64,000 bases of DNA from Acinetobacter sp. XH1741. Its GTDB lineage: Bacteria; Pseudomonadota; Gammaproteobacteria; Pseudomonadales; Moraxellaceae. The notes beneath the pieces were generated by a model. The model was given only the letters and a program-made list of their open reading frames with translations. It was not told where the DNA came from and searched no databases. A program made the position numbers and the translations under genes. Numbering within the stretch: position 1 is the stretch's first letter; each line of letters opens with the position of its first letter. Location of the stretch: positions 558,001 through 622,000 of the forward strand of contig NZ_CP157428.1 in NCBI RefSeq assembly GCF_041021895.1, written 5' to 3'. Shown here in pieces: positions 1 to 64,000 of the stretch.

Positions 1-464
1 GCATTTGGGTCAATACCAACGGCTTGGTGTAAATCTGCGTTGAAACCATTTTGAGTGTCAGCTTCTACAACGCCAAATTTCTCAAGAGTTGTTAATAATG
101 ACTTCAAGGTTAACTTAATACCTTCAAGTACAGGCGTCTCTTCACCACCAGCTGCCTGAATTGCACGTTCTAAATTGTCGACAGAATCCAACAATTCTTT
201 TGCAAATTTCTCAAGCACAGTCTCTTTATGCTTTTCAGACTCACGTTGAATACGCTCTACACTTTTTTGTGCTTCGTAAACTGCATTTGCAGTACGGGCT
301 TTTTCAAGTTTAAGATTTTCTTCTAGTTTAGTGATCTGCGCTTGTAAAGATTCAACGGTAACGTCGTTTGCTTGCTCTACACCTTCAGCCTGAGTTTGCT
401 CATTAGATTGCTCAGCTTGCTCATTTTGGATGTCTTGAGCTTGCTCATTTTGCTCATTAGCCAT
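1..464 (-). CDS. grpE: GrpE nucleotide exchange factor, C-terminal end cut by window edge
   Basis: GrpE is the cytoplasmic co-chaperone that releases ADP from DnaK in the DnaK-DnaJ-GrpE folding cycle. The reading frame starts at the ATG complementary to 462-464, preceded by a GGAGA ribosome binding site, and runs off the left edge after about 154 codons (the family is usually about 180-200 aa). The N-terminus is a low-complexity stretch of Asn, Glu and Gln with repeated NEQ units. A charged coiled-coil segment follows (about residues 45-95), and then the GrpE core with [11 protein letters not shown] and, near the edge, [10 protein letters not shown], matching the conserved FNPxLHQAV motif. 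Upstream lies a heat-shock-type promoter (581-605). In many bacteria dnaK follows; here it would be beyond position 1, which I cannot see. Confidence 0.93.
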
Positions 465-580
465 TGATGATCTCCGTTTAAATGGGTTTTTAAACATGTA
501 CAGTCCTTTTTGGCATCAGTATTTACTGCGTAAAACCTGAACTGCCATGCATATGCTGTAATTCATTAATAGGGATGAAG

Positions 581-605
581 TATGGGCATTGCCTAAAAAT
601 TCAAG
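581..605 (-). promoter_or_regulatory. Sigma-32 (RpoH) type promoter for grpE
   Basis: Read on the minus strand there is CTTGAA (605-600), 13 bases, then CCCATA (586-581). This matches the heat-shock consensus CTTGAA-N13..17-CCCCATNT closely. The expected transcript start is about 100 bases upstream of the grpE ATG. The motif match is seen directly; use by RpoH is inferred from grpE being a classic heat-shock gene. Confidence 0.7.
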
Positions 606-627
606 CGTACGCGGCAATTTAAAGCTT

Positions 628-1521
628 TTAATTTTGCGGTTTTAAGTAAAAATCTAAATTTTCGATCATAAAAGCTATAAATTCTTGCGTAATTTTCGGT
701 AAATGCTGTCTAGAAGCATACACAACCGACAAACTTAACTCAGGAGCCGCAAAATTTTTAAATAAAGCGGTTAGGCGTTTTTCTTTTAAATCTTTCTCAA
801 CTAATAATGACGGTAACATTGCGACTCCCTGAGCATGTAAGCACATATCGTAAAGCGCATTCACATCATTACTTTTAAAAGTAACATTTAAAGGATAGTT
901 CTGAGGTTGTTGTTCATTATCAAAAAGTGTCCAGAACTGATGCTGGCTATGGTGAGCAATACATTCATGCTGAATAAGTTGACGAGGATGGAGCAGGGGA
1001 CTGTGCTGTTTTAAATAGTCAGGATGAGCACAGAAAACAGACTCGATTTGACAAACTGGCCGAGCGATTAAACCATCTGCTACTTTCTGGGTAATACGAA
1101 GTGCCAAGTCTACTTGTGCATCAATAAGATCTATGGTGTTTTCAGTCAAGTAAACATCAAAATGAATATGAGGATGCTGACGTTTAAATTGTCGAATACA
1201 TTCACCGACCCCAAGCTCAAACAAAAATAAGCCGCAAGTAAAGCGTATTGTTCCATTATGTTGTTCTGGGGCTGCAAGCTCTTGTAATAGTTGTTGCTGT
1301 TGTAAAATATTTTCGCAGTAGAGCAGGGCTTTCTCACCTGCAGGGGTAAGAGATATTTTCCGGGTATTTCTCTGAAATAGTCGAGTTGAGAATGTGTGCT
1401 CAAGGTGTTCAAGATAGCGCGAAACCATTGCACGAGAATAATTGAGATGCTCTGCGGCCTTAGTTAAATTGCCATGTTGTGCAATAGAAACAAAGACCTG
1501 AATTGCTTTTAAAGTATCCAT
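628..1521 (-). CDS. LysR-family transcriptional regulator
   Basis: A 297-aa regulator of standard LysR length. Residues 1-60 form the winged helix-turn-helix (AIQVFVSIAQHGNLTKAAEHL, then SRAMVSRYLEHLE). A linker helix follows, and a periplasmic-binding-like effector domain covers about residues 90-290. It is transcribed divergently from the MBL-fold gene at 1629 across a 107-base gap, the usual arrangement in which a LysR protein controls its neighbour and itself. The target and effector are unknown. The spacer is AT-rich with several TTGCAA/TGCAA-like half sites but no operator I would defend. Confidence 0.85.
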   Translation of the reverse strand: MDTLKAIQVFVSIAQHGNLTKAAEHLNYSRAMVSRYLEHLEHTFSTRLFQRNTRKISLTPAGEKALLYCENILQQQQLLQELAAPEQHNGTIRFTCGLFLFELGVGECIRQFKRQHPHIHFDVYLTENTIDLIDAQVDLALRITQKVADGLIARPVCQIESVFCAHPDYLKQHSPLLHPRQLIQHECIAHHSQHQFWTLFDNEQQPQNYPLNVTFKSNDVNALYDMCLHAQGVAMLPSLLVEKDLKEKRLTALFKNFAAPELSLSVVYASRQHLPKITQEFIAFMIENLDFYLKPQN

Positions 1522-1628
1522 ATGGCTAGCTATTATTACAATATATGCAACAGTTTATCTTAAATTAGTGCGTTTATTTTACATAAATTGCAATTTAAAG
1601 TGTTCTTCATGAAACAGGAGAATATCTA

Positions 1629-2495
1629 ATGAAATTATTCAATTTAACCGCTTCCGCGCTTGCTACTGCCACCGCATTAACTATGGCTCAGTCAGCTTTT
1701 GCTCAAGATCTTAAAATACAAAGTTTCCTAGCTAAACCAGAACATTTTGGCGTCACTTCAACCTTAATAGAAGGCGACAAAGAGGTTTTGCTGGTGAATG
1801 CGCAATTTTCAAAATCTGAAGCATTACGTATTGCTGCAAATATTCTAGATAGCGGTAAAACATTGAAAACAATTTTTGTAAGCTATGGCGATCCCGACTA
1901 TTACTTCGGTTTAGATGTGTTTAAACAGTACTTCCCGAATGTACAAATCATTGCCACTCCGGAAACAGTAAAGCATATCCAAGATACTCAAGCGCTCAAA
2001 GTTAAATATTGGGGACCACAAATGGGGGCAAACGCGCCTAGCCAAATTATTGTGCCTCAAGCTTATACGGCTAAAACTTTAAAACTTGAGAATGAATCAA
2101 TCGAGATTAAAGGTAAAAAAGAACTTACTTATTTATGGGTGCCTTCAGCAAAAGCTGTAGTGGGTGGAATTCCAGTATCTTCAGGCATTCATTTATGGAT
2201 GGCCGATACACCTAAAACTAAAGACCGTGTGGAAGTTATCCAGTCTTTAGAAAGCATCAAAGCTCTTCAACCTAAAATTGTTGTGCCTGCTCATATGGTT
2301 GAAGGTGCTCCACAAGGTCTAGATGCTGTTAACTTCTCAATCAACTATCTTAATAGTTATGAAAAGGCTGCTAAAGCAAGTAAAAATTCGACTGAACTTA
2401 GCAAGCTTATGCAAAAGCAATATCCAGCTCTTAAGAGTGTTGATAGTTTGGAGTTGGGGGCTAAGGTCGTTAAAGGCGAAATGCAGTGGCCATAA
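1629..2495 (+). CDS. Periplasmic MBL-fold protein with degenerate metal site
   Basis: 288 aa with a Sec signal peptide (residues 1-25, cleavage after AFA). The fold looks like the metallo-beta-lactamase superfamily: LIEGDKEVLLVNAQF corresponds to the first strands, and WVPSAKAVVGGIPV and VVPAHM to later core strands. The signature HxHxDH that binds zinc reads SYGDPDYYFG at residues 85-94, so the three histidines are Tyr, Asp and Tyr and only the Asp of the motif remains. His222 of the PAH motif is kept. Enzymatic activity is therefore doubtful; a binding or altered-metal role is possible. A good ribosome site (CAGGAG, 1614-1619) precedes the ATG. It is divergent from the LysR gene, which probably regulates it. 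Confidence 0.8.
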   Translation: MKLFNLTASALATATALTMAQSAFAQDLKIQSFLAKPEHFGVTSTLIEGDKEVLLVNAQFSKSEALRIAANILDSGKTLKTIFVSYGDPDYYFGLDVFKQYFPNVQIIATPETVKHIQDTQALKVKYWGPQMGANAPSQIIVPQAYTAKTLKLENESIEIKGKKELTYLWVPSAKAVVGGIPVSSGIHLWMADTPKTKDRVEVIQSLESIKALQPKIVVPAHMVEGAPQGLDAVNFSINYLNSYEKAAKASKNSTELSKLMQKQYPALKSVDSLELGAKVVKGEMQWP

Positions 2496-2522
2496 TTTAA
2501 TATTGACCTCATAGCCACTTTC

Positions 2523-2557
2523 AAAAGAACCGCGATCATTTCGCGGTTCTTTTATGT
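2523..2557 (+). terminator. Intrinsic terminator after the MBL-fold gene
   Basis: A 13-bp stem AAAAGAACCGCGA (2523-2535) pairs with TCGCGGTTCTTTT (2541-2553) around the loop TCATT. It lies 28 bases past the stop codon at 2495. Confidence 0.8.
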
Positions 2558-2887
2558 CGAAATCAATTTTTTAGGTAAAAAAGCTCTGTAACAATCTACG
2601 CAACTTATATAGCGTTTCTATAAATGGAAAAATTATGAATGCGATAGCCAAATACTATAAAAATAAGAAATTGATAAAAATAAACAAATGGTTATCTATA
2701 GTTTAAATTATCATATATAAAGGTCAGATTAAGAATTTGAATTTAATAAAAAATTGCACAATTTGTACTTCTATTACTACAAAACACAACCAATGATACG
2801 CACGTCAGAAAAAAAAATTGTGAATTATAGGCATCGCGAAGATGAACTTTGCATTTAAACGTTTGTCGTAATGAAAGGAAAGCAATC
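2558..2887. other. AT-rich intergenic stretch, no gene seen
   Basis: About 330 bases of very AT-rich DNA between the terminator and the small lipoprotein gene. Only chance-length reading frames occur (the longest starts near 2636, 23 codons, no ribosome site). It must hold the promoter of the 2888 gene, but I cannot single out -35/-10 boxes with confidence. Confidence 0.5.
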
Positions 2888-3118
2888 ATGAAAAAATTAG
2901 GTCTTATCTCTGTAGTACTTGCTGGTGTTGCATTTACAGCAGTTGGCTGTGCATCTGAAGCTGGTTTAAACGCATCAGGTTCTGCTCAAACAAGTGCTAG
3001 CCCATCTGGTGTACATGCAGGCGCTGGTATTGATGCAGGTGTTTCTGGTCAAGCACAACCAGGTCAAGTCGATGCTGGTGCTTCTGGTTCAGTTTCAGGT
3101 TCTGCAACTGCTCAGTAA
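2888..3118 (+). CDS. Small low-complexity lipoprotein
   Basis: 76 aa starting at the ATG at 2888, preceded by the strong site AAAGGAAAG; an upstream in-frame ATG at 2849 has no such site and would bury the signal peptide. The N-terminus MKKLGLISVVLAGVAFTAVGC is a lipoprotein signal with a slightly atypical lipobox (AVGC, Cys21). The mature part is almost entirely Gly, Ala, Ser, Gln and Val with short repeats (DAGVSG, DAGASG), with no recognisable domain and probably disordered. It converges on the Arg-rich lipoprotein at 3289-3618. Function unknown. Confidence 0.75.
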   Translation: MKKLGLISVVLAGVAFTAVGCASEAGLNASGSAQTSASPSGVHAGAGIDAGVSGQAQPGQVDAGASGSVSGSATAQ

Positions 3119-3240
3119 TTTGCTGCTAAAAATAAGAGATATGAGTTTATAGAAGATATATGTTCAAGATGCCAATACATATATGAAATGAGCTGCTACT
3201 CGTTTTCTATAAATTAGAGAGAATTTATATTCCTCAAAAA

Positions 3241-3275
3241 AGCCCCAAAAAGAAAAATCTTTTGGGGCTTTTTTA
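3241..3275. terminator. Bidirectional terminator between convergent lipoprotein genes
   Basis: AGCCCCAAAA (3241-3250) pairs with TTTTGGGGCT (3260-3269). A T-run follows on the plus strand and an A-run precedes on the left, so it can stop transcription from both sides. Confidence 0.8.
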
Positions 3276-3288
3276 TATCTTAAGGAAC

Positions 3289-3618
3289 TTAGTCATCATG
3301 ACGATAATCTCGGCGATCGTGATCACGATCTTCTACCCGTTTTTTATCCCACTCACGATGTCTTTTTTCCCATTCACGTCGATTTTTTTCTTGTTCACGA
3401 ACATCTCTACGTTGTTGTTCGTATACGCGTTCTCGTTGGCGTTCTTCCCAGCGTTTCCGTTCCCAATCGTTATAACGACGTCCATCATTACGGTCATAAC
3501 GTTGATCACCATGATAACCATATCCGTCACCACGATAATAAGGGTCATCTGGAAAAGCAACACAGCCTACAGTTAAAAGACTGGTTGCTAACATAGTGAC
3601 AACTAGTTTTGCTGACAT
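3289..3618 (-). CDS. Charged Arg/Asp-rich lipoprotein
   Basis: 109 aa. MSAKLVVTMLATSLLTVGC is a lipoprotein signal with lipobox TVGC (Cys19), so the product should be membrane-anchored in the cell envelope. The mature chain is extremely charged: a GYGYHGDQRYDRNDGRRY segment, then a long run of Arg, Glu, Trp and Lys (about residues 50-100) likely to be a single charged helix or coiled coil, ending in DHDRRDYRHDD. The ribosome site AGAGGTACTGCT precedes the ATG. The antisense reading frame on the plus strand is a shadow of this composition bias. No family assigned; RcnB-like or DUF-type envelope proteins of Acinetobacter have a similar look. Confidence 0.75.
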   Translation of the reverse strand: MSAKLVVTMLATSLLTVGCVAFPDDPYYRGDGYGYHGDQRYDRNDGRRYNDWERKRWEERQRERVYEQQRRDVREQEKNRREWEKRHREWDKKRVEDRDHDRRDYRHDD

Positions 3619-3828
3619 AGCAGTACCTCTTTTTGTCTGTTAACAATAATTGGCAAAAAAGTCCTGTTTTAATCGACAGATTTGTTAATGACATTTGCTA
3701 TAAATCAGATTAGCGTAGATTGGTTTTTACCTTTGTATCTTGATTGCATGAGTTGTATGCGAATATAGTCAAACAACAAAGAATTCTGTAGAAAATATGA
3801 AGGATAAGAGGGATTCAAGGAGACAGGC

Positions 3829-4899
3829 ATGACAGCATTTAATCAAAAAATTCAAACATTGCTAGATAAGGGGCAGGGCCCCGCTGCTCGGGCACTCGAT
3901 AGGTTGCCTCGAATAGCCCAAGAGTCTCTTGCTAAAGTTTTGGGATATTCTTATCAATATCCAGATCTCGATTCATTTACTAAATGTATGCTGGCTGTGC
4001 AAATTAAACAGGGCAAAGTAGGGTTTATTGGTTCAAATCCAATTGAATCAAGAAGAACCTTTGATGCACAAATGCAGGCTATACGACAAAAACCAACTGA
4101 CATTGAATCAGTAGAGGATATTCGCTTACCTCTACAAAGTGGAACAATCTTTGCTAGACTTTACCATCCTGCGCCTAATAAAAAGTTACCATTAATCGTG
4201 TTCTATCATGGAGGCGGGTTTGTTGTTGGTGGTTTAGATACTCATGATGAAGCTTGTCGTCTATTAGCTAAATACGCAAAAGTCCAAGTGCTTAGTATTG
4301 ATTATCCATTAGCGCCAGAAGTTTCACCACAACATTTAATTCAATCATGTGAAGATGCATTAGCATGGGTTTATCAAAATCGTAGACAATTAAAAATATT
4401 AAAAAATAGAATTGCTGTTGCAGGGGATAGTGCGGGTGGAAATATTAGTACTGTTGTGGCACAAAGATCAGTAAATAAAGCCTATGCGCCACAAGCACAA
4501 TTACTTATCTATCCAACAGTAGATTTCAAAAGTAGACATCCTTCTTTTTATGCTTATAACGAAGGCTTAGTTTTAACAAATACTGATATTGACTACGTTA
4601 CCCAATACTACGCAACTCAACATAGTGTAGAACTCGATGATCCAATTATTTCACCTACCTACGGCAATCTAAAGAAAAATCCTCCAGCTTTTGTGATTAC
4701 CGCTGGACACGATGTCTTACATGATGAAGCGAAAATATATAGTCATAAGTTAAGACAAAATGGTGTGAAAATGCATTACGAGGAATTTCCTGAACAGACT
4801 CACGGTTTTATTAACCTGACTCCGATTTCTAGAAAAGCAAAACGTCACACTATTGAAATCAGCAAAAACTTTAGAAAATTTTGGGATAAAAATAGTTAA
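3829..4899 (+). CDS. Alpha/beta hydrolase, HSL-type esterase/lipase
   Basis: 356 aa, with no signal peptide, so probably a cytoplasmic carboxylesterase. Residues 127-130 give the oxyanion-hole motif HGGG of the hormone-sensitive-lipase (family IV) branch. GDSAG at 199-203 holds the nucleophile Ser201. Asp295 (GHDVLHDE) and His325 (QTHGF) complete the triad. The N-terminal 90 residues form the cap. It starts at the ATG with AAGGAGA upstream. The natural substrate cannot be read from sequence; short-chain acyl esters are typical for the family. It stands alone, followed by the parS-like site. Confidence 0.85.
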   Translation: MTAFNQKIQTLLDKGQGPAARALDRLPRIAQESLAKVLGYSYQYPDLDSFTKCMLAVQIKQGKVGFIGSNPIESRRTFDAQMQAIRQKPTDIESVEDIRLPLQSGTIFARLYHPAPNKKLPLIVFYHGGGFVVGGLDTHDEACRLLAKYAKVQVLSIDYPLAPEVSPQHLIQSCEDALAWVYQNRRQLKILKNRIAVAGDSAGGNISTVVAQRSVNKAYAPQAQLLIYPTVDFKSRHPSFYAYNEGLVLTNTDIDYVTQYYATQHSVELDDPIISPTYGNLKKNPPAFVITAGHDVLHDEAKIYSHKLRQNGVKMHYEEFPEQTHGFINLTPISRKAKRHTIEISKNFRKFWDKNS

Positions 4900-4908
4900 A
4901 CATACTTA

Positions 4909-4940
4909 TTAATCCAGGTTTCACGTGGAACATGGATTAA
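4909..4940. other. parS-like ParB-binding site within a 32-bp near-palindrome
   Basis: Core GGTTTCACGTGGAACA (4917-4932). Its reverse complement, TGTTCCACGTGAAACC, matches the chromosomal parS consensus TGTTNCACGTGAAACA at 15 of 16 positions. Flanking arms TTAATCCA (4909-4916) and TGGATTAA (4933-4940) extend the symmetry to 32 bp with 14 of 16 base pairs matching. It is intergenic, between the esterase and the cyclophilin. ParB binding is inferred from the motif; parB itself is not in the window. Confidence 0.75.
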
Positions 4941-5043
4941 ATATAAAAGAGATTTGAAACTCTTAATAAATACTCACTAGAAATCTTTGCCTTAGACGAT
5001 TAGATTTAACGACTATCTATTTATAAAGTTATTGTAGGGAAAT

Positions 5044-5601
5044 ATGAAAAAGCTATTGATGTTGTTTTGTCTAGGTTTAAGTAGTCACTCAGTGTGGGCT
5101 AATAGCTTAGTTGAAATGCAAACAAATTTAGGCAACATCGAAATAGAGTTATATGACGATAAAGCCCCGATCAGTGTGAATAACTTTAAAGGCTATATAA
5201 AGTCTGGTTTTTATAAAGAAACGATTTTTCACCGTGTAATTCCAGGTTTCATGGCACAAGGTGGTGGAATGACTGTAAATATGCAGGAGAAGACAACAAA
5301 AGCACCTATTAAGAACGAAGCAGGAAACGGTATTTCAAATACGCGTGGTACTTTAGCCATGGCGCGTACATCAGATCCAGATTCAGCTACGAGTCAGTTC
5401 TTTATAAATGTTGCAGATAATAAATTTCTTAACCGTTCGCCAGGAAATCCAGGATACGCCGTTTTCGGTAAAGTGGTAAAAGGAATGGATGTAGTTGATC
5501 GTATTGTTCAGGTTCCTACATCGAACTATGGCATGAATCAAAACGTACCAAAACAGCCTATAAAGATAGTAGACATAAAGATCAAAACATTGAAAAAATA
5601 A
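5044..5601 (+). CDS. ppiA: Periplasmic cyclophilin-type peptidyl-prolyl isomerase
   Basis: 185 aa. [19 protein letters not shown] is a Sec signal peptide (cleavage after Ala19), placing the enzyme in the periplasm, where it catalyses cis-trans isomerisation of Xaa-Pro bonds. The cyclophilin core is complete: [23 protein letters not shown] with the active-site Arg, [33 protein letters not shown], and [14 protein letters not shown]. Length and motifs fit the PpiA/RotA group. A single gene; the rRNA promoter begins about 90 bases after its stop. Confidence 0.88.
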
Positions 5602-5690
5602 ATTAACAATATAAATCAGCAAGTTAATTGTTTTTAAAATTTTATTTGAGTGAAAAAGAACCGGTCGAACACAGATATTTATAAAAGTGC

Positions 5691-5718
5691 TTGCGTGCCG
5701 GTTTTTTTTCCCTATAAT
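5691..5718 (+). promoter_or_regulatory. rRNA operon promoter
   Basis: TTGCGT (5691-5696), 16 bases, then a perfect TATAAT (5713-5718), followed by a GC-rich discriminator (CCCGACGCG). The transcript would start near 5725, about 265 bases before the mature 16S 5' end. The GC-rich discriminator is typical of promoters under stringent control. Confidence 0.8.
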
Positions 5719-5990
5719 GCACTCATCCCGACGCGATACACGAAAATATCTTAGCTCACAGGGTTAAGATAAAAGATTAGTATTGTGTCGAATCTGTCTC
5801 TGACGAAGAGCAGAAAAATCATTAAGAGAATTGAAGAACAACTTGTGTGGATTTTTACTGATTGATTAATCGAAATAATTTTCATTGATTGATTGGTTTA
5901 AATTACTCGAAGTTTATTTGAGCGAATTTAAGTCAGTAATTGATGAGCCAGAATTGGTACCTTGTCTTTAAATAAGGTACAAAATGATTT
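5719..5990 (+). other. rRNA operon leader
   Basis: Transcribed leader between promoter and mature 16S. It contains the left arm of the 16S processing stem (5832-5853: TGAAGAACAACTT then GTGTGGATT). I found no convincing match to the E. coli boxA antitermination element. Confidence 0.6.
5832..5853 (+). other. Left arm of 16S pre-rRNA processing stem
   Basis: Complementary to 7551-7573 downstream of 16S (AATCCACAAC then AAGTTGTTCTTCA), 22 paired bases with one bulge. Such a stem brackets the 16S rRNA and is the usual RNase III substrate. Confidence 0.75.
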
Positions 5991-7527
<1,537 letters not shown>

Positions 7528-7550
7528 ACGAAAGATTGACGATTGGTAAG

Positions 7551-7573
7551 AATCCACAACAAGTTGTTCTTCA
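7551..7573 (+). other. Right arm of 16S pre-rRNA processing stem
   Basis: Reverse-complementary to 5832-5853 upstream of 16S with a single one-base bulge; together they should form the RNase III-cleaved helix. Confidence 0.75.
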
Positions 7574-7586
7574 TAGATGTATCTGA

Positions 7587-7663
<77 letters not shown>

Positions 7664-7719
7664 TGACTTTGACTGGTTGAAGTTATAGATAAAAAGATAC
7701 ATGACTGATGATGTAAGCT

Positions 7720-7795
7720 GGGGACTTAGCTTAGTTGGTAGAGCGCCTGCTTTGCACGCAGGAGGTCAGGAGTTCGACTCTCCTAGTCTCCACCA
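7720..7795 (+). tRNA. alaT: tRNA-Ala (TGC)
   Basis: 76-nt cloverleaf with encoded CCA. The acceptor stem GGGGACT pairs with AGTCTCC with a G-T pair. The anticodon stem CCTGC/GCAGG encloses TTTGCAC with anticodon TGC (7753-7755), and the T loop is GTTCGACTC. It is the second spacer tRNA of the operon. Confidence 0.97.
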
Positions 7796-8155
7796 GAACT
7801 TAAGAGAAGTTCGGATTACAGAAATTAGTAAATAGAGATTGAGATCTTGGTTTATTAACTTCTGTGATTTAAGTATCACGGTATTAAGCATGACCTGACG
7901 AAGGCATGTTTATTCATTAACAGATTGGCAAAATTGAGTCTGAAATAAATTGTTCACTCAATAACAAAGAGAGATGAAGTAATTCTGATCTTGGAGTTAA
8001 TTGAGAACTAGCAAATTAACTGAATCAAGCGTTTTGGTATATGAATTTAGATTGAAGCTGTACAGTGTTTAAGTACACAGACAACAGATAGTAGCGATGA
8101 AGAATCGCACGGACAACACTCACTTGTAGGTGTTGACGACTGTTTGGGGTTGTAT
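7796..8155 (+). other. 16S-23S internal transcribed spacer, distal part
   Basis: About 360 bases of transcribed spacer between tRNA-Ala and 23S. No further tRNA. It ends in the left arm of the 23S processing stem (8144-8162). Confidence 0.7.

Positions 8156-8162
<7 letters not shown>
8144..8162 (+). other. Left arm of 23S pre-rRNA processing stem
   Basis: TTGGGGTTGTATAGTCAAG is complementary to 11039-11058 (CTTGACTATACAACACCCAA) with one bulged base, so it pairs the two ends of 23S and the immediate flanks. Confidence 0.75.
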
Positions 8163-11038
<2,876 letters not shown>

Positions 11039-11047
<9 letters not shown>

Positions 11048-11058
11048 ACAACACCCAA
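11039..11058 (+). other. Right arm of 23S pre-rRNA processing stem
   Basis: CTTGACTATACAACACCCAA pairs with 8144-8162. See the left arm. Confidence 0.75.
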
Positions 11059-11223
11059 GCAGTTGTATATAAAGCATCAATCGATTCATTATCATACTAA
11101 GTAACTTGATTTAGTTATTCCACTAGTTAAAATGAACAAGTTCAGATTCAATCAGCCCATCTGTAAAGATTTGGAAAACGCATTGGCAGACAATAAGACC
11201 AAGGCAAGTATCCATAACAGTTG

Positions 11224-11339
11224 TGCTGGCGACCATAGCAAGAGTGAACCACCTGATCCCTTCCCGAACTCAGAAGTGAAACCTCTTAGCGCTGATGGTA
11301 GTGTGGGGTTACCCATGTGAGAGTAAGTCATCGCCAGCT
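11224..11339 (+). rRNA. rrf: 5S ribosomal RNA
   Basis: About 116 nt. The terminal helix is TGCTGGCGA / TCGCCAGC. Conserved internal parts are GAACCACCTGATCCCTTCCC, GAACTCAGAAGTGAAA and GTGTGGGGTTACCCATGTGA. The exact ends are uncertain by one or two bases. Confidence 0.95.
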
Positions 11340-11350
11340 CATTATTCAAA

Positions 11351-11385
11351 CACCCCAATCTCAAAAGAGATTGGGGTGTTTTTTT
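11351..11385 (+). terminator. rRNA operon terminator
   Basis: 12-bp stem CACCCCAATCTC (11351-11362) with GAGATTGGGGTG (11367-11378), AAAA loop, then seven T. Confidence 0.92.
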
Positions 11386-11501
11386 ATGTGCGCGAGAATA
11401 TAAAAAAATCCATAAAAACTCAGCGCTACAAAAATATGGATTTGCATATAAGCTATGTTGTATGAATATAATGTTGAAGTTTTTTATTTTTGGGTGACCT
11501 A

Positions 11502-11813
11502 GTGAAAATCAATTCTTTCTCCCCATTACCTGAAGATGATAAGGAACTGTCTCTTCCTGAATTAATTTATTGGGCATCTTTAGGTGATCTAGAACAAGTA
11601 AAGCAATTATTGATAGATGGTGAGGATCCTAATCAGATAGATGAGGAAGGTTATAGTGCTTTACAAGCAGCTGCTGAAAATGATTATTTAGAGGTAGTAA
11701 AGCTCTTAATAGAAAAAGGTGCCTATGTCGCTTATAAAAGCGATTACACAGCATTAGAGCTTGCAGAAATGGCAGGTAATAGTGATGTGGTGAATTATCT
11801 AAAAAGTTTGTAA
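11502..11813 (+). CDS. Small ankyrin-repeat protein
   Basis: 103 aa from a GTG at 11502 with GGGTGA six bases upstream; a TTG at 11490 is the alternative start (107 aa) but leaves no ribosome site. Two to three ankyrin repeats cover most of the chain: LIYWASLGDLEQVKQLLIDGEDPNQID, then GYSALQAAAENDYLEVVKLLIEKGAYVAY, then a partial TALELAEMAGNSDVVNYL. There is no signal peptide, so it is likely a cytoplasmic protein-protein interaction module. The partner is unknown. It is transcribed right after the rRNA terminator. Confidence 0.82.
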   Translation: MKINSFSPLPEDDKELSLPELIYWASLGDLEQVKQLLIDGEDPNQIDEEGYSALQAAAENDYLEVVKLLIEKGAYVAYKSDYTALELAEMAGNSDVVNYLKSL

Positions 11814-11818
11814 AATTA

Positions 11819-11851
11819 AAAAAGCCTCTTTCTTAGAAAAGAGGCTTTTTT
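11819..11851. terminator. Bidirectional terminator between ankyrin gene and FMN reductase
   Basis: AAAAGCCTCTTT (11820-11831) pairs with AAAGAGGCTTTT around a CTTAG-type loop, with A- and T-runs on both flanks. The genes are convergent. Confidence 0.82.
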
Positions 11852-11856
11852 CTAAT

Positions 11857-12399
11857 TTAAGACAAATGATATTTTTGTAGTTTCTCAACAATTGATTGAA
11901 GTCCTTTTACTTCAAATTCGTTGGCTTCGAATTTTTCATCTTTATTGCGTTTAAAGATATCTCGTATTTCAATCACAGCATTTGGATCAATAATACTTAA
12001 ACTTGAAGTGACTTGGCGTATTTGGCTAATAGAACGAGAACCATTTGTTGAACCATAGCCAATAAATGCGGCTGGTTTGCCACTCCATTCTTTACCCACA
12101 TAGTCGAGTGCATTTTTTAATGCTGGACTATAACCATGGTTATACTCTGGGCTAATAAAGATAAATGCATCAGCTTTGGCAATTTTATCTGCCCATTCTT
12201 GTTGTTTAGGTTGATCATAAATACCAGTGGCAGGTGGATGAGAACCTGAAAATAACGGTAAATTCCACTCTTTTAAATCAACCACTTCTATCTGAAAATC
12301 TTTTAGATTGAATGAGAGAATTGCTGTTTCTACCCAATTTGCAACTTTAATTGCTGTGCGTCCTTCGCGAACACTTCCTACGATGATATAGACCAGCAT
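11857..12399 (-). CDS. NAD(P)H-dependent FMN reductase, flavodoxin-like
   Basis: 180 aa. It has the Rossmann-like flavodoxin fold of the NADPH-dependent FMN reductase family: IIVGSVREGRTAIKVANWV binds the FMN phosphate (residues 5-23), and FISPEYNHGYSPALKNALDYV (about residues 81-101) is the conserved flavin-contact loop. Such enzymes reduce FMN, azo compounds or quinones with NAD(P)H in the cytoplasm. The 1.6-kb distance and opposite context give no link to the SsuD system at 22-25 kb, which needs FMNH2, although a reductase of this class could serve it (inference). Confidence 0.85.
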   Translation of the reverse strand: MLVYIIVGSVREGRTAIKVANWVETAILSFNLKDFQIEVVDLKEWNLPLFSGSHPPATGIYDQPKQQEWADKIAKADAFIFISPEYNHGYSPALKNALDYVGKEWSGKPAAFIGYGSTNGSRSISQIRQVTSSLSIIDPNAVIEIRDIFKRNKDEKFEANEFEVKGLQSIVEKLQKYHLS

Positions 12400-12504
12400 A
12401 TATTTTTCCTAAGGATTTTTATCTTTATAACTTAATGCATTATATAGGGAGGAGAGAATATGGAATTTGTAAGGATTCTTATGTTGAAAATAAAAGTGAT
12501 TCAA

Positions 12505-12534
12505 TAAAAAAGCCCTCAAGTGAGGGCTTTTTTC
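12505..12534 (-). terminator. Terminator of the ribF-ileS-lspA-fkpB operon
   Basis: AGCCCTCA (12511-12518) pairs with TGAGGGCT (12521-12528). On the minus strand it is followed by a T-run (the A-run at 12505-12511), directly after the fkpB stop. Confidence 0.8.
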
Positions 12535-12535
12535 G

Positions 12536-13018
12536 TTACATCAATTTAATGCCTTGCTGGCCAGCAGGGGTTACTTTGAATATTTCTACTTCAAAAGTAA
12601 TATTTTTCCCTGCAAGCGGATGGTTAAAATCAATTTCAGTAATATCATCATTCACTGATTTTACGACACCGAATAAGGTGGTCTTTGCCTTATCTTCAAA
12701 TTCAATCATATGACCAGGAATAGGTCTTTGCTCGAATTTAACGGTATCAAAAGTTTGAATATTTTCAGGATTCCATGGTCCAAATGCATCTTCTGGTGGA
12801 AGATGTACTGTACGGCGGTCGCCTGCACGTAAACCAAATAATGCTTTTTCAAAACCTGGTAAAAGGTTTCCATCACCAATGGTCAAACTAACAGGCTCTT
12901 CACGACTACGTGTATTGTCAATTTCTACGCCATTTTCAAGAGCAACAGAAAAGTGTAAGTCGACTTTAGAACCGTCAGTAATACGAATTTCTTCATTAGG
13001 TTGAATAATTTCGGTCAT
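12536..13018 (-). CDS. fkpB: FKBP-type peptidyl-prolyl isomerase, SlpA/FkpB group
   Basis: 160 aa from the ATG at 13018, one base after the lspA stop; a second in-frame ATG at 13027 would overlap lspA by eight bases and is an alternative. The FKBP domain comes first (VDLHFSVALENGVEIDNTR, LTIGDGNLLPGFEKALFGLRAG), with the IF (insert-in-flap) chaperone domain characteristic of SlyD/SlpA in the middle (about residues 70-130, PPEDAFGPWNPENIQTF). There is no signal peptide and it lacks the His-rich metal tail of SlyD. It is a cytoplasmic prolyl isomerase/chaperone. Last gene of ribF-ileS-lspA-fkpB, an order conserved in many proteobacteria. Confidence 0.9.
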   Translation of the reverse strand: MTEIIQPNEEIRITDGSKVDLHFSVALENGVEIDNTRSREEPVSLTIGDGNLLPGFEKALFGLRAGDRRTVHLPPEDAFGPWNPENIQTFDTVKFEQRPIPGHMIEFEDKAKTTLFGVVKSVNDDITEIDFNHPLAGKNITFEVEIFKVTPAGQQGIKLM

Positions 13019-13019
13019 A

Positions 13020-13550
13020 TTATGCATCCGAATTTTTAGGTCTTTGCTTTTCAAGGAAAAATGTATCGATGAGTAGCAAAATGGTACCTAGAGTAATGGC
13101 ACTGTCCGCAATATTAAAAGCTGGAAAGTGATGATTTTGGTAATAAACATGAATGAAATCGACCACATACCCTAAAGTAATACGGTCAATTAAATTACCT
13201 AATGCTCCACCTAAAATTAAAGCGATGGCTACAGGTAGCACCACCATTTTTTTAGGCATACGTAGCAACCAAAATACAAAAAGTATTGAAACTAAGCCTG
13301 CCAAAGATGTGAAGAAATAGCGTTGCCATCCTCCGGCATCAGATAAAAAGCTAAAAGCTGCACCATAGTTATGTAATAGTGTCCAGTTTAAAAATGGGAG
13401 CACAGGTACAGGATCTGCATAGTTCAGATGTGTACTCGCAATCCATTTTGTCCATTGATCCAACACAATGGCAAGGACAGAAAGTCCAAGCCAAATGAGG
13501 TTGTGTGGATAAAACTGGAATAAGCCTTTTTTAGCTTGTGAATTAGGCAT
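13020..13550 (-). CDS. lspA: Lipoprotein signal peptidase (signal peptidase II)
   Basis: 176 aa, four transmembrane helices. It cleaves the signal peptide of diacylglyceryl-modified prolipoproteins in the inner membrane. The two catalytic aspartates sit in the conserved [16 protein letters not shown] (about residues 119-134, family motif NxxDR) and [11 protein letters not shown] (about 145-155). N-terminal LDQWTKW and the NYGAAFSFL block also match. Its start overlaps the ileS stop by eight bases, so translation is likely coupled. Its product would process the lipoproteins encoded in this window (wza, the SsuA-like lipoprotein and the small ones). Confidence 0.96.
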
Positions 13551-16380
13551 ATTTTCTCACTTCGCCACGACCAGTGACGTTCACAATACAACGACCACAT
13601 AAACCAGGATGATCGGCGTGTGTATTTACATCTGGAAGGACATGCCAGCAACGTGCACATTTTTCACCTTCAGCTGCAGATATTTGTACACGTAAGCCTT
13701 CCATTTCAGTTGCTTCACCTTTATCAGCAAATGGATGTACTACGACTTGTGACGTAATAAGAACGAAACGGAGTTCATCAGCCAGTTGGTTTAAAACTGT
13801 TTGTAATGATTCATTTGCCCAAAGTTCAACTTTGGCTGAAAGATTACTACCGACAAGTTTAGCGTTACGAGCTGCTTCAATCTGTTTATTTACTGCAGAT
13901 TTTACGCTAATCAATGTTTGCCAATCTTCTTCAGAAAGTAAGTTTGCTTTTGATGAAACAGGTAGGTCATACCATTCTGAAGTAAACACATATTTCTCAG
14001 TTTGTTCTGGAATAAGTGGCCATGCTTCTTGAGCGGTAAAGCTTAAGATTGGACTCATCCAGCGAACAAAGGCTTGAACGATATGGTAAAGCGCTGTTTG
14101 TGCAGAACGACGTGCTTGTGAGTCAGCCTTAGTGGTGTATTGACGGTCTTTGATGATGTCTAGGTAGAAACCACCTAAATCATTAATACAGAAGCTTGTT
14201 AATGCATTACACACGACATGGAAGTTCATTTCTTCATATGCAGTAATAATGGTTTGTTGTACTTCGTTCGCACGTTGCAAGATGTATTGATCAAGAGCGA
14301 TAAGGTCATCTACTGCTAAAGCATCTGTACTTGGTTTGAAACCATTTAGGTTCGCAAGCAAGAAGCGTAGCGTATTACGAATACGACGGTAGCTATCACT
14401 TACGCGGCTAAAGATTTCTTTAGATGCTGCAATTTCATAGCGATAGTCACTAGACGCTACATATAAACGTAAACCGTCAGCACCAAGCTGTTTGATGATT
14501 TCTTCAAGCGGAATATAGTTGCCTAAAGACTTCGACAATTTACGACCATTTTCATCAACTGTAAAACCATGTGTTAGCAAGGCTTTATATGGCGCACGAT
14601 TGTGAATCGCCATAGAAGTTAATAAAGAAGATTGGAACCAGCCACGGTGTTGGTCTGAACCTTCTAAATATAAGTCAGCAGGGCTTTCTAATTCCTCACG
14701 TTGCTCAAGTACAGCGTAATGCGTTGTACCAGAGTCGAACCATACATCGAGTGTATCGCGAACAGCATTATATTGTTCAGCATCTTCACCAATGAAGTCT
14801 TTGGCTTCACGTTTGAACCATGCTTCGATGCCTTCTTGTTCGATAAGTTTGGCAACTTCTTCGATGAGTTCAGGCGTACGAGGGTGTAATTCATTCGTAT
14901 CTTTATGAACGAAGAATGGGATAGGAACACCCCAAGTACGTTGACGTGAAATACACCAGTCTGGACGACCTTCGATCATTGACTCAATACGGTTTTTACC
15001 CCAGTTCGGTACAAACTCAATATCGTTCTCGATCGCATTAAGCGCCCCTTCACGTAAACCTTTTTGATCCATGCTAATGAACCATTGTGGTGTAGCACGG
15101 AAAATAATTGGAGTCTTGTGGCGCCAGCAGTGTGGATAGCTATGTTTAATTGGTTGATGAGCCCATAAGCGACCTACAGCACCCAAAGCTTCAATAATCT
15201 TTGGATTGGCTTTATAGATATGCTCGCCAGCAAAAATTGGCGCGGTTGGTAAATAAACCCCGTTACCGCCCACTGGGTTTTCAACTTTAAGGTTATATTG
15301 AAGGCCTACTTTATAGTCGTCTGCACCGTGGCCAGGGGCTGTGTGTACGGCACCTGTACCGCTGGTTGCGATAACGTGTTCACCTAAAATAACCGGAACT
15401 TGACGATCGGTAAGTAAAGGATGTTGTAGTGTAAGGTTTTCAAGAGCCGAACCAGTAAAATCAGCTAAAACAACTGGATTTTCGAGCTTATAACGCTCAA
15501 TTGCAGAAGCAACTAGATCTTTAGCAAGAATGAAGTTTTGCTTGCCGCGTTCAGTTGTTACTTGTACCAATTGATATTCAATTTCGGCATGCAAAGCAAC
15601 AGCTTGGTTGGCTGGTAATGTCCACGGTGTAGTAGTCCAGATCACGATATCAGTTGGATCTTGAACGTCTACATTTACACGAGCGCTTAAGTCTTTTAGA
15701 TCGACTACGCCAAAACCAACGTCAATTGCGTCAGATTTTTTATCTTCGTATTCCACTTCAGCTTCAGCAAGTGCTGAACCACAGTCCATACACCAGTTCA
15801 CTGGCTTTAAGCCTGGCTGAATATGGCCATTTTTCTGAATTAAACCTAAAGCACGAACGATATCGGCTTCTTGTTTGTAATTCATGGTGAGGTAAGGATT
15901 ATCCCAGTCACCTAAAATGCCAAGACGTTTAAAGTCTGTGCGCTGTAAATCAATTTGTTTTAGAGCATATTCACGGCAAAGCTTACGGAAAGTCGCAGCG
16001 TCAACTTTTTCGCCGACTTTACCTACTTTTTCTTCAACTTTTAGCTCAATTGGCAAGCCATGACAGTCCCAACCTGGCACATATGGTGCATCGAAACCTG
16101 CCAACGTACGGCTTTTCACGATCACATCTTTTAAGACTTTATTGACTGCGTGACCTAAGTGAATTGTACCGTTCGCATATGGAGGGCCATCATGCAAAAT
16201 ATATTTTTTCTTGCCAATACGCGATGCACGAATCTGCTGATAAATGTTGTCGGTATACCACTCTTCTAACCATTTCACTTCACGTACTGCCAAATTTGCT
16301 TTCATTGCAAATTGAGTATCCGGCAGGTTTAGCGTGGCTTTGTAGTCCACTGCATTTTCAGTAGTTTGCTTATCGCTCAT
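13543..16380 (-). CDS. ileS: Isoleucyl-tRNA synthetase
   Basis: 945 aa, full length for the bacterial type. It charges tRNA-Ile with isoleucine. Class I signature motifs are seen as HLGH (residues 74-77, in [12 protein letters not shown]) and KLSKS ([17 protein letters not shown], near residue 605). The CP1 editing domain has the block [13 protein letters not shown], and the zinc ribbon at the C-terminus has CARCWHVLP and CGRCIVNV. The ending KCARCW...CGRC marks the IleS type without the long mupirocin-resistant extension. Second gene of the ribF-ileS-lspA-fkpB operon. Confidence 0.98.
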
Positions 16381-16441
16381 GCAAGTTGTCTTCCAGTTTA
16401 ATCAGCTTGGGAGCCGACATGTTTTACAATCAAAATTCGAA

Positions 16442-17443
16442 TTAAAAAGGAAATTGTGTCGTGTCGTTACGATATTGTCGTAATTGTTGCACGTCATTAT
16501 CAATTCCTGCCTTAAGTGCCTCAAGCGAAGGGTAGTTCAATTCACCATGAAGATAGTGAAGAAAAGTCACCCGCATAAATAAGCCATACAGATTAGCAGA
16601 AACATCAGGGAAATGTACTTCTAATCTCCACTCCGGATGTTCTTGCTGAATGGCAGGACGAGTACCGACATGACCTGCACCATAGAGGCTATTTTCATGA
16701 TATCCGGCAATTCCTGGTTTTTCAGGCGAGTCCTGAAGCACTTTTTGAGTTAGTGAAGTTGTTTCGCAAATCACTTCAACGCCATAAATACCATTTAAAC
16801 AAGGCTTATGGCGGTTGAGACGAACATTAATGGTTGGAAAATCCAGAGTTCGTCCAATCTGGTCTCCATATTGAACACGTCCGGTAATACTGTATGGACG
16901 GCCTAATAATTTAGCAGCTAAGGCAAGATTTCCTACCTGAAGCACTTGGCGAATACGAGTTGAACTGACGCGTTCACCTTCGAATTCAACCGTATGTAAA
17001 TTTGTGACTTGAAAGCCGTAATTTTTTAGGAATTCGCTGTTACCTTGACGGTCTTTGCCGAAATGGAAGTCATCTCCTAAAACCAAAGCTTGAGCATTTA
17101 ATTTGTCTTTTAATAAATCTGCAAATGCAGACGCGCTCATACTACGGAAATGCTGATCAAATTTAGCAACCGCAATGTAGTCAACTCCAAGCTCGGCTAG
17201 GTATTCGACCTTTTCCCGTAATGAGTTAATACGAGGAGGAGCATCGTAGCCTTTAAAAAACTCAAGCGGTTGGGGCTCAAAAATCATGACCAATGTTTTT
17301 AAGCCTTGTGCTGCAGCAATTTTTTTGAGTTGAGCAATCATCGCTTGGTGACCTAAGTGGACACCATCAAAATTACCAATCGTTACCGCTGTTTGCGGCA
17401 ACTGGAAATTGGGCGATAACGCATTAAGACGAAGCAGTTTCAT
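16442..17443 (-). CDS. ribF: Bifunctional riboflavin kinase / FAD synthetase
   Basis: 333 aa. It converts riboflavin to FMN and then FAD in the cytoplasm. The N-terminal adenylyltransferase domain has TIGNFDGVHLGHQAMI (residues 21-36), LGDDFHFGKDR and the SSTRIRQ loop (about 160-166). The C-terminal flavokinase domain has GRVQYGDQIGRTLDFPTINV (about residues 188-207) and the catalytic region NGIYGVEV. First gene of the operon; 61 bases separate it from ileS. FAD/FMN supply is relevant to the SsuD and DesC flavoenzymes in the window only in a general sense. Confidence 0.96.
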   Translation of the reverse strand: MKLLRLNALSPNFQLPQTAVTIGNFDGVHLGHQAMIAQLKKIAAAQGLKTLVMIFEPQPLEFFKGYDAPPRINSLREKVEYLAELGVDYIAVAKFDQHFRSMSASAFADLLKDKLNAQALVLGDDFHFGKDRQGNSEFLKNYGFQVTNLHTVEFEGERVSSTRIRQVLQVGNLALAAKLLGRPYSITGRVQYGDQIGRTLDFPTINVRLNRHKPCLNGIYGVEVICETTSLTQKVLQDSPEKPGIAGYHENSLYGAGHVGTRPAIQQEHPEWRLEVHFPDVSANLYGLFMRVTFLHYLHGELNYPSLEALKAGIDNDVQQLRQYRNDTTQFPF

Positions 17444-17651
17444 GAACTTAAAATATGGCTATTTTTGCAAGGGCTATATATTGCCATATTCTCACAGATT
17501 CGTCTTGTTGTTGTGTTTTTACTCAGGTATTTTTCAATATGAATATCTTTTATATCTAAAATATTGATGAATTAAATAAAAATAAATCAATTTTTCTTAT
17601 TATTAATTTGCCCTACTATAGCTTCATCCACTCTTTGAATAGAGACTCAAG

Positions 17652-18785
17652 ATGAAAAGACCCTTTTACCAATTAAATCAAAGTAAAGATGTTATACGGC
17701 ATTTTACCCCAAATTGGTTTACAGCAACTATGGGTACGGGGGTGGTCAGCATGATTTTAATTCAGCTGCCATTTGCCAAAACATTTTTATTTATGTTGGC
17801 GACGCTGTTATGGCAATTCAATATTGTCCTATTTAGTGTTTTTTCAGCACTCTATTTATTGCGGTGGTTCCTTTTCCCACATGAAGCAAAGCAAATCTTT
17901 AATCATCCAAATATGAGCTTGTTTTTAGGGGCGATCCCGATGGGGCTTGCAACTATATTGAATGGTTTCTTAAGCTTTGGCATCGGGCTTTACGGTGAAG
18001 TGGCAATCCATATTGCTCAAACTTTATGGTATATCGATGTCTTTTTAGCTTTAGCCATTGCTTGGATTATACCGTTTTGCATGTTTAGCCGTCAGAACCA
18101 TCAACTACATACCATGACCGCAATTTGGTTGTTACCTGTAGTTGCATGCGAAGTGGCTGCAAGCTCTGTGGGCATGTTGGTTGCACATTTACCAGCAGAT
18201 TTACACAGCTTTCATTTATTAATGGCGGGCTACGTACTTTGGGGAATCTCTGTTTTACCTGCATTCGCTATTTTGACGATTTTAATGTTGCGTATGGCTT
18301 TGCACCAGTTACCAGAAAAAGAAGTGGCGATTTCTAGCTGGCTGTCTTTAGGTCCAATTGGCACAGGTGCTTTAGGTCTATTGTTGCTAGGTGAACAGGC
18401 ACAAAGAGTGGTTGTACATGTCGGTTTTCCTCAATTTGCCAATGTTTTTCAAGCGCTAGGTGTTGTAGGTAGCCTTGTACTATTAGGCTTTGGGCTATGG
18501 TGGCTTGGTCTTGCGATTTTAACAACGCTTCGTCATGCAAAGACAGGTATTCCATTTAATTTAGGTTGGTGGGGCTTAACCTTTCCACTTGGCGTATTTA
18601 TTTTGGCTTTATTTAACTTAAGTCATCAAGTTGAAATCGTATTTTTACAATACGCTGCTGTAGCATTGAGTATTTTATTGCTGGTGATGTGGAGCGTTGT
18701 AATGAAGAAAACCTTAGCTGGAGCTTATAGCGGTCAACTGTTCTTCTCTCCATGTTTAATTGCTTTACAACAAAAAATGCAGTAG
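17652..18785 (+). CDS. TDT-family transporter (TehA/SSU1/Mae1-like)
   Basis: 377 aa with about ten transmembrane helices. It begins with the conserved HFTPNWFTATMGTGVVSMIL segment of the tellurite-resistance/dicarboxylate transporter family (voltage-dependent anion channel fold). Members export sulfite (SSU1), take up malate (Mae1) or are anion channels (SLAC1/TehA); the pore Phe region cannot be assigned reliably by eye. It sits 2.8 kb from the alkanesulfonate genes, whose metabolism releases sulfite, so sulfite export is an attractive but unproven role. Monocistronic, divergent from ribF. Confidence 0.82.
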   Translation: MKRPFYQLNQSKDVIRHFTPNWFTATMGTGVVSMILIQLPFAKTFLFMLATLLWQFNIVLFSVFSALYLLRWFLFPHEAKQIFNHPNMSLFLGAIPMGLATILNGFLSFGIGLYGEVAIHIAQTLWYIDVFLALAIAWIIPFCMFSRQNHQLHTMTAIWLLPVVACEVAASSVGMLVAHLPADLHSFHLLMAGYVLWGISVLPAFAILTILMLRMALHQLPEKEVAISSWLSLGPIGTGALGLLLLGEQAQRVVVHVGFPQFANVFQALGVVGSLVLLGFGLWWLGLAILTTLRHAKTGIPFNLGWWGLTFPLGVFILALFNLSHQVEIVFLQYAAVALSILLLVMWSVVMKKTLAGAYSGQLFFSPCLIALQQKMQ

Positions 18786-18866
18786 TTGTTAAAAGGTGCA
18801 AAAAAGCTTTTGCACCTGATTTATACTTATTTTCTAATTTATTAATCTTGAATTGAGCCTTTTTGA

Positions 18867-19433
18867 ATGAACAAAGATATCGCTTTAATTATGGCACTTC
18901 CTAATGAATCTAAAGGTTTATTTGAGCAAGCAGGCATCGAAGTTCATTACAGTGGTATCGGTAAGGTCAATGCTGCCTTTAAAGCGTTTGAAGTTATTCA
19001 AAAAACAGGGTGTAAGACTTTAATTAACTTAGGTTCGGCAGGAAGCTCTGCATTTAATCGACATGATTTGGTCGAAGTAAAAACTTTTGTACAACGTGAT
19101 ATGGATGTTTCACCACTAGGGTTTGCAGTGGGCGTAACGCCGCTAGATGATCATTTGGCTGCTGAAATTCATCTACAACCGCATTTTGCTGATTTGCCAA
19201 AAGGTATTTGTGGAACAGGTGACTCATTTGAAACGGGTCAGCCAAAAGTGGCTTGTGATGTAGTGGATATGGAAGGGTATGCCTTAGCCAAAGTTTGCCA
19301 TAAGCTAGGCGTACGCCTGATTTCCGTTAAATATATTACCGATGGCGCAGATGATACGGCGCATTTAGATTGGGAAGAAAATTTATTATTAGGTGCACAA
19401 AAGCTTTTAGCACTTTATCAAAATCATTTTTAA
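18867..19433 (+). CDS. Short MTA/SAH nucleosidase-like protein
   Basis: 188 aa, about 40 residues shorter than typical MtnN (about 230 aa). The purine-nucleoside phosphorylase-like core is present: IALIMALPNESKGLF with Glu14 aligned to the general acid/base region, INLGSAGSS, CGTGDSF, VVDMEGYALAKVCHKL with the ribose-binding Glu, and VKYITDGADD with the catalytic Asp. It would hydrolyse the glycosidic bond of methylthioadenosine, S-adenosylhomocysteine or a related nucleoside. The missing part lies between the substrate loops in the middle of the chain. Enough active-site residues remain to expect activity, but the substrate is uncertain. Confidence 0.78.
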   Translation: MNKDIALIMALPNESKGLFEQAGIEVHYSGIGKVNAAFKAFEVIQKTGCKTLINLGSAGSSAFNRHDLVEVKTFVQRDMDVSPLGFAVGVTPLDDHLAAEIHLQPHFADLPKGICGTGDSFETGQPKVACDVVDMEGYALAKVCHKLGVRLISVKYITDGADDTAHLDWEENLLLGAQKLLALYQNHF

Positions 19434-19436
19434 AAA

Positions 19437-19466
19437 AAAGATCGGCAATTTTGCCGATCTTTTTAA
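19437..19466. terminator. Bidirectional terminator between nucleosidase and TetR genes
   Basis: GATCGGCA (19440-19447) pairs with TGCCGATC (19452-19459), flanked by A-run and T-run; the genes are convergent. Confidence 0.85.
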
Positions 19467-19468
19467 TT

Positions 19469-20089
19469 TTAACGAGGCAATACGCCGTAGAGCATCAAGT
19501 GTACGGTATGTTCAATTGAGCGTTGGAACATGCTACGGTTGCGAAGCGTTTTTCCAGTTACCATTTCCATTTGAGTTGCAAAATCAGCATAGTTTTGCGT
19601 AAGCCCCCAAATGTTTAAGATTAAGAGTTCCGGATCGATATCTGGTGAAATTTTTCCTTCTTCTTGCCAAGTTTGAATAACCTTTGCTTTGCGTTTAAAT
19701 AGCTTTTTCAAAGGTCCTTTCAATATAGGCAAAATGTGCGGTGCCCCTTGAATAATTTCTAGCGCAAATAGTCGAGAAGCTTTGGGTTGGCTACGAGAAA
19801 GTTCGATTTTTTGAATTAAATAATGAGATAAGGCTTCGGCTGGTTCTAACTCAGCTTCTAAGGTTTGTAAGGGGGCTAGCCATTTTTGCAAAACGGTGGT
19901 GAGCACTTCCACATATAAAGACTCTTTATTTTCATAGTAATAGAAAATATTCGACTTATGCATGTCAGCGAGTTGGGCAATTTCATCCAGACTTGCGCCA
20001 GTGAACCCATATAGTGAAAACACATCAAGGGCGGCAGCAAGAAGCTGATTGCGCTTTTGGGTACTCTTCTTTTGTTCCATTTGCTGCAT
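19469..20089 (-). CDS. TetR-family regulator, RutR-like
   Basis: 206 aa. The N-terminal helix-turn-helix is RNQLLAAALDVFSLYGFTGASLDEIAQLADMHKSNIFYYYENKESLYVEVL. The C-terminal half, with WLAPLQTL, SRSQPKASRLFALEIIQGAPH and NIWGLTQNYADFATQMEMVTGKTL, closely follows E. coli RutR, the uracil/thymine-responsive regulator of pyrimidine catabolism. No rut genes are nearby. The neighbours are the alkanesulfonate operon, whose first genes lie on the same strand upstream, so the target is unclear. Pyrimidine sensing is a family-based inference. Confidence 0.8.
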   Translation of the reverse strand: MQQMEQKKSTQKRNQLLAAALDVFSLYGFTGASLDEIAQLADMHKSNIFYYYENKESLYVEVLTTVLQKWLAPLQTLEAELEPAEALSHYLIQKIELSRSQPKASRLFALEIIQGAPHILPILKGPLKKLFKRKAKVIQTWQEEGKISPDIDPELLILNIWGLTQNYADFATQMEMVTGKTLRNRSMFQRSIEHTVHLMLYGVLPR

Positions 20090-20264
20090 AAATTAAAAAG
20101 ATAGTGTTTCCATTGTAAGGTAAATCGTTTGATTTGTGCACAGGTGTCTCACTTTTTTAGTGAAAAAACGGATAGTTATTTGAGCAATAGATATACTATT
20201 GTGCAAAAAATAGAGAAAATCACTAGTTTATTGTTATTCTTAAAAATATTTTTTAATCTTCGCC

Positions 20265-20300
20265 CTAAAAAAGAGCAATAAATCATCAGTTTTATTGCTC
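20265..20300 (-). terminator. Terminator of the alkanesulfonate operon
   Basis: GAGCAATAAA (20273-20282) pairs with TTTATTGCTC (20291-20300); on the minus strand a run of T follows (the A-run at 20267-20272). It lies 50 bases beyond the ssuB stop. Confidence 0.8.
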
Positions 20301-20349
20301 GTTAATTGTGCTTTTTTCTTTTGAATGGTTCTCATTACTTATCGCAGCC

Positions 20350-21150
20350 TTAAGTTGCTAAAACCGCGTCGAGTACTTGTTGTTCGAGCTGAGCAAAAGT
20401 TATGCTTTTTTTACGCGGGCGTGGCAAATTAACTTGGAAACTTTGAGCAATTTGGCCTTTATCTAATAGGATAATACGGTCAGCTAATTGCACTGCTTCA
20501 CTCACATCGTGTGTGACCAAAATGGCAGTAAAACCTTGCTCTTTCCATAAACGTTCAATTAAGCTTTGCATCTCAAGACGAGTTAGTGCGTCTAATGCGC
20601 CTAAAGGTTCATCTAGCAACAAAATGCGTGGCGTATGAGACAGAGCGCGTGCTAAGGCTGTACGCTGGCGTTGGCCCCCTGATAGTTGTGAAGGCCATTG
20701 TCCCGATTTTTCTTTTAAGCCGACTTTTTCGAGTAATTCTTCTGCTAAAGCATGTTGGGCTTTAGGTAAACCTAGTTGAACATTTTGAAGAATATTTCTC
20801 CAAGGAAGTAAACGTGGGTCTTGGAACATGACTCGAATATCATCGTTAGTAATGCCTTCACGCAAATGTCGGGCAGATTTAAATTTGATCTCTCCAAAAC
20901 TGGCTTTTTCAAGTTGGGCAATTAGACGTAATAGGGTACTTTTGCCACAACCACTGCGACCAACAATCGCTAAAAACTCGCCCGGTTGAATATGAAGGTC
21001 AAGATCTTCAAGGACCTTTACCTCGCCATAGAATTTATAAAGTTGTTCAATCAGAATTTCTGCGCCTACAACAGGCTCTTGTGATTCTGTACGGTTTTCT
21101 GGAATGAGCTCTACGTCATTCTGATTAATATTTAAATTCAGATTTGTCAT
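20350..21150 (-). CDS. ssuB: Aliphatic sulfonate ABC transporter ATP-binding protein
   Basis: 266 aa from the ATG at 21150, which has GGGAGCTGAAGAT in front; a longer frame from 21183 would run into ssuC. Walker [10 protein letters not shown], signature LSGGQRQR, Walker B RILLLDEP and switch His THDVSEA are all intact. Energises uptake of alkanesulfonates with SsuC and the binding proteins. The C-terminal [23 protein letters not shown] tail is typical of SsuB. Last gene of the five-gene operon. Confidence 0.93.
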
Positions 21151-21163
21151 ATCTTCAGCTCCC

Positions 21164-21961
21164 TTATTTTTGATAACCAGCATGCCAACGTAGTAAATAG
21201 CGTTCTAAAACCTGTGCTAACACATCTGCTAACTTACCTAATAGGGCATAAAGAAGAATACCAACCAGCACAACATCTGTTTGTAAAAACTCTCGTGCAT
21301 TCATAGTCATATAGCCAATACCTGCTTGTGCTGAAATAGTTTCGGCTACAATGAGTAGCACCCAAACCAAGCCTAAAGCAAAGCGTAAACCGACTAAAAT
21401 AGAAGGCATCGCACCCGGTAAAATGATTTCTTTGTAGAGTTGCCAGCGAGAAAGACCATAGCTTTTACCCATCTCAATCAATTGTGGGTCGACTGAACGG
21501 ATACCGTGATAGGTATTGATATAAATAGGGAAGAAGACCCCGACTGCCACTAAGAATAATTTGGCTGTTTCATCAATACCGAACCACAAAATTACCAGTG
21601 GAATAAGCGCAAGAGCCGGAATATTACGAATCATTTGTAAGGTGGTATCGAGTAGGGTCGAGGCAAAACGCGAAGAGCCGTTTAGTAAACCCAATAGCAA
21701 ACCTAAACCGCCGCCCACCAAAAGCCCAAGCAAGGCACGACCCGCACTTACTTTGACGTGATGCCATAGTTCTCCGCTCACCAAAAGATGCCAGAAAGCA
21801 GACACCACAGCAGTAGGGGCCGGCAAAATACGACTTTCTAAAAGTCCCGAACTTGATGCAATTTGCCAAATAACCAATAAAACAATAGGAAAAATCCAAG
21901 GCAGCAAACGCTGCCCGATTTGTCTTGTTCCACGTGAAACAATGTTTACATCTTTACTCAT
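21164..21961 (-). CDS. ssuC: Aliphatic sulfonate ABC transporter permease
   Basis: 265 aa, about six transmembrane helices, BPD_transp_1 type. The EAA loop reads [35 protein letters not shown]. It forms the inner-membrane channel for sulfonates, driven by SsuB. The start overlaps the ssuD stop by four bases (ATGA). The codons for N-I-V-S-R-G-T (residues 6-12) contain a perfect 16-bp parS match (21926-21941), so this coding sequence also carries a chromosome-segregation signal. Confidence 0.93.
21926..21941. other. Perfect parS ParB-binding site inside ssuC
   Basis: TGTTCCACGTGAAACA matches the chromosomal parS consensus TGTTNCACGTGAAACA at every position. It lies in the first 12 codons of ssuC. 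Together with 4909-4940 it makes two parS sites 17 kb apart. Confidence 0.88.
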
Positions 21962-23133
21962 GCAGGCTCCTTGACGGAACTATTTTGCTTCTTCTCGTCT
22001 GGAACATAGTTGTTGGCAATAATCTCACCAAATGGTCCGGTTAAATTTGGCTGAGCAAGTTTAGCTTGGGTCTCGATTGGTAATAGCGGGAATACTAACT
22101 CGGCAAAACGAATTGACTCTTCAAGATGTGGATAGCCCGAGAAAATAAAAGTATCAATACCAAGGTCTGCATATTCCTGAATACGAGCCGCAACTGTTTC
22201 AGGATCACCGACAAGTGCTGTACCTGCGCCACCACGGACTAAACCAATACCTGCCCAAAGGTTTGGAGAGACTTCTAGTTTGTCTCGGTTACCGCCGTGT
22301 AGTGCAGCCATACGTTGTTGACCGACCGAGTCCATTTGTGCAAATTTTTTCTGTGCTGCGGCAATGGTTGCATCATCCAGATATTGAATAAGTTCGTTCG
22401 CTGCTGCCCAAGCTTGCTCGTTGGTTTCACGAACAATGACATGCAAGCGAATGCCATAAGTTAATTTGCGGCCTTTAGTCTCAGCTTTAGCACGAACATG
22501 TTCGATCTTTTGTTTAACTGCTGCAGGTGGTTCCCCCCATGTAAGGTAAGTATCTACTTGCTCAGCTGCGAGATCGACCGCGACATCAGAAGAACCACCG
22601 AACCAAAGTGGTGGGTAAGGTTTTTGAACAGGCGGGTAAAGCAGTTTTGCATCATCGACTTGTAGGCGTTCACCATGAAAAGTAAACGCTTCACCCGTAT
22701 GCGAACGTGTCAAAATTTCACGCCAGATTTTTACGTATTCATTGGCAGTTTGATAACGTGTTGAGTGATCTTCATATAAACCATCACCACGTAGTTCTGC
22801 TTCATCGCCACCAGTCACTAAGTTGAGTAACACGCGGCCATTGGACAAACGGTCGAATGTTGCAGCCATACGTGCAGCCAAAGCTGGAGTTGTTACCCCT
22901 GGACGTAATGCGACTAAAAACTTAAGGTGCTGCGTTGCATCAATCAGACTCGCTGCGGTAATCCATGGATCTTCACATGAACGGCCTGTTGGAATAAGTA
23001 CGCCTTCGTAACCTAAATTATCAACCGCCACAGCAATTTGCTTCATATAGGCATGGTCAACCTGACGAGCGCCTTTACTTGTACCTAAATAGCGACTATC
23101 ACCGTGGGTAGGAATAAACCAGAAAATTTTCAT
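21958..23133 (-). CDS. ssuD: FMNH2-dependent alkanesulfonate monooxygenase
   Basis: 391 aa from the ATG at 23133, which has AGGT seven bases upstream (an ATG at 23139 is too close to it). Luciferase-like monooxygenase that uses FMNH2 and O2 to split C1-C14 alkanesulfonates into aldehyde and sulfite, giving sulfur for cysteine synthesis. [64 protein letters not shown] and LLNLVTGGD match E. coli SsuD through the whole length (E. coli 381 aa). No dedicated SsuE flavin reductase is in the cluster. Confidence 0.95.
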
Positions 23134-23159
23134 GTGCATTACCTATATGTCTATTGAAA

Positions 23160-24143
23160 TTACTTGGCACCCCAAACAGCTTGTTTAATGCTGATTGGTT
23201 TTGGAATGATGCCTTGTTGAGTAAAGATGTCTGCGAGCTGCTGCTGTTCAGCAATGACTTTGCTATTAAGGGGAGCTGCTGCTGATGGACGTGGACGACG
23301 TTTAATAAATAAGTCGCTGGTTGCAGGTTTAAGTCCTGTACTTTGGCCAATCGCGCTCGCCGTTTCGTTTTGATGGCTTTGAACCCATTTGTCTGCTTGA
23401 TTAATCTGTTTGATGAGTTCAGGAACAGCTTTAGGATATTGCTTAACAAAATTTGGAGCGGCTAAGTAAAAGGTATAGTTCGGGCTTAAACCTTTACCTG
23501 ATGCAAGAACACGAGCTTGATCTTCTAATTGTGCTGAAGCGAAGTAAGGATCCCAAATTGCCCATGCGTCAACAGCACCTTTTTGGAATGCTGCGCGAGC
23601 ATCGGCAGGAGTAAGCCAGATTGGCGTAATGTCGCTCCATTTTAGGCCTGCTTTTCGCACTGCTTGTACGAGTAAATAATGTGAGCTAGAACCTTTTTGC
23701 AGTGCAATACGCTTGCCTTTCAGGTCTTTAAGTTGAGTTACCTGTGAGTTTTTAGGAACTAAAATTGCTGATGCCAATGGTTTAGCCGCTTCATAGGCAA
23801 TGTAATATAAAGGTTTGCCAGCTGCCTGAGCGTAGACCGGAGGTGTATCTCCCGTGACTCCGATATCGAGTGAGCCAACAGCCAAGGCTTCTAAAATTTG
23901 AGGACCAGCAGGGAACTCATTCCACGTGATTTTGGCATTTGGAAATTCTTGTTCAAATAATTTTTGCTGTTTGGCAATTGCAAAGTTAATCGAGCTTTTT
24001 TGAAAACCGATACGAAGTTCTTTTACAGTTGGGTCAATTGCCCAAGCAGGTGCGGCAATTGTTAAACCTAATATAGCGACTGCGCTAAAGCGCTTAACTA
24101 ATTGAGTCCACTGACTCTTATAAAATAATGACTGATGTTGCAT
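23160..24143 (-). CDS. ssuA: Aliphatic sulfonate-binding protein, periplasmic
   Basis: 327 aa with a Sec signal peptide (cleavage near APAWA/ID, residue 35). Type II periplasmic binding fold of the NMT1/SsuA group: LRIGFQKSSINFAIAKQQK, WNEFPAGPQILEALAVGSLDIGVTGDTPP, LKGKRIALQKGSSSHYLL and ARAAFQKGAVDAWAIWDPYFA. It captures sulfonates for SsuBC. It is a close paralogue of the lipoprotein encoded immediately upstream. A short basic/proline insertion, KRRPRPSAAAP, near residue 281 marks a surface loop. Confidence 0.9.
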   Translation of the reverse strand: MQHQSLFYKSQWTQLVKRFSAVAILGLTIAAPAWAIDPTVKELRIGFQKSSINFAIAKQQKLFEQEFPNAKITWNEFPAGPQILEALAVGSLDIGVTGDTPPVYAQAAGKPLYYIAYEAAKPLASAILVPKNSQVTQLKDLKGKRIALQKGSSSHYLLVQAVRKAGLKWSDITPIWLTPADARAAFQKGAVDAWAIWDPYFASAQLEDQARVLASGKGLSPNYTFYLAAPNFVKQYPKAVPELIKQINQADKWVQSHQNETASAIGQSTGLKPATSDLFIKRRPRPSAAAPLNSKVIAEQQQLADIFTQQGIIPKPISIKQAVWGAK

Positions 24144-24214
24144 ATTGATATCCTTGTTCCCTTAAGGCAAGGCACAGCATTTATATGCTTATTGAAGCTG
24201 TGCCAAAGCTGGGT

Positions 24215-25183
24215 TTATTTCAGTTTTAAGATGGCATCTTGAATGGTGAGCTTATTAGGAATGAGCTTTTGCGCATAAAAGGCATCGGCTACATATTGTT
24301 GTTCTTGGGCTACCTTGTCAGATATGGGTTGAACGCCAAAACCCATACGTGAAATAGAAGTTTTGAGTACATCAAACTCAAGTGCCGTCGGTTTTTCGAG
24401 TAACTTCGCAGCTTCATCTTGATGTGAGCTGACCCATTGGGTGGTTTGGTTGAGTGTCTGCACAACTGTGTTTAAAACTTTTGGATTGTTCTCTGCAAAT
24501 TTACGATCGGCTAAATAAAACTGATGATTGCTCACTAAGTTTTCGCCCGTTGCTAAAACTCGAGCTTGAATTTGATGTTCAGCCGCGGCAAAGAACGGGT
24601 CCCAAATCACCCATGCATCGACAGCCCCTTTTTCAAAAGCAGCACGTGCGTCTGATGGTGGTAAATAAACAGGTTGAATATCACTTAAGTTCAGGTGATT
24701 TGCTTCTAAAACTTTCAATAAAAGATAGTGAACATTCGAGCCTTTATTCAGTGCGACACGTTTGCCTTTTAAATCTTGAATAGAGTGAATAGGAGAGTCT
24801 TTTTGTACCAGTAGAGCTTCTGCTTTTGGCGCAGCAGGTTGGTTTGCAACATAGACTAAATTTGGATTGGCAGCTTGAGCAAAAATAGGAGGAGCTTCAC
24901 CTGCTTCACCGAGCGAAACGCTTCCTACATTTAGACCTTCAAGTAATTGAGGACCCGCAGGAAACTCAACCCATTTTACTTGTACGCCTTGTTCTTTTAG
25001 TGCTTTTTCCAAGTCACCACGTGCTTTTAAAATAGGAAGGATGCCATATTTCTGGTATCCAATATTTAAAGTTGTTGTGGTGTGTTCCTCTTTTTTGGCA
25101 CAGCCACCTAGCATCATCACTCCCGCAAGGCTGGCAGCAATGACTGAATATTTTGCCCATGAAGTGGAATTTAAAAGTGCCAT
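24215..25183 (-). CDS. Aliphatic sulfonate-binding lipoprotein, SsuA paralogue
   Basis: 322 aa. Residues 1-28 form a lipoprotein signal (GVMMLGGC, Cys28), so this copy is membrane-anchored, unlike the soluble neighbour. The binding core repeats the SsuA motifs: NIGYQKYGILPILKARG, VKWVEFPAGPQLLEGLNVGSVSLGEAGEAPP, LKGKRVALNKGSNVHYLLL and ARAAFEKGAVDAWVIWDPFFA. By eye it is about half identical to the adjacent protein. First gene of the operon; the promoter must lie in 25184-25517. Two binding proteins with one permease suggests a widened sulfonate range. Confidence 0.87.
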   Translation of the reverse strand: MALLNSTSWAKYSVIAASLAGVMMLGGCAKKEEHTTTTLNIGYQKYGILPILKARGDLEKALKEQGVQVKWVEFPAGPQLLEGLNVGSVSLGEAGEAPPIFAQAANPNLVYVANQPAAPKAEALLVQKDSPIHSIQDLKGKRVALNKGSNVHYLLLKVLEANHLNLSDIQPVYLPPSDARAAFEKGAVDAWVIWDPFFAAAEHQIQARVLATGENLVSNHQFYLADRKFAENNPKVLNTVVQTLNQTTQWVSSHQDEAAKLLEKPTALEFDVLKTSISRMGFGVQPISDKVAQEQQYVADAFYAQKLIPNKLTIQDAILKLK

Positions 25184-25428
25184 GTAGTTTCGTGCTCCCC
25201 GAAAGAGAAAAAGAAAAAAGAATTGGATGAGCAGATACCCTAAAGGGATTTTTATTTCATAAAAAATAAGTATTCAGTCTTTATTTATATAAAAAAAAGC
25301 TAAAAACATTCGGCGATAAACTTATGCAAAAAAAAGATTTATTAAATAGGAATGAATTTGAAAAAATATATCTAAGTTTATGTAAATAAAATAAAAAAGA
25401 TGAAAAGAGTAAAAAATGAAGATTTAAA
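25184..25428. other. AT-rich upstream region of the sulfonate operon
   Basis: No gene. The stretch is over 75% A+T with long A/T tracts and should contain the operon promoter and any CysB/Cbl site, but I could not identify boxes with confidence. Confidence 0.5.
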
Positions 25429-25472
25429 TAAAGTACAACCATAAAATAATAGGCTTTATGGCTGTACTTTTT
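25429..25472 (-). terminator. Terminator of argA
   Basis: AAGTACAACCATAAA (25431-25445) pairs with TTTATGGCTGTACTT (25455-25469), one mismatch, in the 3' region of argA. Confidence 0.7.
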
Positions 25473-25517
25473 GATCTAAGCTTATCTGAAATAAGAATAT
25501 CTTAAAAAGTGCATAGA

Positions 25518-26873
25518 TTAGGGAAGCAGTTTTTTAAAGACTAATGAATTTCTTTGGTAGTTATAAAGCGCTTGGCGGGCATTGGGTAAGTCATCAACAC
25601 TGGCTTGATGAAAGCCATGTTCTAAAAACCAGTGGGCAGTTCGCGTTGTTAACACAAATAATTGACGAATACCTTGTTGTTTGGCCTTTTCTTCAAGAAA
25701 CTGCAAAATCTGGCTACCGCGATTTGATTTACGATAACTTGGATGTACTGCAACACAGGCAATTTCTGCTGAACGTGTTTCGTTAAATTCTGTCGGGATT
25801 GGATAAAGGGCAGCGCATGCCAAAATCATACCGTCTCGCTCAATTACAGCAAATTGGCTAATTTCTTGTTCCAAACGTTCACGTGAGCGATAAACCAAAA
25901 TGCCTTCTTCTTCTAACGGGCGTAATAAATTCATTAATCCACCGACATCTTGAATATGCGCCATACGAACTTCTTCATAATGCGCATCGGTAATCATGGT
26001 ACCAATACCATCACGGGTGAACAGTTCTTCAATGAGTGCGCCATCATAGGCATAAGAAATTAAATGAACACGGTGTACACCTGATAGAGAAGCTTTTTTT
26101 GCTTCTTGTAAATGCAGGGTTAAGGTCGGGCTGCTGGTTTGATATTGTTGGATATAATAGTCGAGCTGATGTGGACTTAATTCACGCAATAATTGTCCTA
26201 CTTCATTAAGCAAACCTTGTTGTTCACCTAAAAAGATTAATTTGTCTGCTTTGATATAGGTTGCGGTTTTGGTCGCAACTTCTTCAGCTCTTAAATTAAA
26301 TACTTCGCCTGTGGTTGAGTAACCTGTCGGGCCAAGTAAAACAATATTGTCATTATCAAGATGACGATGAATCGCGTCAGTGTCTATTGAACGAACTTCG
26401 CCAGTAAGCTGAAAGTCCATGCCATCACGAATACCGTAGGGTTTAGCTGTTACGAAATTACCTGATACTACATCTATTCGAGCCCCATACATTGGAGAAT
26501 TAGCCAATCCCATAGATAACAGTGCTTCGATTTCTAAACGGATAGACCCGACTGCGCTCATGACGCAGCTTAATGACTCGCGTGTGGTAATACGACTGTT
26601 GTCATAAAAAGGAGTTTCAATTCCTTTATCTTTAAGGTTTTGATTAATCTGTGGACGTGCGCCGTGTACTAAAATTAAGCGAATACCCAGCGAATGTAAT
26701 AAAGCAATATCGTGGATAATGTGCTCGAAATTAGGATCGCGAACTGCTTCACCACCAAACATTAAAACAAAAGTTTTATCGCGGTGAGCATTGATATAGG
26801 GTGCTGAATGTCGGAACCAATGTACATAATGTTGGGTACTATTATGTGATTTCTCTATGGACTTAGTTGGCAT
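25518..26873 (-). CDS. argA: N-acetylglutamate synthase
   Basis: 451 aa. First step of arginine synthesis: transfers acetyl from acetyl-CoA to glutamate. The N-terminal half (about residues 25-280) is an amino-acid-kinase fold that usually provides arginine feedback (RDKTFVLMFGGEAV, LILVHGARPQIN, NIVLLGPTGYSTTGEVFNL). The C-terminal part (about 295-451) is a GNAT acetyltransferase (IACVAVHPSYRKSNRGSQILQFLEEKAKQQG, with the acetyl-CoA pyrophosphate loop). Length and architecture match the classic gammaproteobacterial ArgA. Monocistronic, with its own terminator. Confidence 0.95.
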   Translation of the reverse strand: MPTKSIEKSHNSTQHYVHWFRHSAPYINAHRDKTFVLMFGGEAVRDPNFEHIIHDIALLHSLGIRLILVHGARPQINQNLKDKGIETPFYDNSRITTRESLSCVMSAVGSIRLEIEALLSMGLANSPMYGARIDVVSGNFVTAKPYGIRDGMDFQLTGEVRSIDTDAIHRHLDNDNIVLLGPTGYSTTGEVFNLRAEEVATKTATYIKADKLIFLGEQQGLLNEVGQLLRELSPHQLDYYIQQYQTSSPTLTLHLQEAKKASLSGVHRVHLISYAYDGALIEELFTRDGIGTMITDAHYEEVRMAHIQDVGGLMNLLRPLEEEGILVYRSRERLEQEISQFAVIERDGMILACAALYPIPTEFNETRSAEIACVAVHPSYRKSNRGSQILQFLEEKAKQQGIRQLFVLTTRTAHWFLEHGFHQASVDDLPNARQALYNYQRNSLVFKKLLP

Positions 26874-26950
26874 ACCGATCTCGAATCAACAGCAAAAAGA
26901 TATAAAGATGATTCTAAACAAAAAAGCTTAAAGCCGCATGTATTAGATAG

Positions 26951-26979
26951 AAAAACACCCAAATTTACATTTGGGTGTT
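26951..26979 (-). terminator. Terminator after the first RcnB-family gene
   Basis: AACACCCAAAT (26954-26964) pairs with ATTTGGGTGTT (26969-26979), TTAC loop, with a T-run on the minus strand. Confidence 0.85.
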
Positions 26980-26994
26980 CGATATTTTTTAAAA

Positions 26995-27324
26995 TTAATG
27001 AACGACTTTAATAATTTTATGGCTTTGTTCATTTACCAGTACATAGTTCCCGTTCACTTTATACCATTTTTGAAAACGCCCCGGCTTGTTTAATCTATCA
27101 TGTGAACGGTAGTCAATTGCATAACGTGGGTGCTGATATTGATGTGGAACAACTTGACCTTCTCGCCAGATATTAGCATGGTCATCTTTGTGAATTACTT
27201 GAACTGGTCTGACTTCATGATTTGGATAGTTACCATGACGGTCATGATCATTTGGTGCAGCCATTGCTGTTGTTGCGATTAAACCACTCATTGAAAGAAC
27301 AATTGCTGTTGTTAGTTTTTTCAT
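26995..27324 (-). CDS. RcnB-family periplasmic protein
   Basis: 109 aa. MKKLTTAIVLSMSGLIATTAMA is a Sec signal peptide (cleavage after Ala22). The mature part carries the RcnB pattern: W-x-x-G-x-x-V-P-x-x-Y (NIWREGQVVPHQYQHPRYAIDY), then KPGRFQKWYKVNGNYVLVNEQSHKIIKVV. RcnB of E. coli is a periplasmic protein needed for nickel/cobalt homeostasis, but the family is broad and no metal link is visible here. The mature N-terminus is His/Asp rich (NDHDRHGNYPNH). Confidence 0.8.
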   Translation of the reverse strand: MKKLTTAIVLSMSGLIATTAMAAPNDHDRHGNYPNHEVRPVQVIHKDDHANIWREGQVVPHQYQHPRYAIDYRSHDRLNKPGRFQKWYKVNGNYVLVNEQSHKIIKVVH

Positions 27325-27480
27325 AGTGAACCTCGAATGATCAATTGAATTTTGATAATTGAAGATTAGTAAAAAAATAAAGATAAATCGTGAAGACTAA
27401 GAATAATAAATGTGAAAAATTTCGATGAAATAAGAAGAAAATTAGAATATAAGTTGTTTTATAATGTATTGATATATAAT

Positions 27481-27516
27481 AAAAAAGGATAAAACCAATC
27501 GGCTTTATCCTTTTTT
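27481..27516. terminator. Terminator between the two RcnB-family genes
   Basis: AAAAAAGGATAAA (27481-27493) pairs with TTTATCCTTTTTT (27504-27516). On the minus strand it follows the second RcnB gene. Confidence 0.8.
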
Positions 27517-27544
27517 AATAAGCGATAGTGAGGAGCTATCTGGC

Positions 27545-27955
27545 TTATAATCCACGAATACTAACAATACTGTTAGAGTCTGTGTCGACTAAAATATAAT
27601 CATTGTTGATTTTGTACCATTGTTGGTTACGGTCTGGTTTAGGCAAGTTGCTGTCTTTATAGTCAACCTTATAACCATTGCCGCGATAATGCTGTGGCAT
27701 GACATAGCCCGGCTGCCAACGATGTTGTTTAAGACGTTCAAAACCACGCTCTTCACGCATACGGCGTTCATCGCGAAAATGATCTTCATCGTTGTCACGG
27801 TCAAATTTATGCCCACGATCATTCCACTCACCACGGGGTCCACCTTTCGGACCTTTTTGACCATGTCCTCGTTCAAAAGGAGGATCGGCAAAGCTTGCCA
27901 TACTGGTTGTCAGTACAGTTATGCAAAGGGTTAAGGTCGTGAACAACTTTTTCAT
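27545..27955 (-). CDS. RcnB-family periplasmic protein
   Basis: 136 aa from the ATG at 27955, preceded by CGAGG; the longer upstream frame to 28033 lacks a signal peptide start. MKKLFTTLTLCITVLTTSMASFA is the Sec signal. A linker rich in Gly, Arg, Asp, Glu and His (ERGHGQKGPKGGPRGEW and following) leads to the RcnB core RWQPGYVMPQHYRGNGYKVDY, then KPDRNQQWYKINNDYILVDTDSNSIVSI. It is a paralogue of the 26995-27324 gene and separated from it by its own terminator, so the pair is independently expressed. Confidence 0.8.
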   Translation of the reverse strand: MKKLFTTLTLCITVLTTSMASFADPPFERGHGQKGPKGGPRGEWNDRGHKFDRDNDEDHFRDERRMREERGFERLKQHRWQPGYVMPQHYRGNGYKVDYKDSNLPKPDRNQQWYKINNDYILVDTDSNSIVSIRGL

Positions 27956-28082
27956 GATGCATCCTCGTTTACATCTGATGTCTCTCATGGTGAATACTGT
28001 ACGCGCAAAATGCAGAGAAACTGTGAAGATCATTTACTGCTTCAATTAAAATTACGGATAGATCCAGAGTTTTTATCAATAA

Positions 28083-28123
28083 TAAAAAAGGCTTGTATAT
28101 ATCTTTTCAGGTATAGCCAAGCC
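28083..28123 (-). terminator. Terminator of ubiG-mupP-yciK
   Basis: GGCTTG (28090-28095) pairs with CAAGCC (28118-28123) with AT pairs inside; a T-run follows on the minus strand. Weaker than the others. Confidence 0.55.
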
Positions 28124-28172
28124 AGATGTGATGATCGGCTGTAATTTATTTTAGCTTTTCATCTGTAATTAT

Positions 28173-28919
28173 TTAATCCTGAGCATCGATACTCTGACCA
28201 TTGAGTGCCAAACTATCTTCACCCATTAAATAAAGATAAGCCGGCATAATTGCCTCTGGTGTTAATAATGTTTTTGGATCTTCTTCAGGATAGGCTTTTG
28301 CACGCATTGCTGTACGTGTTGCCCCTGGATTAATGCAGTTAAAGCGGATATTAGGATAAGTATGTTCCGCTGCAAAGATTTTGCTCACCGCTTCAATCGC
28401 GACTTTAGACACTGAATAAGCGCCCCAGAGTGCTCGAGCTTCTCGGCCTACGCCAGAGCTAGTAAATACAACAGAAGCGTTATCTGATTTTTGTAAAAGC
28501 GGTAGTAACGCTTGAGTCAGGGCAAATGGCGCACGTAAATTGACTGACATCACATCATCCCATACCTCTGCCGGATAATGTGCCAGTTCTACTCGGTCAC
28601 CTAAAATGCCTGCATTGTGCAAAATACCATCTAAACGGCCAAATTGCTTTTCAAGCGTGTTCACTAAAAAATCATAATCGCGATCAGAAGCACTCGAAAG
28701 CTGTAAGGGCAAAATTGCAGGTTGAGGTGCGCCTAAACCTTCAATTTCATCATAAATGACTTCAAGTTTATTTAAGGTTCTACCATGTAAGACCACAGTT
28801 GCACCATGTAAAGCATAACTGAGGGCCGCAGCTCGCCCAATTCCATCACCTGCACCGGTGATTAAAATAATTCGATCTTTGAGTAGATCTGGACGAGGCT
28901 GATATTCTGAATATTTCAT
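28173..28919 (-). CDS. yciK: YciK-type short-chain dehydrogenase/reductase
   Basis: 248 aa SDR. The coenzyme motif TGAGDGIGRAAAL (residues 21-33), NAG at about 102, catalytic Ser (SSGVG), and YSVSK holding Tyr and Lys are all present. Substrate unknown. A near-perfect ribosome site (AAGGAGGT) precedes the ATG. In Pseudomonas the same trio ubiG-mupP-SDR occurs (PA3171-PA3173), so the linkage is old; a reason for it is not established. Confidence 0.85.
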   Translation of the reverse strand: MKYSEYQPRPDLLKDRIILITGAGDGIGRAAALSYALHGATVVLHGRTLNKLEVIYDEIEGLGAPQPAILPLQLSSASDRDYDFLVNTLEKQFGRLDGILHNAGILGDRVELAHYPAEVWDDVMSVNLRAPFALTQALLPLLQKSDNASVVFTSSGVGREARALWGAYSVSKVAIEAVSKIFAAEHTYPNIRFNCINPGATRTAMRAKAYPEEDPKTLLTPEAIMPAYLYLMGEDSLALNGQSIDAQD

Positions 28920-28983
28920 TGGTAAACCTCCTTCTTTTTATATTGATTAAATAACCGTTAAAAAAGCCTGTAAAACTCTTGTG

Positions 28984-29685
28984 TTAACTTATCATACGCT
29001 GATTTTCCTGTAGAGCAGGAAGCTTTTGACGTAACATCTCGTGTAATTCTGTCACCGTATTTACAATCGAATCGGCTTGCCAAGCAACTAAATCATCACG
29101 ATGTTCGATAGGTAAATAACCGTATGCTGCCAAGATTGTATACATCTCGGCATTGCGACCAGCATCAATATCACGTGGATGGTCACCCACATAAATAATT
29201 TCATTTGCTGGAATATTTAACTGTTTTGCAGCTAAATACATCGGTTCCGGATCTGGTTTAGTTTTAGAAACATCTTCTGGGCATACTAAAACTGCACAGC
29301 GTTCAGTCAGCTTTAACTTTTCTAAAAGAGATTCACTTAAACCGCGTGGTTTATTGGTCACAATACCCCACGGAATTTGCTGAGCTTCTAACTCTTCTAG
29401 AAGTGGATACATCCCTTCAAACAGGTCTGTATCGACGACAATATTATTGCCGTAAATATCTAAAAAGTTTTGTCGATGCGCCAAGAAAATTGGATTGGCT
29501 ACATCGAGTTCCGGATAGACCAATTTGACCATGGCGCGCGCGCCCTCAGAAACCTGAGTACGGATGAGGTCTGCATCAACTACAGGGCGTCTTGCATCAC
29601 GACACATTTGTTGAATAATACGGATAAAGTCGGCAGCCGTGTCGATGAGCGTGCCGTCTAAATCAAATAAAACAGCTTTCATCAT
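28984..29685 (-). CDS. mupP: HAD-family phosphatase, MupP (MurNAc-6-phosphate phosphatase)
   Basis: 233 aa. HAD motif I is [10 protein letters not shown] (residues 7-16), motif II is VTNKPRG, motif III Lys is in SKTKPDPEP, and motif IV is [15 protein letters not shown]. The first ATG overlaps the ubiG stop by four bases (ATGA). Sequence alone would say phosphoglycolate phosphatase (Gph); the ubiG neighbour and the Pseudomonas-type gene order point to MupP, which dephosphorylates N-acetylmuramate 6-phosphate in the recycling route that also uses AmgK and MurU. AmpD, an upstream recycling enzyme, is also in this window. Confidence 0.82.
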
Positions 29686-30395
29686 GCACCTGTCTTTACG
29701 GTATGAACCATATAGTTAACATCAACATTTGGCGCTAACCAATAACGCTTGGTAATCGGGTTATAGTGTAAGCCAGTCATTTCTTTTAAGCTCAGACCTG
29801 CATTACGAATGTCATGTGCCATTTCAGATGGTCGAATAAATTTATGATAATCATGCGTACCTTTTGGAAGCATTCGTAGCACATATTCGGCGCCAATAAT
29901 GGCAAATAAATAAGATTTTGGATTACGGTTGATGGTTGAGAAGAACACATGGCCGCCTGGCTTAACTAAAGCCTGACAAGCTTTAACGATAGATGCAGGG
30001 TCTGGAACGTGTTCCATCATTTCCATGCAAGTCACTACATCGTATTGGCCTGCTTGTTCTTGTGCTAATTCTTCAACAGGAATTTGGCGATATTCAATAT
30101 TTTGAACATTCTCTTGTTCTGCATGCAAACGGCCCACTGCCAAAGGTGCTTCGCCCATATCAATGCCGAGCACATTTGCTCCGCGGCGTGCCATACTCTC
30201 GGCCAAGATACCGCCACCACAGCCAACATCGAGAACTTTTTTACCAGCAAGGCCGCCAGCACGCTCATCAATCCAGTTTAAACGTAATGGGTTAATCTGA
30301 TGGAGTGGGCGAAATTCAGAATGTTGATCCCACCATTTGGCAGCAAGAGCTTCAAATTTTGCGATTTCTTGTAAATCAACATTCAATTGCGACAT
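29682..30395 (-). CDS. ubiG: Ubiquinone biosynthesis O-methyltransferase
   Basis: 237 aa. SAM-dependent O-methylation of two intermediates in ubiquinone synthesis. Motif I is [26 protein letters not shown] (about residues 53-78), followed by [15 protein letters not shown] and [19 protein letters not shown]. The C-terminal [12 protein letters not shown] and TGLHYNP match E. coli UbiG. First gene of ubiG-mupP-yciK and divergent from dsbA. Confidence 0.94.
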
Positions 30396-30575
30396 GGTGC
30401 TACCTCTAAACTTGAGTTATCTTTTTGGATGTAGTTCGCCGTTAGTGTAGCGATTATTGGGAAAAAAGCGATAAACCCAATAAAAAACTTCACAGAAGCA
30501 AAACGAATTTAGCATATTTGTTTTATATTTAGGGCATAAGCTAATGCATAACAACTTAGAGGAAAAGCTGTAACA

Positions 30576-31193
30576 ATGAAAAAATTGGTTTTGGGTGCTT
30601 TGAGTGCAGCAATTATGGCCGTATCGGGTAGTGCCATGGCAGCAGATTTCGTTGCTGGTAAAGACTACACCGTGATTGCCAATCCAGGCAAAGTGGAAGT
30701 ACCGGGGAAAATCGAAGTACGTGAGTTCTTTTGGTATGGCTGTCCGCACTGTTTTAAACTTGAACCACATATGCAAGCGTGGTTAAAACAGGCGCCGAGT
30801 GATATACGTTTCGTACGTACACCAGCTGCAATGAACAAAGTATGGGAACAAGGGGCACGTACTTATTATACATCTGAGGCATTAGGTGTACGTAAGCGCA
30901 CGCATTTACCATTATTCCATGCGATTCAGGTGAATGGTCAGCAGATTTTTGATCAGGCTTCTGCGGCTAAATTCTTCACACGTTATGGCGTGCCTGAAGA
31001 GAAATTTAACAGCACTTACAATTCATTTGCAGTAACTGCAAAAGTTGCTGAGTCAAATAAACTTGCTCAACAGTACCAATTGACAGGTGTTCCTGCTGTG
31101 GTCGTAAATGGTAAATATGTTGTACAGGGTGAAGATGGTAAAGTTACTCAAGTACTTAACTACTTAATTGAGAAAGAACGTAAGGTAAAATAA
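30576..31193 (+). CDS. dsbA: Periplasmic thiol:disulfide oxidoreductase DsbA
   Basis: 205 aa. MKKLVLGALSAAIMAVSGSAMA signal peptide (22 residues). The thioredoxin fold has active site Cys56-Pro-His-Cys59 (FFWYGCPHCF) and cis-Pro in TGVPAVVVNG. It introduces disulfide bonds into exported proteins and is reoxidised by DsbB. The ribosome site TTAGAGGAAAAGC lies upstream. Monocistronic with a strong terminator. Confidence 0.95.
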   Translation: MKKLVLGALSAAIMAVSGSAMAADFVAGKDYTVIANPGKVEVPGKIEVREFFWYGCPHCFKLEPHMQAWLKQAPSDIRFVRTPAAMNKVWEQGARTYYTSEALGVRKRTHLPLFHAIQVNGQQIFDQASAAKFFTRYGVPEEKFNSTYNSFAVTAKVAESNKLAQQYQLTGVPAVVVNGKYVVQGEDGKVTQVLNYLIEKERKVK

Positions 31194-31210
31194 GATGTAT
31201 TGCCTTAAAA

Positions 31211-31238
31211 AAGGGACTTCAATAGAAGTCCTTTTTTA
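31211..31238 (+). terminator. Terminator of dsbA
   Basis: GGACTTC (31214-31220) pairs with GAAGTCC (31225-31231), AATA loop, then six T. Confidence 0.88.
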
Positions 31239-31296
31239 TGAAAACTTAAATGAGTTTTAAATCTGTATTTAAGTTAATCATCACGAAATAATTCAA

Positions 31297-31944
31297 TTAA
31301 TTTTGATGATTTTCATCTTCAATCTGGAAATTTAAAGCATCAAAATTGGTGGTTTGGGTCGGCAGTGATAACGCCTGATTAATATATAAATTAATGAGTT
31401 TCTGGCGTGAACCAATCGAACGCTGATAATAAGTAGAATTTAAAAGCAGTGATGCGCCATAAGTCAGAGACCAGATATAAGATAAATAGTCACGAATCGA
31501 CATGTCATAATTTAATGATTTTAAATAACTTTCTGTAATATCTTTAATTGCTAGAATACGTTGCTGACGAATTTCATAAAGCTCTTCAAAAAGATGCTTC
31601 AACTTAGACTCTGTCATGGTCAGGTTTTCTTCAAGTTGATGCAATAGAATCGTTTTGCCCGGTGTGAGCAAATGGTGGAGCATGTAACGGGGAGCATATT
31701 CTTTGAAATCAGTATTATATTTTTGAGAAATTTCTAAAATTTGTTTTTCGTTTTGAATAATGAGTTCAAGTAGAAGTTCATTTTTACTTCTAAAGTGCTT
31801 ATAAAGCGTACCCTTGGCAATATCTAGCTCGGCCACTAATTCATCTAGAGTAATTTCCTGATTGTTTTCTAATAACAATTTTTCTGCAACGCTTAGAATT
31901 TTTTCTTTGCGCAGCAAAAACTGTGTATGACGATCAAGATTCAT
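31297..31944 (-). CDS. TetR-family transcriptional regulator
   Basis: 215 aa. N-terminal helix-turn-helix: RKEKILSVAEKLLLENNQEITLDELVAELDIAKGTLYKHFRSKNELLLELI. The C-terminal ligand domain (about residues 75-215) is not assignable to a sensed compound. It converges with dsbA and is followed upstream by desT. No autoregulatory palindrome is obvious in 31945-32080. Confidence 0.8.
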   Translation of the reverse strand: MNLDRHTQFLLRKEKILSVAEKLLLENNQEITLDELVAELDIAKGTLYKHFRSKNELLLELIIQNEKQILEISQKYNTDFKEYAPRYMLHHLLTPGKTILLHQLEENLTMTESKLKHLFEELYEIRQQRILAIKDITESYLKSLNYDMSIRDYLSYIWSLTYGASLLLNSTYYQRSIGSRQKLINLYINQALSLPTQTTNFDALNFQIEDENHQN

Positions 31945-32080
31945 AGGTATTCCCGCACCAGTTTGGCCTAACGAATAGTTTACTTCCTGTAAAAAGAAAA
32001 AGACTTTTCTCGAAATTTTAGCCTTTTTCTTTCACTCTTTACGTATTAACACATAACCTGTTTTTTGTCATTTGCCAGTT

Positions 32081-32719
32081 TTACCGTTCCCAGTTAGCAA
32101 TACCTCTAAACAGTAAGCGAACTTGTGTAGATGCATTTTCAATAAAGGCAGTTTGTTGCTGTTTAAGTTGCTCACCTTGATATTGTTTAGCGAGGTTGAG
32201 CCATGTCATTGCCCATGTAAATGACATGTTGGTCAAAATGGTAGACAACACATTTAAGTCTTGAGGATTTTGAATATGTTTAAAATTCTCGAGCTTAGTC
32301 AGGTCTGTCGTTAAATCTTCAATCAGAAATTCAATTTCTCTGGCAATGGCTGCACGAACGGTTTCCGAGCCACCCCAACGTTCCGAAATCATAAATTGCC
32401 ACTGCTTAGGGCTATGGTTAACAGCCTGTACAAATAGCTCAATGCTGGTTTGGGTTTTTGCAGATTTGTGCTGTAAATAACTTTGACCGAGTTGATGTAA
32501 AACGCTTTTTAAATGCAGCGCGACTTGGTCGACCAGTTCTTTACCGAGTTCATCCATGTCTTGAAAATGGCGATAAAACGCTGTCGGTACCAATCCAACT
32601 TCACGTGCAACTTCACGCAAACTGATACTACTGAACGAACGCCCAGACGTGCTCAGATGCAAGGCTGCATCAAGGAGTGCCTGACGACTTTGCTGTTTTC
32701 GTTCATCCCGTATCGACAT
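32081..32719 (-). CDS. desT: DesT/FabR-like TetR repressor of unsaturated fatty-acid genes
   Basis: 212 aa. The DNA-binding segment RQALLDAALHLSTSGRSFSSISLREVAREVGLVPTAFYRHFQDMDELGKELV closely resembles FabR and P. aeruginosa DesT. The C-terminal half includes ERWGGSETVRAAIAREIEFLIEDLTTDL, the region that binds acyl-CoA in DesT. Divergent from desC-desB across 173 bases carrying several 18-bp palindromes. DesT senses the ratio of saturated to unsaturated acyl-CoA and represses desCB; I infer the same here from synteny. Confidence 0.87.
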   Translation of the reverse strand: MSIRDERKQQSRQALLDAALHLSTSGRSFSSISLREVAREVGLVPTAFYRHFQDMDELGKELVDQVALHLKSVLHQLGQSYLQHKSAKTQTSIELFVQAVNHSPKQWQFMISERWGGSETVRAAIAREIEFLIEDLTTDLTKLENFKHIQNPQDLNVLSTILTNMSFTWAMTWLNLAKQYQGEQLKQQQTAFIENASTQVRLLFRGIANWER

Positions 32720-32785
32720 TAAAAGAACCTATTTAAACCGTGAGCCAAAGTCTAACAAAAAAGAGCAAACTTTCATAAAAAAAAT

Positions 32786-32860
32786 AGTGAACAAGTGTTG
32801 ACTGAGTGAACACTTATAAATATAGTGTACATATGTTCACTATACGAACATGTGTTCACT
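32786..32860. promoter_or_regulatory. DesT-type operator cluster between desT and desC
   Basis: Three 18-bp near-palindromes, AGTGAACAAGTGTTGACT (32786-32803), AGTGTACATATGTTCACT (32824-32841) and TACGAACATGTGTTCACT (32843-32860), plus a half site AGTGAACA (32805-32812). All follow the pattern AGTGNACANNTGTTCACT. The spacing covers the likely promoter of desC and of desT. DesT binding is inferred from location and family. Confidence 0.78.
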
Positions 32861-32892
32861 CAAATAAATAGCCAGAAACAAAAGAGGAACGT

Positions 32893-33918
32893 ATGAACGC
32901 AACACTTAACTATCAGCCGCATTGGGTTCGAGAAGATTTCGTTGATTTTATTTTGCAAAAAATTAACGTGTCTTGGGCATGGAAAAGGGTACTTGCAGAA
33001 GTTACCACTGTTCAGCCACTTCATACTGATATGGTGCTTATCAAGCTTAAACCGAATCGTAATTTTAATTTCGATCAGGTTCGTGCAGGTCAAAGTATTT
33101 TACTGACTTTGCTTATCGAGGGCGTTTACCAACAGCGTAGTTACTCGATTATTGACGTAACAGCGCAAGGTGAGATCGCTTTAGGTATTAAAGTACAGGG
33201 CTTAGTATCTCGTGCAGCTCAACGATTACATGTGGGCGAGTGTATTGAGATTTCACAGCCACAAGGTGATTTTACTTTGCATCAAGGCCCGCAACCTGCA
33301 ATTTTAATTGCTTCAGGGAGTGGCATTACTGCAATTTATTCACTCTTGCAGCAAGCTTTGAAACAGCAGCTTGAACAAATTCATGTGATTTATTTTAATC
33401 GTGCTGAAATTTTCCATGCTGAATTAAAAGCTTTGGCAGAACAGCACCCACAGCTTCAATATCATTTTTTTAATACCACTGATCAAAAACAGCATTTAAC
33501 TGAAAGCTTACTTCAAAAGCTGGTTCCCAATTTCGAGCAGACCGCAACCTATGTGTGTGGTCATCACGGCATGATGCAGCAGGCAAATGAAATTTATGCT
33601 CAAAAAGGTGCTCAGTCGCAGCTTCATCAAGAATATTTCCAGCCACTTCAAGTGACTGGTACACATGCAGCACAGCCTGTTATTTTCCGCCGTGCACAGC
33701 ATGAGTTTTTAGCTGAAACAAATTTATTGAGTAGTGCCGAGCAAGCAGGACTACGTCCGCAGCACGGTTGCCGTATGGGTGTTTGCAATAAATGCAGCTG
33801 TACCAAAGTGAGCGGAGTTACTCAAAACCTGTTAACCGGTGAAATTGAAGACCAACCGAACCGTCCAATTAAACTATGCGTGAGCCAGGCATTAAGCCCA
33901 GTCACGATTGATCTATAA
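32893..33918 (+). CDS. desC: Ferredoxin-NAD(P)H reductase partner of fatty-acid desaturase
   Basis: 341 aa. The FAD domain has RSYSI (about residues 75-79), the NAD(P)-binding domain has ILIASGSGITAIYSLLQQ, and the C-terminal plant-type 2Fe-2S ferredoxin domain has C-x4-C-x2-C in CRMGVCNKCSC with a distal Cys in KLCVS. It transfers electrons from NAD(P)H to the downstream desaturase. Orthologue of P. aeruginosa DesC. Good site AGAGGAACGT before the ATG; 24 bases separate it from desB. Confidence 0.9.
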   Translation: MNATLNYQPHWVREDFVDFILQKINVSWAWKRVLAEVTTVQPLHTDMVLIKLKPNRNFNFDQVRAGQSILLTLLIEGVYQQRSYSIIDVTAQGEIALGIKVQGLVSRAAQRLHVGECIEISQPQGDFTLHQGPQPAILIASGSGITAIYSLLQQALKQQLEQIHVIYFNRAEIFHAELKALAEQHPQLQYHFFNTTDQKQHLTESLLQKLVPNFEQTATYVCGHHGMMQQANEIYAQKGAQSQLHQEYFQPLQVTGTHAAQPVIFRRAQHEFLAETNLLSSAEQAGLRPQHGCRMGVCNKCSCTKVSGVTQNLLTGEIEDQPNRPIKLCVSQALSPVTIDL

Positions 33919-33942
33919 AAAGAATTACAGAGGATTAACCCT

Positions 33943-35091
33943 ATGAATATGGCATTAGAATTTTCTACTGTTTCTAAATCTGCTCATTTAACACCGGAAC
34001 AGACAGAGGAGTTTGGCCGCCGTGTTGAGCAGATTCGTCAAGATGTTATGCAAACTCTTGGTGAGCAAGATGCAAAATATATCTACAAAGTACGTAATTT
34101 TGTTCGCTACACCGAAATTGCATCACGTGGCATGTTGATGTTTGGTGGTTGGATTCCACCTGTATGGCTAATAGGTACAGGTTTATTAGGTATCTCTAAA
34201 ATTGTAGAAAACATGGAGCTTGGCCATAATGTTATGCATGGTCAGTTTGACTGGTTAAATGAACCAAGCCTGAACGGCAATACTTACGATTGGGATACTA
34301 TTGCCTCTGGTGATGACTGGCGTGAAACACATAACTACGTACATCACACCTATACCAATATTGTGGGTAAAGACCATGATGTCGGTTATGGTCTTTTGCG
34401 AGTAAGTGACCAACAAAAGTGGGAGCCTCGCCACCTGTTTAATATTCCACTCGGTCTACAGTTAATGTTTTTCTTTGAGTGGTATGTAGGTGTACAAAAT
34501 TTACATCTTGAAGATGCATTAGTTTATAAAACTAAGAGCTGGAAACAGGTTTGGAAAGATTCGACTAAAGTCCGTAAAAAAGCAACACGCCAAGTTTTAA
34601 AAGACTATGTGTTTTTCCCTGTGATTTCTGGCCCTATGTTTTTACCAGTTTTTGCAGGAAATGTAGTTGCCAACATTATTCGTAACTTATGGTCATCTGC
34701 CGTGATTTTTAATGGTCACTTTACTGAAGATGCAGAAACTTTTGAGCCTGATAATACCGACACTGAAACCAAGGCGGAGTGGTATTTACGCCAGATTCGT
34801 GGTTCAAGTAATTTTAGTGGTACAGAATGGTTGCACTTTATGAGTGGTAACTTAAGCCATCAGATTGAGCACCATTTGTTTCCGGACATGCCAGCTAACC
34901 GTTATAAAGAAGTTGCACCAAAGATTAAAGCACTCTGTGCAGAATATGGCATTAACTACAATGAAGCGAACTTTATGCGTCAGTTCTGGAGTGTATGGGT
35001 ACGTTTGGCGAAATGTTCACTGCCAAACCATACCACTGGAAAAGTGATGCACACATTGGAAAAGTTAAAAGCAAAATTCAAATTTGCATAA
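33943..35091 (+). CDS. desB: Membrane acyl-CoA desaturase
   Basis: 382 aa membrane desaturase. The three His boxes of the family are GHNVMH (about residues 91-96), HNYVHH (about 127-132) and HQIEHH (about 306-311), binding the di-iron centre. It introduces a double bond into saturated acyl-CoA in the inner membrane, adjusting fluidity. Operon with desC under DesT-type control. Start chosen at the first ATG; the ATG two codons later is possible. Confidence 0.9.
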   Translation: MNMALEFSTVSKSAHLTPEQTEEFGRRVEQIRQDVMQTLGEQDAKYIYKVRNFVRYTEIASRGMLMFGGWIPPVWLIGTGLLGISKIVENMELGHNVMHGQFDWLNEPSLNGNTYDWDTIASGDDWRETHNYVHHTYTNIVGKDHDVGYGLLRVSDQQKWEPRHLFNIPLGLQLMFFFEWYVGVQNLHLEDALVYKTKSWKQVWKDSTKVRKKATRQVLKDYVFFPVISGPMFLPVFAGNVVANIIRNLWSSAVIFNGHFTEDAETFEPDNTDTETKAEWYLRQIRGSSNFSGTEWLHFMSGNLSHQIEHHLFPDMPANRYKEVAPKIKALCAEYGINYNEANFMRQFWSVWVRLAKCSLPNHTTGKVMHTLEKLKAKFKFA

Positions 35092-35103
35092 TCTAAATGA
35101 TTT

Positions 35104-35138
35104 CAAAATAGCTCCTTCTTAGGGGCTATTTTTATTTT
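35104..35138 (+). terminator. Terminator of desCB
   Basis: AAATAGCTCC and GGGGCTATTT pair (one G-T) around TTCTTA, followed by T-rich sequence. Confidence 0.75.
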
Positions 35139-35250
35139 TGAGGTGTGAAAATTGCAGACTTACATTTGAAAGTAGGGAATAAACTCAACCTGTCAAAATC
35201 CTTTGCTATACTATGCCCAAGTTTGTATTTAAGAGAAGTTAGGAAGGATT

Positions 35251-35967
35251 ATGCGTATTGACCAACGTGCATTAGACCAATTACGTGAAGTGAAAATTAC
35301 ACGAAACTACACCCGTTATGCTGAAGGTTCTGTGCTGGTCGAATTTGGTCACACCAAAGTCCTTTGTACTGCAAGCATTGATAACTCAGTGCCACGCTTT
35401 TTAAAAGGCCAAGGCCAAGGCTGGGTAACAGCAGAATATGGTATGTTGCCGCGTTCAACACACTCACGTTGTGACCGTGAAGCTGCTCGTGGTAAACAAA
35501 CTGGCCGTACTCAAGAAATCCAACGCCTCATTGGTCGTAGCTTACGTGCTATGGTTGATTTGAAAAAGCTTGGTGAAAACACGATTACGATCGACTGCGA
35601 CGTTATTCAGGCTGATGGTGGTACACGTACTGCTTCAATCACTGGTGCTGCTGTAGCGTTGGTTGATGCCATGAATGTTCTACTTGCTCAGAAGAAAATT
35701 AAGCATGATCCGCTTAAAGGATTAGTTGCTGCAATTTCTGTAGGTATCTATCAAGACGAAGTACTTCTTGATCTTTGCTATGAAGAAGATTCGAACTGTC
35801 AAACTGACTTAAACGTAGTGATGACACAAGCGGGTGAGTTTATTGAAATTCAAGGTACAGCCGAAGATAAACCGTTTACCCGCGTACAAAGTAATGCCAT
35901 GTTAGAAATGGCAGAAAAGGGCATTGCCGAGCTGATTAAAAAGCAACAAGAAGCTTTAGGCTGGTAA
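35251..35967 (+). CDS. rph: Ribonuclease PH
   Basis: 238 aa, full length. A phosphorolytic 3'-5' exoribonuclease that trims tRNA 3' ends. [79 protein letters not shown] (phosphate/RNA binding) and [18 protein letters not shown] (catalytic Asp) are all intact. Good site AGGAAGGATT before the ATG. Confidence 0.97.
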
Positions 35968-35982
35968 TTTTACGTTTTCTAA

Positions 35983-36010
35983 AAGACGCATCTTCGGATG
36001 CGTTTTTTTA
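35983..36010 (+). terminator. Terminator of rph
   Basis: ACGCATC (35986-35992), UUCG-type loop TTCG, GATGCGT (35997-36003), then seven T. Confidence 0.9.
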
Positions 36011-36097
36011 TGCCTTCATCAAATCGACATAAAAACATCACTAGGCTGTCACTTTTTCACTTTATTAGTAGTTCGCATTTAAACCGTTTGGAAAAAA

Positions 36098-36235
36098 ATG
36101 ATGCGAAAACTTTCACTTTTATTTATTACATCTTTAGCACTTATGCTCAGTGCTTGTAACGATGACAACAAGTCAGATAATTCATCGTCAACAACACCGC
36201 CAACCAGTAATTGCAAAATGCACTGTGCGCCATAA
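36098..36235 (+). CDS. Tiny lipoprotein upstream of phospholipase C
   Basis: 45 aa. MMRKLSLLFITSLALMLSAC is a textbook lipoprotein signal (lipobox LSAC, Cys20), followed by the acidic/polar NDDNKSDNSSSTTPPTSN and the ending CKMHCAP with two further cysteines. The start has weak GGAAA upstream. It ends 20 bases before the phospholipase C ATG. A membrane-anchored microprotein; role unknown, perhaps co-expressed with the phospholipase. Confidence 0.65.
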   Translation: MMRKLSLLFITSLALMLSACNDDNKSDNSSSTTPPTSNCKMHCAP

Positions 36236-36255
36236 TAAAAATTAAGGATGAAAAA

Positions 36256-38424
36256 ATGAATCGTCGCGAATTTCTTTTAAATTCTACAAAAACCATGTTT
36301 GGGACCGCTGCTTTGGCGAGTTTCCCGCTGAGTATTCAAAAAGCACTAGCAATTGATGCCAAGGTTGAAAATGGAACTATTCAAGATGTTAAGCATATTG
36401 TCATTTTGACTCAGGAAAACCGTTCTTTCGATAATTACTTCGGAACATTAAAAGGAGTACGTGGTTTTGGTGACCGCTTTACCATTCCAATGACGGAAGG
36501 GCGAAAGGTATGGGAGCAATACGATGCTAAGAAAAATAAAGTACTGCCTTACCATTTAGATAGCCGTTTAGGAAATGCTCAGCGCGTTTCAGGAACACCT
36601 CACTCATGGTCAGATGGCCAAGCTGCTTGGGATAATGGTCGAATGAGTGATTGGGTGGCTTATAAAAAGCCGCAATCTATGGGCTACTACAAAAAACAAG
36701 AAGTTGAATATCAGTTTGCTTTAGCCAACGCTTTTACCATTTGTGATGCCTACCACTGCGCTATGCATGCAGGAACCAATCCAAACCGTAAGTTTATCTG
36801 GACAGGCACTAATGGTCCTACAGGTGCAGGCGTGGCTAGTGTCGTAAATGAGTTTGATGGAATTGGCCCATCAACAGAAGGTTATGAATGGACAACTTAT
36901 CCTGAGCGCTTACAGCAGGCTGGCGTGACATGGAAAGTTTATCAAAACATGCCAGATAACTTTACAGATAACCCATTAGCTGGTTTCAAACAGTATCGCC
37001 GTGCAAATGAGCAATCTGGACAACCTGTCAGCAATGACACACTGACGTGTCCAGCATACGATGAAAAAATCGATGCGACACAACCACTTTATAAAGGTAT
37101 TGCCAATACCATGCCAGATGGTGGTTTTCTAGGAACTTTTAAAGCAGATATTGCGCAAGGTAAATTACCGCAAGTGAGTTGGTTAGTTGCTCCAGCAAAT
37201 TATAGTGAGCACCCTGGGCCATCTAGTCCTGTACAGGGCGCTTGGTATATTCAGGAAGTATTAAATGCTTTAACTGAAAACGCTGAGTTGTGGAGCCAAA
37301 CTGTTTTATTGGTGAATTTTGATGAGAATGATGGTTTCTTTGATCATACTCCTTCACCGAGTGCGCCATCTAAAGATGCAAATGGTGTTGTATACGGAAA
37401 AACGACTTTAACCGATCAGCAAATATCGTATGAGTACTTTAACCATCCTGCAGTAGCGACCTCCAAATCTCAACCTAAACCAGATGGTCGAGTGTATGGA
37501 CCGGGTGTGCGTGTCCCTATGTATGTGATTTCACCATGGAGCCGTGGAGGTTGGGTAAATTCGCAAGTCTTTGACCATACTTCTATTTTACAGTTTTTAG
37601 AAAAACGCTTTGGTGTGCAAGAGCCGAATATTAGCCCATACCGCCGTGCCGTATGTGGTGATTTAACGACGGCATTTAATTTTAAAACACCAAATCTCAT
37701 GCCTATAGCCCAATTAGACGGGAAGAAAACAAAAGCTGAAGCCGATGCGATTCGTGTTGCTCAAGCTTTGTTGCCACAAGTTCCCGTACCGAGTCAGCAG
37801 CAATTTCCTCAGCAAGAAATGGGGATTAGACCTTCACGTGCTTTACCTTATATTTTGCATACCAGTGCTAAAGTTGATGCAGCACAAAAAACCGTAAAAC
37901 TAATGTTCTCAAATACGGGTAAACAGGCAGCAGTTTTCCATGTGTATAACCGATTAGATCTTACGGTAGCTCCTCGTCGTTATATGGTTGAGATGGGTAA
38001 ACAGCTTGATGATGTATGGAATGCTCCAACTGGGCAGTATGACTTGTGGGTACTTGGACCAAATGGTTTCCACCGTGCATTTAAAGGAGATCTAAACCAA
38101 GCCAACCAGACGCAAGCACTACCGGAAATTAGAGTGTGTGTGGAGGAGTGTGATGCGAATTTATATTTGAAGGTTCGCCACGATGGTAATAAGTCAGTCA
38201 AGCTTAACGTCAAAGCAAATGCTTATCTTCCAAATAAGACATGGATGATCGAGACGAATAGTTCGGAAAAAGAACTGGTTTGGGATATGTCTGAATTTGG
38301 TGGTTGGTATGACTTTACGGTGACTTTAGCCGATGATGCTACGTTTAGTCGTCGTTTTGCAGGGCGTATAGAAACTCAAGAAGATTCAATTTCTGACCCA
38401 TATATGGGTTATTTAGAGTCTTGA
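36256..38424 (+). CDS. plc: Non-haemolytic-type phospholipase C, Tat-exported
   Basis: 722 aa from the ATG at 36256 with AAGGATG upstream; a longer frame from 36211 overlaps the tiny lipoprotein and would spoil the signal. MNRREFLLNSTKTMFGTAALASFPLSIQKALA is a twin-arginine signal. The phosphoesterase domain has VILTQENRSFDNYFGTLKGVRGFGDR, GWTGTNG-like and VNFDENDGFFDHTPSPS motifs, then two C-terminal bacterial PLC domains (about residues 510-720). Hydrolyses phosphatidylcholine-type lipids outside the cell. PlcN/PlcH-like; other copies often exist in Acinetobacter. Final secretion route past the periplasm is not visible. Confidence 0.92.
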   Translation: MNRREFLLNSTKTMFGTAALASFPLSIQKALAIDAKVENGTIQDVKHIVILTQENRSFDNYFGTLKGVRGFGDRFTIPMTEGRKVWEQYDAKKNKVLPYHLDSRLGNAQRVSGTPHSWSDGQAAWDNGRMSDWVAYKKPQSMGYYKKQEVEYQFALANAFTICDAYHCAMHAGTNPNRKFIWTGTNGPTGAGVASVVNEFDGIGPSTEGYEWTTYPERLQQAGVTWKVYQNMPDNFTDNPLAGFKQYRRANEQSGQPVSNDTLTCPAYDEKIDATQPLYKGIANTMPDGGFLGTFKADIAQGKLPQVSWLVAPANYSEHPGPSSPVQGAWYIQEVLNALTENAELWSQTVLLVNFDENDGFFDHTPSPSAPSKDANGVVYGKTTLTDQQISYEYFNHPAVATSKSQPKPDGRVYGPGVRVPMYVISPWSRGGWVNSQVFDHTSILQFLEKRFGVQEPNISPYRRAVCGDLTTAFNFKTPNLMPIAQLDGKKTKAEADAIRVAQALLPQVPVPSQQQFPQQEMGIRPSRALPYILHTSAKVDAAQKTVKLMFSNTGKQAAVFHVYNRLDLTVAPRRYMVEMGKQLDDVWNAPTGQYDLWVLGPNGFHRAFKGDLNQANQTQALPEIRVCVEECDANLYLKVRHDGNKSVKLNVKANAYLPNKTWMIETNSSEKELVWDMSEFGGWYDFTVTLADDATFSRRFAGRIETQEDSISDPYMGYLES

Positions 38425-38850
38425 GTTGCTGTAATGGATGAATGATTAAGCTGACGTTTTGAGTTAATAATTTATTTTAAATTAGCTAGCACGACGGAGT
38501 CTTATCGTTTATTCATCCAGTGGAAGTAGCTAATTCGTTACTTTGGTTTCGCCTAAAGTAAAGTACGCAATAAAGATTAATTAATCTTTATTGCGTACTT
38601 AAAGACAACAGTTGCCTTAATAACATTCTTGCGCTTCGACAAAGCTATAATCGCTTTGTCTTGCTCAGGTTGCAGATGACACCTAGCACAATCTAAAGTT
38701 GGGAAATATAAAGGAAGAGAGGGTAATATCTTGTTGTGTAGAGGAAGAATAAAAATAAAGACTTACCTTTTGTAACAGAATCTCCCAAGCTTGGTCATAT
38801 TTATCTTTTACCTTGGAACTCTAATTTTTTAAAAGTGATGGGGAAAATTT
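38425..38850. repeat. Hairpin-rich intergenic region with 40-bp perfect palindrome
   Basis: No gene. In order: TTACTTT (38538-38544) with AAAGTAA (38555-38561) around GGTTTCGCCT; a perfect 40-bp palindrome at 38561-38600 (each arm 20 bp, first arm AAGTACGCAATAAAGATTAA); and GACAAAGC (38638-38645) with GCTTTGTC (38653-38660). The first module, with its GGTTTCGCC loop, resembles interspersed extragenic elements common in gammaproteobacteria (memory-based comparison). Confidence 0.6.
38561..38600. repeat. Perfect 40-bp palindrome
   Basis: Positions 38561-38580 are followed without spacer by their exact reverse complement at 38581-38600. Too long for a typical regulator site and lacking a T-run for termination. 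Transcribed either way it would form a 20-bp hairpin; as DNA it can form a cruciform. Confidence 0.9.
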
Positions 38851-39018
38851 ATGCTACAAGGTTTTATTGTATTATTAGCAGTTATTACATTTGTCTTAAT
38901 GGCTGCCGACCCACGAGATAACGGGGCGCAGGCGACTCAGTCAGCATGGCAGAAAACACAAGCGGCAGACATGACCAAGTCGCAGAAACAAACCAATAAT
39001 GATGTGGATTTTATTTAA
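38851..39018 (+). CDS. 55-aa membrane protein of unknown function
   Basis: MLQGFIVLLAVITFVLMAAD is a single N-terminal transmembrane or uncleaved signal segment; a polar Gln/Ala/Asp tail of about 35 residues follows (DPRDNGAQATQ, SAWQKTQAADM). GGGGA lies ten bases upstream of the ATG. Its stop codon overlaps the nadC stop by four bases, tail to tail. No family recognised. Confidence 0.6.
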   Translation: MLQGFIVLLAVITFVLMAADPRDNGAQATQSAWQKTQAADMTKSQKQTNNDVDFI

Positions 39019-39860
39019 GCATTAAAACGCATTGATAAATCAACGGCTTTGACATCTTTAGTCAACACACCCATAGAAATATAGTCGACTCCAGTAGTCG
39101 CTACTTCGCGTAAGTTTTCAATGGTGATATTACCAGAAGCTTCGAGTTTACAACGACCAGCTACATGTTTGACTGCATCAATCATTTGTTGCTGACTAAA
39201 GTTATCGAGCATAACAATATCCGCACCTGCTTCAAGCGCTTGGTTGAGTTCATCCCACGTTTCAACTTCGACTTCAACAGGTTTGCCTGGTGCAATTTGG
39301 TGTGCTTGGGCAATCGCTTGGCCAATACCACCCGCTGCCATAATATGATTTTCTTTAATTAAGAATGCATCAAATAAACCAAGGCGGTGATTTTGTCCGC
39401 CACCAACAGCTACAGCATATTTTTGTGCAATACGTAAGCCCGGTAAGGTTTTACGTGTATCAAGAAGTTTTGTATTTAAACCTTCAAGATGTTGAACATA
39501 TTCAGCCGTTTTTGTTGCAACTGCAGACAAAGTTTGAATAAAGTTTAAAGCAGGGCGCTCTACAGTAAGTAAGCTACGTGCAGAACCTGCAAGCTTTAAA
39601 AAGGCTTCATTTGCAGCTACCCGGTCACCTTCTTGTTTTAACCAAGTCACCTGTACCGTGTTGTCATAAGCTGAGATGAGTGCATTTACCCACGGTTGTC
39701 CAGCTAAAACCATATCTTCACGGCTAATGATCGTTGCGGTAGCCTGTTCATCTTCTGGTGTGAGCATGGCAGTAATGTCACCGTCCCCAATATCTTCTTG
39801 TAATGCTTGTTGAATATTGATTTGAATTGACTGTTCAAGCAAAGACTGAGGTATGCTCAT
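39015..39860 (-). CDS. nadC: Nicotinate-nucleotide pyrophosphorylase (carboxylating)
   Basis: 281 aa. Converts quinolinate and PRPP to nicotinate mononucleotide in de novo NAD synthesis. EDIGDGDITAML, FIQTLSAVATKTAEYV, LLDTRKTLPGLRIAQKYAVAVGGGQNHRLGLFDAFLIKENH and ADIVMLDNFS match the family throughout. Divergent from ampD. Confidence 0.96.
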   Translation of the reverse strand: MSIPQSLLEQSIQINIQQALQEDIGDGDITAMLTPEDEQATATIISREDMVLAGQPWVNALISAYDNTVQVTWLKQEGDRVAANEAFLKLAGSARSLLTVERPALNFIQTLSAVATKTAEYVQHLEGLNTKLLDTRKTLPGLRIAQKYAVAVGGGQNHRLGLFDAFLIKENHIMAAGGIGQAIAQAHQIAPGKPVEVEVETWDELNQALEAGADIVMLDNFSQQQMIDAVKHVAGRCKLEASGNITIENLREVATTGVDYISMGVLTKDVKAVDLSMRFNA

Positions 39861-40031
39861 ACGATTTCCATTTTGTCGATGACACTAAAACTTGCGATAT
39901 ATTAGCATCGTCGACTTTAAAAATAAGCTGTTTTGTAAGATTAATCGCGATAAACAATCGTGTTGACTACTTTGAAAAGTAGATAACTGATTTAAACTAA
40001 AACAATTGGAAAGCAATTTATTGGCATATCA

Positions 40032-40601
40032 ATGAAGCAAATCACACCTTATGAAGTTATAGATGGACAATTAAAAGGGGCGAGGCAAGTTCCTTCTCCA
40101 AATTTTAATCAGCGTCCGACTGGTACCGAAATTCAAATGATTGTGGTTCATAATATTAGTTTGCCGCCGTCTCAATTTGGAGGCGGATACATTGAGCAGT
40201 TTTTTCAAAATAAATTAGATTGGTCAGTTCATCCTTATTTTCAAACTATTGAAGGGATGCAAGTCTCTACGCATCTGTTAATTTTACGAACAGGTGAAGT
40301 CCTACAGTTTGTTAATTTTAATGATCGTGCATGGCATGCAGGGCGTTCGAGTTATTTAGGTAAGGTTGAATGTAATGATTATTCAATCGGTATTGAGCTT
40401 GAAGGAAGTGATGACTTGCCTTTTGAAGAAGTACAGTACAGCGTACTAACCGATGTGGTTAGTACTATTCGCCAAGCTTATCCAGAAATTAAAAACCATA
40501 TTGCAGGGCATTCGGACATCGCACCAGGCCGAAAAACTGATCCAGGACCTTATTTTAAGTGGCAGCACTTTAGACAGTTGTTGGCACAGAAAAAAACTTG
40601 A
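40032..40601 (+). CDS. ampD: 1,6-anhydro-N-acetylmuramyl-L-alanine amidase AmpD
   Basis: 189 aa, cytoplasmic (no signal peptide). It cleaves the peptide from anhydro-muropeptides during wall recycling; its loss commonly derepresses AmpC beta-lactamases in other bacteria. Zinc ligands His40 (VVHNIS), His160 (AGHSD) and Asp170 (KTDPG) and catalytic Glu122 (IELEG) correspond with a constant offset to those known in C. freundii AmpD. Complete, so recycling should be intact, consistent with mupP nearby. Confidence 0.95.
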   Translation: MKQITPYEVIDGQLKGARQVPSPNFNQRPTGTEIQMIVVHNISLPPSQFGGGYIEQFFQNKLDWSVHPYFQTIEGMQVSTHLLILRTGEVLQFVNFNDRAWHAGRSSYLGKVECNDYSIGIELEGSDDLPFEEVQYSVLTDVVSTIRQAYPEIKNHIAGHSDIAPGRKTDPGPYFKWQHFRQLLAQKKT

Positions 40602-40684
40602 GTTCATTCATCATTTCACAACGAAAAGATTTTCTAGTTTCATTACAATAGCGACTTTCGAATATATAGCTGTAGGTGAGTACG

Positions 40685-42226
40685 ATGGCATTGTGGCGAT
40701 CGACTTTTATTGTCAGTGCAATGACGATGTTGTCACGTGTGTTGGGGTTGGTACGGGATGTCGTATTACTCAACGTGTTTGGTGCGGGTAAAGATTTCGA
40801 TACCTTCGTTGTGGCTTTTCGTATTCCCAACTTCTTTCGGAGGCTGTTTGCCGAGGGAGCTTTCTCACAGGCTTTTATTCCGGTACTGACCGAATATAAA
40901 ACAGGCCGAGCACATGCTGAAGTACAAATCCTGATTAGTCGTGTATTTGGTTGTTTGCTTACGGTCATGACCTTACTCACTTTCGTGGCTATGGTTTTAG
41001 CACCGGCAATCATTTATATGTATGCGCCGGGGTTCCATAATGACCCTGAAAAGTTCGATTTAGCTGTCAGCATGTTCCGTCTGACCATTCCATATTTAAT
41101 GTTTATGTCACTGACTGCTTTTGCCAGCAGTATCTTAAACAGTTATGGTTCTTTTGCGTCACCAGCCTTTTCACCTGTTTTGCTCAATGTCGCAATGATT
41201 GCAGGCGCATGGTGGCTTACGCCGTATATGGCTGAACCTATTAAAGCATTAGGGTGGTCGGTTGTTGCAGCAGGTGTTTTACAACTAGCTGTACAAATTC
41301 CTGAGTTATGGCGTAAAAACCTACTGATTCCACCTAAAGTTGATTTTAAACATGAAGGTGTAGAGCGTATTCTAAAATTAATGCTCCCAGCATTATTTGG
41401 TGTGTCTGTGACTCAGATTAACCTGTTATTAAATACGATTTGGGCATCTTTCATGCAAGATGGTTCTGTCTCTTGGCTCTACAGTGCTGAGCGTATGACT
41501 GAGCTACCCCTAGGCTTGATTGGTGTTGCGATTGGTACCGTAATTTTACCTTCGCTTTCAGCACGACATGCTGAGCAAGATCAGGAAAAGTTCCGTGGCA
41601 TGATTGACTGGGCAGCAAGAGTTATTGTGTTAGTGGGTTTACCTGCAAGTATCGCTTTATTTATGCTTTCTACACCAATTATTCAGGCTTTATTCCAACG
41701 TGGTGAGTTTGACCTACGCGATACGCAAATGACAGCGCTTGCTTTGCAATGTATGAGTGCTGGTGTAATTTCCTTTATGTTAATTAAAGTATTTGCACCA
41801 GGTTTCTATGCTCAGCAAGATACTAAAACACCAGTTCGTGTGGGTTTAATGTCTGTTGCCGCAAATGCAATTTTAAACGTTGTATTTATTGGATTCTTTA
41901 AACTGATCAATTGGCAGGCTGAGCATATGGCGCTTGCACTGGCATCTTCTGGTTCAGCTTTGGTGAATGCTGGCTTACTCTACTTCTATCTACATAAGCG
42001 CAATATTTTCCGATTTGGCTCACATTGGAAAAAACTGATACTTCAATATGGTTTAGCAAACCTTGCCATGATTGCAGCACTTTGGTTTGGGTTAAATTGG
42101 TACAACGGTGAGCTTTCTCAGTGGGTTCGTGTTGTTGAGGTTGCGGGCCTATGCATAGTTGGTGTGATTGCTTACTTAATTGGTTTGCTGATTACTGGTT
42201 TTAGGCCGAGAGATTTAAAACACTAA
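40685..42226 (+). CDS. murJ: Lipid II flippase MurJ
   Basis: 513 aa, about fourteen transmembrane helices, MOP superfamily. Flips lipid II across the inner membrane for peptidoglycan synthesis. MALWRSTFIVSAMTMLSRVLGLVRDVVLLNVFGAG, DTFVVAFRIPNFFRRLFAEGAFSQAFIPVL and APGFYAQQDTKTPVRVG are hallmark segments. Start at 40685 because AGGTGAG lies six bases upstream; a GTG at 40676 is inside that site. Confidence 0.95.
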   Translation: MALWRSTFIVSAMTMLSRVLGLVRDVVLLNVFGAGKDFDTFVVAFRIPNFFRRLFAEGAFSQAFIPVLTEYKTGRAHAEVQILISRVFGCLLTVMTLLTFVAMVLAPAIIYMYAPGFHNDPEKFDLAVSMFRLTIPYLMFMSLTAFASSILNSYGSFASPAFSPVLLNVAMIAGAWWLTPYMAEPIKALGWSVVAAGVLQLAVQIPELWRKNLLIPPKVDFKHEGVERILKLMLPALFGVSVTQINLLLNTIWASFMQDGSVSWLYSAERMTELPLGLIGVAIGTVILPSLSARHAEQDQEKFRGMIDWAARVIVLVGLPASIALFMLSTPIIQALFQRGEFDLRDTQMTALALQCMSAGVISFMLIKVFAPGFYAQQDTKTPVRVGLMSVAANAILNVVFIGFFKLINWQAEHMALALASSGSALVNAGLLYFYLHKRNIFRFGSHWKKLILQYGLANLAMIAALWFGLNWYNGELSQWVRVVEVAGLCIVGVIAYLIGLLITGFRPRDLKH

Positions 42227-42230
42227 AATA

Positions 42231-42262
42231 AAAAAAGCGATCTTAAATGATCGCTTTTTTTA
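42231..42262. terminator. Bidirectional terminator between murJ and FKBP gene
   Basis: AAAGCGATC (42234-42242) pairs with GATCGCTTT (42249-42257), loop TTAAAT; A- and T-runs on both sides; convergent genes. Confidence 0.88.
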
Positions 42263-42275
42263 TATCTTAAAAAAC

Positions 42276-42971
42276 TTATTTTGGTAAAACTTGTAGCAAT
42301 TCAATATCAAAAATTAAAGTACTATTTGGACCAATACTGTCGCCAGCACCGACCTCACCATAAGCGAGTTTAGCCGGAATGAAGAAACGGGTTTTACCAC
42401 CTTCTTTCATCGTTTGTAAACCTTCTGTCCAACCAGCAATGACTTGATTTAATTGGAAGTCGACAGGATGATTACGTGCGATTGAGCTATCAAAAACAGT
42501 CCCATCGAGTAAACGACCTTCATAGTTAACTTTTACATGAGAGGTAGCTTTAGGAGCTTTACCAGAGCCCTCTTTTAATACCTGATACTGCAAGCCAGAT
42601 TTGGTCGTAATCACTCCAGATTTTTTAGCATTCTCTGCAAGGAATGCGGCACCAGCTTGAGCATTTTGTTGACCTAATTTTTGAAATTCGACTAACTGCT
42701 TAGCTTCTAAAGTTTTTTTATACTCATTGATTGCTTTAGCCATTTCTTCGTCTGTCAAACGAGCACTTTTCTTCTGTGCACCTTCTTGAAGACCTTGATA
42801 AAAGATATCAAGATTTAAATCTGTTAAAGCATCCGTATTATTACGACCCATTAAGTAGCCATAACTATAGCTAAACTGATCCTTTGCTGGGCTTTTATTT
42901 GTTATCGGTGCAGCAGCCAAAACAGATAAACTCATTGTCGATGCAGCAATAACCAAACTGATTTTTTTCAT
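42276..42971 (-). CDS. fkpA: FKBP-type peptidyl-prolyl isomerase, FkpA/Mip-like
   Basis: 231 aa from the ATG at 42971 (GGAAAATGGC upstream). MKKISLVIAASTMSLSVLAAA is the Sec signal. The N-terminal dimerisation helices (about residues 30-110) include FSYSYGYLMGRNNTDALTDLNLDIFYQGLQEG. The C-terminal FKBP domain has VKVNYEGRLLDGTVFDSSIARNHPVDFQLNQVIAGWTEGLQTMKEGGKTRFFIPAKLAYG. Periplasmic foldase. In Acinetobacter such a gene marks the left border of the capsule locus. A terminator separates it from its upstream paralogue. Confidence 0.9.
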   Translation of the reverse strand: MKKISLVIAASTMSLSVLAAAPITNKSPAKDQFSYSYGYLMGRNNTDALTDLNLDIFYQGLQEGAQKKSARLTDEEMAKAINEYKKTLEAKQLVEFQKLGQQNAQAGAAFLAENAKKSGVITTKSGLQYQVLKEGSGKAPKATSHVKVNYEGRLLDGTVFDSSIARNHPVDFQLNQVIAGWTEGLQTMKEGGKTRFFIPAKLAYGEVGAGDSIGPNSTLIFDIELLQVLPK

Positions 42972-42981
42972 GCCATTTTCC

Positions 42982-43012
42982 AAAAAAACAGGAGAGTATA
43001 ACGACTCTCCTG
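42982..43012 (-). terminator. Internal terminator between the two FKBP genes
   Basis: CAGGAGAGT (42989-42997) pairs with ACTCTCCTG (43004-43012), loop ATAACG; on the minus strand it is followed by seven T (42988-42982). It ends 11 bases upstream of the fkpA start, so the hairpin also abuts the ribosome site. Confidence 0.82.
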
Positions 43013-43020
43013 GATTGTTA

Positions 43021-43743
43021 TTATTTCACTGAAATGAGTTCAACATCAAAAATCAGTGTACTGTTTGCCGGGATCCCTGGAAGTTCTTGTGGACCATAGG
43101 CAAGATTTGATGGAATAAAGAAAGTCGCTTTTCCGCCTTCCTTCATGAGTTGAAGACCTTCGGTCCAACCTGGAATAACCTGATTAAGTGGGAACTCAAC
43201 TGGCTGACCACGTTTATAAGAACTATCGAAAACCTGACCGTTAATTAAACGACCTTCATAATGTACTTTAACAACTGACTGAGCTGTTGGCTGCTTACCA
43301 GTACCTTCTTTAGTAATGATATATTGCAAGCCTGATGCGGTAGTTTTTACCCCAGCTTTAGTTTTGTTTTCAGCAAGGAATTGTGCATCTGCAGAATCAG
43401 TAGCTGTACCTGCTTGCTCAGGTTTATCTTGGTGCTGCATTTTTTGTTGTAACTCTTTTTCATAAGCTGCAACAGCTGCTTTTAAATCTTCTTGAGTATA
43501 AGCGCTTGGCTGTTTGCTTCGAGCATCATGGATCCCTTGAACAAATGATTTAGTGTCCAATTCAGGAGGAGTTTGTTGTGCAACTTCATACCCAAGCACA
43601 TAACTGATTTTTTGAATTGGAGAAGCATTTTTATCTGCTTTACGTCCGACTTCTGTGGTCGGATGTTGAGTTGCATAATATACAGGTACAAGTGCAGCAC
43701 CGCCTAAAACTACAGCGACAGCAATGGGTAAGGCTTTACTCAT
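43021..43743 (-). CDS. FKBP-type peptidyl-prolyl isomerase, membrane-anchored or exported
   Basis: 240 aa from the ATG at 43743. MSKALPIAVAVVLGGAALVPVYYATQ is a single hydrophobic segment without a clear cleavage site, so it may stay as an inner-membrane anchor facing the periplasm. The N-terminal Mip-like dimer domain includes KISYVLGYEVAQQTPPELDTKSFVQGIHDARSK; the FKBP domain has VKVHYEGRLINGQVFDSSYKRGQPVEFPLNQVIPGWTEGLQLMKEGGKATFFIPSNLAYG. Paralogue of the following gene, differing most in the signal and the Gln-rich linker (about residues 92-118). Confidence 0.88.
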   Translation of the reverse strand: MSKALPIAVAVVLGGAALVPVYYATQHPTTEVGRKADKNASPIQKISYVLGYEVAQQTPPELDTKSFVQGIHDARSKQPSAYTQEDLKAAVAAYEKELQQKMQHQDKPEQAGTATDSADAQFLAENKTKAGVKTTASGLQYIITKEGTGKQPTAQSVVKVHYEGRLINGQVFDSSYKRGQPVEFPLNQVIPGWTEGLQLMKEGGKATFFIPSNLAYGPQELPGIPANSTLIFDVELISVK

Positions 43744-43894
43744 AAAGGGTTCCAAAAATAATCATTTGAGTCTAAAAGGCTGCTTCGATCTTAGCATGCT
43801 TCGACTTAAGCATAGAATGTTTAACAAAAAAAACGAGTGGTTTTTTTATATATTTTAGTTAGTTTTAATTTGGTAAAACTTAAAAAATCAAATA

Positions 43895-43925
43895 AAAAAG
43901 CCGGATCCAATGATCCGGCTTTTTT
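43895..43925 (-). terminator. Terminator of wza-wzb-wzc
   Basis: GCCGGATC (43900-43907) pairs with GATCCGGC (43912-43919), loop CAAT, A-run to the left becoming a T-run on the minus strand. It lies 15 bases after the wzc stop. Confidence 0.88.
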
Positions 43926-43939
43926 AAGAAAACTCTTAA

Positions 43940-46135
43940 TTAATCTTCTTTTTGTGCTTTATATGCATAAGCATAGTTATAGCCATAACCACCGCCGCTA
44001 GAGCGTTGAATATCATTAAGGATAAAGCCATTCACTTTAACGCCAGCTTGTTCAAAACGATTAACTGTTAACTCAAGCTCTTTCATATGAGACTTAGCAT
44101 AACGAGCAACAATTAAGTTCACACCAGTGTATTGAGAAATAATAATACCGTCAGTTACTGCAAGTACTGGTGGAGTATCAATAATGATATGGTCATATTG
44201 AGTTTGGAACTTCTCTAGTAAATCTTTGAACTGTGTAGAACTCAACATTTCTGAAGGGTTGGTTGGACTCTTACCACGGGTAATCACGTCGAGATTCGCA
44301 ACTTGCGTTTTATGTAAAACTTGTGTCAAGTCAGCTTGGCCACTTAGTAATTCAGAAAGACCAGGTTTTACGTCAACATCGAAGTATTTATGCATATAAC
44401 CGCGACGCATATCAGCATCAATCAATAATACGCGTTTATTCCCTTGGGCGAAAATAGTCGCTAAGTTCGTTGAAATAAACGATTTACCAACTTCCGGAGA
44501 CGGGCCTGCAATCATAATAATATTATTTTTTGCTGAGGTTAAAGCGAAGTGAATGGCAGTACGAATACTACGCAAACTTTCAATCGCAATATCATCGCTA
44601 CTTTTAACCGCTAGAATAGGAATACTCTTTTTCTTTTTCAAAATACTCATACGAGTCTCTTGAATAGGAGAGCGAGGTACAGTTGCATAAACCGGAAGAT
44701 CTAATTCATTTTCAATTTGAGTTGAATCATTAACTCCGCTACGCATCATATTGCGTAGTAATGCAATTAATACACCGATAAAACCACCAACAAAAATAGA
44801 AAGTATTAGAACAATCAATTTTTTAGGTTTAATCGGTTTAACAGGTTCTACAGCAGTATCAATAATGCGGACATTACCAATCTCACCTGCATTCGCAATT
44901 TTAAGCTGTTGATAAGAGTTGAGTAACGATGTATATAGCTCAGTATTGACTTTTACATCACGATAGAGCTGTAAATATAAACGTTGGGTCTCAGGAAGTT
45001 GAGTTAAACGATTATTAAGATCAGCAATCTTTTTATTAATCTCTGCAATTTGAGCATCAATTTGACGGATTAGTGGATGATCATTTGTATATTTAGCTGA
45101 AAGCTCGGCTTGTTTTTGTTGTAATTCGATCTTGAGTTTTTCAAGGTCAATGTTTTGTTTAAGTAACAGTTCAGATTCGGCATTCACATCTACCGTTTTA
45201 TATTTTTCACGGAATTGGTTAAATTTGATTTCAGAATCTTCTAGCTGCTTTCTAAGAAGTGGTAATTGTTTCTCAAGGAAAGCTAGTGTTTGCTTGGTTT
45301 CTAGAGATTTTCGTTCAATATTTTGTTGATGATAAACATTTAGAACGTTATTGAGTACTTGGGTAATATGCTCTGGATCTTGGCCTAGATAATTTAAACC
45401 AATAACACCGGTCACTTTACCTTTTTCAGCAACACTATAGATATCATTAAAATTTTTAACAGCTGTTGGTAGAGCAAGTTTAGTTAAAGTATAGCTTTGT
45501 TCTTTCAAATTACCTTGAGCGCTAAGTTGTAGCTGCCAAAGACCTCTATCTGTATTTAGTATATTTTTCTTGTTTAATTGACCATTAAATACAACTTGAT
45601 CTTTGTAGGTTAAAGTAAATTGATTTGTTCCTTTGAACTCTAACTTTAAAGGTTTATCTAAATAATATTCAGGTACTTTAAGTTCTCGTATCATCAAATT
45701 ATCATTTTGATTACTGTACAGTACAGATTCATGACGATACTCAAGTCTACTTTTATCTTGTGAAATTAACTTATCAATCAATCCTGATTGGTTATCTTTG
45801 ATGTTAATATCAAGATTAAGATTCTGAATGACCTGCCCTAAAACCATTCTAGAATGAAGAATCTCTATTTCTGGATCAGCAGGTGATTTTTGAGATAGAC
45901 CTCCACTGACTTTAGAAAGATCTCCAAGTAGAGCAGCAGAGGCAGCACCTTTACTGTCTTCAACTTGTACCATTGCATCTACAGAGTAAGTATCAGGAGT
46001 TATCCGCAAATATAGCAAGGCACAAATTAAACTTAAGACCACGCAACATGCTATGATTTTCCACTGGGCAATCAATGAAAAGAATAACTCTTTTAAATCG
46101 ATGCTATCTTCGTTAGTTTTAGAGTTTTGGTTCAT
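43940..46135 (-). CDS. wzc: Capsule tyrosine autokinase / chain-length regulator Wzc
   Basis: 731 aa from the ATG at 46135 (a TTG at 46156 is less likely). The N-terminal Wzz domain has IDLKELFFSLIAQWKIIACCVVLSLICALLYLRI (first membrane helix), long periplasmic coiled coils (about residues 270-400), and a second helix LIVLILSIFVGGFIGVLIALL. The cytoplasmic BY-kinase has Walker A GPSPEVGKSFISTNLA, A' LLIDADMRRG and B HIIIDTPP. The C-terminal tail GGGYGYNYAYAYKAQ carries five autophosphorylated-type tyrosines. Controls polymerisation and export with Wza; dephosphorylated by Wzb. Confidence 0.96.
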   Translation of the reverse strand: MNQNSKTNEDSIDLKELFFSLIAQWKIIACCVVLSLICALLYLRITPDTYSVDAMVQVEDSKGAASAALLGDLSKVSGGLSQKSPADPEIEILHSRMVLGQVIQNLNLDINIKDNQSGLIDKLISQDKSRLEYRHESVLYSNQNDNLMIRELKVPEYYLDKPLKLEFKGTNQFTLTYKDQVVFNGQLNKKNILNTDRGLWQLQLSAQGNLKEQSYTLTKLALPTAVKNFNDIYSVAEKGKVTGVIGLNYLGQDPEHITQVLNNVLNVYHQQNIERKSLETKQTLAFLEKQLPLLRKQLEDSEIKFNQFREKYKTVDVNAESELLLKQNIDLEKLKIELQQKQAELSAKYTNDHPLIRQIDAQIAEINKKIADLNNRLTQLPETQRLYLQLYRDVKVNTELYTSLLNSYQQLKIANAGEIGNVRIIDTAVEPVKPIKPKKLIVLILSIFVGGFIGVLIALLRNMMRSGVNDSTQIENELDLPVYATVPRSPIQETRMSILKKKKSIPILAVKSSDDIAIESLRSIRTAIHFALTSAKNNIIMIAGPSPEVGKSFISTNLATIFAQGNKRVLLIDADMRRGYMHKYFDVDVKPGLSELLSGQADLTQVLHKTQVANLDVITRGKSPTNPSEMLSSTQFKDLLEKFQTQYDHIIIDTPPVLAVTDGIIISQYTGVNLIVARYAKSHMKELELTVNRFEQAGVKVNGFILNDIQRSSGGGYGYNYAYAYKAQKED

Positions 46136-46156
46136 AAATTTACAACTAATATACAA

Positions 46157-46585
46157 TTATAATTGAGTGCGCCAATCTTGCACATAGCTTTGAATGTTGC
46201 GGCAAGTCTGATCAAAAAAAGCTTGGTCATGCTGATAGGGGTCAGGTATATTTTGCCCTTGCCAATGGCCAAGCCTAAAAATTTTACCCTTAGCAAATGG
46301 CCAAGTTTGTTCAATATGCTTTTGCTGATTATTGCTCATTACCAAAATCAAATCATTTTGTTTAATCAATTCAGCGCTGAGCTGACGAGCCCTGTGTGGT
46401 CTCATATCAATATTCAACTGATCCATACAATGAATAGCTTTGTCATCTGCAGTATGACCTACTAGGGCTGAAATACCAGCAGATGAGATATTTAATGTAG
46501 GATGCTGGGCCTTTAAAAAGTACTCTGCCATTGGGCTGCGGCAAATATTACCGACACAGACTACTAAGATGTTTTGTAACTGCAT
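46157..46585 (-). CDS. wzb: Low-molecular-weight protein tyrosine phosphatase Wzb
   Basis: 142 aa from the ATG at 46585, one base after the wza stop. The P-loop C-x5-R is VVCVGNICRSPMAE (Cys10, Arg16), and the general-acid Asp lies in IPDPYQHD. Cytoplasmic; it removes phosphate from the Wzc tyrosine tail so that the kinase cycles during capsule assembly. Length and position between wza and wzc are standard. The ORF can be read further upstream, but that part lies within wza. Confidence 0.93.
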   Translation of the reverse strand: MQLQNILVVCVGNICRSPMAEYFLKAQHPTLNISSAGISALVGHTADDKAIHCMDQLNIDMRPHRARQLSAELIKQNDLILVMSNNQQKHIEQTWPFAKGKIFRLGHWQGQNIPDPYQHDQAFFDQTCRNIQSYVQDWRTQL

Positions 46586-46586
46586 G

Positions 46587-47687
46587 CTAGTTTTTACCCA
46601 ATTGATCAAAGGTATACAGTGCACTTGAGAACGGTACAATCTGGTTCATGATACGCTGCCAGCGTGTTAAACCAGTTGCATCGATATACACAATATCATT
46701 TTTTTGCATTTGAAATTGATTAGATAATGCAAGGTTACCGAGACTACTTAAGTTGAGCTGATAAATTGTTGATTTTTTTGTTTGTAAATCTGTCCGCATG
46801 ACATAAATACGGGCAGCGCTTGCAGAATATGGGTTAACTCCTTCACTTTCACCTAATACATCACTTAGTGTCATCCCCTGATCTCGTAATGGAATTGCTG
46901 AGCTTTTATTAGATTCCCCCATAACGTAAAGTTTTTGATTTTGTTTGGTATTTACATAAATTGTATCATTAGGTTGTACTAACAATTTGTGTAGTGAATA
47001 GCCTTGTTTTTCAAGTGCAACAACATTTAAGTTATAAACTTCGCCATTACGAATAAGCTGAATATCAGTATTGTCACCAGACTCTTGATTTACACCGCCT
47101 GCCATACTTAAGGCAGTATAAATACTAATCGGTTGATCATCTAAGGTATATTGACCACTTTTCATAACTTGGCCATTAACAAAGTAGCGTTTTGCCTGAT
47201 AAGATAAGACTCGAACGACTACGTCAGGCGTTTTTAAATATTTAGCAAATTGATTACGTAAATATTTATTAGTCTCTGTAAGTGTTTTTCCTGCTATATG
47301 AACTTGCCCTACAAGTGGTAGTTGAACATTTCCTGTAGAATCAATTGGATATCCAAAAGCTCTAATATCACTAGGAGAACCTTGAATAGGGGGAGTAATT
47401 TCAGGATATGCCCAAAGTTGAATAGATAAGACATCCCCAGGACTTAAACGATATTGATAAAAAGAAGTATTAAATAGAGCACTTACATTTCCTTGCGGAC
47501 GCAAAGCCTCAGAGCTAATCTGTGGAATATTGTTTTGGGTGAGTTGAACAACAGAAACTTCCGCTCCCTGAGCTGTTTTAAAGTTCCCTTGTTCGGGTAA
47601 GTCGTAAGTTTGTAAGCCTGAGGTGACTGCACATCCTGTAAACGAAAGTGAAATGGCTAAAAATAATAATGTGCTCTGATGCTTCAC
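46587..47687 (-). CDS. wza: Outer-membrane capsule export lipoprotein Wza
   Basis: 366 aa from a GTG at 47687; in-frame codons further upstream give an N-terminus that breaks the signal peptide. VKHQSTLLFLAISLSFTGC is a lipoprotein signal (lipobox FTGC). The polysaccharide export domain follows (YRLSPGDVLSIQLWAYPEI, about residues 78-96), then SLBB-type domains (YFVNGQVMKSGQYTL, LYVMGESNKSSAIPL). The C-terminal FDQLGKN end follows an amphipathic helix that forms the outer-membrane pore. First gene of the leftward export operon. Confidence 0.94.
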   Translation of the reverse strand: MKHQSTLLFLAISLSFTGCAVTSGLQTYDLPEQGNFKTAQGAEVSVVQLTQNNIPQISSEALRPQGNVSALFNTSFYQYRLSPGDVLSIQLWAYPEITPPIQGSPSDIRAFGYPIDSTGNVQLPLVGQVHIAGKTLTETNKYLRNQFAKYLKTPDVVVRVLSYQAKRYFVNGQVMKSGQYTLDDQPISIYTALSMAGGVNQESGDNTDIQLIRNGEVYNLNVVALEKQGYSLHKLLVQPNDTIYVNTKQNQKLYVMGESNKSSAIPLRDQGMTLSDVLGESEGVNPYSASAARIYVMRTDLQTKKSTIYQLNLSSLGNLALSNQFQMQKNDIVYIDATGLTRWQRIMNQIVPFSSALYTFDQLGKN

Positions 47688-47891
47688 ATTCAAACCCTTT
47701 ATTGTTTGTAATCCAATGATACTTTGCATGAAGATATTGGATTGTAGTCTATAATTAACCCAAATCATACTTTATTTGCTAAGCGCAGATTGTATATTTC
47801 AAGAAATTTTTGTTTAAAGTCTGCTATATTATCGTAGTAGGTCGTATCCATGATGTTTGTCCATTTAGATCTAAATGGTTAGGTTTTATAT
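47688..47891. promoter_or_regulatory. Divergent promoter region of the capsule locus
   Basis: 204 bases between wza and gna, AT-rich, must hold promoters for both directions. A perfect 18-bp palindrome CCATTTAGATCTAAATGG (47861-47878) lies 13 bases before the gna ATG. No E. coli-type ops element (GGCGGTAG) is present. Confidence 0.6.
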
Positions 47892-49169
47892 ATGTTTCAA
47901 CTCGAACAATTAAAAATATCAATTATCGGCTTAGGGTATGTTGGGCTGCCTTTAGCGGTTGAATTTGGTAAACATAAACCTACAATAGGCTTTGATATAA
48001 ACCCGCAACGGATACGAGAGTTACAAAGTGGCTATGACCATACATTAGAAGTCACATCAGATGAGCTAAAACAAGTAGAACATCTCTCATACACTGCAGA
48101 TATCAATGATTTAAAAAATTCAAATTTCTTTATAGTTACTGTACCAACTCCAATTGATGATTTTAAACAACCGGATTTGTCTCCTCTCATAAAAGCATCG
48201 CAAAGTATAGCTAAAGTATTAAAAAAAGGTGATACCGTTGTTTATGAGTCAACCGTTTATCCTGGTGCGACAGAAGAAGTGTGCATACCTGAATTAGAAA
48301 AATATTCAGGATTAACATTTAATCAAGATTTCTTTGTAGGTTATAGCCCTGAACGTATTAATCCGGGTGATAAACAGCGACGCGTAACCAATATTTTAAA
48401 AATTACATCAGGTTCAACACCGTTAGTAGCTGATTATGTTGATCAAGTTTATAAACTAATCATTGAAGCGGGCACTCATAAAGCACCAACTATAAAAGTA
48501 GCTGAGGCTGCAAAAGTCATTGAAAATACACAAAGAGATGTCAATATTGCATTGATCAATGAACTGGCTCTTATTTTTAATAAAATGGGTATTGATACTG
48601 AAGATGTACTTAAAGCTGCAGGCACAAAATGGAATTTCTTAAACTTTAGACCAGGTTTAGTTGGTGGTCATTGTATTGGTGTTGATCCGTATTATTTAAC
48701 GCATAAAGCAGAGTCAATTGGTTTACATCCAGAAATTATTTTGGCAGCTCGTCGTTTAAATGATCGTATGGGTGAATATGTTGCAACCCAATTAATCAAA
48801 GAAATGGTAAAGCAGCGCATACAAGTGGTAGGTGCTCGTATATTAATTTTAGGTTTGAGTTTTAAAGAAAACTGCCCTGATATCCGGAACACCAAAATTG
48901 TAGATATGGTGAAAGCACTAAAGGAATACGATTTAGATCTTGATATTTACGATCCTTGGGTGGATAGTGCCGAAGTTGAAGGCGAGTATGGCTTAGCTCC
49001 AGTTACAGAATTAAAGCAAGATCATTATGATGCAATAGTTATTGCTGTTGCTCATGATCAGTTTAAAGCAATGTCGAGTCAAGAGCTCATTGCACTAGGC
49101 AAAGAGAAACATGTTTTATATGACTTAAAATATGTTTTGGATAAAGAACAAAGTGATATTCGACTGTAA
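47892..49169 (+). CDS. gna: UDP-N-acetylhexosamine 6-dehydrogenase
   Basis: 425 aa. Oxidises C6 of UDP-GlcNAc or UDP-GalNAc to the uronic acid with two NAD+. [18 protein letters not shown] (residues 9-26) is the NAD site, and the catalytic Cys261 is in [18 protein letters not shown]. The C-terminal domain has [19 protein letters not shown]. WbpA/TviB class. First gene of the rightward capsule transcript, as in many A. baumannii loci, where it provides GalNAcA. Confidence 0.92.
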
Positions 49170-49198
49170 AAATTACTAGTTATTAGCATAGGAATTTT

Positions 49199-50257
49199 AT
49201 GAAAATTTTAGTCACTGGTGGTGCAGGTTTTATTGGTTCTGCTGTCATTAGAAATATTATAAAAAATACTCAAGATGAAGTATTAAATATAGATAAATTA
49301 ACATATGCAGGCAATTTAGAATCATTGTCTGAAATTGATATGAATCCACGATATCAATTTGCACAAGTTGACATTTGTGATAGTGAGCGTTTAACAGAAA
49401 TTTTTAAAATTTTCCAACCGGATGCTGTGATGCATCTAGCAGCCGAGTCTCATGTTGATCGTTCTATTGATGGTCCCGCTGAGTTTATTACAACAAATAT
49501 TGTGGGTACTTATACATTATTAGAGGTTGCACGTAAGTACTGGCTACAATTAAATGAAGAAAAGAAAGCCTCTTTTAAATTTCATCATATTTCAACAGAT
49601 GAGGTTTATGGTGATTTAGAAGGTACAACAGATTTATTCACTGAAACGACATCATATGCGCCAAGTTCGCCGTATTCAGCAAGTAAAGCAAGTTCCGATC
49701 ATTTAGTTCGTGCTTGGCATAGAACATATGGTTTACCAACGATAGTAACGAATTGTTCAAACAATTATGGTCCATACCACTTTCCAGAAAAGCTCATTCC
49801 ATTGGTGATCTTAAATGCGCTGGATGGTAAGGCTTTACCGATTTATGGTAAAGGTGATCAGATCCGTGATTGGTTGTATGTGGAAGATCATGCCAAAGCT
49901 TTATATAAAGTTGTGACTGAAGGTAAAGTTGGAGAAACCTATAATATTGGTGGTCATAATGAAAAACAAAATATAGAAGTCGTGAAAACAATTTGTAAAA
50001 TTTTAGATGAATTAAAACCACAAAATAATCATCAACCTTATGAGACATTAATCACTTTCGTAAAAGATCGTCCAGGACATGATTTACGATATGCAATTGA
50101 TGCCTCAAAAATTGCAAAAGATTTAGGCTGGAAGCCTGAGGAAACATTTGAAACAGGCATTAGAAAGACTGTTGAGTGGTATTTAAATAATTTAGAGTGG
50201 TGCCGCCGGGTACAAGATGGCAGTTACCAAAGAGAAAGATTAGGTGTAAGTGCATAA
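49199..50257 (+). CDS. rmlB: dTDP-glucose 4,6-dehydratase
   Basis: 352 aa extended SDR. NAD motif [11 protein letters not shown] (residues 7-17), [11 protein letters not shown] with the active-site Asp-Glu pair, and [14 protein letters not shown] with the catalytic Tyr and Lys. Converts dTDP-glucose to dTDP-4-keto-6-deoxyglucose, the branch point to Fuc3NAc/Qui3NAc here. The stop overlaps the rmlA start by one base (TAATG). Confidence 0.96.
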
Positions 50258-51132
50258 TGAGTACAAAAGGTATAATTTTAGCAGGTGGTTCTGGGACACG
50301 TTTGTATCCGATCACAAAAGGCGTTTCAAAACAACTGTTACCAATTTACGATAAGCCAATGGTTTATTATCCATTGTCTGTTTTGATGTTGGCTGGTATT
50401 CGTGAAGTTCTTATTATCAGTACGCCAGACGATATTGATGGCTTTAAGCGATTATTGGGTGATGGTTCACAATTTGGTGTTGAATTAAGTTATGCGATTC
50501 AACCAAGTCCAGATGGTTTAGCTCAAGCATTTATTATTGGCGAAAAGTTTATTGGCGAAAGTAATGTCTGTTTAGTACTTGGCGACAATATTTTCTATGG
50601 TCAAGGTTTTACACCGATGCTACGCCAAGCTGTGGCCCGTCAAAAGGGTGCAACCGTATTTGGTTATCAAGTCAAAGATCCTGAACGTTTTGGTGTTGTT
50701 GAGTTTGATGAGCAAAAACGAGCAGTTTCATTAGAAGAAAAACCAAAACATCCAAAATCGAATTTTGCGGTTACAGGACTTTATTTTTACGATAATGATG
50801 TAGTGAAAATTGCAAAACAAGTAAAACCATCAGATCGTGGTGAACTTGAGATTACGACAGTGAACCAGATGTATCTAGACCGTGGTGATCTCAATGTTGA
50901 GTTACTTGGACGCGGTTTTGCTTGGTTGGATACAGGAACACATGCAAGCTTGCTTGAAGCGGCACAGTTTGTTGAAACCATTGAAAAACGTCAAGGTTAT
51001 AAAGTGGCGTGTCTCGAAGAAATTGCACTTCATAATGGTTGGTTGACGAAAGCTCAAGTGTTAGAAATTGGCCAAAGTATGAGTAAAAATGATTATGGTC
51101 AATATCTTGTATCTTTGGTGAATGAAATATGA
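50257..51132 (+). CDS. rmlA: Glucose-1-phosphate thymidylyltransferase
   Basis: 291 aa from the ATG at 50257. [37 protein letters not shown] is the nucleotide-binding signature. Makes dTDP-glucose from dTTP and glucose-1-phosphate. No rmlC or rmlD follows, so rhamnose is not the product; the next genes divert the intermediate to an amino sugar. ATGA overlap with the fused enzyme downstream. Confidence 0.96.
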
Positions 51133-51986
51133 ATTTAATTAGTTGGATTGATTTACCGAATTTAGGTGATGAGCGCGGTGGCTTAGTTGTTGCTGAGGCT
51201 AGTAAAAATATTCCTTTTGAAGTGAATCGTATTTATTATATTTTTGATGCAAAACCAGAAATACCACGCGGGTTTCATGCACATAAAGAGCTACAGCAAG
51301 TTGCATTCTGTATAAGAGGGAAGTGCAGAATGCTTATGGATAATGGTATTGATAAACAAGAGGTATGGTTAGAACAAGCCAATAAAGGCCTAATGATTCC
51401 TCCATTTGTTTGGCATGAGATGCATGATTTCTCAGAAGATTGCATCTTATTAGTACTAGCAAGTGAGCATTATGATGAAAGTGATTACATTCGAAATTAT
51501 GATGATTTTTTAATTGCAGTGAATCGCCCATTTATTCATCCGCTATCGGATGTACATTCGGAAAGAATCGGAAAAAATACAAGGGTTTGGCAATATAGCG
51601 TTATATTAAAAGATGCAATTATTGGCAATGGATGTAATATTTGTGCCCATACTTTAATCGAAAATGATGTCTTAATTGGTAATAATGTTACTGTAAAATC
51701 AGGAGTTTATATCTGGGATGGTATTACGTTAGAAGATAATGTTTTTATTGGTCCATGTGTTGCTTTTACTAATGATAAGAAACCACGCTCTAAGCAGTAT
51801 CCTGAAAGTTTTGCCAAAACGATAGTAGAGCAGGGAGCTAGTATAGGGGCTAATGCTACCATTTTACCAGGTATAAGAATTGGTCGAAATGCATTGGTTG
51901 GTGCTGGCGCAGTAGTAACTAAAGATGTTCCGGAAAATGCAATTGTAGTAGGAAATCCTGCAATTATTAAAGGCTATGTGAAATAA
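51129..51986 (+). CDS. Fused dTDP-4-keto-6-deoxyhexose 3,4-ketoisomerase / sugar N-acetyltransferase
   Basis: 285 aa with two domains. Residues 1-132 are a cupin ketoisomerase of the FdtA/QdtA (WxcM-like) type, with the catalytic His pair in RGFHAH (His50, His52) and a conserved [14 protein letters not shown]. Residues about 138-284 are a left-handed beta-helix acyltransferase with hexapeptide repeats ([62 protein letters not shown]). It would perform steps three and five of dTDP-Fuc3NAc or dTDP-Qui3NAc synthesis around the aminotransferase encoded next. The described bifunctional FdtD of Shewanella has, as I recall, the opposite domain order. Confidence 0.87.
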
Positions 51987-53101
51987 TGATTCCTTTCTTA
52001 GATTTAAAAAATATAAATAGTCAATATCGTGCAGAACTCATTGAGGCTTGTACTCGTGTCATAGACTCTGGCTGGTACATAGGCGGAAATGAGCTAGCTC
52101 AATTTGAACAAAACTTTGCGGAATATTGTGGCGTAAAATTTGCAATTGGGGTTGCAAATGGTTTAGATGCCTTGATTCTTACTCTTCGAGCATGGAAAGA
52201 GTTGGGGAAACTAAATGATGGTGATGAAGTAATCGTCCCGTCAAATACATACATTGCGAGTATTTTAGCAATCACTGCAAATAACCTAACTCCAGTTTTA
52301 GTTGAGCCGGATATTAATACTTATAATATCGATCCAAGCAAGATTGAAGCTGCAATTACTCCAAAAACGAAAGTAATCTTACCTGTTCATTTATATGGAC
52401 AATTAGCAGAAATGCCTGCAATCATGGCAATTGCAAATAAATATAATCTACTGGTTTTAGAAGATTCAGCTCAATCACATAGTGCTGAAATTAGTGGAAT
52501 AAAAGCTGGAAACTGGGGAGATGCTTCTGGTTTCAGTTTCTATCCTGGTAAAAATTTAGGTGCATTAGGGGACGCTGGTGCTGTAACCACTAATAATGAA
52601 GAGCTTGCACAAATGTTACGTGCTCTTCGTAATTATGGTTCTCATGAGAAATATAAAAATTTAGTACCTGGTGTAAATAGTCGTCTTGATGAAATTCAAG
52701 CTGCCATGCTAGATATTAAATTAAAATATTTAGATCAAGAAATAGCTCATCGCCGTAAAATTGCGCAATTATATTTGCAGCATATAGTAAATCCTTTAAT
52801 CAAATTACCTTTAGCTCAGAAAAATGCTGAAGAGTATCAGCAACACGTTTGGCATTTATTTGTGATTCGTACTGAGCATCGCGAGGCTTTACAAAAGTAC
52901 TTGGCTGAACATGGTGTACAAACTTTAATTCATTATCCTATTCCACCTCACAAGCAACAGGCTTATAAAGAATGGAATGATTTAAGTTATCCTGTATCTG
53001 AACAAATTCATGCTGAAGTGATGAGTTTACCTATGGGTCCTACATTAAGCATGAAAGATGCTGAAAAAGTAATTCAGATTTGTAATAACTTTAAAGTCTA
53101 A
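51986..53101 (+). CDS. fdtB: dTDP-3-amino-3,6-dideoxyhexose aminotransferase
   Basis: 371 aa, DegT/DnrJ/EryC1 PLP fold. Schiff-base Lys189 in [19 protein letters not shown] and the PLP-contacting Asp160 in [11 protein letters not shown]. Transfers an amino group to C3 of the keto sugar; the product goes to the acetyltransferase half of the preceding enzyme. FdtB and QdtB cannot be told apart by eye; the symbol is a best guess. Start overlaps the previous stop (TAATG). Confidence 0.88.
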
Positions 53102-53102
53102 T

Positions 53103-54359
53103 ATGAATCTACTAAAGACAAGTATATTAAATAGCGTGGCTGTTTTGATTAAAACAGCCACGATGTTTATTTTAAATAAGATTTTAGCTATTTATGTTGG
53201 TCCAGCAGGTTATGCTGCTATCGGTCAATTTCAAAACTTTATACAAATGGTGACAACTTTTGCAGGGAGTGCAATTAATACGGCAGTTATTAAATATACT
53301 GCTGAGTATTATGAAGATGAATTCAAACAACGAAATATTTGGAGGACAGCAGGAAGTATCGTTTTAATTTTTAGCTTAGTTTTTTCATTAATTATACTAA
53401 TTTTTCAAAAACAACTTTCTATTTACATTTTTCATACTGATCTTTATCAAACAGTTTTTGTTTGGTTTGCCGTATTCCTGACATTATTTACCTTCAATGC
53501 ACTTTTTTTAGCCATTTTAAATGGAAAAAAAGAGGTTTTAAGATTAGTTATTGCAAATATTGTGGGAAGTCTTTTTTCTTTAGCGGTTACGAGCCTTTTA
53601 GCCATAAAATATAGTTTATATGGTGCTTTAGTTGCACTTTCAATTTACCAGTCCTTAGCTTTTTTAGCGACCCTATTTTTATGCTATAAAGCCCAATGGT
53701 TTAAAATTTCATATTTGTTTGGAAAAATAGATAAATTCATAGCAAAAAAGTTTGCTGCTTTTGCATTGATGGCCTTGGTTAGTGCTATCTGTGTACCCCT
53801 TTCTCAAATGGCTATTCGAGGTTATCTAACTCATGAATATGGTGTAACTTATGCTGGCTACTGGGAAGCAATGATACGTTTAAGTGCAGCCTATCTAATG
53901 TTAGTGACTACAACATTAGGGGTATATTATTTGCCAAGACTTTCAGAATTATCAAGACTTGAGGAAATCAAATCAGAAGTTTACTTGGGTTATAAATTTA
54001 TATTTCCTTTAGCTGTCATCGGTGGTTTGATAATTTATAGCTTGCGTGATTGGATTATTACTTTATTGTTTACTAAAAGTTTTCTACCAATGCGTGATTT
54101 GTTTTTATGGCAAATGATTGGAGATTCTTTAAAAATTGGCAGTTGGATACTTGCATATTTAATGTTAAGTAAAGCTATGACCAGACTGTTTATCATTACA
54201 GAAATTGTATTTGCTTTTACCTCTATTTTATTTACGATTTTATTTACAAAAGTAATGGGTTTTGATGGTGTTTCAGTGGCTCACCTTGTAAATTACGCTT
54301 TATATTGGGGTGTCATGGGCTTATTTATATTTAAGCTTTTGAAAGAAAAAATGAGTTAA
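53103..54359 (+). CDS. wzx: O-antigen/capsule flippase Wzx
   Basis: 418 aa, about twelve transmembrane helices, MOP-type polysaccharide transporter. It begins with the family pattern SILNSVAVLIKTATMFILNKILAIYVGPAGYAAIGQFQNF. Translocates undecaprenyl-linked repeat units to the periplasm. Low GC compared with housekeeping genes, as is common for serotype-specific capsule genes. The wzx and wzy are the best markers for the K type. Confidence 0.9.
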   Translation: MNLLKTSILNSVAVLIKTATMFILNKILAIYVGPAGYAAIGQFQNFIQMVTTFAGSAINTAVIKYTAEYYEDEFKQRNIWRTAGSIVLIFSLVFSLIILIFQKQLSIYIFHTDLYQTVFVWFAVFLTLFTFNALFLAILNGKKEVLRLVIANIVGSLFSLAVTSLLAIKYSLYGALVALSIYQSLAFLATLFLCYKAQWFKISYLFGKIDKFIAKKFAAFALMALVSAICVPLSQMAIRGYLTHEYGVTYAGYWEAMIRLSAAYLMLVTTTLGVYYLPRLSELSRLEEIKSEVYLGYKFIFPLAVIGGLIIYSLRDWIITLLFTKSFLPMRDLFLWQMIGDSLKIGSWILAYLMLSKAMTRLFIITEIVFAFTSILFTILFTKVMGFDGVSVAHLVNYALYWGVMGLFIFKLLKEKMS

Positions 54360-54365
54360 AATATT

Positions 54366-55271
54366 ATGCTATTCAATGAACAACCTTTAGTTTCTATTGT
54401 TATACCTTGTTATAACCATGCAAATTTTGTACAAGATTGCATACAAAGTGTCATCACTCAAACTTATCAAAATATTGAACTTATTATTATTGACGATGGA
54501 TCTAAAGATGAATCTGTCAAAAAAATACAAAATTTGATCCAACAATGTAAAGAAAGATTTGTTAGATTTGAGTTCAGAAATCGACCAAATAAAGGATTAA
54601 GTGCAACTTTAAATGAGGCATTAGAATGGTGTCAAGGAGAATACTATTCTGTTATAGCTTCAGATGATATGTTGCTTAAGGATAAGCTAGAAATACAAAT
54701 TGACTTTTTTAAAAATAGTGCTGACTCGAGTATTGTAGGAGTCTTTGGAGGATATAATTTAATTAATAATTATAATTCCGTAATAAAAACGGTCCATATG
54801 AAAGAGAAAAAATATCTATTCGATGAAATATTTTTACATAACTTTGATTTACCTGCACCGACAGCTTTACTTAAGCTTGAGCATATTCGAGCCGTGGGTG
54901 GTTATAAAGAAGATTTAAAAATTGAAGACTGGTATATGTGGTTAAAGCTTACTGAAAATAACCATAGTCTAGTTTATCTTGATAAAGTTTTAGTAAATTA
55001 TCGTTACCATGAAAACAATTTTTCTAAAAACTTTCAAGTAATGAATATAGAAAGGAAGAAAGTTATTGATAATTTTTCATATCATAAGCTATATAAATAT
55101 GCTGACTTAAAAATTCAATGGTTAAAGGCAACAGACTATTTATATATAAATAAAAAAGATGCATTAGGTTTATTTAATAAGCTGTTTTTAGAAAATCCAA
55201 GTCAGATATTTTCAAAAAACTTTTTAAGATTTATGTTTCACTTTATGAAAGCGAGTGTTAAAAATAAATGA
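54366..55271 (+). CDS. Glycosyltransferase, GT2 family
   Basis: 301 aa GT-A fold. PLVSIVIPCYNHANFVQDCIQSVITQTYQNIELIIIDDGSKDES is the nucleotide-sugar domain; the DxD-type motif is ASDDMLLKDK (about residues 98-107). Adds one sugar to the lipid-linked repeat unit on the cytoplasmic face. The substrate is not deducible. Stop overlaps the next start by four bases (ATGA). Confidence 0.85.
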   Translation: MLFNEQPLVSIVIPCYNHANFVQDCIQSVITQTYQNIELIIIDDGSKDESVKKIQNLIQQCKERFVRFEFRNRPNKGLSATLNEALEWCQGEYYSVIASDDMLLKDKLEIQIDFFKNSADSSIVGVFGGYNLINNYNSVIKTVHMKEKKYLFDEIFLHNFDLPAPTALLKLEHIRAVGGYKEDLKIEDWYMWLKLTENNHSLVYLDKVLVNYRYHENNFSKNFQVMNIERKKVIDNFSYHKLYKYADLKIQWLKATDYLYINKKDALGLFNKLFLENPSQIFSKNFLRFMFHFMKASVKNK

Positions 55272-56347
55272 GAAAAATTGCTTTTGTGGTGCAGACATTT
55301 GATAAGCGCGATCGTGGTGGTGTATTGCGAGTGGTTACATATTTGGCTAATCATTTGACAGAAAAGTATCAAGTTGAAATAGTAAGCTGTGGTGTAATTA
55401 ATGAATTAGCTTATGATTTAGATGCTAAAGTTCATTTAAAATCTTTAAATATGTTGAAATACAACACAAGTTTCTATACAGGATTAAATAAAATATTTTG
55501 GTTTAAAGAGGCTTATAGGAATATCGAGTCAATTATTGAAGATGATATTGTTTGGATTACATCTTCTCCGCCATTATCCTTATTATTCTCTTTTTTGAAA
55601 TTTAAAAGAAAGACATTAAAGGTTATTGGGTGTGATCATACTTCTACTGTATATGAAAAAAATTTTTTAATACAAAAAACTCGTAATTTCCTACTTTCTA
55701 AACTAGATGTAATGATAGGTTTGAACCCGCAAGATGTAGAATATTATAAAAAAAATGGTATTAATTCAGTTTGGATTCCAAATGGAATTGATTTAAGTTA
55801 TATATCTAGTAGTGAGAATCATAAAAAATATCTAGTGTATGTTGGAAGGTTTAATGAAGAGAAACAACCATTTAAAGCTATTAATTTGTTCGTGAATAGC
55901 TCTTTAATAAATCAAGGTGTTATTCTTAAAATGTATGGGCATGGAGATTTTGAACAAGAAGTTAGAGATTATGTGATTGAAAATGGCTATAGTGCGAGTG
56001 TAAAGATTATTAAGGGTGAGGTTGATCCAGATGTTATTTATAAAGATGCCCTGGCTTTAATACTGACCTCTAGATTGGAGGGTTTTCCTCTAGTTTTACT
56101 TGAAGCGATTTCTCGAAATATACCTTGCTTAAGTTTTAAAACTCCTTATGGACCTTTAAATATAATTAAAGATGGAGAAAATGGTTTTTTTATAGAAGAT
56201 GATGTGAGTGATTTTAATAATAAATTAAATTTATTAGAAAAAATAGATCGATACAGTATCCATGAAAGTATTAAGTCATATGATATTTTAAATATTCTTA
56301 ATTTATGGGAAAAATTGTTAGATGAGGATAGCCTAAAGTATGTCTAA
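55268..56347 (+). CDS. Glycosyltransferase, GT4 family
   Basis: 359 aa GT-B fold. The N-terminal acceptor domain begins RKIAFVVQTFDKRDRGGVLRVVTYLANHL. The C-terminal nucleotide-sugar domain has YVGRFNEEKQPFKAINLF and the E-x7-E motif region LEGFPLVLLEAISRNIPCLSF. Retaining transferase for one linkage of the repeat unit. Overlaps wzy by eight bases. Confidence 0.85.
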   Translation: MRKIAFVVQTFDKRDRGGVLRVVTYLANHLTEKYQVEIVSCGVINELAYDLDAKVHLKSLNMLKYNTSFYTGLNKIFWFKEAYRNIESIIEDDIVWITSSPPLSLLFSFLKFKRKTLKVIGCDHTSTVYEKNFLIQKTRNFLLSKLDVMIGLNPQDVEYYKKNGINSVWIPNGIDLSYISSSENHKKYLVYVGRFNEEKQPFKAINLFVNSSLINQGVILKMYGHGDFEQEVRDYVIENGYSASVKIIKGEVDPDVIYKDALALILTSRLEGFPLVLLEAISRNIPCLSFKTPYGPLNIIKDGENGFFIEDDVSDFNNKLNLLEKIDRYSIHESIKSYDILNILNLWEKLLDEDSLKYV

Positions 56348-57383
56348 GCTTGTTATCGATAAAAGAGCTCCTTTCTTTTTTTTCCTTTCATGTATTCTGA
56401 TATTAATAGTTGCTAATAGAGGAGATACTCCAGATACTTTTGTATATTATTATATATTTAAGCATATTGATAGTTATAATCTAAAAAGTTTTTCAGATTT
56501 TTATTCGGTAACTGGTGTAGAGTTAGGCTATGGTTGGTATGCTTATATTATATCGCTATTTACGAATTCTGAAAATTTCCTATTTGCCATTTATTCGGCT
56601 ATTAATTTTTTAGTATTATATCTAATTTTGAGAAAATTTAATAAGAAAATTAGTGTATTATCATTACTTATATATGCATCCGGTCCCTTCTTTTTTATGC
56701 AGCAGTTTATGCAGATGAGACAGGGCTTAGCTGTTCTATTAGCTTTATATGCTATTATTGCTTTATTTCAGGATAGAAAATTTTCTGTTTTTATAGTATT
56801 TTCTGGACTAGCAATGTTAATGCATCAAGTATCTATTGCACTAGTTACTTTATCTTTTTTATTTTATATTATTTTTAATAAAATTGAAATCAGTAAAAGA
56901 AATTTTCTAATTTTGGCGATTCCATATCTTTTTATACTAACCATTTTGTTTAAATTTGTTTTTGTTTCAGTTTTAATGGGTATTTCAGGTAGATTAGAAG
57001 ATTATTATTATAGCTCTTATAATTATTCTGTGGGTATATTTTCCTTACCAAATTTGAAATCTTATATTCTGTGTATTTTTGTTTTATGGTTTTCTAAGAA
57101 AGAAATGTATTTAAATCGTTATTTTGTTTTTTTAATGTTTCTATTAATTACATCTGTTGCTTGTCGTATTGGATTTTCAGATTTTGCAATTTTGAGTGGG
57201 CGTTTCTCTACAGTTTTTGGTTTCGTTGAGGTAATTTTGTTTCCATTTATTATGTATGAGCTTTTTAACAATAAGGTGTTAGTTTATATTTCCATTTTTA
57301 TAATTTCGCTTTGTCAATTGTATATTACTTTGAATTTTCAAGCTCCTTATTTGATCGATAATTATTTTACCCCTTTATATTGA
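56340..57383 (+). CDS. wzy: Capsule polymerase Wzy, EpsG-like
   Basis: 347 aa, about ten transmembrane helices and a periplasmic loop. RGDTPDTFVYYYIFKHID, LSLLIYASGPFFFMQQFMQMRQGLAVLLALYAI and LAMLMHQVSIALV match the EpsG/Wzy pattern with the Q-x-R-Q-G motif. Joins repeat units in the periplasm by block transfer. Among the most AT-rich genes of the window, suggesting horizontal origin. Little else to assign. Confidence 0.85.
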   Translation: MSKLVIDKRAPFFFFLSCILILIVANRGDTPDTFVYYYIFKHIDSYNLKSFSDFYSVTGVELGYGWYAYIISLFTNSENFLFAIYSAINFLVLYLILRKFNKKISVLSLLIYASGPFFFMQQFMQMRQGLAVLLALYAIIALFQDRKFSVFIVFSGLAMLMHQVSIALVTLSFLFYIIFNKIEISKRNFLILAIPYLFILTILFKFVFVSVLMGISGRLEDYYYSSYNYSVGIFSLPNLKSYILCIFVLWFSKKEMYLNRYFVFLMFLLITSVACRIGFSDFAILSGRFSTVFGFVEVILFPFIMYELFNNKVLVYISIFIISLCQLYITLNFQAPYLIDNYFTPLY

Positions 57384-57390
57384 GATTGTT

Positions 57391-58425
57391 ATGAAAATTC
57401 TTTTTGTAATTAATTCTTTAAAGAACAAATCAGGAACTGAACGTGTTGCCATTGAACTGGTGAACAAGTTATCGTTCATGGCTAATTATGATGTTACTCT
57501 CTTAAACAGAGAGTCTCTTAAAAATAATACAGCTTATCCAGTTTCTGATAATGTAAATGTAGTAGCGATATCGGGTAACTTCTTTGAATTTTATAAAAAA
57601 TTAAAGATACATATTACTCTTTGTTCGTATGATATGGTGATTGTACATAATATGGGTAAATTATCTTTATTATGTGCTCTTTTACCTAAAATCAAAAAAT
57701 TGGTTACATTAGAGCATGTCTCTTTTGTTAGTAGGCCTAAAAAAGTTCAAATCTTAAGTAAATTCTTTTACAAGTGGATTGATCAGGTTGTTACTTTAAC
57801 ACAACAAGATAAAGAGCAATTTGATAAATTTCATTCTAAAGTTATTGTTATCCCCAATTTTTCACCCTTCCCTATTGTTTTAGAATCTCCGCTGAGTAGT
57901 AACCAAATTGTAACAATAGGTCGTTTAACTGATCAGAAAAATTATCTTCATTTATTGAAAGCTTGGAAAAAAATATATCAAATGATACCAGAGTGGCACC
58001 TTAATATTTATGGTGAAGGTGAACACAAAAAAATGCTACAAGATTATATTGAGGAGAACTCTCTACAGCGCGTTATTTTGAAAGGAAGTACATCAAATGT
58101 GCAAGAGGTATATAGACAATCAGACTTTTTTGTAATGTCGTCTAAGTATGAAGGTTTACCTATGGTTTTAGTAGAGGCGCAGAGCTTTGGTTTACCTATT
58201 GTTTCTTATGATTGTCCTTTTGGGCCAAGTGATGTTATTCAAAATCATAAAAATGGCTTGTTGGTTGAGAACCAAAATATTGAGGCATTGGCAGATGCGA
58301 TTTTACAACTTGCTTCCTCTCCAGATATGTTGGCGCAATTCTCACAAAATTCATTGATCAATGCTAAAAAATATCAGCCTGAACAGATCTTAAAAGTTTG
58401 GATTGAAAAGGTTTTGGAAGGTTAA
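57391..58425 (+). CDS. Glycosyltransferase, GT4 family
   Basis: 344 aa GT-B fold. ILFVINSLKNKSGTERVAIELVNKLS at the N-terminus, and VTIGRLTDQKNYLHLLKAWKKI plus SKYEGLPMVLVEAQSFGLPIVSYDCPFGPSDVI in the C-terminal donor domain. Of the type that often transfers Gal or GalNAc in Acinetobacter capsule loci (family-based hint only). Confidence 0.85.
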   Translation: MKILFVINSLKNKSGTERVAIELVNKLSFMANYDVTLLNRESLKNNTAYPVSDNVNVVAISGNFFEFYKKLKIHITLCSYDMVIVHNMGKLSLLCALLPKIKKLVTLEHVSFVSRPKKVQILSKFFYKWIDQVVTLTQQDKEQFDKFHSKVIVIPNFSPFPIVLESPLSSNQIVTIGRLTDQKNYLHLLKAWKKIYQMIPEWHLNIYGEGEHKKMLQDYIEENSLQRVILKGSTSNVQEVYRQSDFFVMSSKYEGLPMVLVEAQSFGLPIVSYDCPFGPSDVIQNHKNGLLVENQNIEALADAILQLASSPDMLAQFSQNSLINAKKYQPEQILKVWIEKVLEG

Positions 58426-58431
58426 AATTGT

Positions 58432-59259
58432 ATGTTTTCGGTTCTATTATCTCTATATCATAAAGAAAAACCTGAATATCTAGAAAAGTGTTTTGAAAGC
58501 ATTTGGGATAATCAGAGCTTGAAGCCAAGTGAAATAGTTTTAGTTTTAGATGGGCCTATTGGTGAGCAACTCACAACTTCTGTACAGGAGTGGCAAGTTA
58601 AAATCGGTGAAAAACTAAAAGTAGTTGCGTTACCGCAAAACGTAGGGCTTGGTAAGGCATTAAATGAAGGGCTAAAACAGTGTAGTGCTGATTGGGTTTT
58701 TCGTATGGATACTGATGATATTTGTACATCTGATCGGTTTGAAAAACAACTTGCTTTCATAAAACAAAACCCAGATGTTGTTTTATTTAGTTCTCAAGTA
58801 ATGGAATTTAATCAAGAAATTACTGATGCCGATGTAATCAAGTCTGTGCCTTTAACACATGACGAGATTAAAAAATTTGCACAAAAACGTTGTCCCTTTA
58901 ACCATATGACCGTTGTGTACAAACGTGATGTTATTTTATCTCTCGGAGGTTATCAGCATCATTTATTTATGGAAGACTACAACTTATGGTTACGTGTAAT
59001 TGGGAATAATTATAAAGTTGCGAACTTACCTGACGTCCTTCTATATGCTCGTGTTGGTAATGGTATGCACGCACGACGTAAAGGTTTCCAATATATTAAA
59101 AGTGAAAAACAGTTACTAGATTTAAAAAAACAACTAAAGTTACAAAATCCTGTATATGCTAATATGCTGTTTCTGATACGGTCTGCGTTTAGACTGTTGC
59201 CAGCAAATATGCTAGGTAAAATTTATAATACCTTTCTTCGTAAAGATATTAAAAAATGA
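58432..59259 (+). CDS. Glycosyltransferase, GT2 family
   Basis: 275 aa GT-A fold. FSVLLSLYHKEKPEYLEKCFESIWDNQ, IVLVLDGPIG, and the metal-binding motif FRMDTDDICTSDRFEKQ. By position immediately before the initiating transferase it may add the second sugar of the repeat unit, which is often the case in these loci (inference). Confidence 0.85.
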   Translation: MFSVLLSLYHKEKPEYLEKCFESIWDNQSLKPSEIVLVLDGPIGEQLTTSVQEWQVKIGEKLKVVALPQNVGLGKALNEGLKQCSADWVFRMDTDDICTSDRFEKQLAFIKQNPDVVLFSSQVMEFNQEITDADVIKSVPLTHDEIKKFAQKRCPFNHMTVVYKRDVILSLGGYQHHLFMEDYNLWLRVIGNNYKVANLPDVLLYARVGNGMHARRKGFQYIKSEKQLLDLKKQLKLQNPVYANMLFLIRSAFRLLPANMLGKIYNTFLRKDIKK

Positions 59260-59271
59260 GTGAATGAAAAT

Positions 59272-59892
59272 ATGAAACGTTTAGTAGACATAGTCATTTC
59301 TTTAATAGCTCTAACCGTACTGTCGCCAATATTTCTGATAGTTGCTTATAAGGTCCGTAAAAATCTAGGTTCACCAATATTCTTTTATCAAGAAAGACCT
59401 GGTAAGGACGGAAAACTATTTAAAATGATTAAGTTCCGTTCGATGAAGGATGCTTTTGACGCGCAAGGAAACCCTTTGCCAGATGAGGCTCGTATTACTC
59501 CATTTGGGCAGAAATTGCGTTCTACTAGCTTAGATGAAATGCCTCAGCTTATTAATGTGCTAAAAGGCGATATGAGCGTAGTGGGTCCTCGACCAATGTT
59601 AAAAGACTTTGTTGCTTTATATTCTCCAGAACAAGCGCGTCGTCTAGAAGTCCGTCCTGGAATGACCGGTTTAGCTCAGGTGAGTGGACGTAATGAACTG
59701 GATTATGAAGAGCGATTTAAATGTGACGTTTGGTATGTAGACAATCACAATGTTTGGGTTGACTTTAAAATTATGTTTAAAACAGTCAAAGTGATGTCAA
59801 GACGAGAGGGTATTAATGCACCAGGACATGTAGGACCATCTTTGTTTAAAGGTAATGATGGCCAAGAAAATGCCGATTCATCTGTAAAGTAA
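59272..59892 (+). CDS. itrA: Initiating sugar-phosphate transferase, ItrA-like
   Basis: 206 aa from the ATG at 59272; a GTG at 59260 is an alternative. One N-terminal membrane helix, MKRLVDIVISLIALTVLSPIFLIVAY, then the bacterial sugar transferase domain with FYQERPGKDGKLFKMIKFRSMKD, LRSTSLDEMPQLINVLKGDMSVVGPRPML and RPGMTGLAQVSGRNEL. Transfers the first sugar-1-phosphate to undecaprenyl phosphate. The exact Itr subtype, hence the first sugar, would need an alignment. Confidence 0.9.
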   Translation: MKRLVDIVISLIALTVLSPIFLIVAYKVRKNLGSPIFFYQERPGKDGKLFKMIKFRSMKDAFDAQGNPLPDEARITPFGQKLRSTSLDEMPQLINVLKGDMSVVGPRPMLKDFVALYSPEQARRLEVRPGMTGLAQVSGRNELDYEERFKCDVWYVDNHNVWVDFKIMFKTVKVMSRREGINAPGHVGPSLFKGNDGQENADSSVK

Positions 59893-59916
59893 ATTTTATA
59901 TCTTGAAATATTTCTT

Positions 59917-60792
59917 ATGATTAAAAAAGCAGTTTTACCAGTAGCTGGTTTAGGAACGCGGTTTTTACCCGCAAGTAAGTCAATTCCAAAAGAAATGGTT
60001 ACTGTTGTTGATCGTCCAGCTATTGAATATGTAGTTCGTGAGGCGGTAGAAGCAGGAATTGAACAAATTATTTTGGTGACTCACTCTTCGAAAGCTTCGA
60101 TTGAAAATTATTTTGATCGAAATTTTGAATTAGAAACTATTTTAAACCAAAAAAAGAAATTTGATTTACTTGCAGAGATTACTCAAATTGTTCCTTCTCA
60201 TGTGAGTGTTGTTAGTGTACGACAACCTCAGCCTCTAGGCTTAGGACATGCTGTCTTATGCGCAAAGAGTGTAGTAGGACTGGATGATTTTGCTGTGCTA
60301 TTACCAGATGTATTGGTGAAAGATAGCTCGGGGCAGAATGATTTGTCGCGTATGATTTCTCGTTATGATGAAAGTCAATCTGCACAAATAATGGTAGAAG
60401 CAGTGCCTGATCACTTAGTAGATCAATACGGTATTGTTGATGTTTTACAAAGCCCAGATGAAGGTAAAAGTATAGCTATGCAGGGTATTGTAGAAAAACC
60501 TGCGGTTGGTTCTGCACCATCTAATTTATCTGTTGTTGGTCGTTATGTTTTACCTGCAAAAATTATGCAGTTACTTGAAAATACACCAAAAGGTGCAGGT
60601 AATGAAATTCAATTAACAGATGCAATTGCCATGCTGCAACAAACTGATGTGGTTGAAGCTTATCGTATGCAAGGGCAAACCTTTGATTGTGGCAGTAAGC
60701 TTGGTTACTTAAAGGCTGTTCTACATTATGGTATTGAACATCCTAAATTGGGAAATGATTTTAAACAGTTGATTCAAGAACTTAAATTATAA
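59917..60792 (+). CDS. galU: UTP-glucose-1-phosphate uridylyltransferase
   Basis: 291 aa. KKAVLPVAGLGTRFLPASKSIPKEMVTVVDRPAIEYVV is the signature; LLPDVLVKD and EIQLTDAI also match. Makes UDP-glucose. First of the conserved right-hand block galU-ugd-pgi-gne1 found at the end of nearly all Acinetobacter capsule loci. Confidence 0.96.
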   Translation: MIKKAVLPVAGLGTRFLPASKSIPKEMVTVVDRPAIEYVVREAVEAGIEQIILVTHSSKASIENYFDRNFELETILNQKKKFDLLAEITQIVPSHVSVVSVRQPQPLGLGHAVLCAKSVVGLDDFAVLLPDVLVKDSSGQNDLSRMISRYDESQSAQIMVEAVPDHLVDQYGIVDVLQSPDEGKSIAMQGIVEKPAVGSAPSNLSVVGRYVLPAKIMQLLENTPKGAGNEIQLTDAIAMLQQTDVVEAYRMQGQTFDCGSKLGYLKAVLHYGIEHPKLGNDFKQLIQELKL

Positions 60793-60851
60793 AATTTGTA
60801 GCTCTACTTAAGTATTTGTAAAAAATAATGAAGATATGAGTGGTTCAATAT

Positions 60852-60888
60852 ATTCTCTTCTCGTAGTGAGAAGAGAATTCTATAGAAT
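60852..60888. promoter_or_regulatory. Hairpin and palindrome upstream of ugd
   Basis: ATTCTCTTCTC (60852-60862) pairs perfectly with GAGAAGAGAAT (60868-60878) around GTAGT, immediately followed by the 12-bp palindrome ATTCTATAGAAT (60877-60888). No T-run, so a terminator is unlikely. The ugd ATG is at 60904. Confidence 0.65.
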
Positions 60889-60903
60889 AAAATCAGGTGT
60901 ACA

Positions 60904-62162
60904 ATGAAAATCGCGGTATTTGGAACCACCTTGCACGCTGGTGTAATGGCAGCGTTACTAGCTGAATATGGTAATCAGATCTATTGGTGTACAAGTGTCA
61001 CCTGTGAAGAAAATATATCTGTACTTTCATATCAAGATCAAGAAGTTAATCATTATTTAAATAAACAAAGAAAAGCAGGTTTTTTAATAGAAAGTCCCTT
61101 TTCTCAAATTCCTTTGGATATTGAAGTTTATTTATTTTGTTTTAGCCCAACACAAATAGAGCTAGCTTTAAAAACAGTTGAGAAGTTAAGTGAACGTCCA
61201 ATTGTTCATCCAAAGTTAATGGTTAATGGTTCAACATTTGGTTTACATGGGACAGAAAAATTAAAGCAACATTTACCTAAAGACGAGTGGGTCTATTTTC
61301 CTGATGTGATTCAGGAGGGTAATGCAATTAATAGTGTACTCAATGTAAAACATGTCATTGTTGGGGTTGAATCGAATTCTGCTCAAGACACAATGCAAGA
61401 ATTATTGCGTCCATTTTTCCGATTTAGCTATCAATATTTATTTATGCCGATTTTAGATGCCGAATTTACCAAGCTCAGCATTTCAGGCATGTTGGCGACT
61501 CGTATTAGTTATATGAATGATCTTGCTCTAGTTGCTGAAAAGTTGGGTATTGATATTGCTAATGTAAAGCATGGCATAGCTGCCGATACTCGTATTGGTG
61601 CAGCTTATTTGTCGGCAGGTGTTGGATTTGGTGGTGAAAATTTTTCACATGATATTTTAACACTCTCTAGTACGGTTTCTGAAACAGGTGTGAAAAGTCG
61701 ACTTCTAGAGCAAGTGTGGGCGATTAATGAGCAACAAAAAGAGATTTTATTCCGTAAATTGTGGAACTACTATCATTGTGACTTGAGTGGAAAGACTGTT
61801 GCAATTTGGGGAGCCTCATTTAAAGAGAATACTCCAAGTACACATAACTCACCTATTCATATTTTATTGGCTGCTTTATGGGCTCAAGGCGTAAAAGTAC
61901 GTTTACATGATCCGCAAGCTCTTGATGAAATTGCAAGTCTATATGGAAATCGTGAAGATCTGATTTTATGTGCTGATCAATATGAAGCAGTACAAGGGGC
62001 ACATGCTTTATGTCTAGTTACGGCATGGAAGCAGTATTGGAGTCCTGACTTTAAACAGTTACAACAATTCATGCAGCATCCGCTTATTTTGGATGGGCGT
62101 AATATTTATGATCCAGCATATGTCAAATCTAAAGGTTTTGCTTATGAAGGAGTAGGTCGATT

Positions 62163-62166
<4 letters not shown>
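60904..62166 (+). CDS. ugd: UDP-glucose 6-dehydrogenase homologue with degenerate active site
   Basis: 420 aa. Domain order is that of UDP-glucose/GDP-mannose dehydrogenases (N-terminal, dimerisation core [21 protein letters not shown] at 186-206, C-terminal [21 protein letters not shown]). However, the NAD glycine motif is GTTLHAG (residues 7-13), the usual catalytic GGSCFPKD reads GGENFSHD (243-250), and the PEF-L-R-E block reads PDVIQE (133-138). Only Lys190 of the catalytic set is kept. The name follows locus position; genuine UDP-glucuronate synthesis is doubtful. ATGA overlap with pgi. Confidence 0.8.

Positions 62167-64000
<1,834 letters not shown>

Follow-up and report, generated by a model that had tools for sequence, protein, structure and literature searches.

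A probable centromere element within a metabolic gene: a predicted parS site in ssuC of Acinetobacter

One of the parS sites of Bacillus subtilis lies inside the spo0J gene. In Pseudomonas aeruginosa, several parS sites are found near oriC, nine of ten are most likely located in coding sequences, and parS mutants have been made with the coding sequence unaltered, according to the accessible part of PMC4368675. The P. aeruginosa ParB protein also binds the half-parS heptamers GTTCCAC and GTTTCAC (PMC7022226, available part), and the promoters adjoining parS3 and parS4 are reported to be repressed at a raised ParB level (PMC5521831, in the excerpt available). In B. subtilis, the genes next to Spo0J sites are unaffected by the absence of Spo0J, as stated in the accessible sections of PMC7022226. 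Gene-embedded parS sites are already established and not unusual. Among the matches listed in a literature search, with subscription papers mostly outside its coverage, no title concerned the chromosomal parS of Acinetobacter. Here, we describe a predicted parS site in the ssuC gene of Acinetobacter and its fate across the genus.

The window, that is the whole 64-kb stretch of DNA analysed, corresponds to C1:558001-622000, where C1 is a contig of 3.83 Mb, and carries an ssu operon in the gene order ssuA-like, ssuA, ssuD, ssuC, ssuB-like (Table 1). In a pattern scan of the window, the stretch at 21926-21941 matches the 16-bp consensus TGTTNCACGTGAAACA with 0 mismatches, as had been claimed in a sequence-only reading of this DNA, from which the consensus was taken; the half-site definition GTTYCAC follows the available part of PMC7022226. 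About 0.00016 exact matches are expected in 64 kb on both strands (from base composition, 39% GC assumed). With up to three mismatches allowed, the window holds 10 matches versus 2.63 expected, and the maximum of 100 shuffles is 8. Within its 16 bp, the ssuC site has the two inverted GTTYCAC half-sites of the parS class. The same reading had placed it in the 5' end of ssuC, which stands, and in codons 6-12, which needs correction: the site starts at base 21 of ssuC and spans the third base of codon 7 through the end of codon 12. On the coding strand, the codons are ATT, GTT, TCA, CGT, GGA and ACA (I7-V-S-R-G-T12), the site beginning with the last T of ATT. The second site of the window is flanked by genes for an alpha/beta-hydrolase (3829-4899) and a cyclophilin (5044-5601). 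Elsewhere in the window, at 48001-64000, the GC content is 33-34% over sugar-nucleotide, glycosyltransferase and Polysacc_synt genes adjoining a Wzz/tyrosine-kinase gene; these features fit a capsule locus at a distance of about 72-88 kb from dnaA.

Table 1. Predicted parS sites and ssu genes, in window coordinates.
Feature	Coordinates	Strand or sequence	Basis or remark
Predicted parS site, 16-mer	21926..21941	TGTTCCACGTGAAACA on +; TGTTTCACGTGGAACA on ssuC coding strand	Pattern match
14-bp parS core, two inverted GTTYCAC half-sites	21927..21940		Core in 137/158 Acinetobacter ssuC
Second predicted parS site of the window	4917..4932	TGTTCCACGTGAAACC on minus strand	Full 14-bp core GTTTCACGTGGAAC at 4918-4931
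ssuC, aliphatic sulfonate ABC transporter permease, host gene	21164..21961	-	NCBIfam NF008470, above cut-off
ssuD, FMNH2-dependent alkanesulfonate monooxygenase	21958..23139	-	Upstream of ssuC, 4-base overlap with ssuC
ssuB-like ABC ATPase	20350..21183	-	Downstream of ssuC; best NCBIfam match NF008420, below cut-off
ssuA, aliphatic sulfonate binding protein	23160..24143	-	Reading frame and family match
Second ssuA-like binding protein	24215..25183	-	Named by likeness to first ssuA (inference)

The position of oriC was taken as that of dnaA (C1:532494-533873), which is 46 kb from the ssuC site. A whole-genome scan for the 14-bp core GTTYCACGTGRAAC finds eight copies, including that in ssuC, and zero copies of the reversed pattern; the expectation is about 0.04 per 4 Mb (from base composition, 39% GC assumed). 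The copies are at C1:325999, 477458, 516485, 530800, 539082, 562918, 579927, and 655900, all eight at most about 210 kb from dnaA. Four of them are genic (BCCT transporter, mutY, recF, and ssuC) and the other four are outside open frames, three as checked at 70 residues or more and one at 90 residues or more. The core is found in all 175 Acinetobacter genomes, with 1-10 copies per genome, and the reversed control in 1 of the 175. In 13 other genomes, complete or almost so and hand-picked for size of listing, 67 of 70 cores lie within 250 kb of dnaA versus 15% if they were uniformly placed. The clustering around the replication origin that is expected of parS is seen both here (8/8) and in these 13 others (67/70).

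Among the same 70 sites, the sole far outlier is located about 1.1 Mb from dnaA (G173:C1:1100342), and two further cores beyond 250 kb are at 271 and 285 kb. Inside recF, the core at C1:530800 reads FHVEP in another frame; it is situated about 1.7 kb beyond the end of dnaA. By coordinates, 12 of the 13 picked genomes have a core at a like distance past dnaA, the exception being G047; the recF placement itself was read in the window's genome alone.

The same genome encodes, at one rsmG-parA-parB locus (C1:2657183-2660719), a chromosomal ParA and ParB, the latter having DNA-binding residues of the parS type. In a structure-sequence alignment, the ParB protein matches ParB/Spo0J structures of Caulobacter and Thermus, the organisms being named in part after the paper on ParB and Noc cited below. 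In our own reading of the alignment, the equivalents of R173 and G201 are retained, Q162 is replaced by H, and S172 is replaced by A; Thermus Spo0J likewise has A at the S172 equivalent. R173 and G201 are described as absolutely conserved in ParB orthologues, and Q162 and S172 as parS-contact residues common to ParB and Noc, in the available portion of PMC7383237. At E <= 1e-40, ParB is detected in 173 of the 175 genomes, and the two without a match are fragmented assemblies. In all 39 genomes measured, with the contig taken as the chromosome, parB lies at 0.37-0.49 of the chromosome from dnaA. This terminus-side location of parAB, with the parS cluster at dnaA, is unexpected and less usual; par operons within the ori domain are called a conserved feature in the part of the review PMC7022226 that is available.

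SsuC was detected in 158 of the 175 Acinetobacter genomes at a threshold of E <= 1e-80, and the start region of ssuC was compared for all 158 in two batches of 150 and 8. The core is present at the same place of the gene in 135 of the first batch and 2 of the second, or 137 in all, and is absent in 21. In the 135 core-bearing genes of the first batch it lies 33 or 36 bases upstream of an LPW motif; the one gene of the 158 lacking this anchor, at whose locus no core was found, was scored as core-less and entered neither the codon test nor the tree. Both outer bases of the 16-mer match in 51 of the 137 core-bearing genes, one in 76, and neither in 10 (first base T in 59/137; last base A in 119/137). 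The exact 16-mer was rejected as the conserved unit because both outer bases match in only 51 genes, and the tightly conserved unit is the two inverted GTTYCAC half-sites. The conservation in other Acinetobacter ssuC genes that the sequence-only reading had set as a test is accordingly upheld for the 14-bp core and less so for the full 16-mer. Among the ssu loci compared, the core was not found in any of the 55 not named Acinetobacter, which are mostly Burkholderiales.

A tree built on ssuD-ssuC DNA and not on species, with 157 Acinetobacter sequences, seven outgroup loci of other genera, and some weak deep supports (0.56-0.85), contains six core changes; we interpret these as a single gain, at the base of the genus or close to it, and five losses. 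The outgroup loci come from genera more distant than, e.g., Psychrobacter, and the gain of the ssuC core could predate the genus base. The distance from ssuC to dnaA was taken, among the matches listed, in the 56 of 158 genomes with both genes on one contig; for this, a large contig counted as a circular chromosome, and the length of G047 was entered as a rounded 3.7 Mb. Among these matches, ssuC is at most 80.2 kb from dnaA in 50 of 50 core-bearing genomes, and at 64, 68, 69, 102, 131, and 353 kb in the six core-less ones. The three at 64-69 kb come from a single five-member clade whose site is decaying in situ, near-misses are kept in the cases at 102 and 131 kb, and no trace is left at 353 kb. 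Two further core-less genomes, with dnaA on another contig, have ssuC at least 139 kb off (contig extent from a named locus whose coordinates match) and at least 150 kb off, the latter with ssuC about 93 kb from parB. The core in ssuC is not indispensable, because it is absent in 21 of the 158 genes, including the clade of five with three members at 64-69 kb. A neighbouring RutR-like tetR gene was dropped as a proxy for the native locus (core with tetR 123, core without 14, tetR without core 7, neither 14), as short flanks and local changes blur these counts, and distance to dnaA was used as the measure for this reason.

These distances suggest that the ssuC site is retained only near the origin; a Fisher test of distance against core presence gives p = 0.0007, a descriptive value only, with related genomes taken as independent. 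A bolder proposal is that it marks the working edge of the centromere, being kept within about 80-100 kb of oriC and decaying once moved further; we consider this less likely than not, given that of the three far cases measured only one is a clean loss and two are near-misses. If true, the genus would constitute a natural series of centromere-distance experiments with parAB unusually near the terminus. Several lineages have lost the core, some with the operon far out, and genomes alone can thus probe the reach of parS from the origin.

The same distances bear on the possibility that ParB binds the site but that the site is retained mainly for ParB regulation of the ssu operon and not for segregation. 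One and the same gene hosts the core in 137 of the 158 genomes, and the reported repression, at an elevated ParB level, of P. aeruginosa promoters adjoining two parS sites (PMC5521831, excerpt) offers a precedent, yet the exact core is missing in all three genomes measured with ssuC more than 100 kb from dnaA, which fits a place-tied role. Moreover, the site lies in the interior of the operon, and the B. subtilis genes beside Spo0J sites are unaffected without Spo0J (PMC7022226, available part). We regard regulation as an unlikely main cause of retention. Very unlikely, in our view, is an operator function, in which the palindrome would serve a local regulator of the ssu operon instead of ParB. 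A location inside the operon, from base 21 of ssuC, would suit such an operator, but the same 14-mer occurs around dnaA in unrelated genes (recF, mutY, and the BCCT transporter) and in intergenic DNA, and the exact core is missing in the three genomes with ssuC beyond 100 kb although their ssu genes persist.

The codons of the site make it possible to distinguish constraint on DNA from constraint on protein. Rows were chosen by peptide, i.e., Ser-Arg-Gly before LPW (n = 142; 136 with the core and six without); a first codon test on core-selected rows gave circular values of 100% at the site and was replaced, and the 135 core-selected rows were used solely for body columns, flanks, and background codon use. 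At the site, TCA is used in 140/142 rows, CGT in 141/142, and GGA in 142/142, versus gene-body usage of 0.21, 0.52, and 0.13, respectively. In 132 conserved four- or six-fold body columns, the median share of the top codon is 0.49 (four-fold) and 0.42 (six-fold), with a maximum of 0.88 (135 rows). Two-fold body columns reach shares of up to 0.97 (135 rows), and high top-codon shares alone are therefore not unique to the site. The SsuC N-terminal stretch around the site otherwise varies freely: no residue exceeds 37% in the six columns upstream or 42% in the two columns after Thr, and the nearest upstream in-frame ATG is 5 to 15 residues ahead of the site. Where Ser-Arg-Gly is present but the exact core is missing (six rows), four near-misses retain TCA CGT GGA and two, from one decayed clade, do not; core loss is partial in the rows still using these codons. 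The site is conserved beyond coding need, and the DNA and not only the protein is held fixed, because the site codons are near-invariant while four- and six-fold body columns stay at or below 88%. Both the freezing of synonymous codons, a check that the earlier reading had proposed, and selection on the DNA besides the protein, which it had claimed, are borne out by these fixed site codons beside body codons that have drifted.

These counts weigh against the idea that the VSRGT peptide is what is conserved, being needed by SsuC, and that the DNA match is secondary. The peptide is indeed near-invariant in core-bearing rows, one of which has VSRET, but six-fold Ser and Arg and four-fold Gly would hardly each settle on one codon in 140-142 of 142 rows on this account, and GGA is fixed even though it is a minor Gly codon of ssuC (13%). 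The tree has 20 core-less genes: in 12 of them, from three clades, the peptide has left no trace, and the other eight, in two clades, have altered forms, namely FSRGT, ISRGT, VSRGV, LSRGT, LSRGI, VSRGS, VARGS, and ASRSS; ssuC persists in all of them, and the 55 loci not named Acinetobacter also lack the core. This idea is a shade less credible than the operator. Least credible of all is a neutral relic of a common ancestor without present constraint: shared descent makes neighbours alike and one gain could account for all copies, but other conserved ssuC codons have drifted to the medians given above, and the first base of the 16-mer itself has likewise drifted.

The ssuC site is, in our judgement, highly likely to be a genuine parS, one of eight around oriC, and very probably a loading site for the chromosomal ParB; the parS identity put forward in the sequence-only reading finds backing in the sequence, the clustering around dnaA, and the presence of a chromosomal ParB. 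This stretch of DNA probably does double duty, as a gene and as part of a bacterial centromere. From the known ParABS mechanism we infer binding, spreading, and a role in segregation as follows. ParB dimers would recognize the two GTTTCAC/GTTCCAC half-sites and load with CTP, loaded ParB would slide onto the adjoining ssu DNA, and the site would add to an origin-centred ParB complex segregated by ParA. Spreading may also damp ssu transcription, as proposed in the sequence-only reading. The codons and the residues V-S-R-G-T would be fixed because selection for ParB binding acts within an otherwise freely varying SsuC N-terminus. This would account for the conserved motif VSRGT, which might otherwise be taken for a functional element of SsuC. 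The locus is a clear example of what is probably a centromere element within a metabolic gene, with enough species to separate DNA constraint from protein constraint.

Compared with P. aeruginosa, Acinetobacter is alike in having multiple sites near oriC, parS within genes, and the half-sites that compose the core. It differs in that parB is located 0.37-0.49 of the chromosome from dnaA (39/39), in that one site is tied to ssuC, and in that the Acinetobacter sites are known from sequence. The likeness to B. subtilis lies in a parS within an open reading frame, and the difference in the host gene, which there is not ssuC. What is less usual here is that codon freezing and several losses can be followed across the genus, and that parAB lies on the terminus side.
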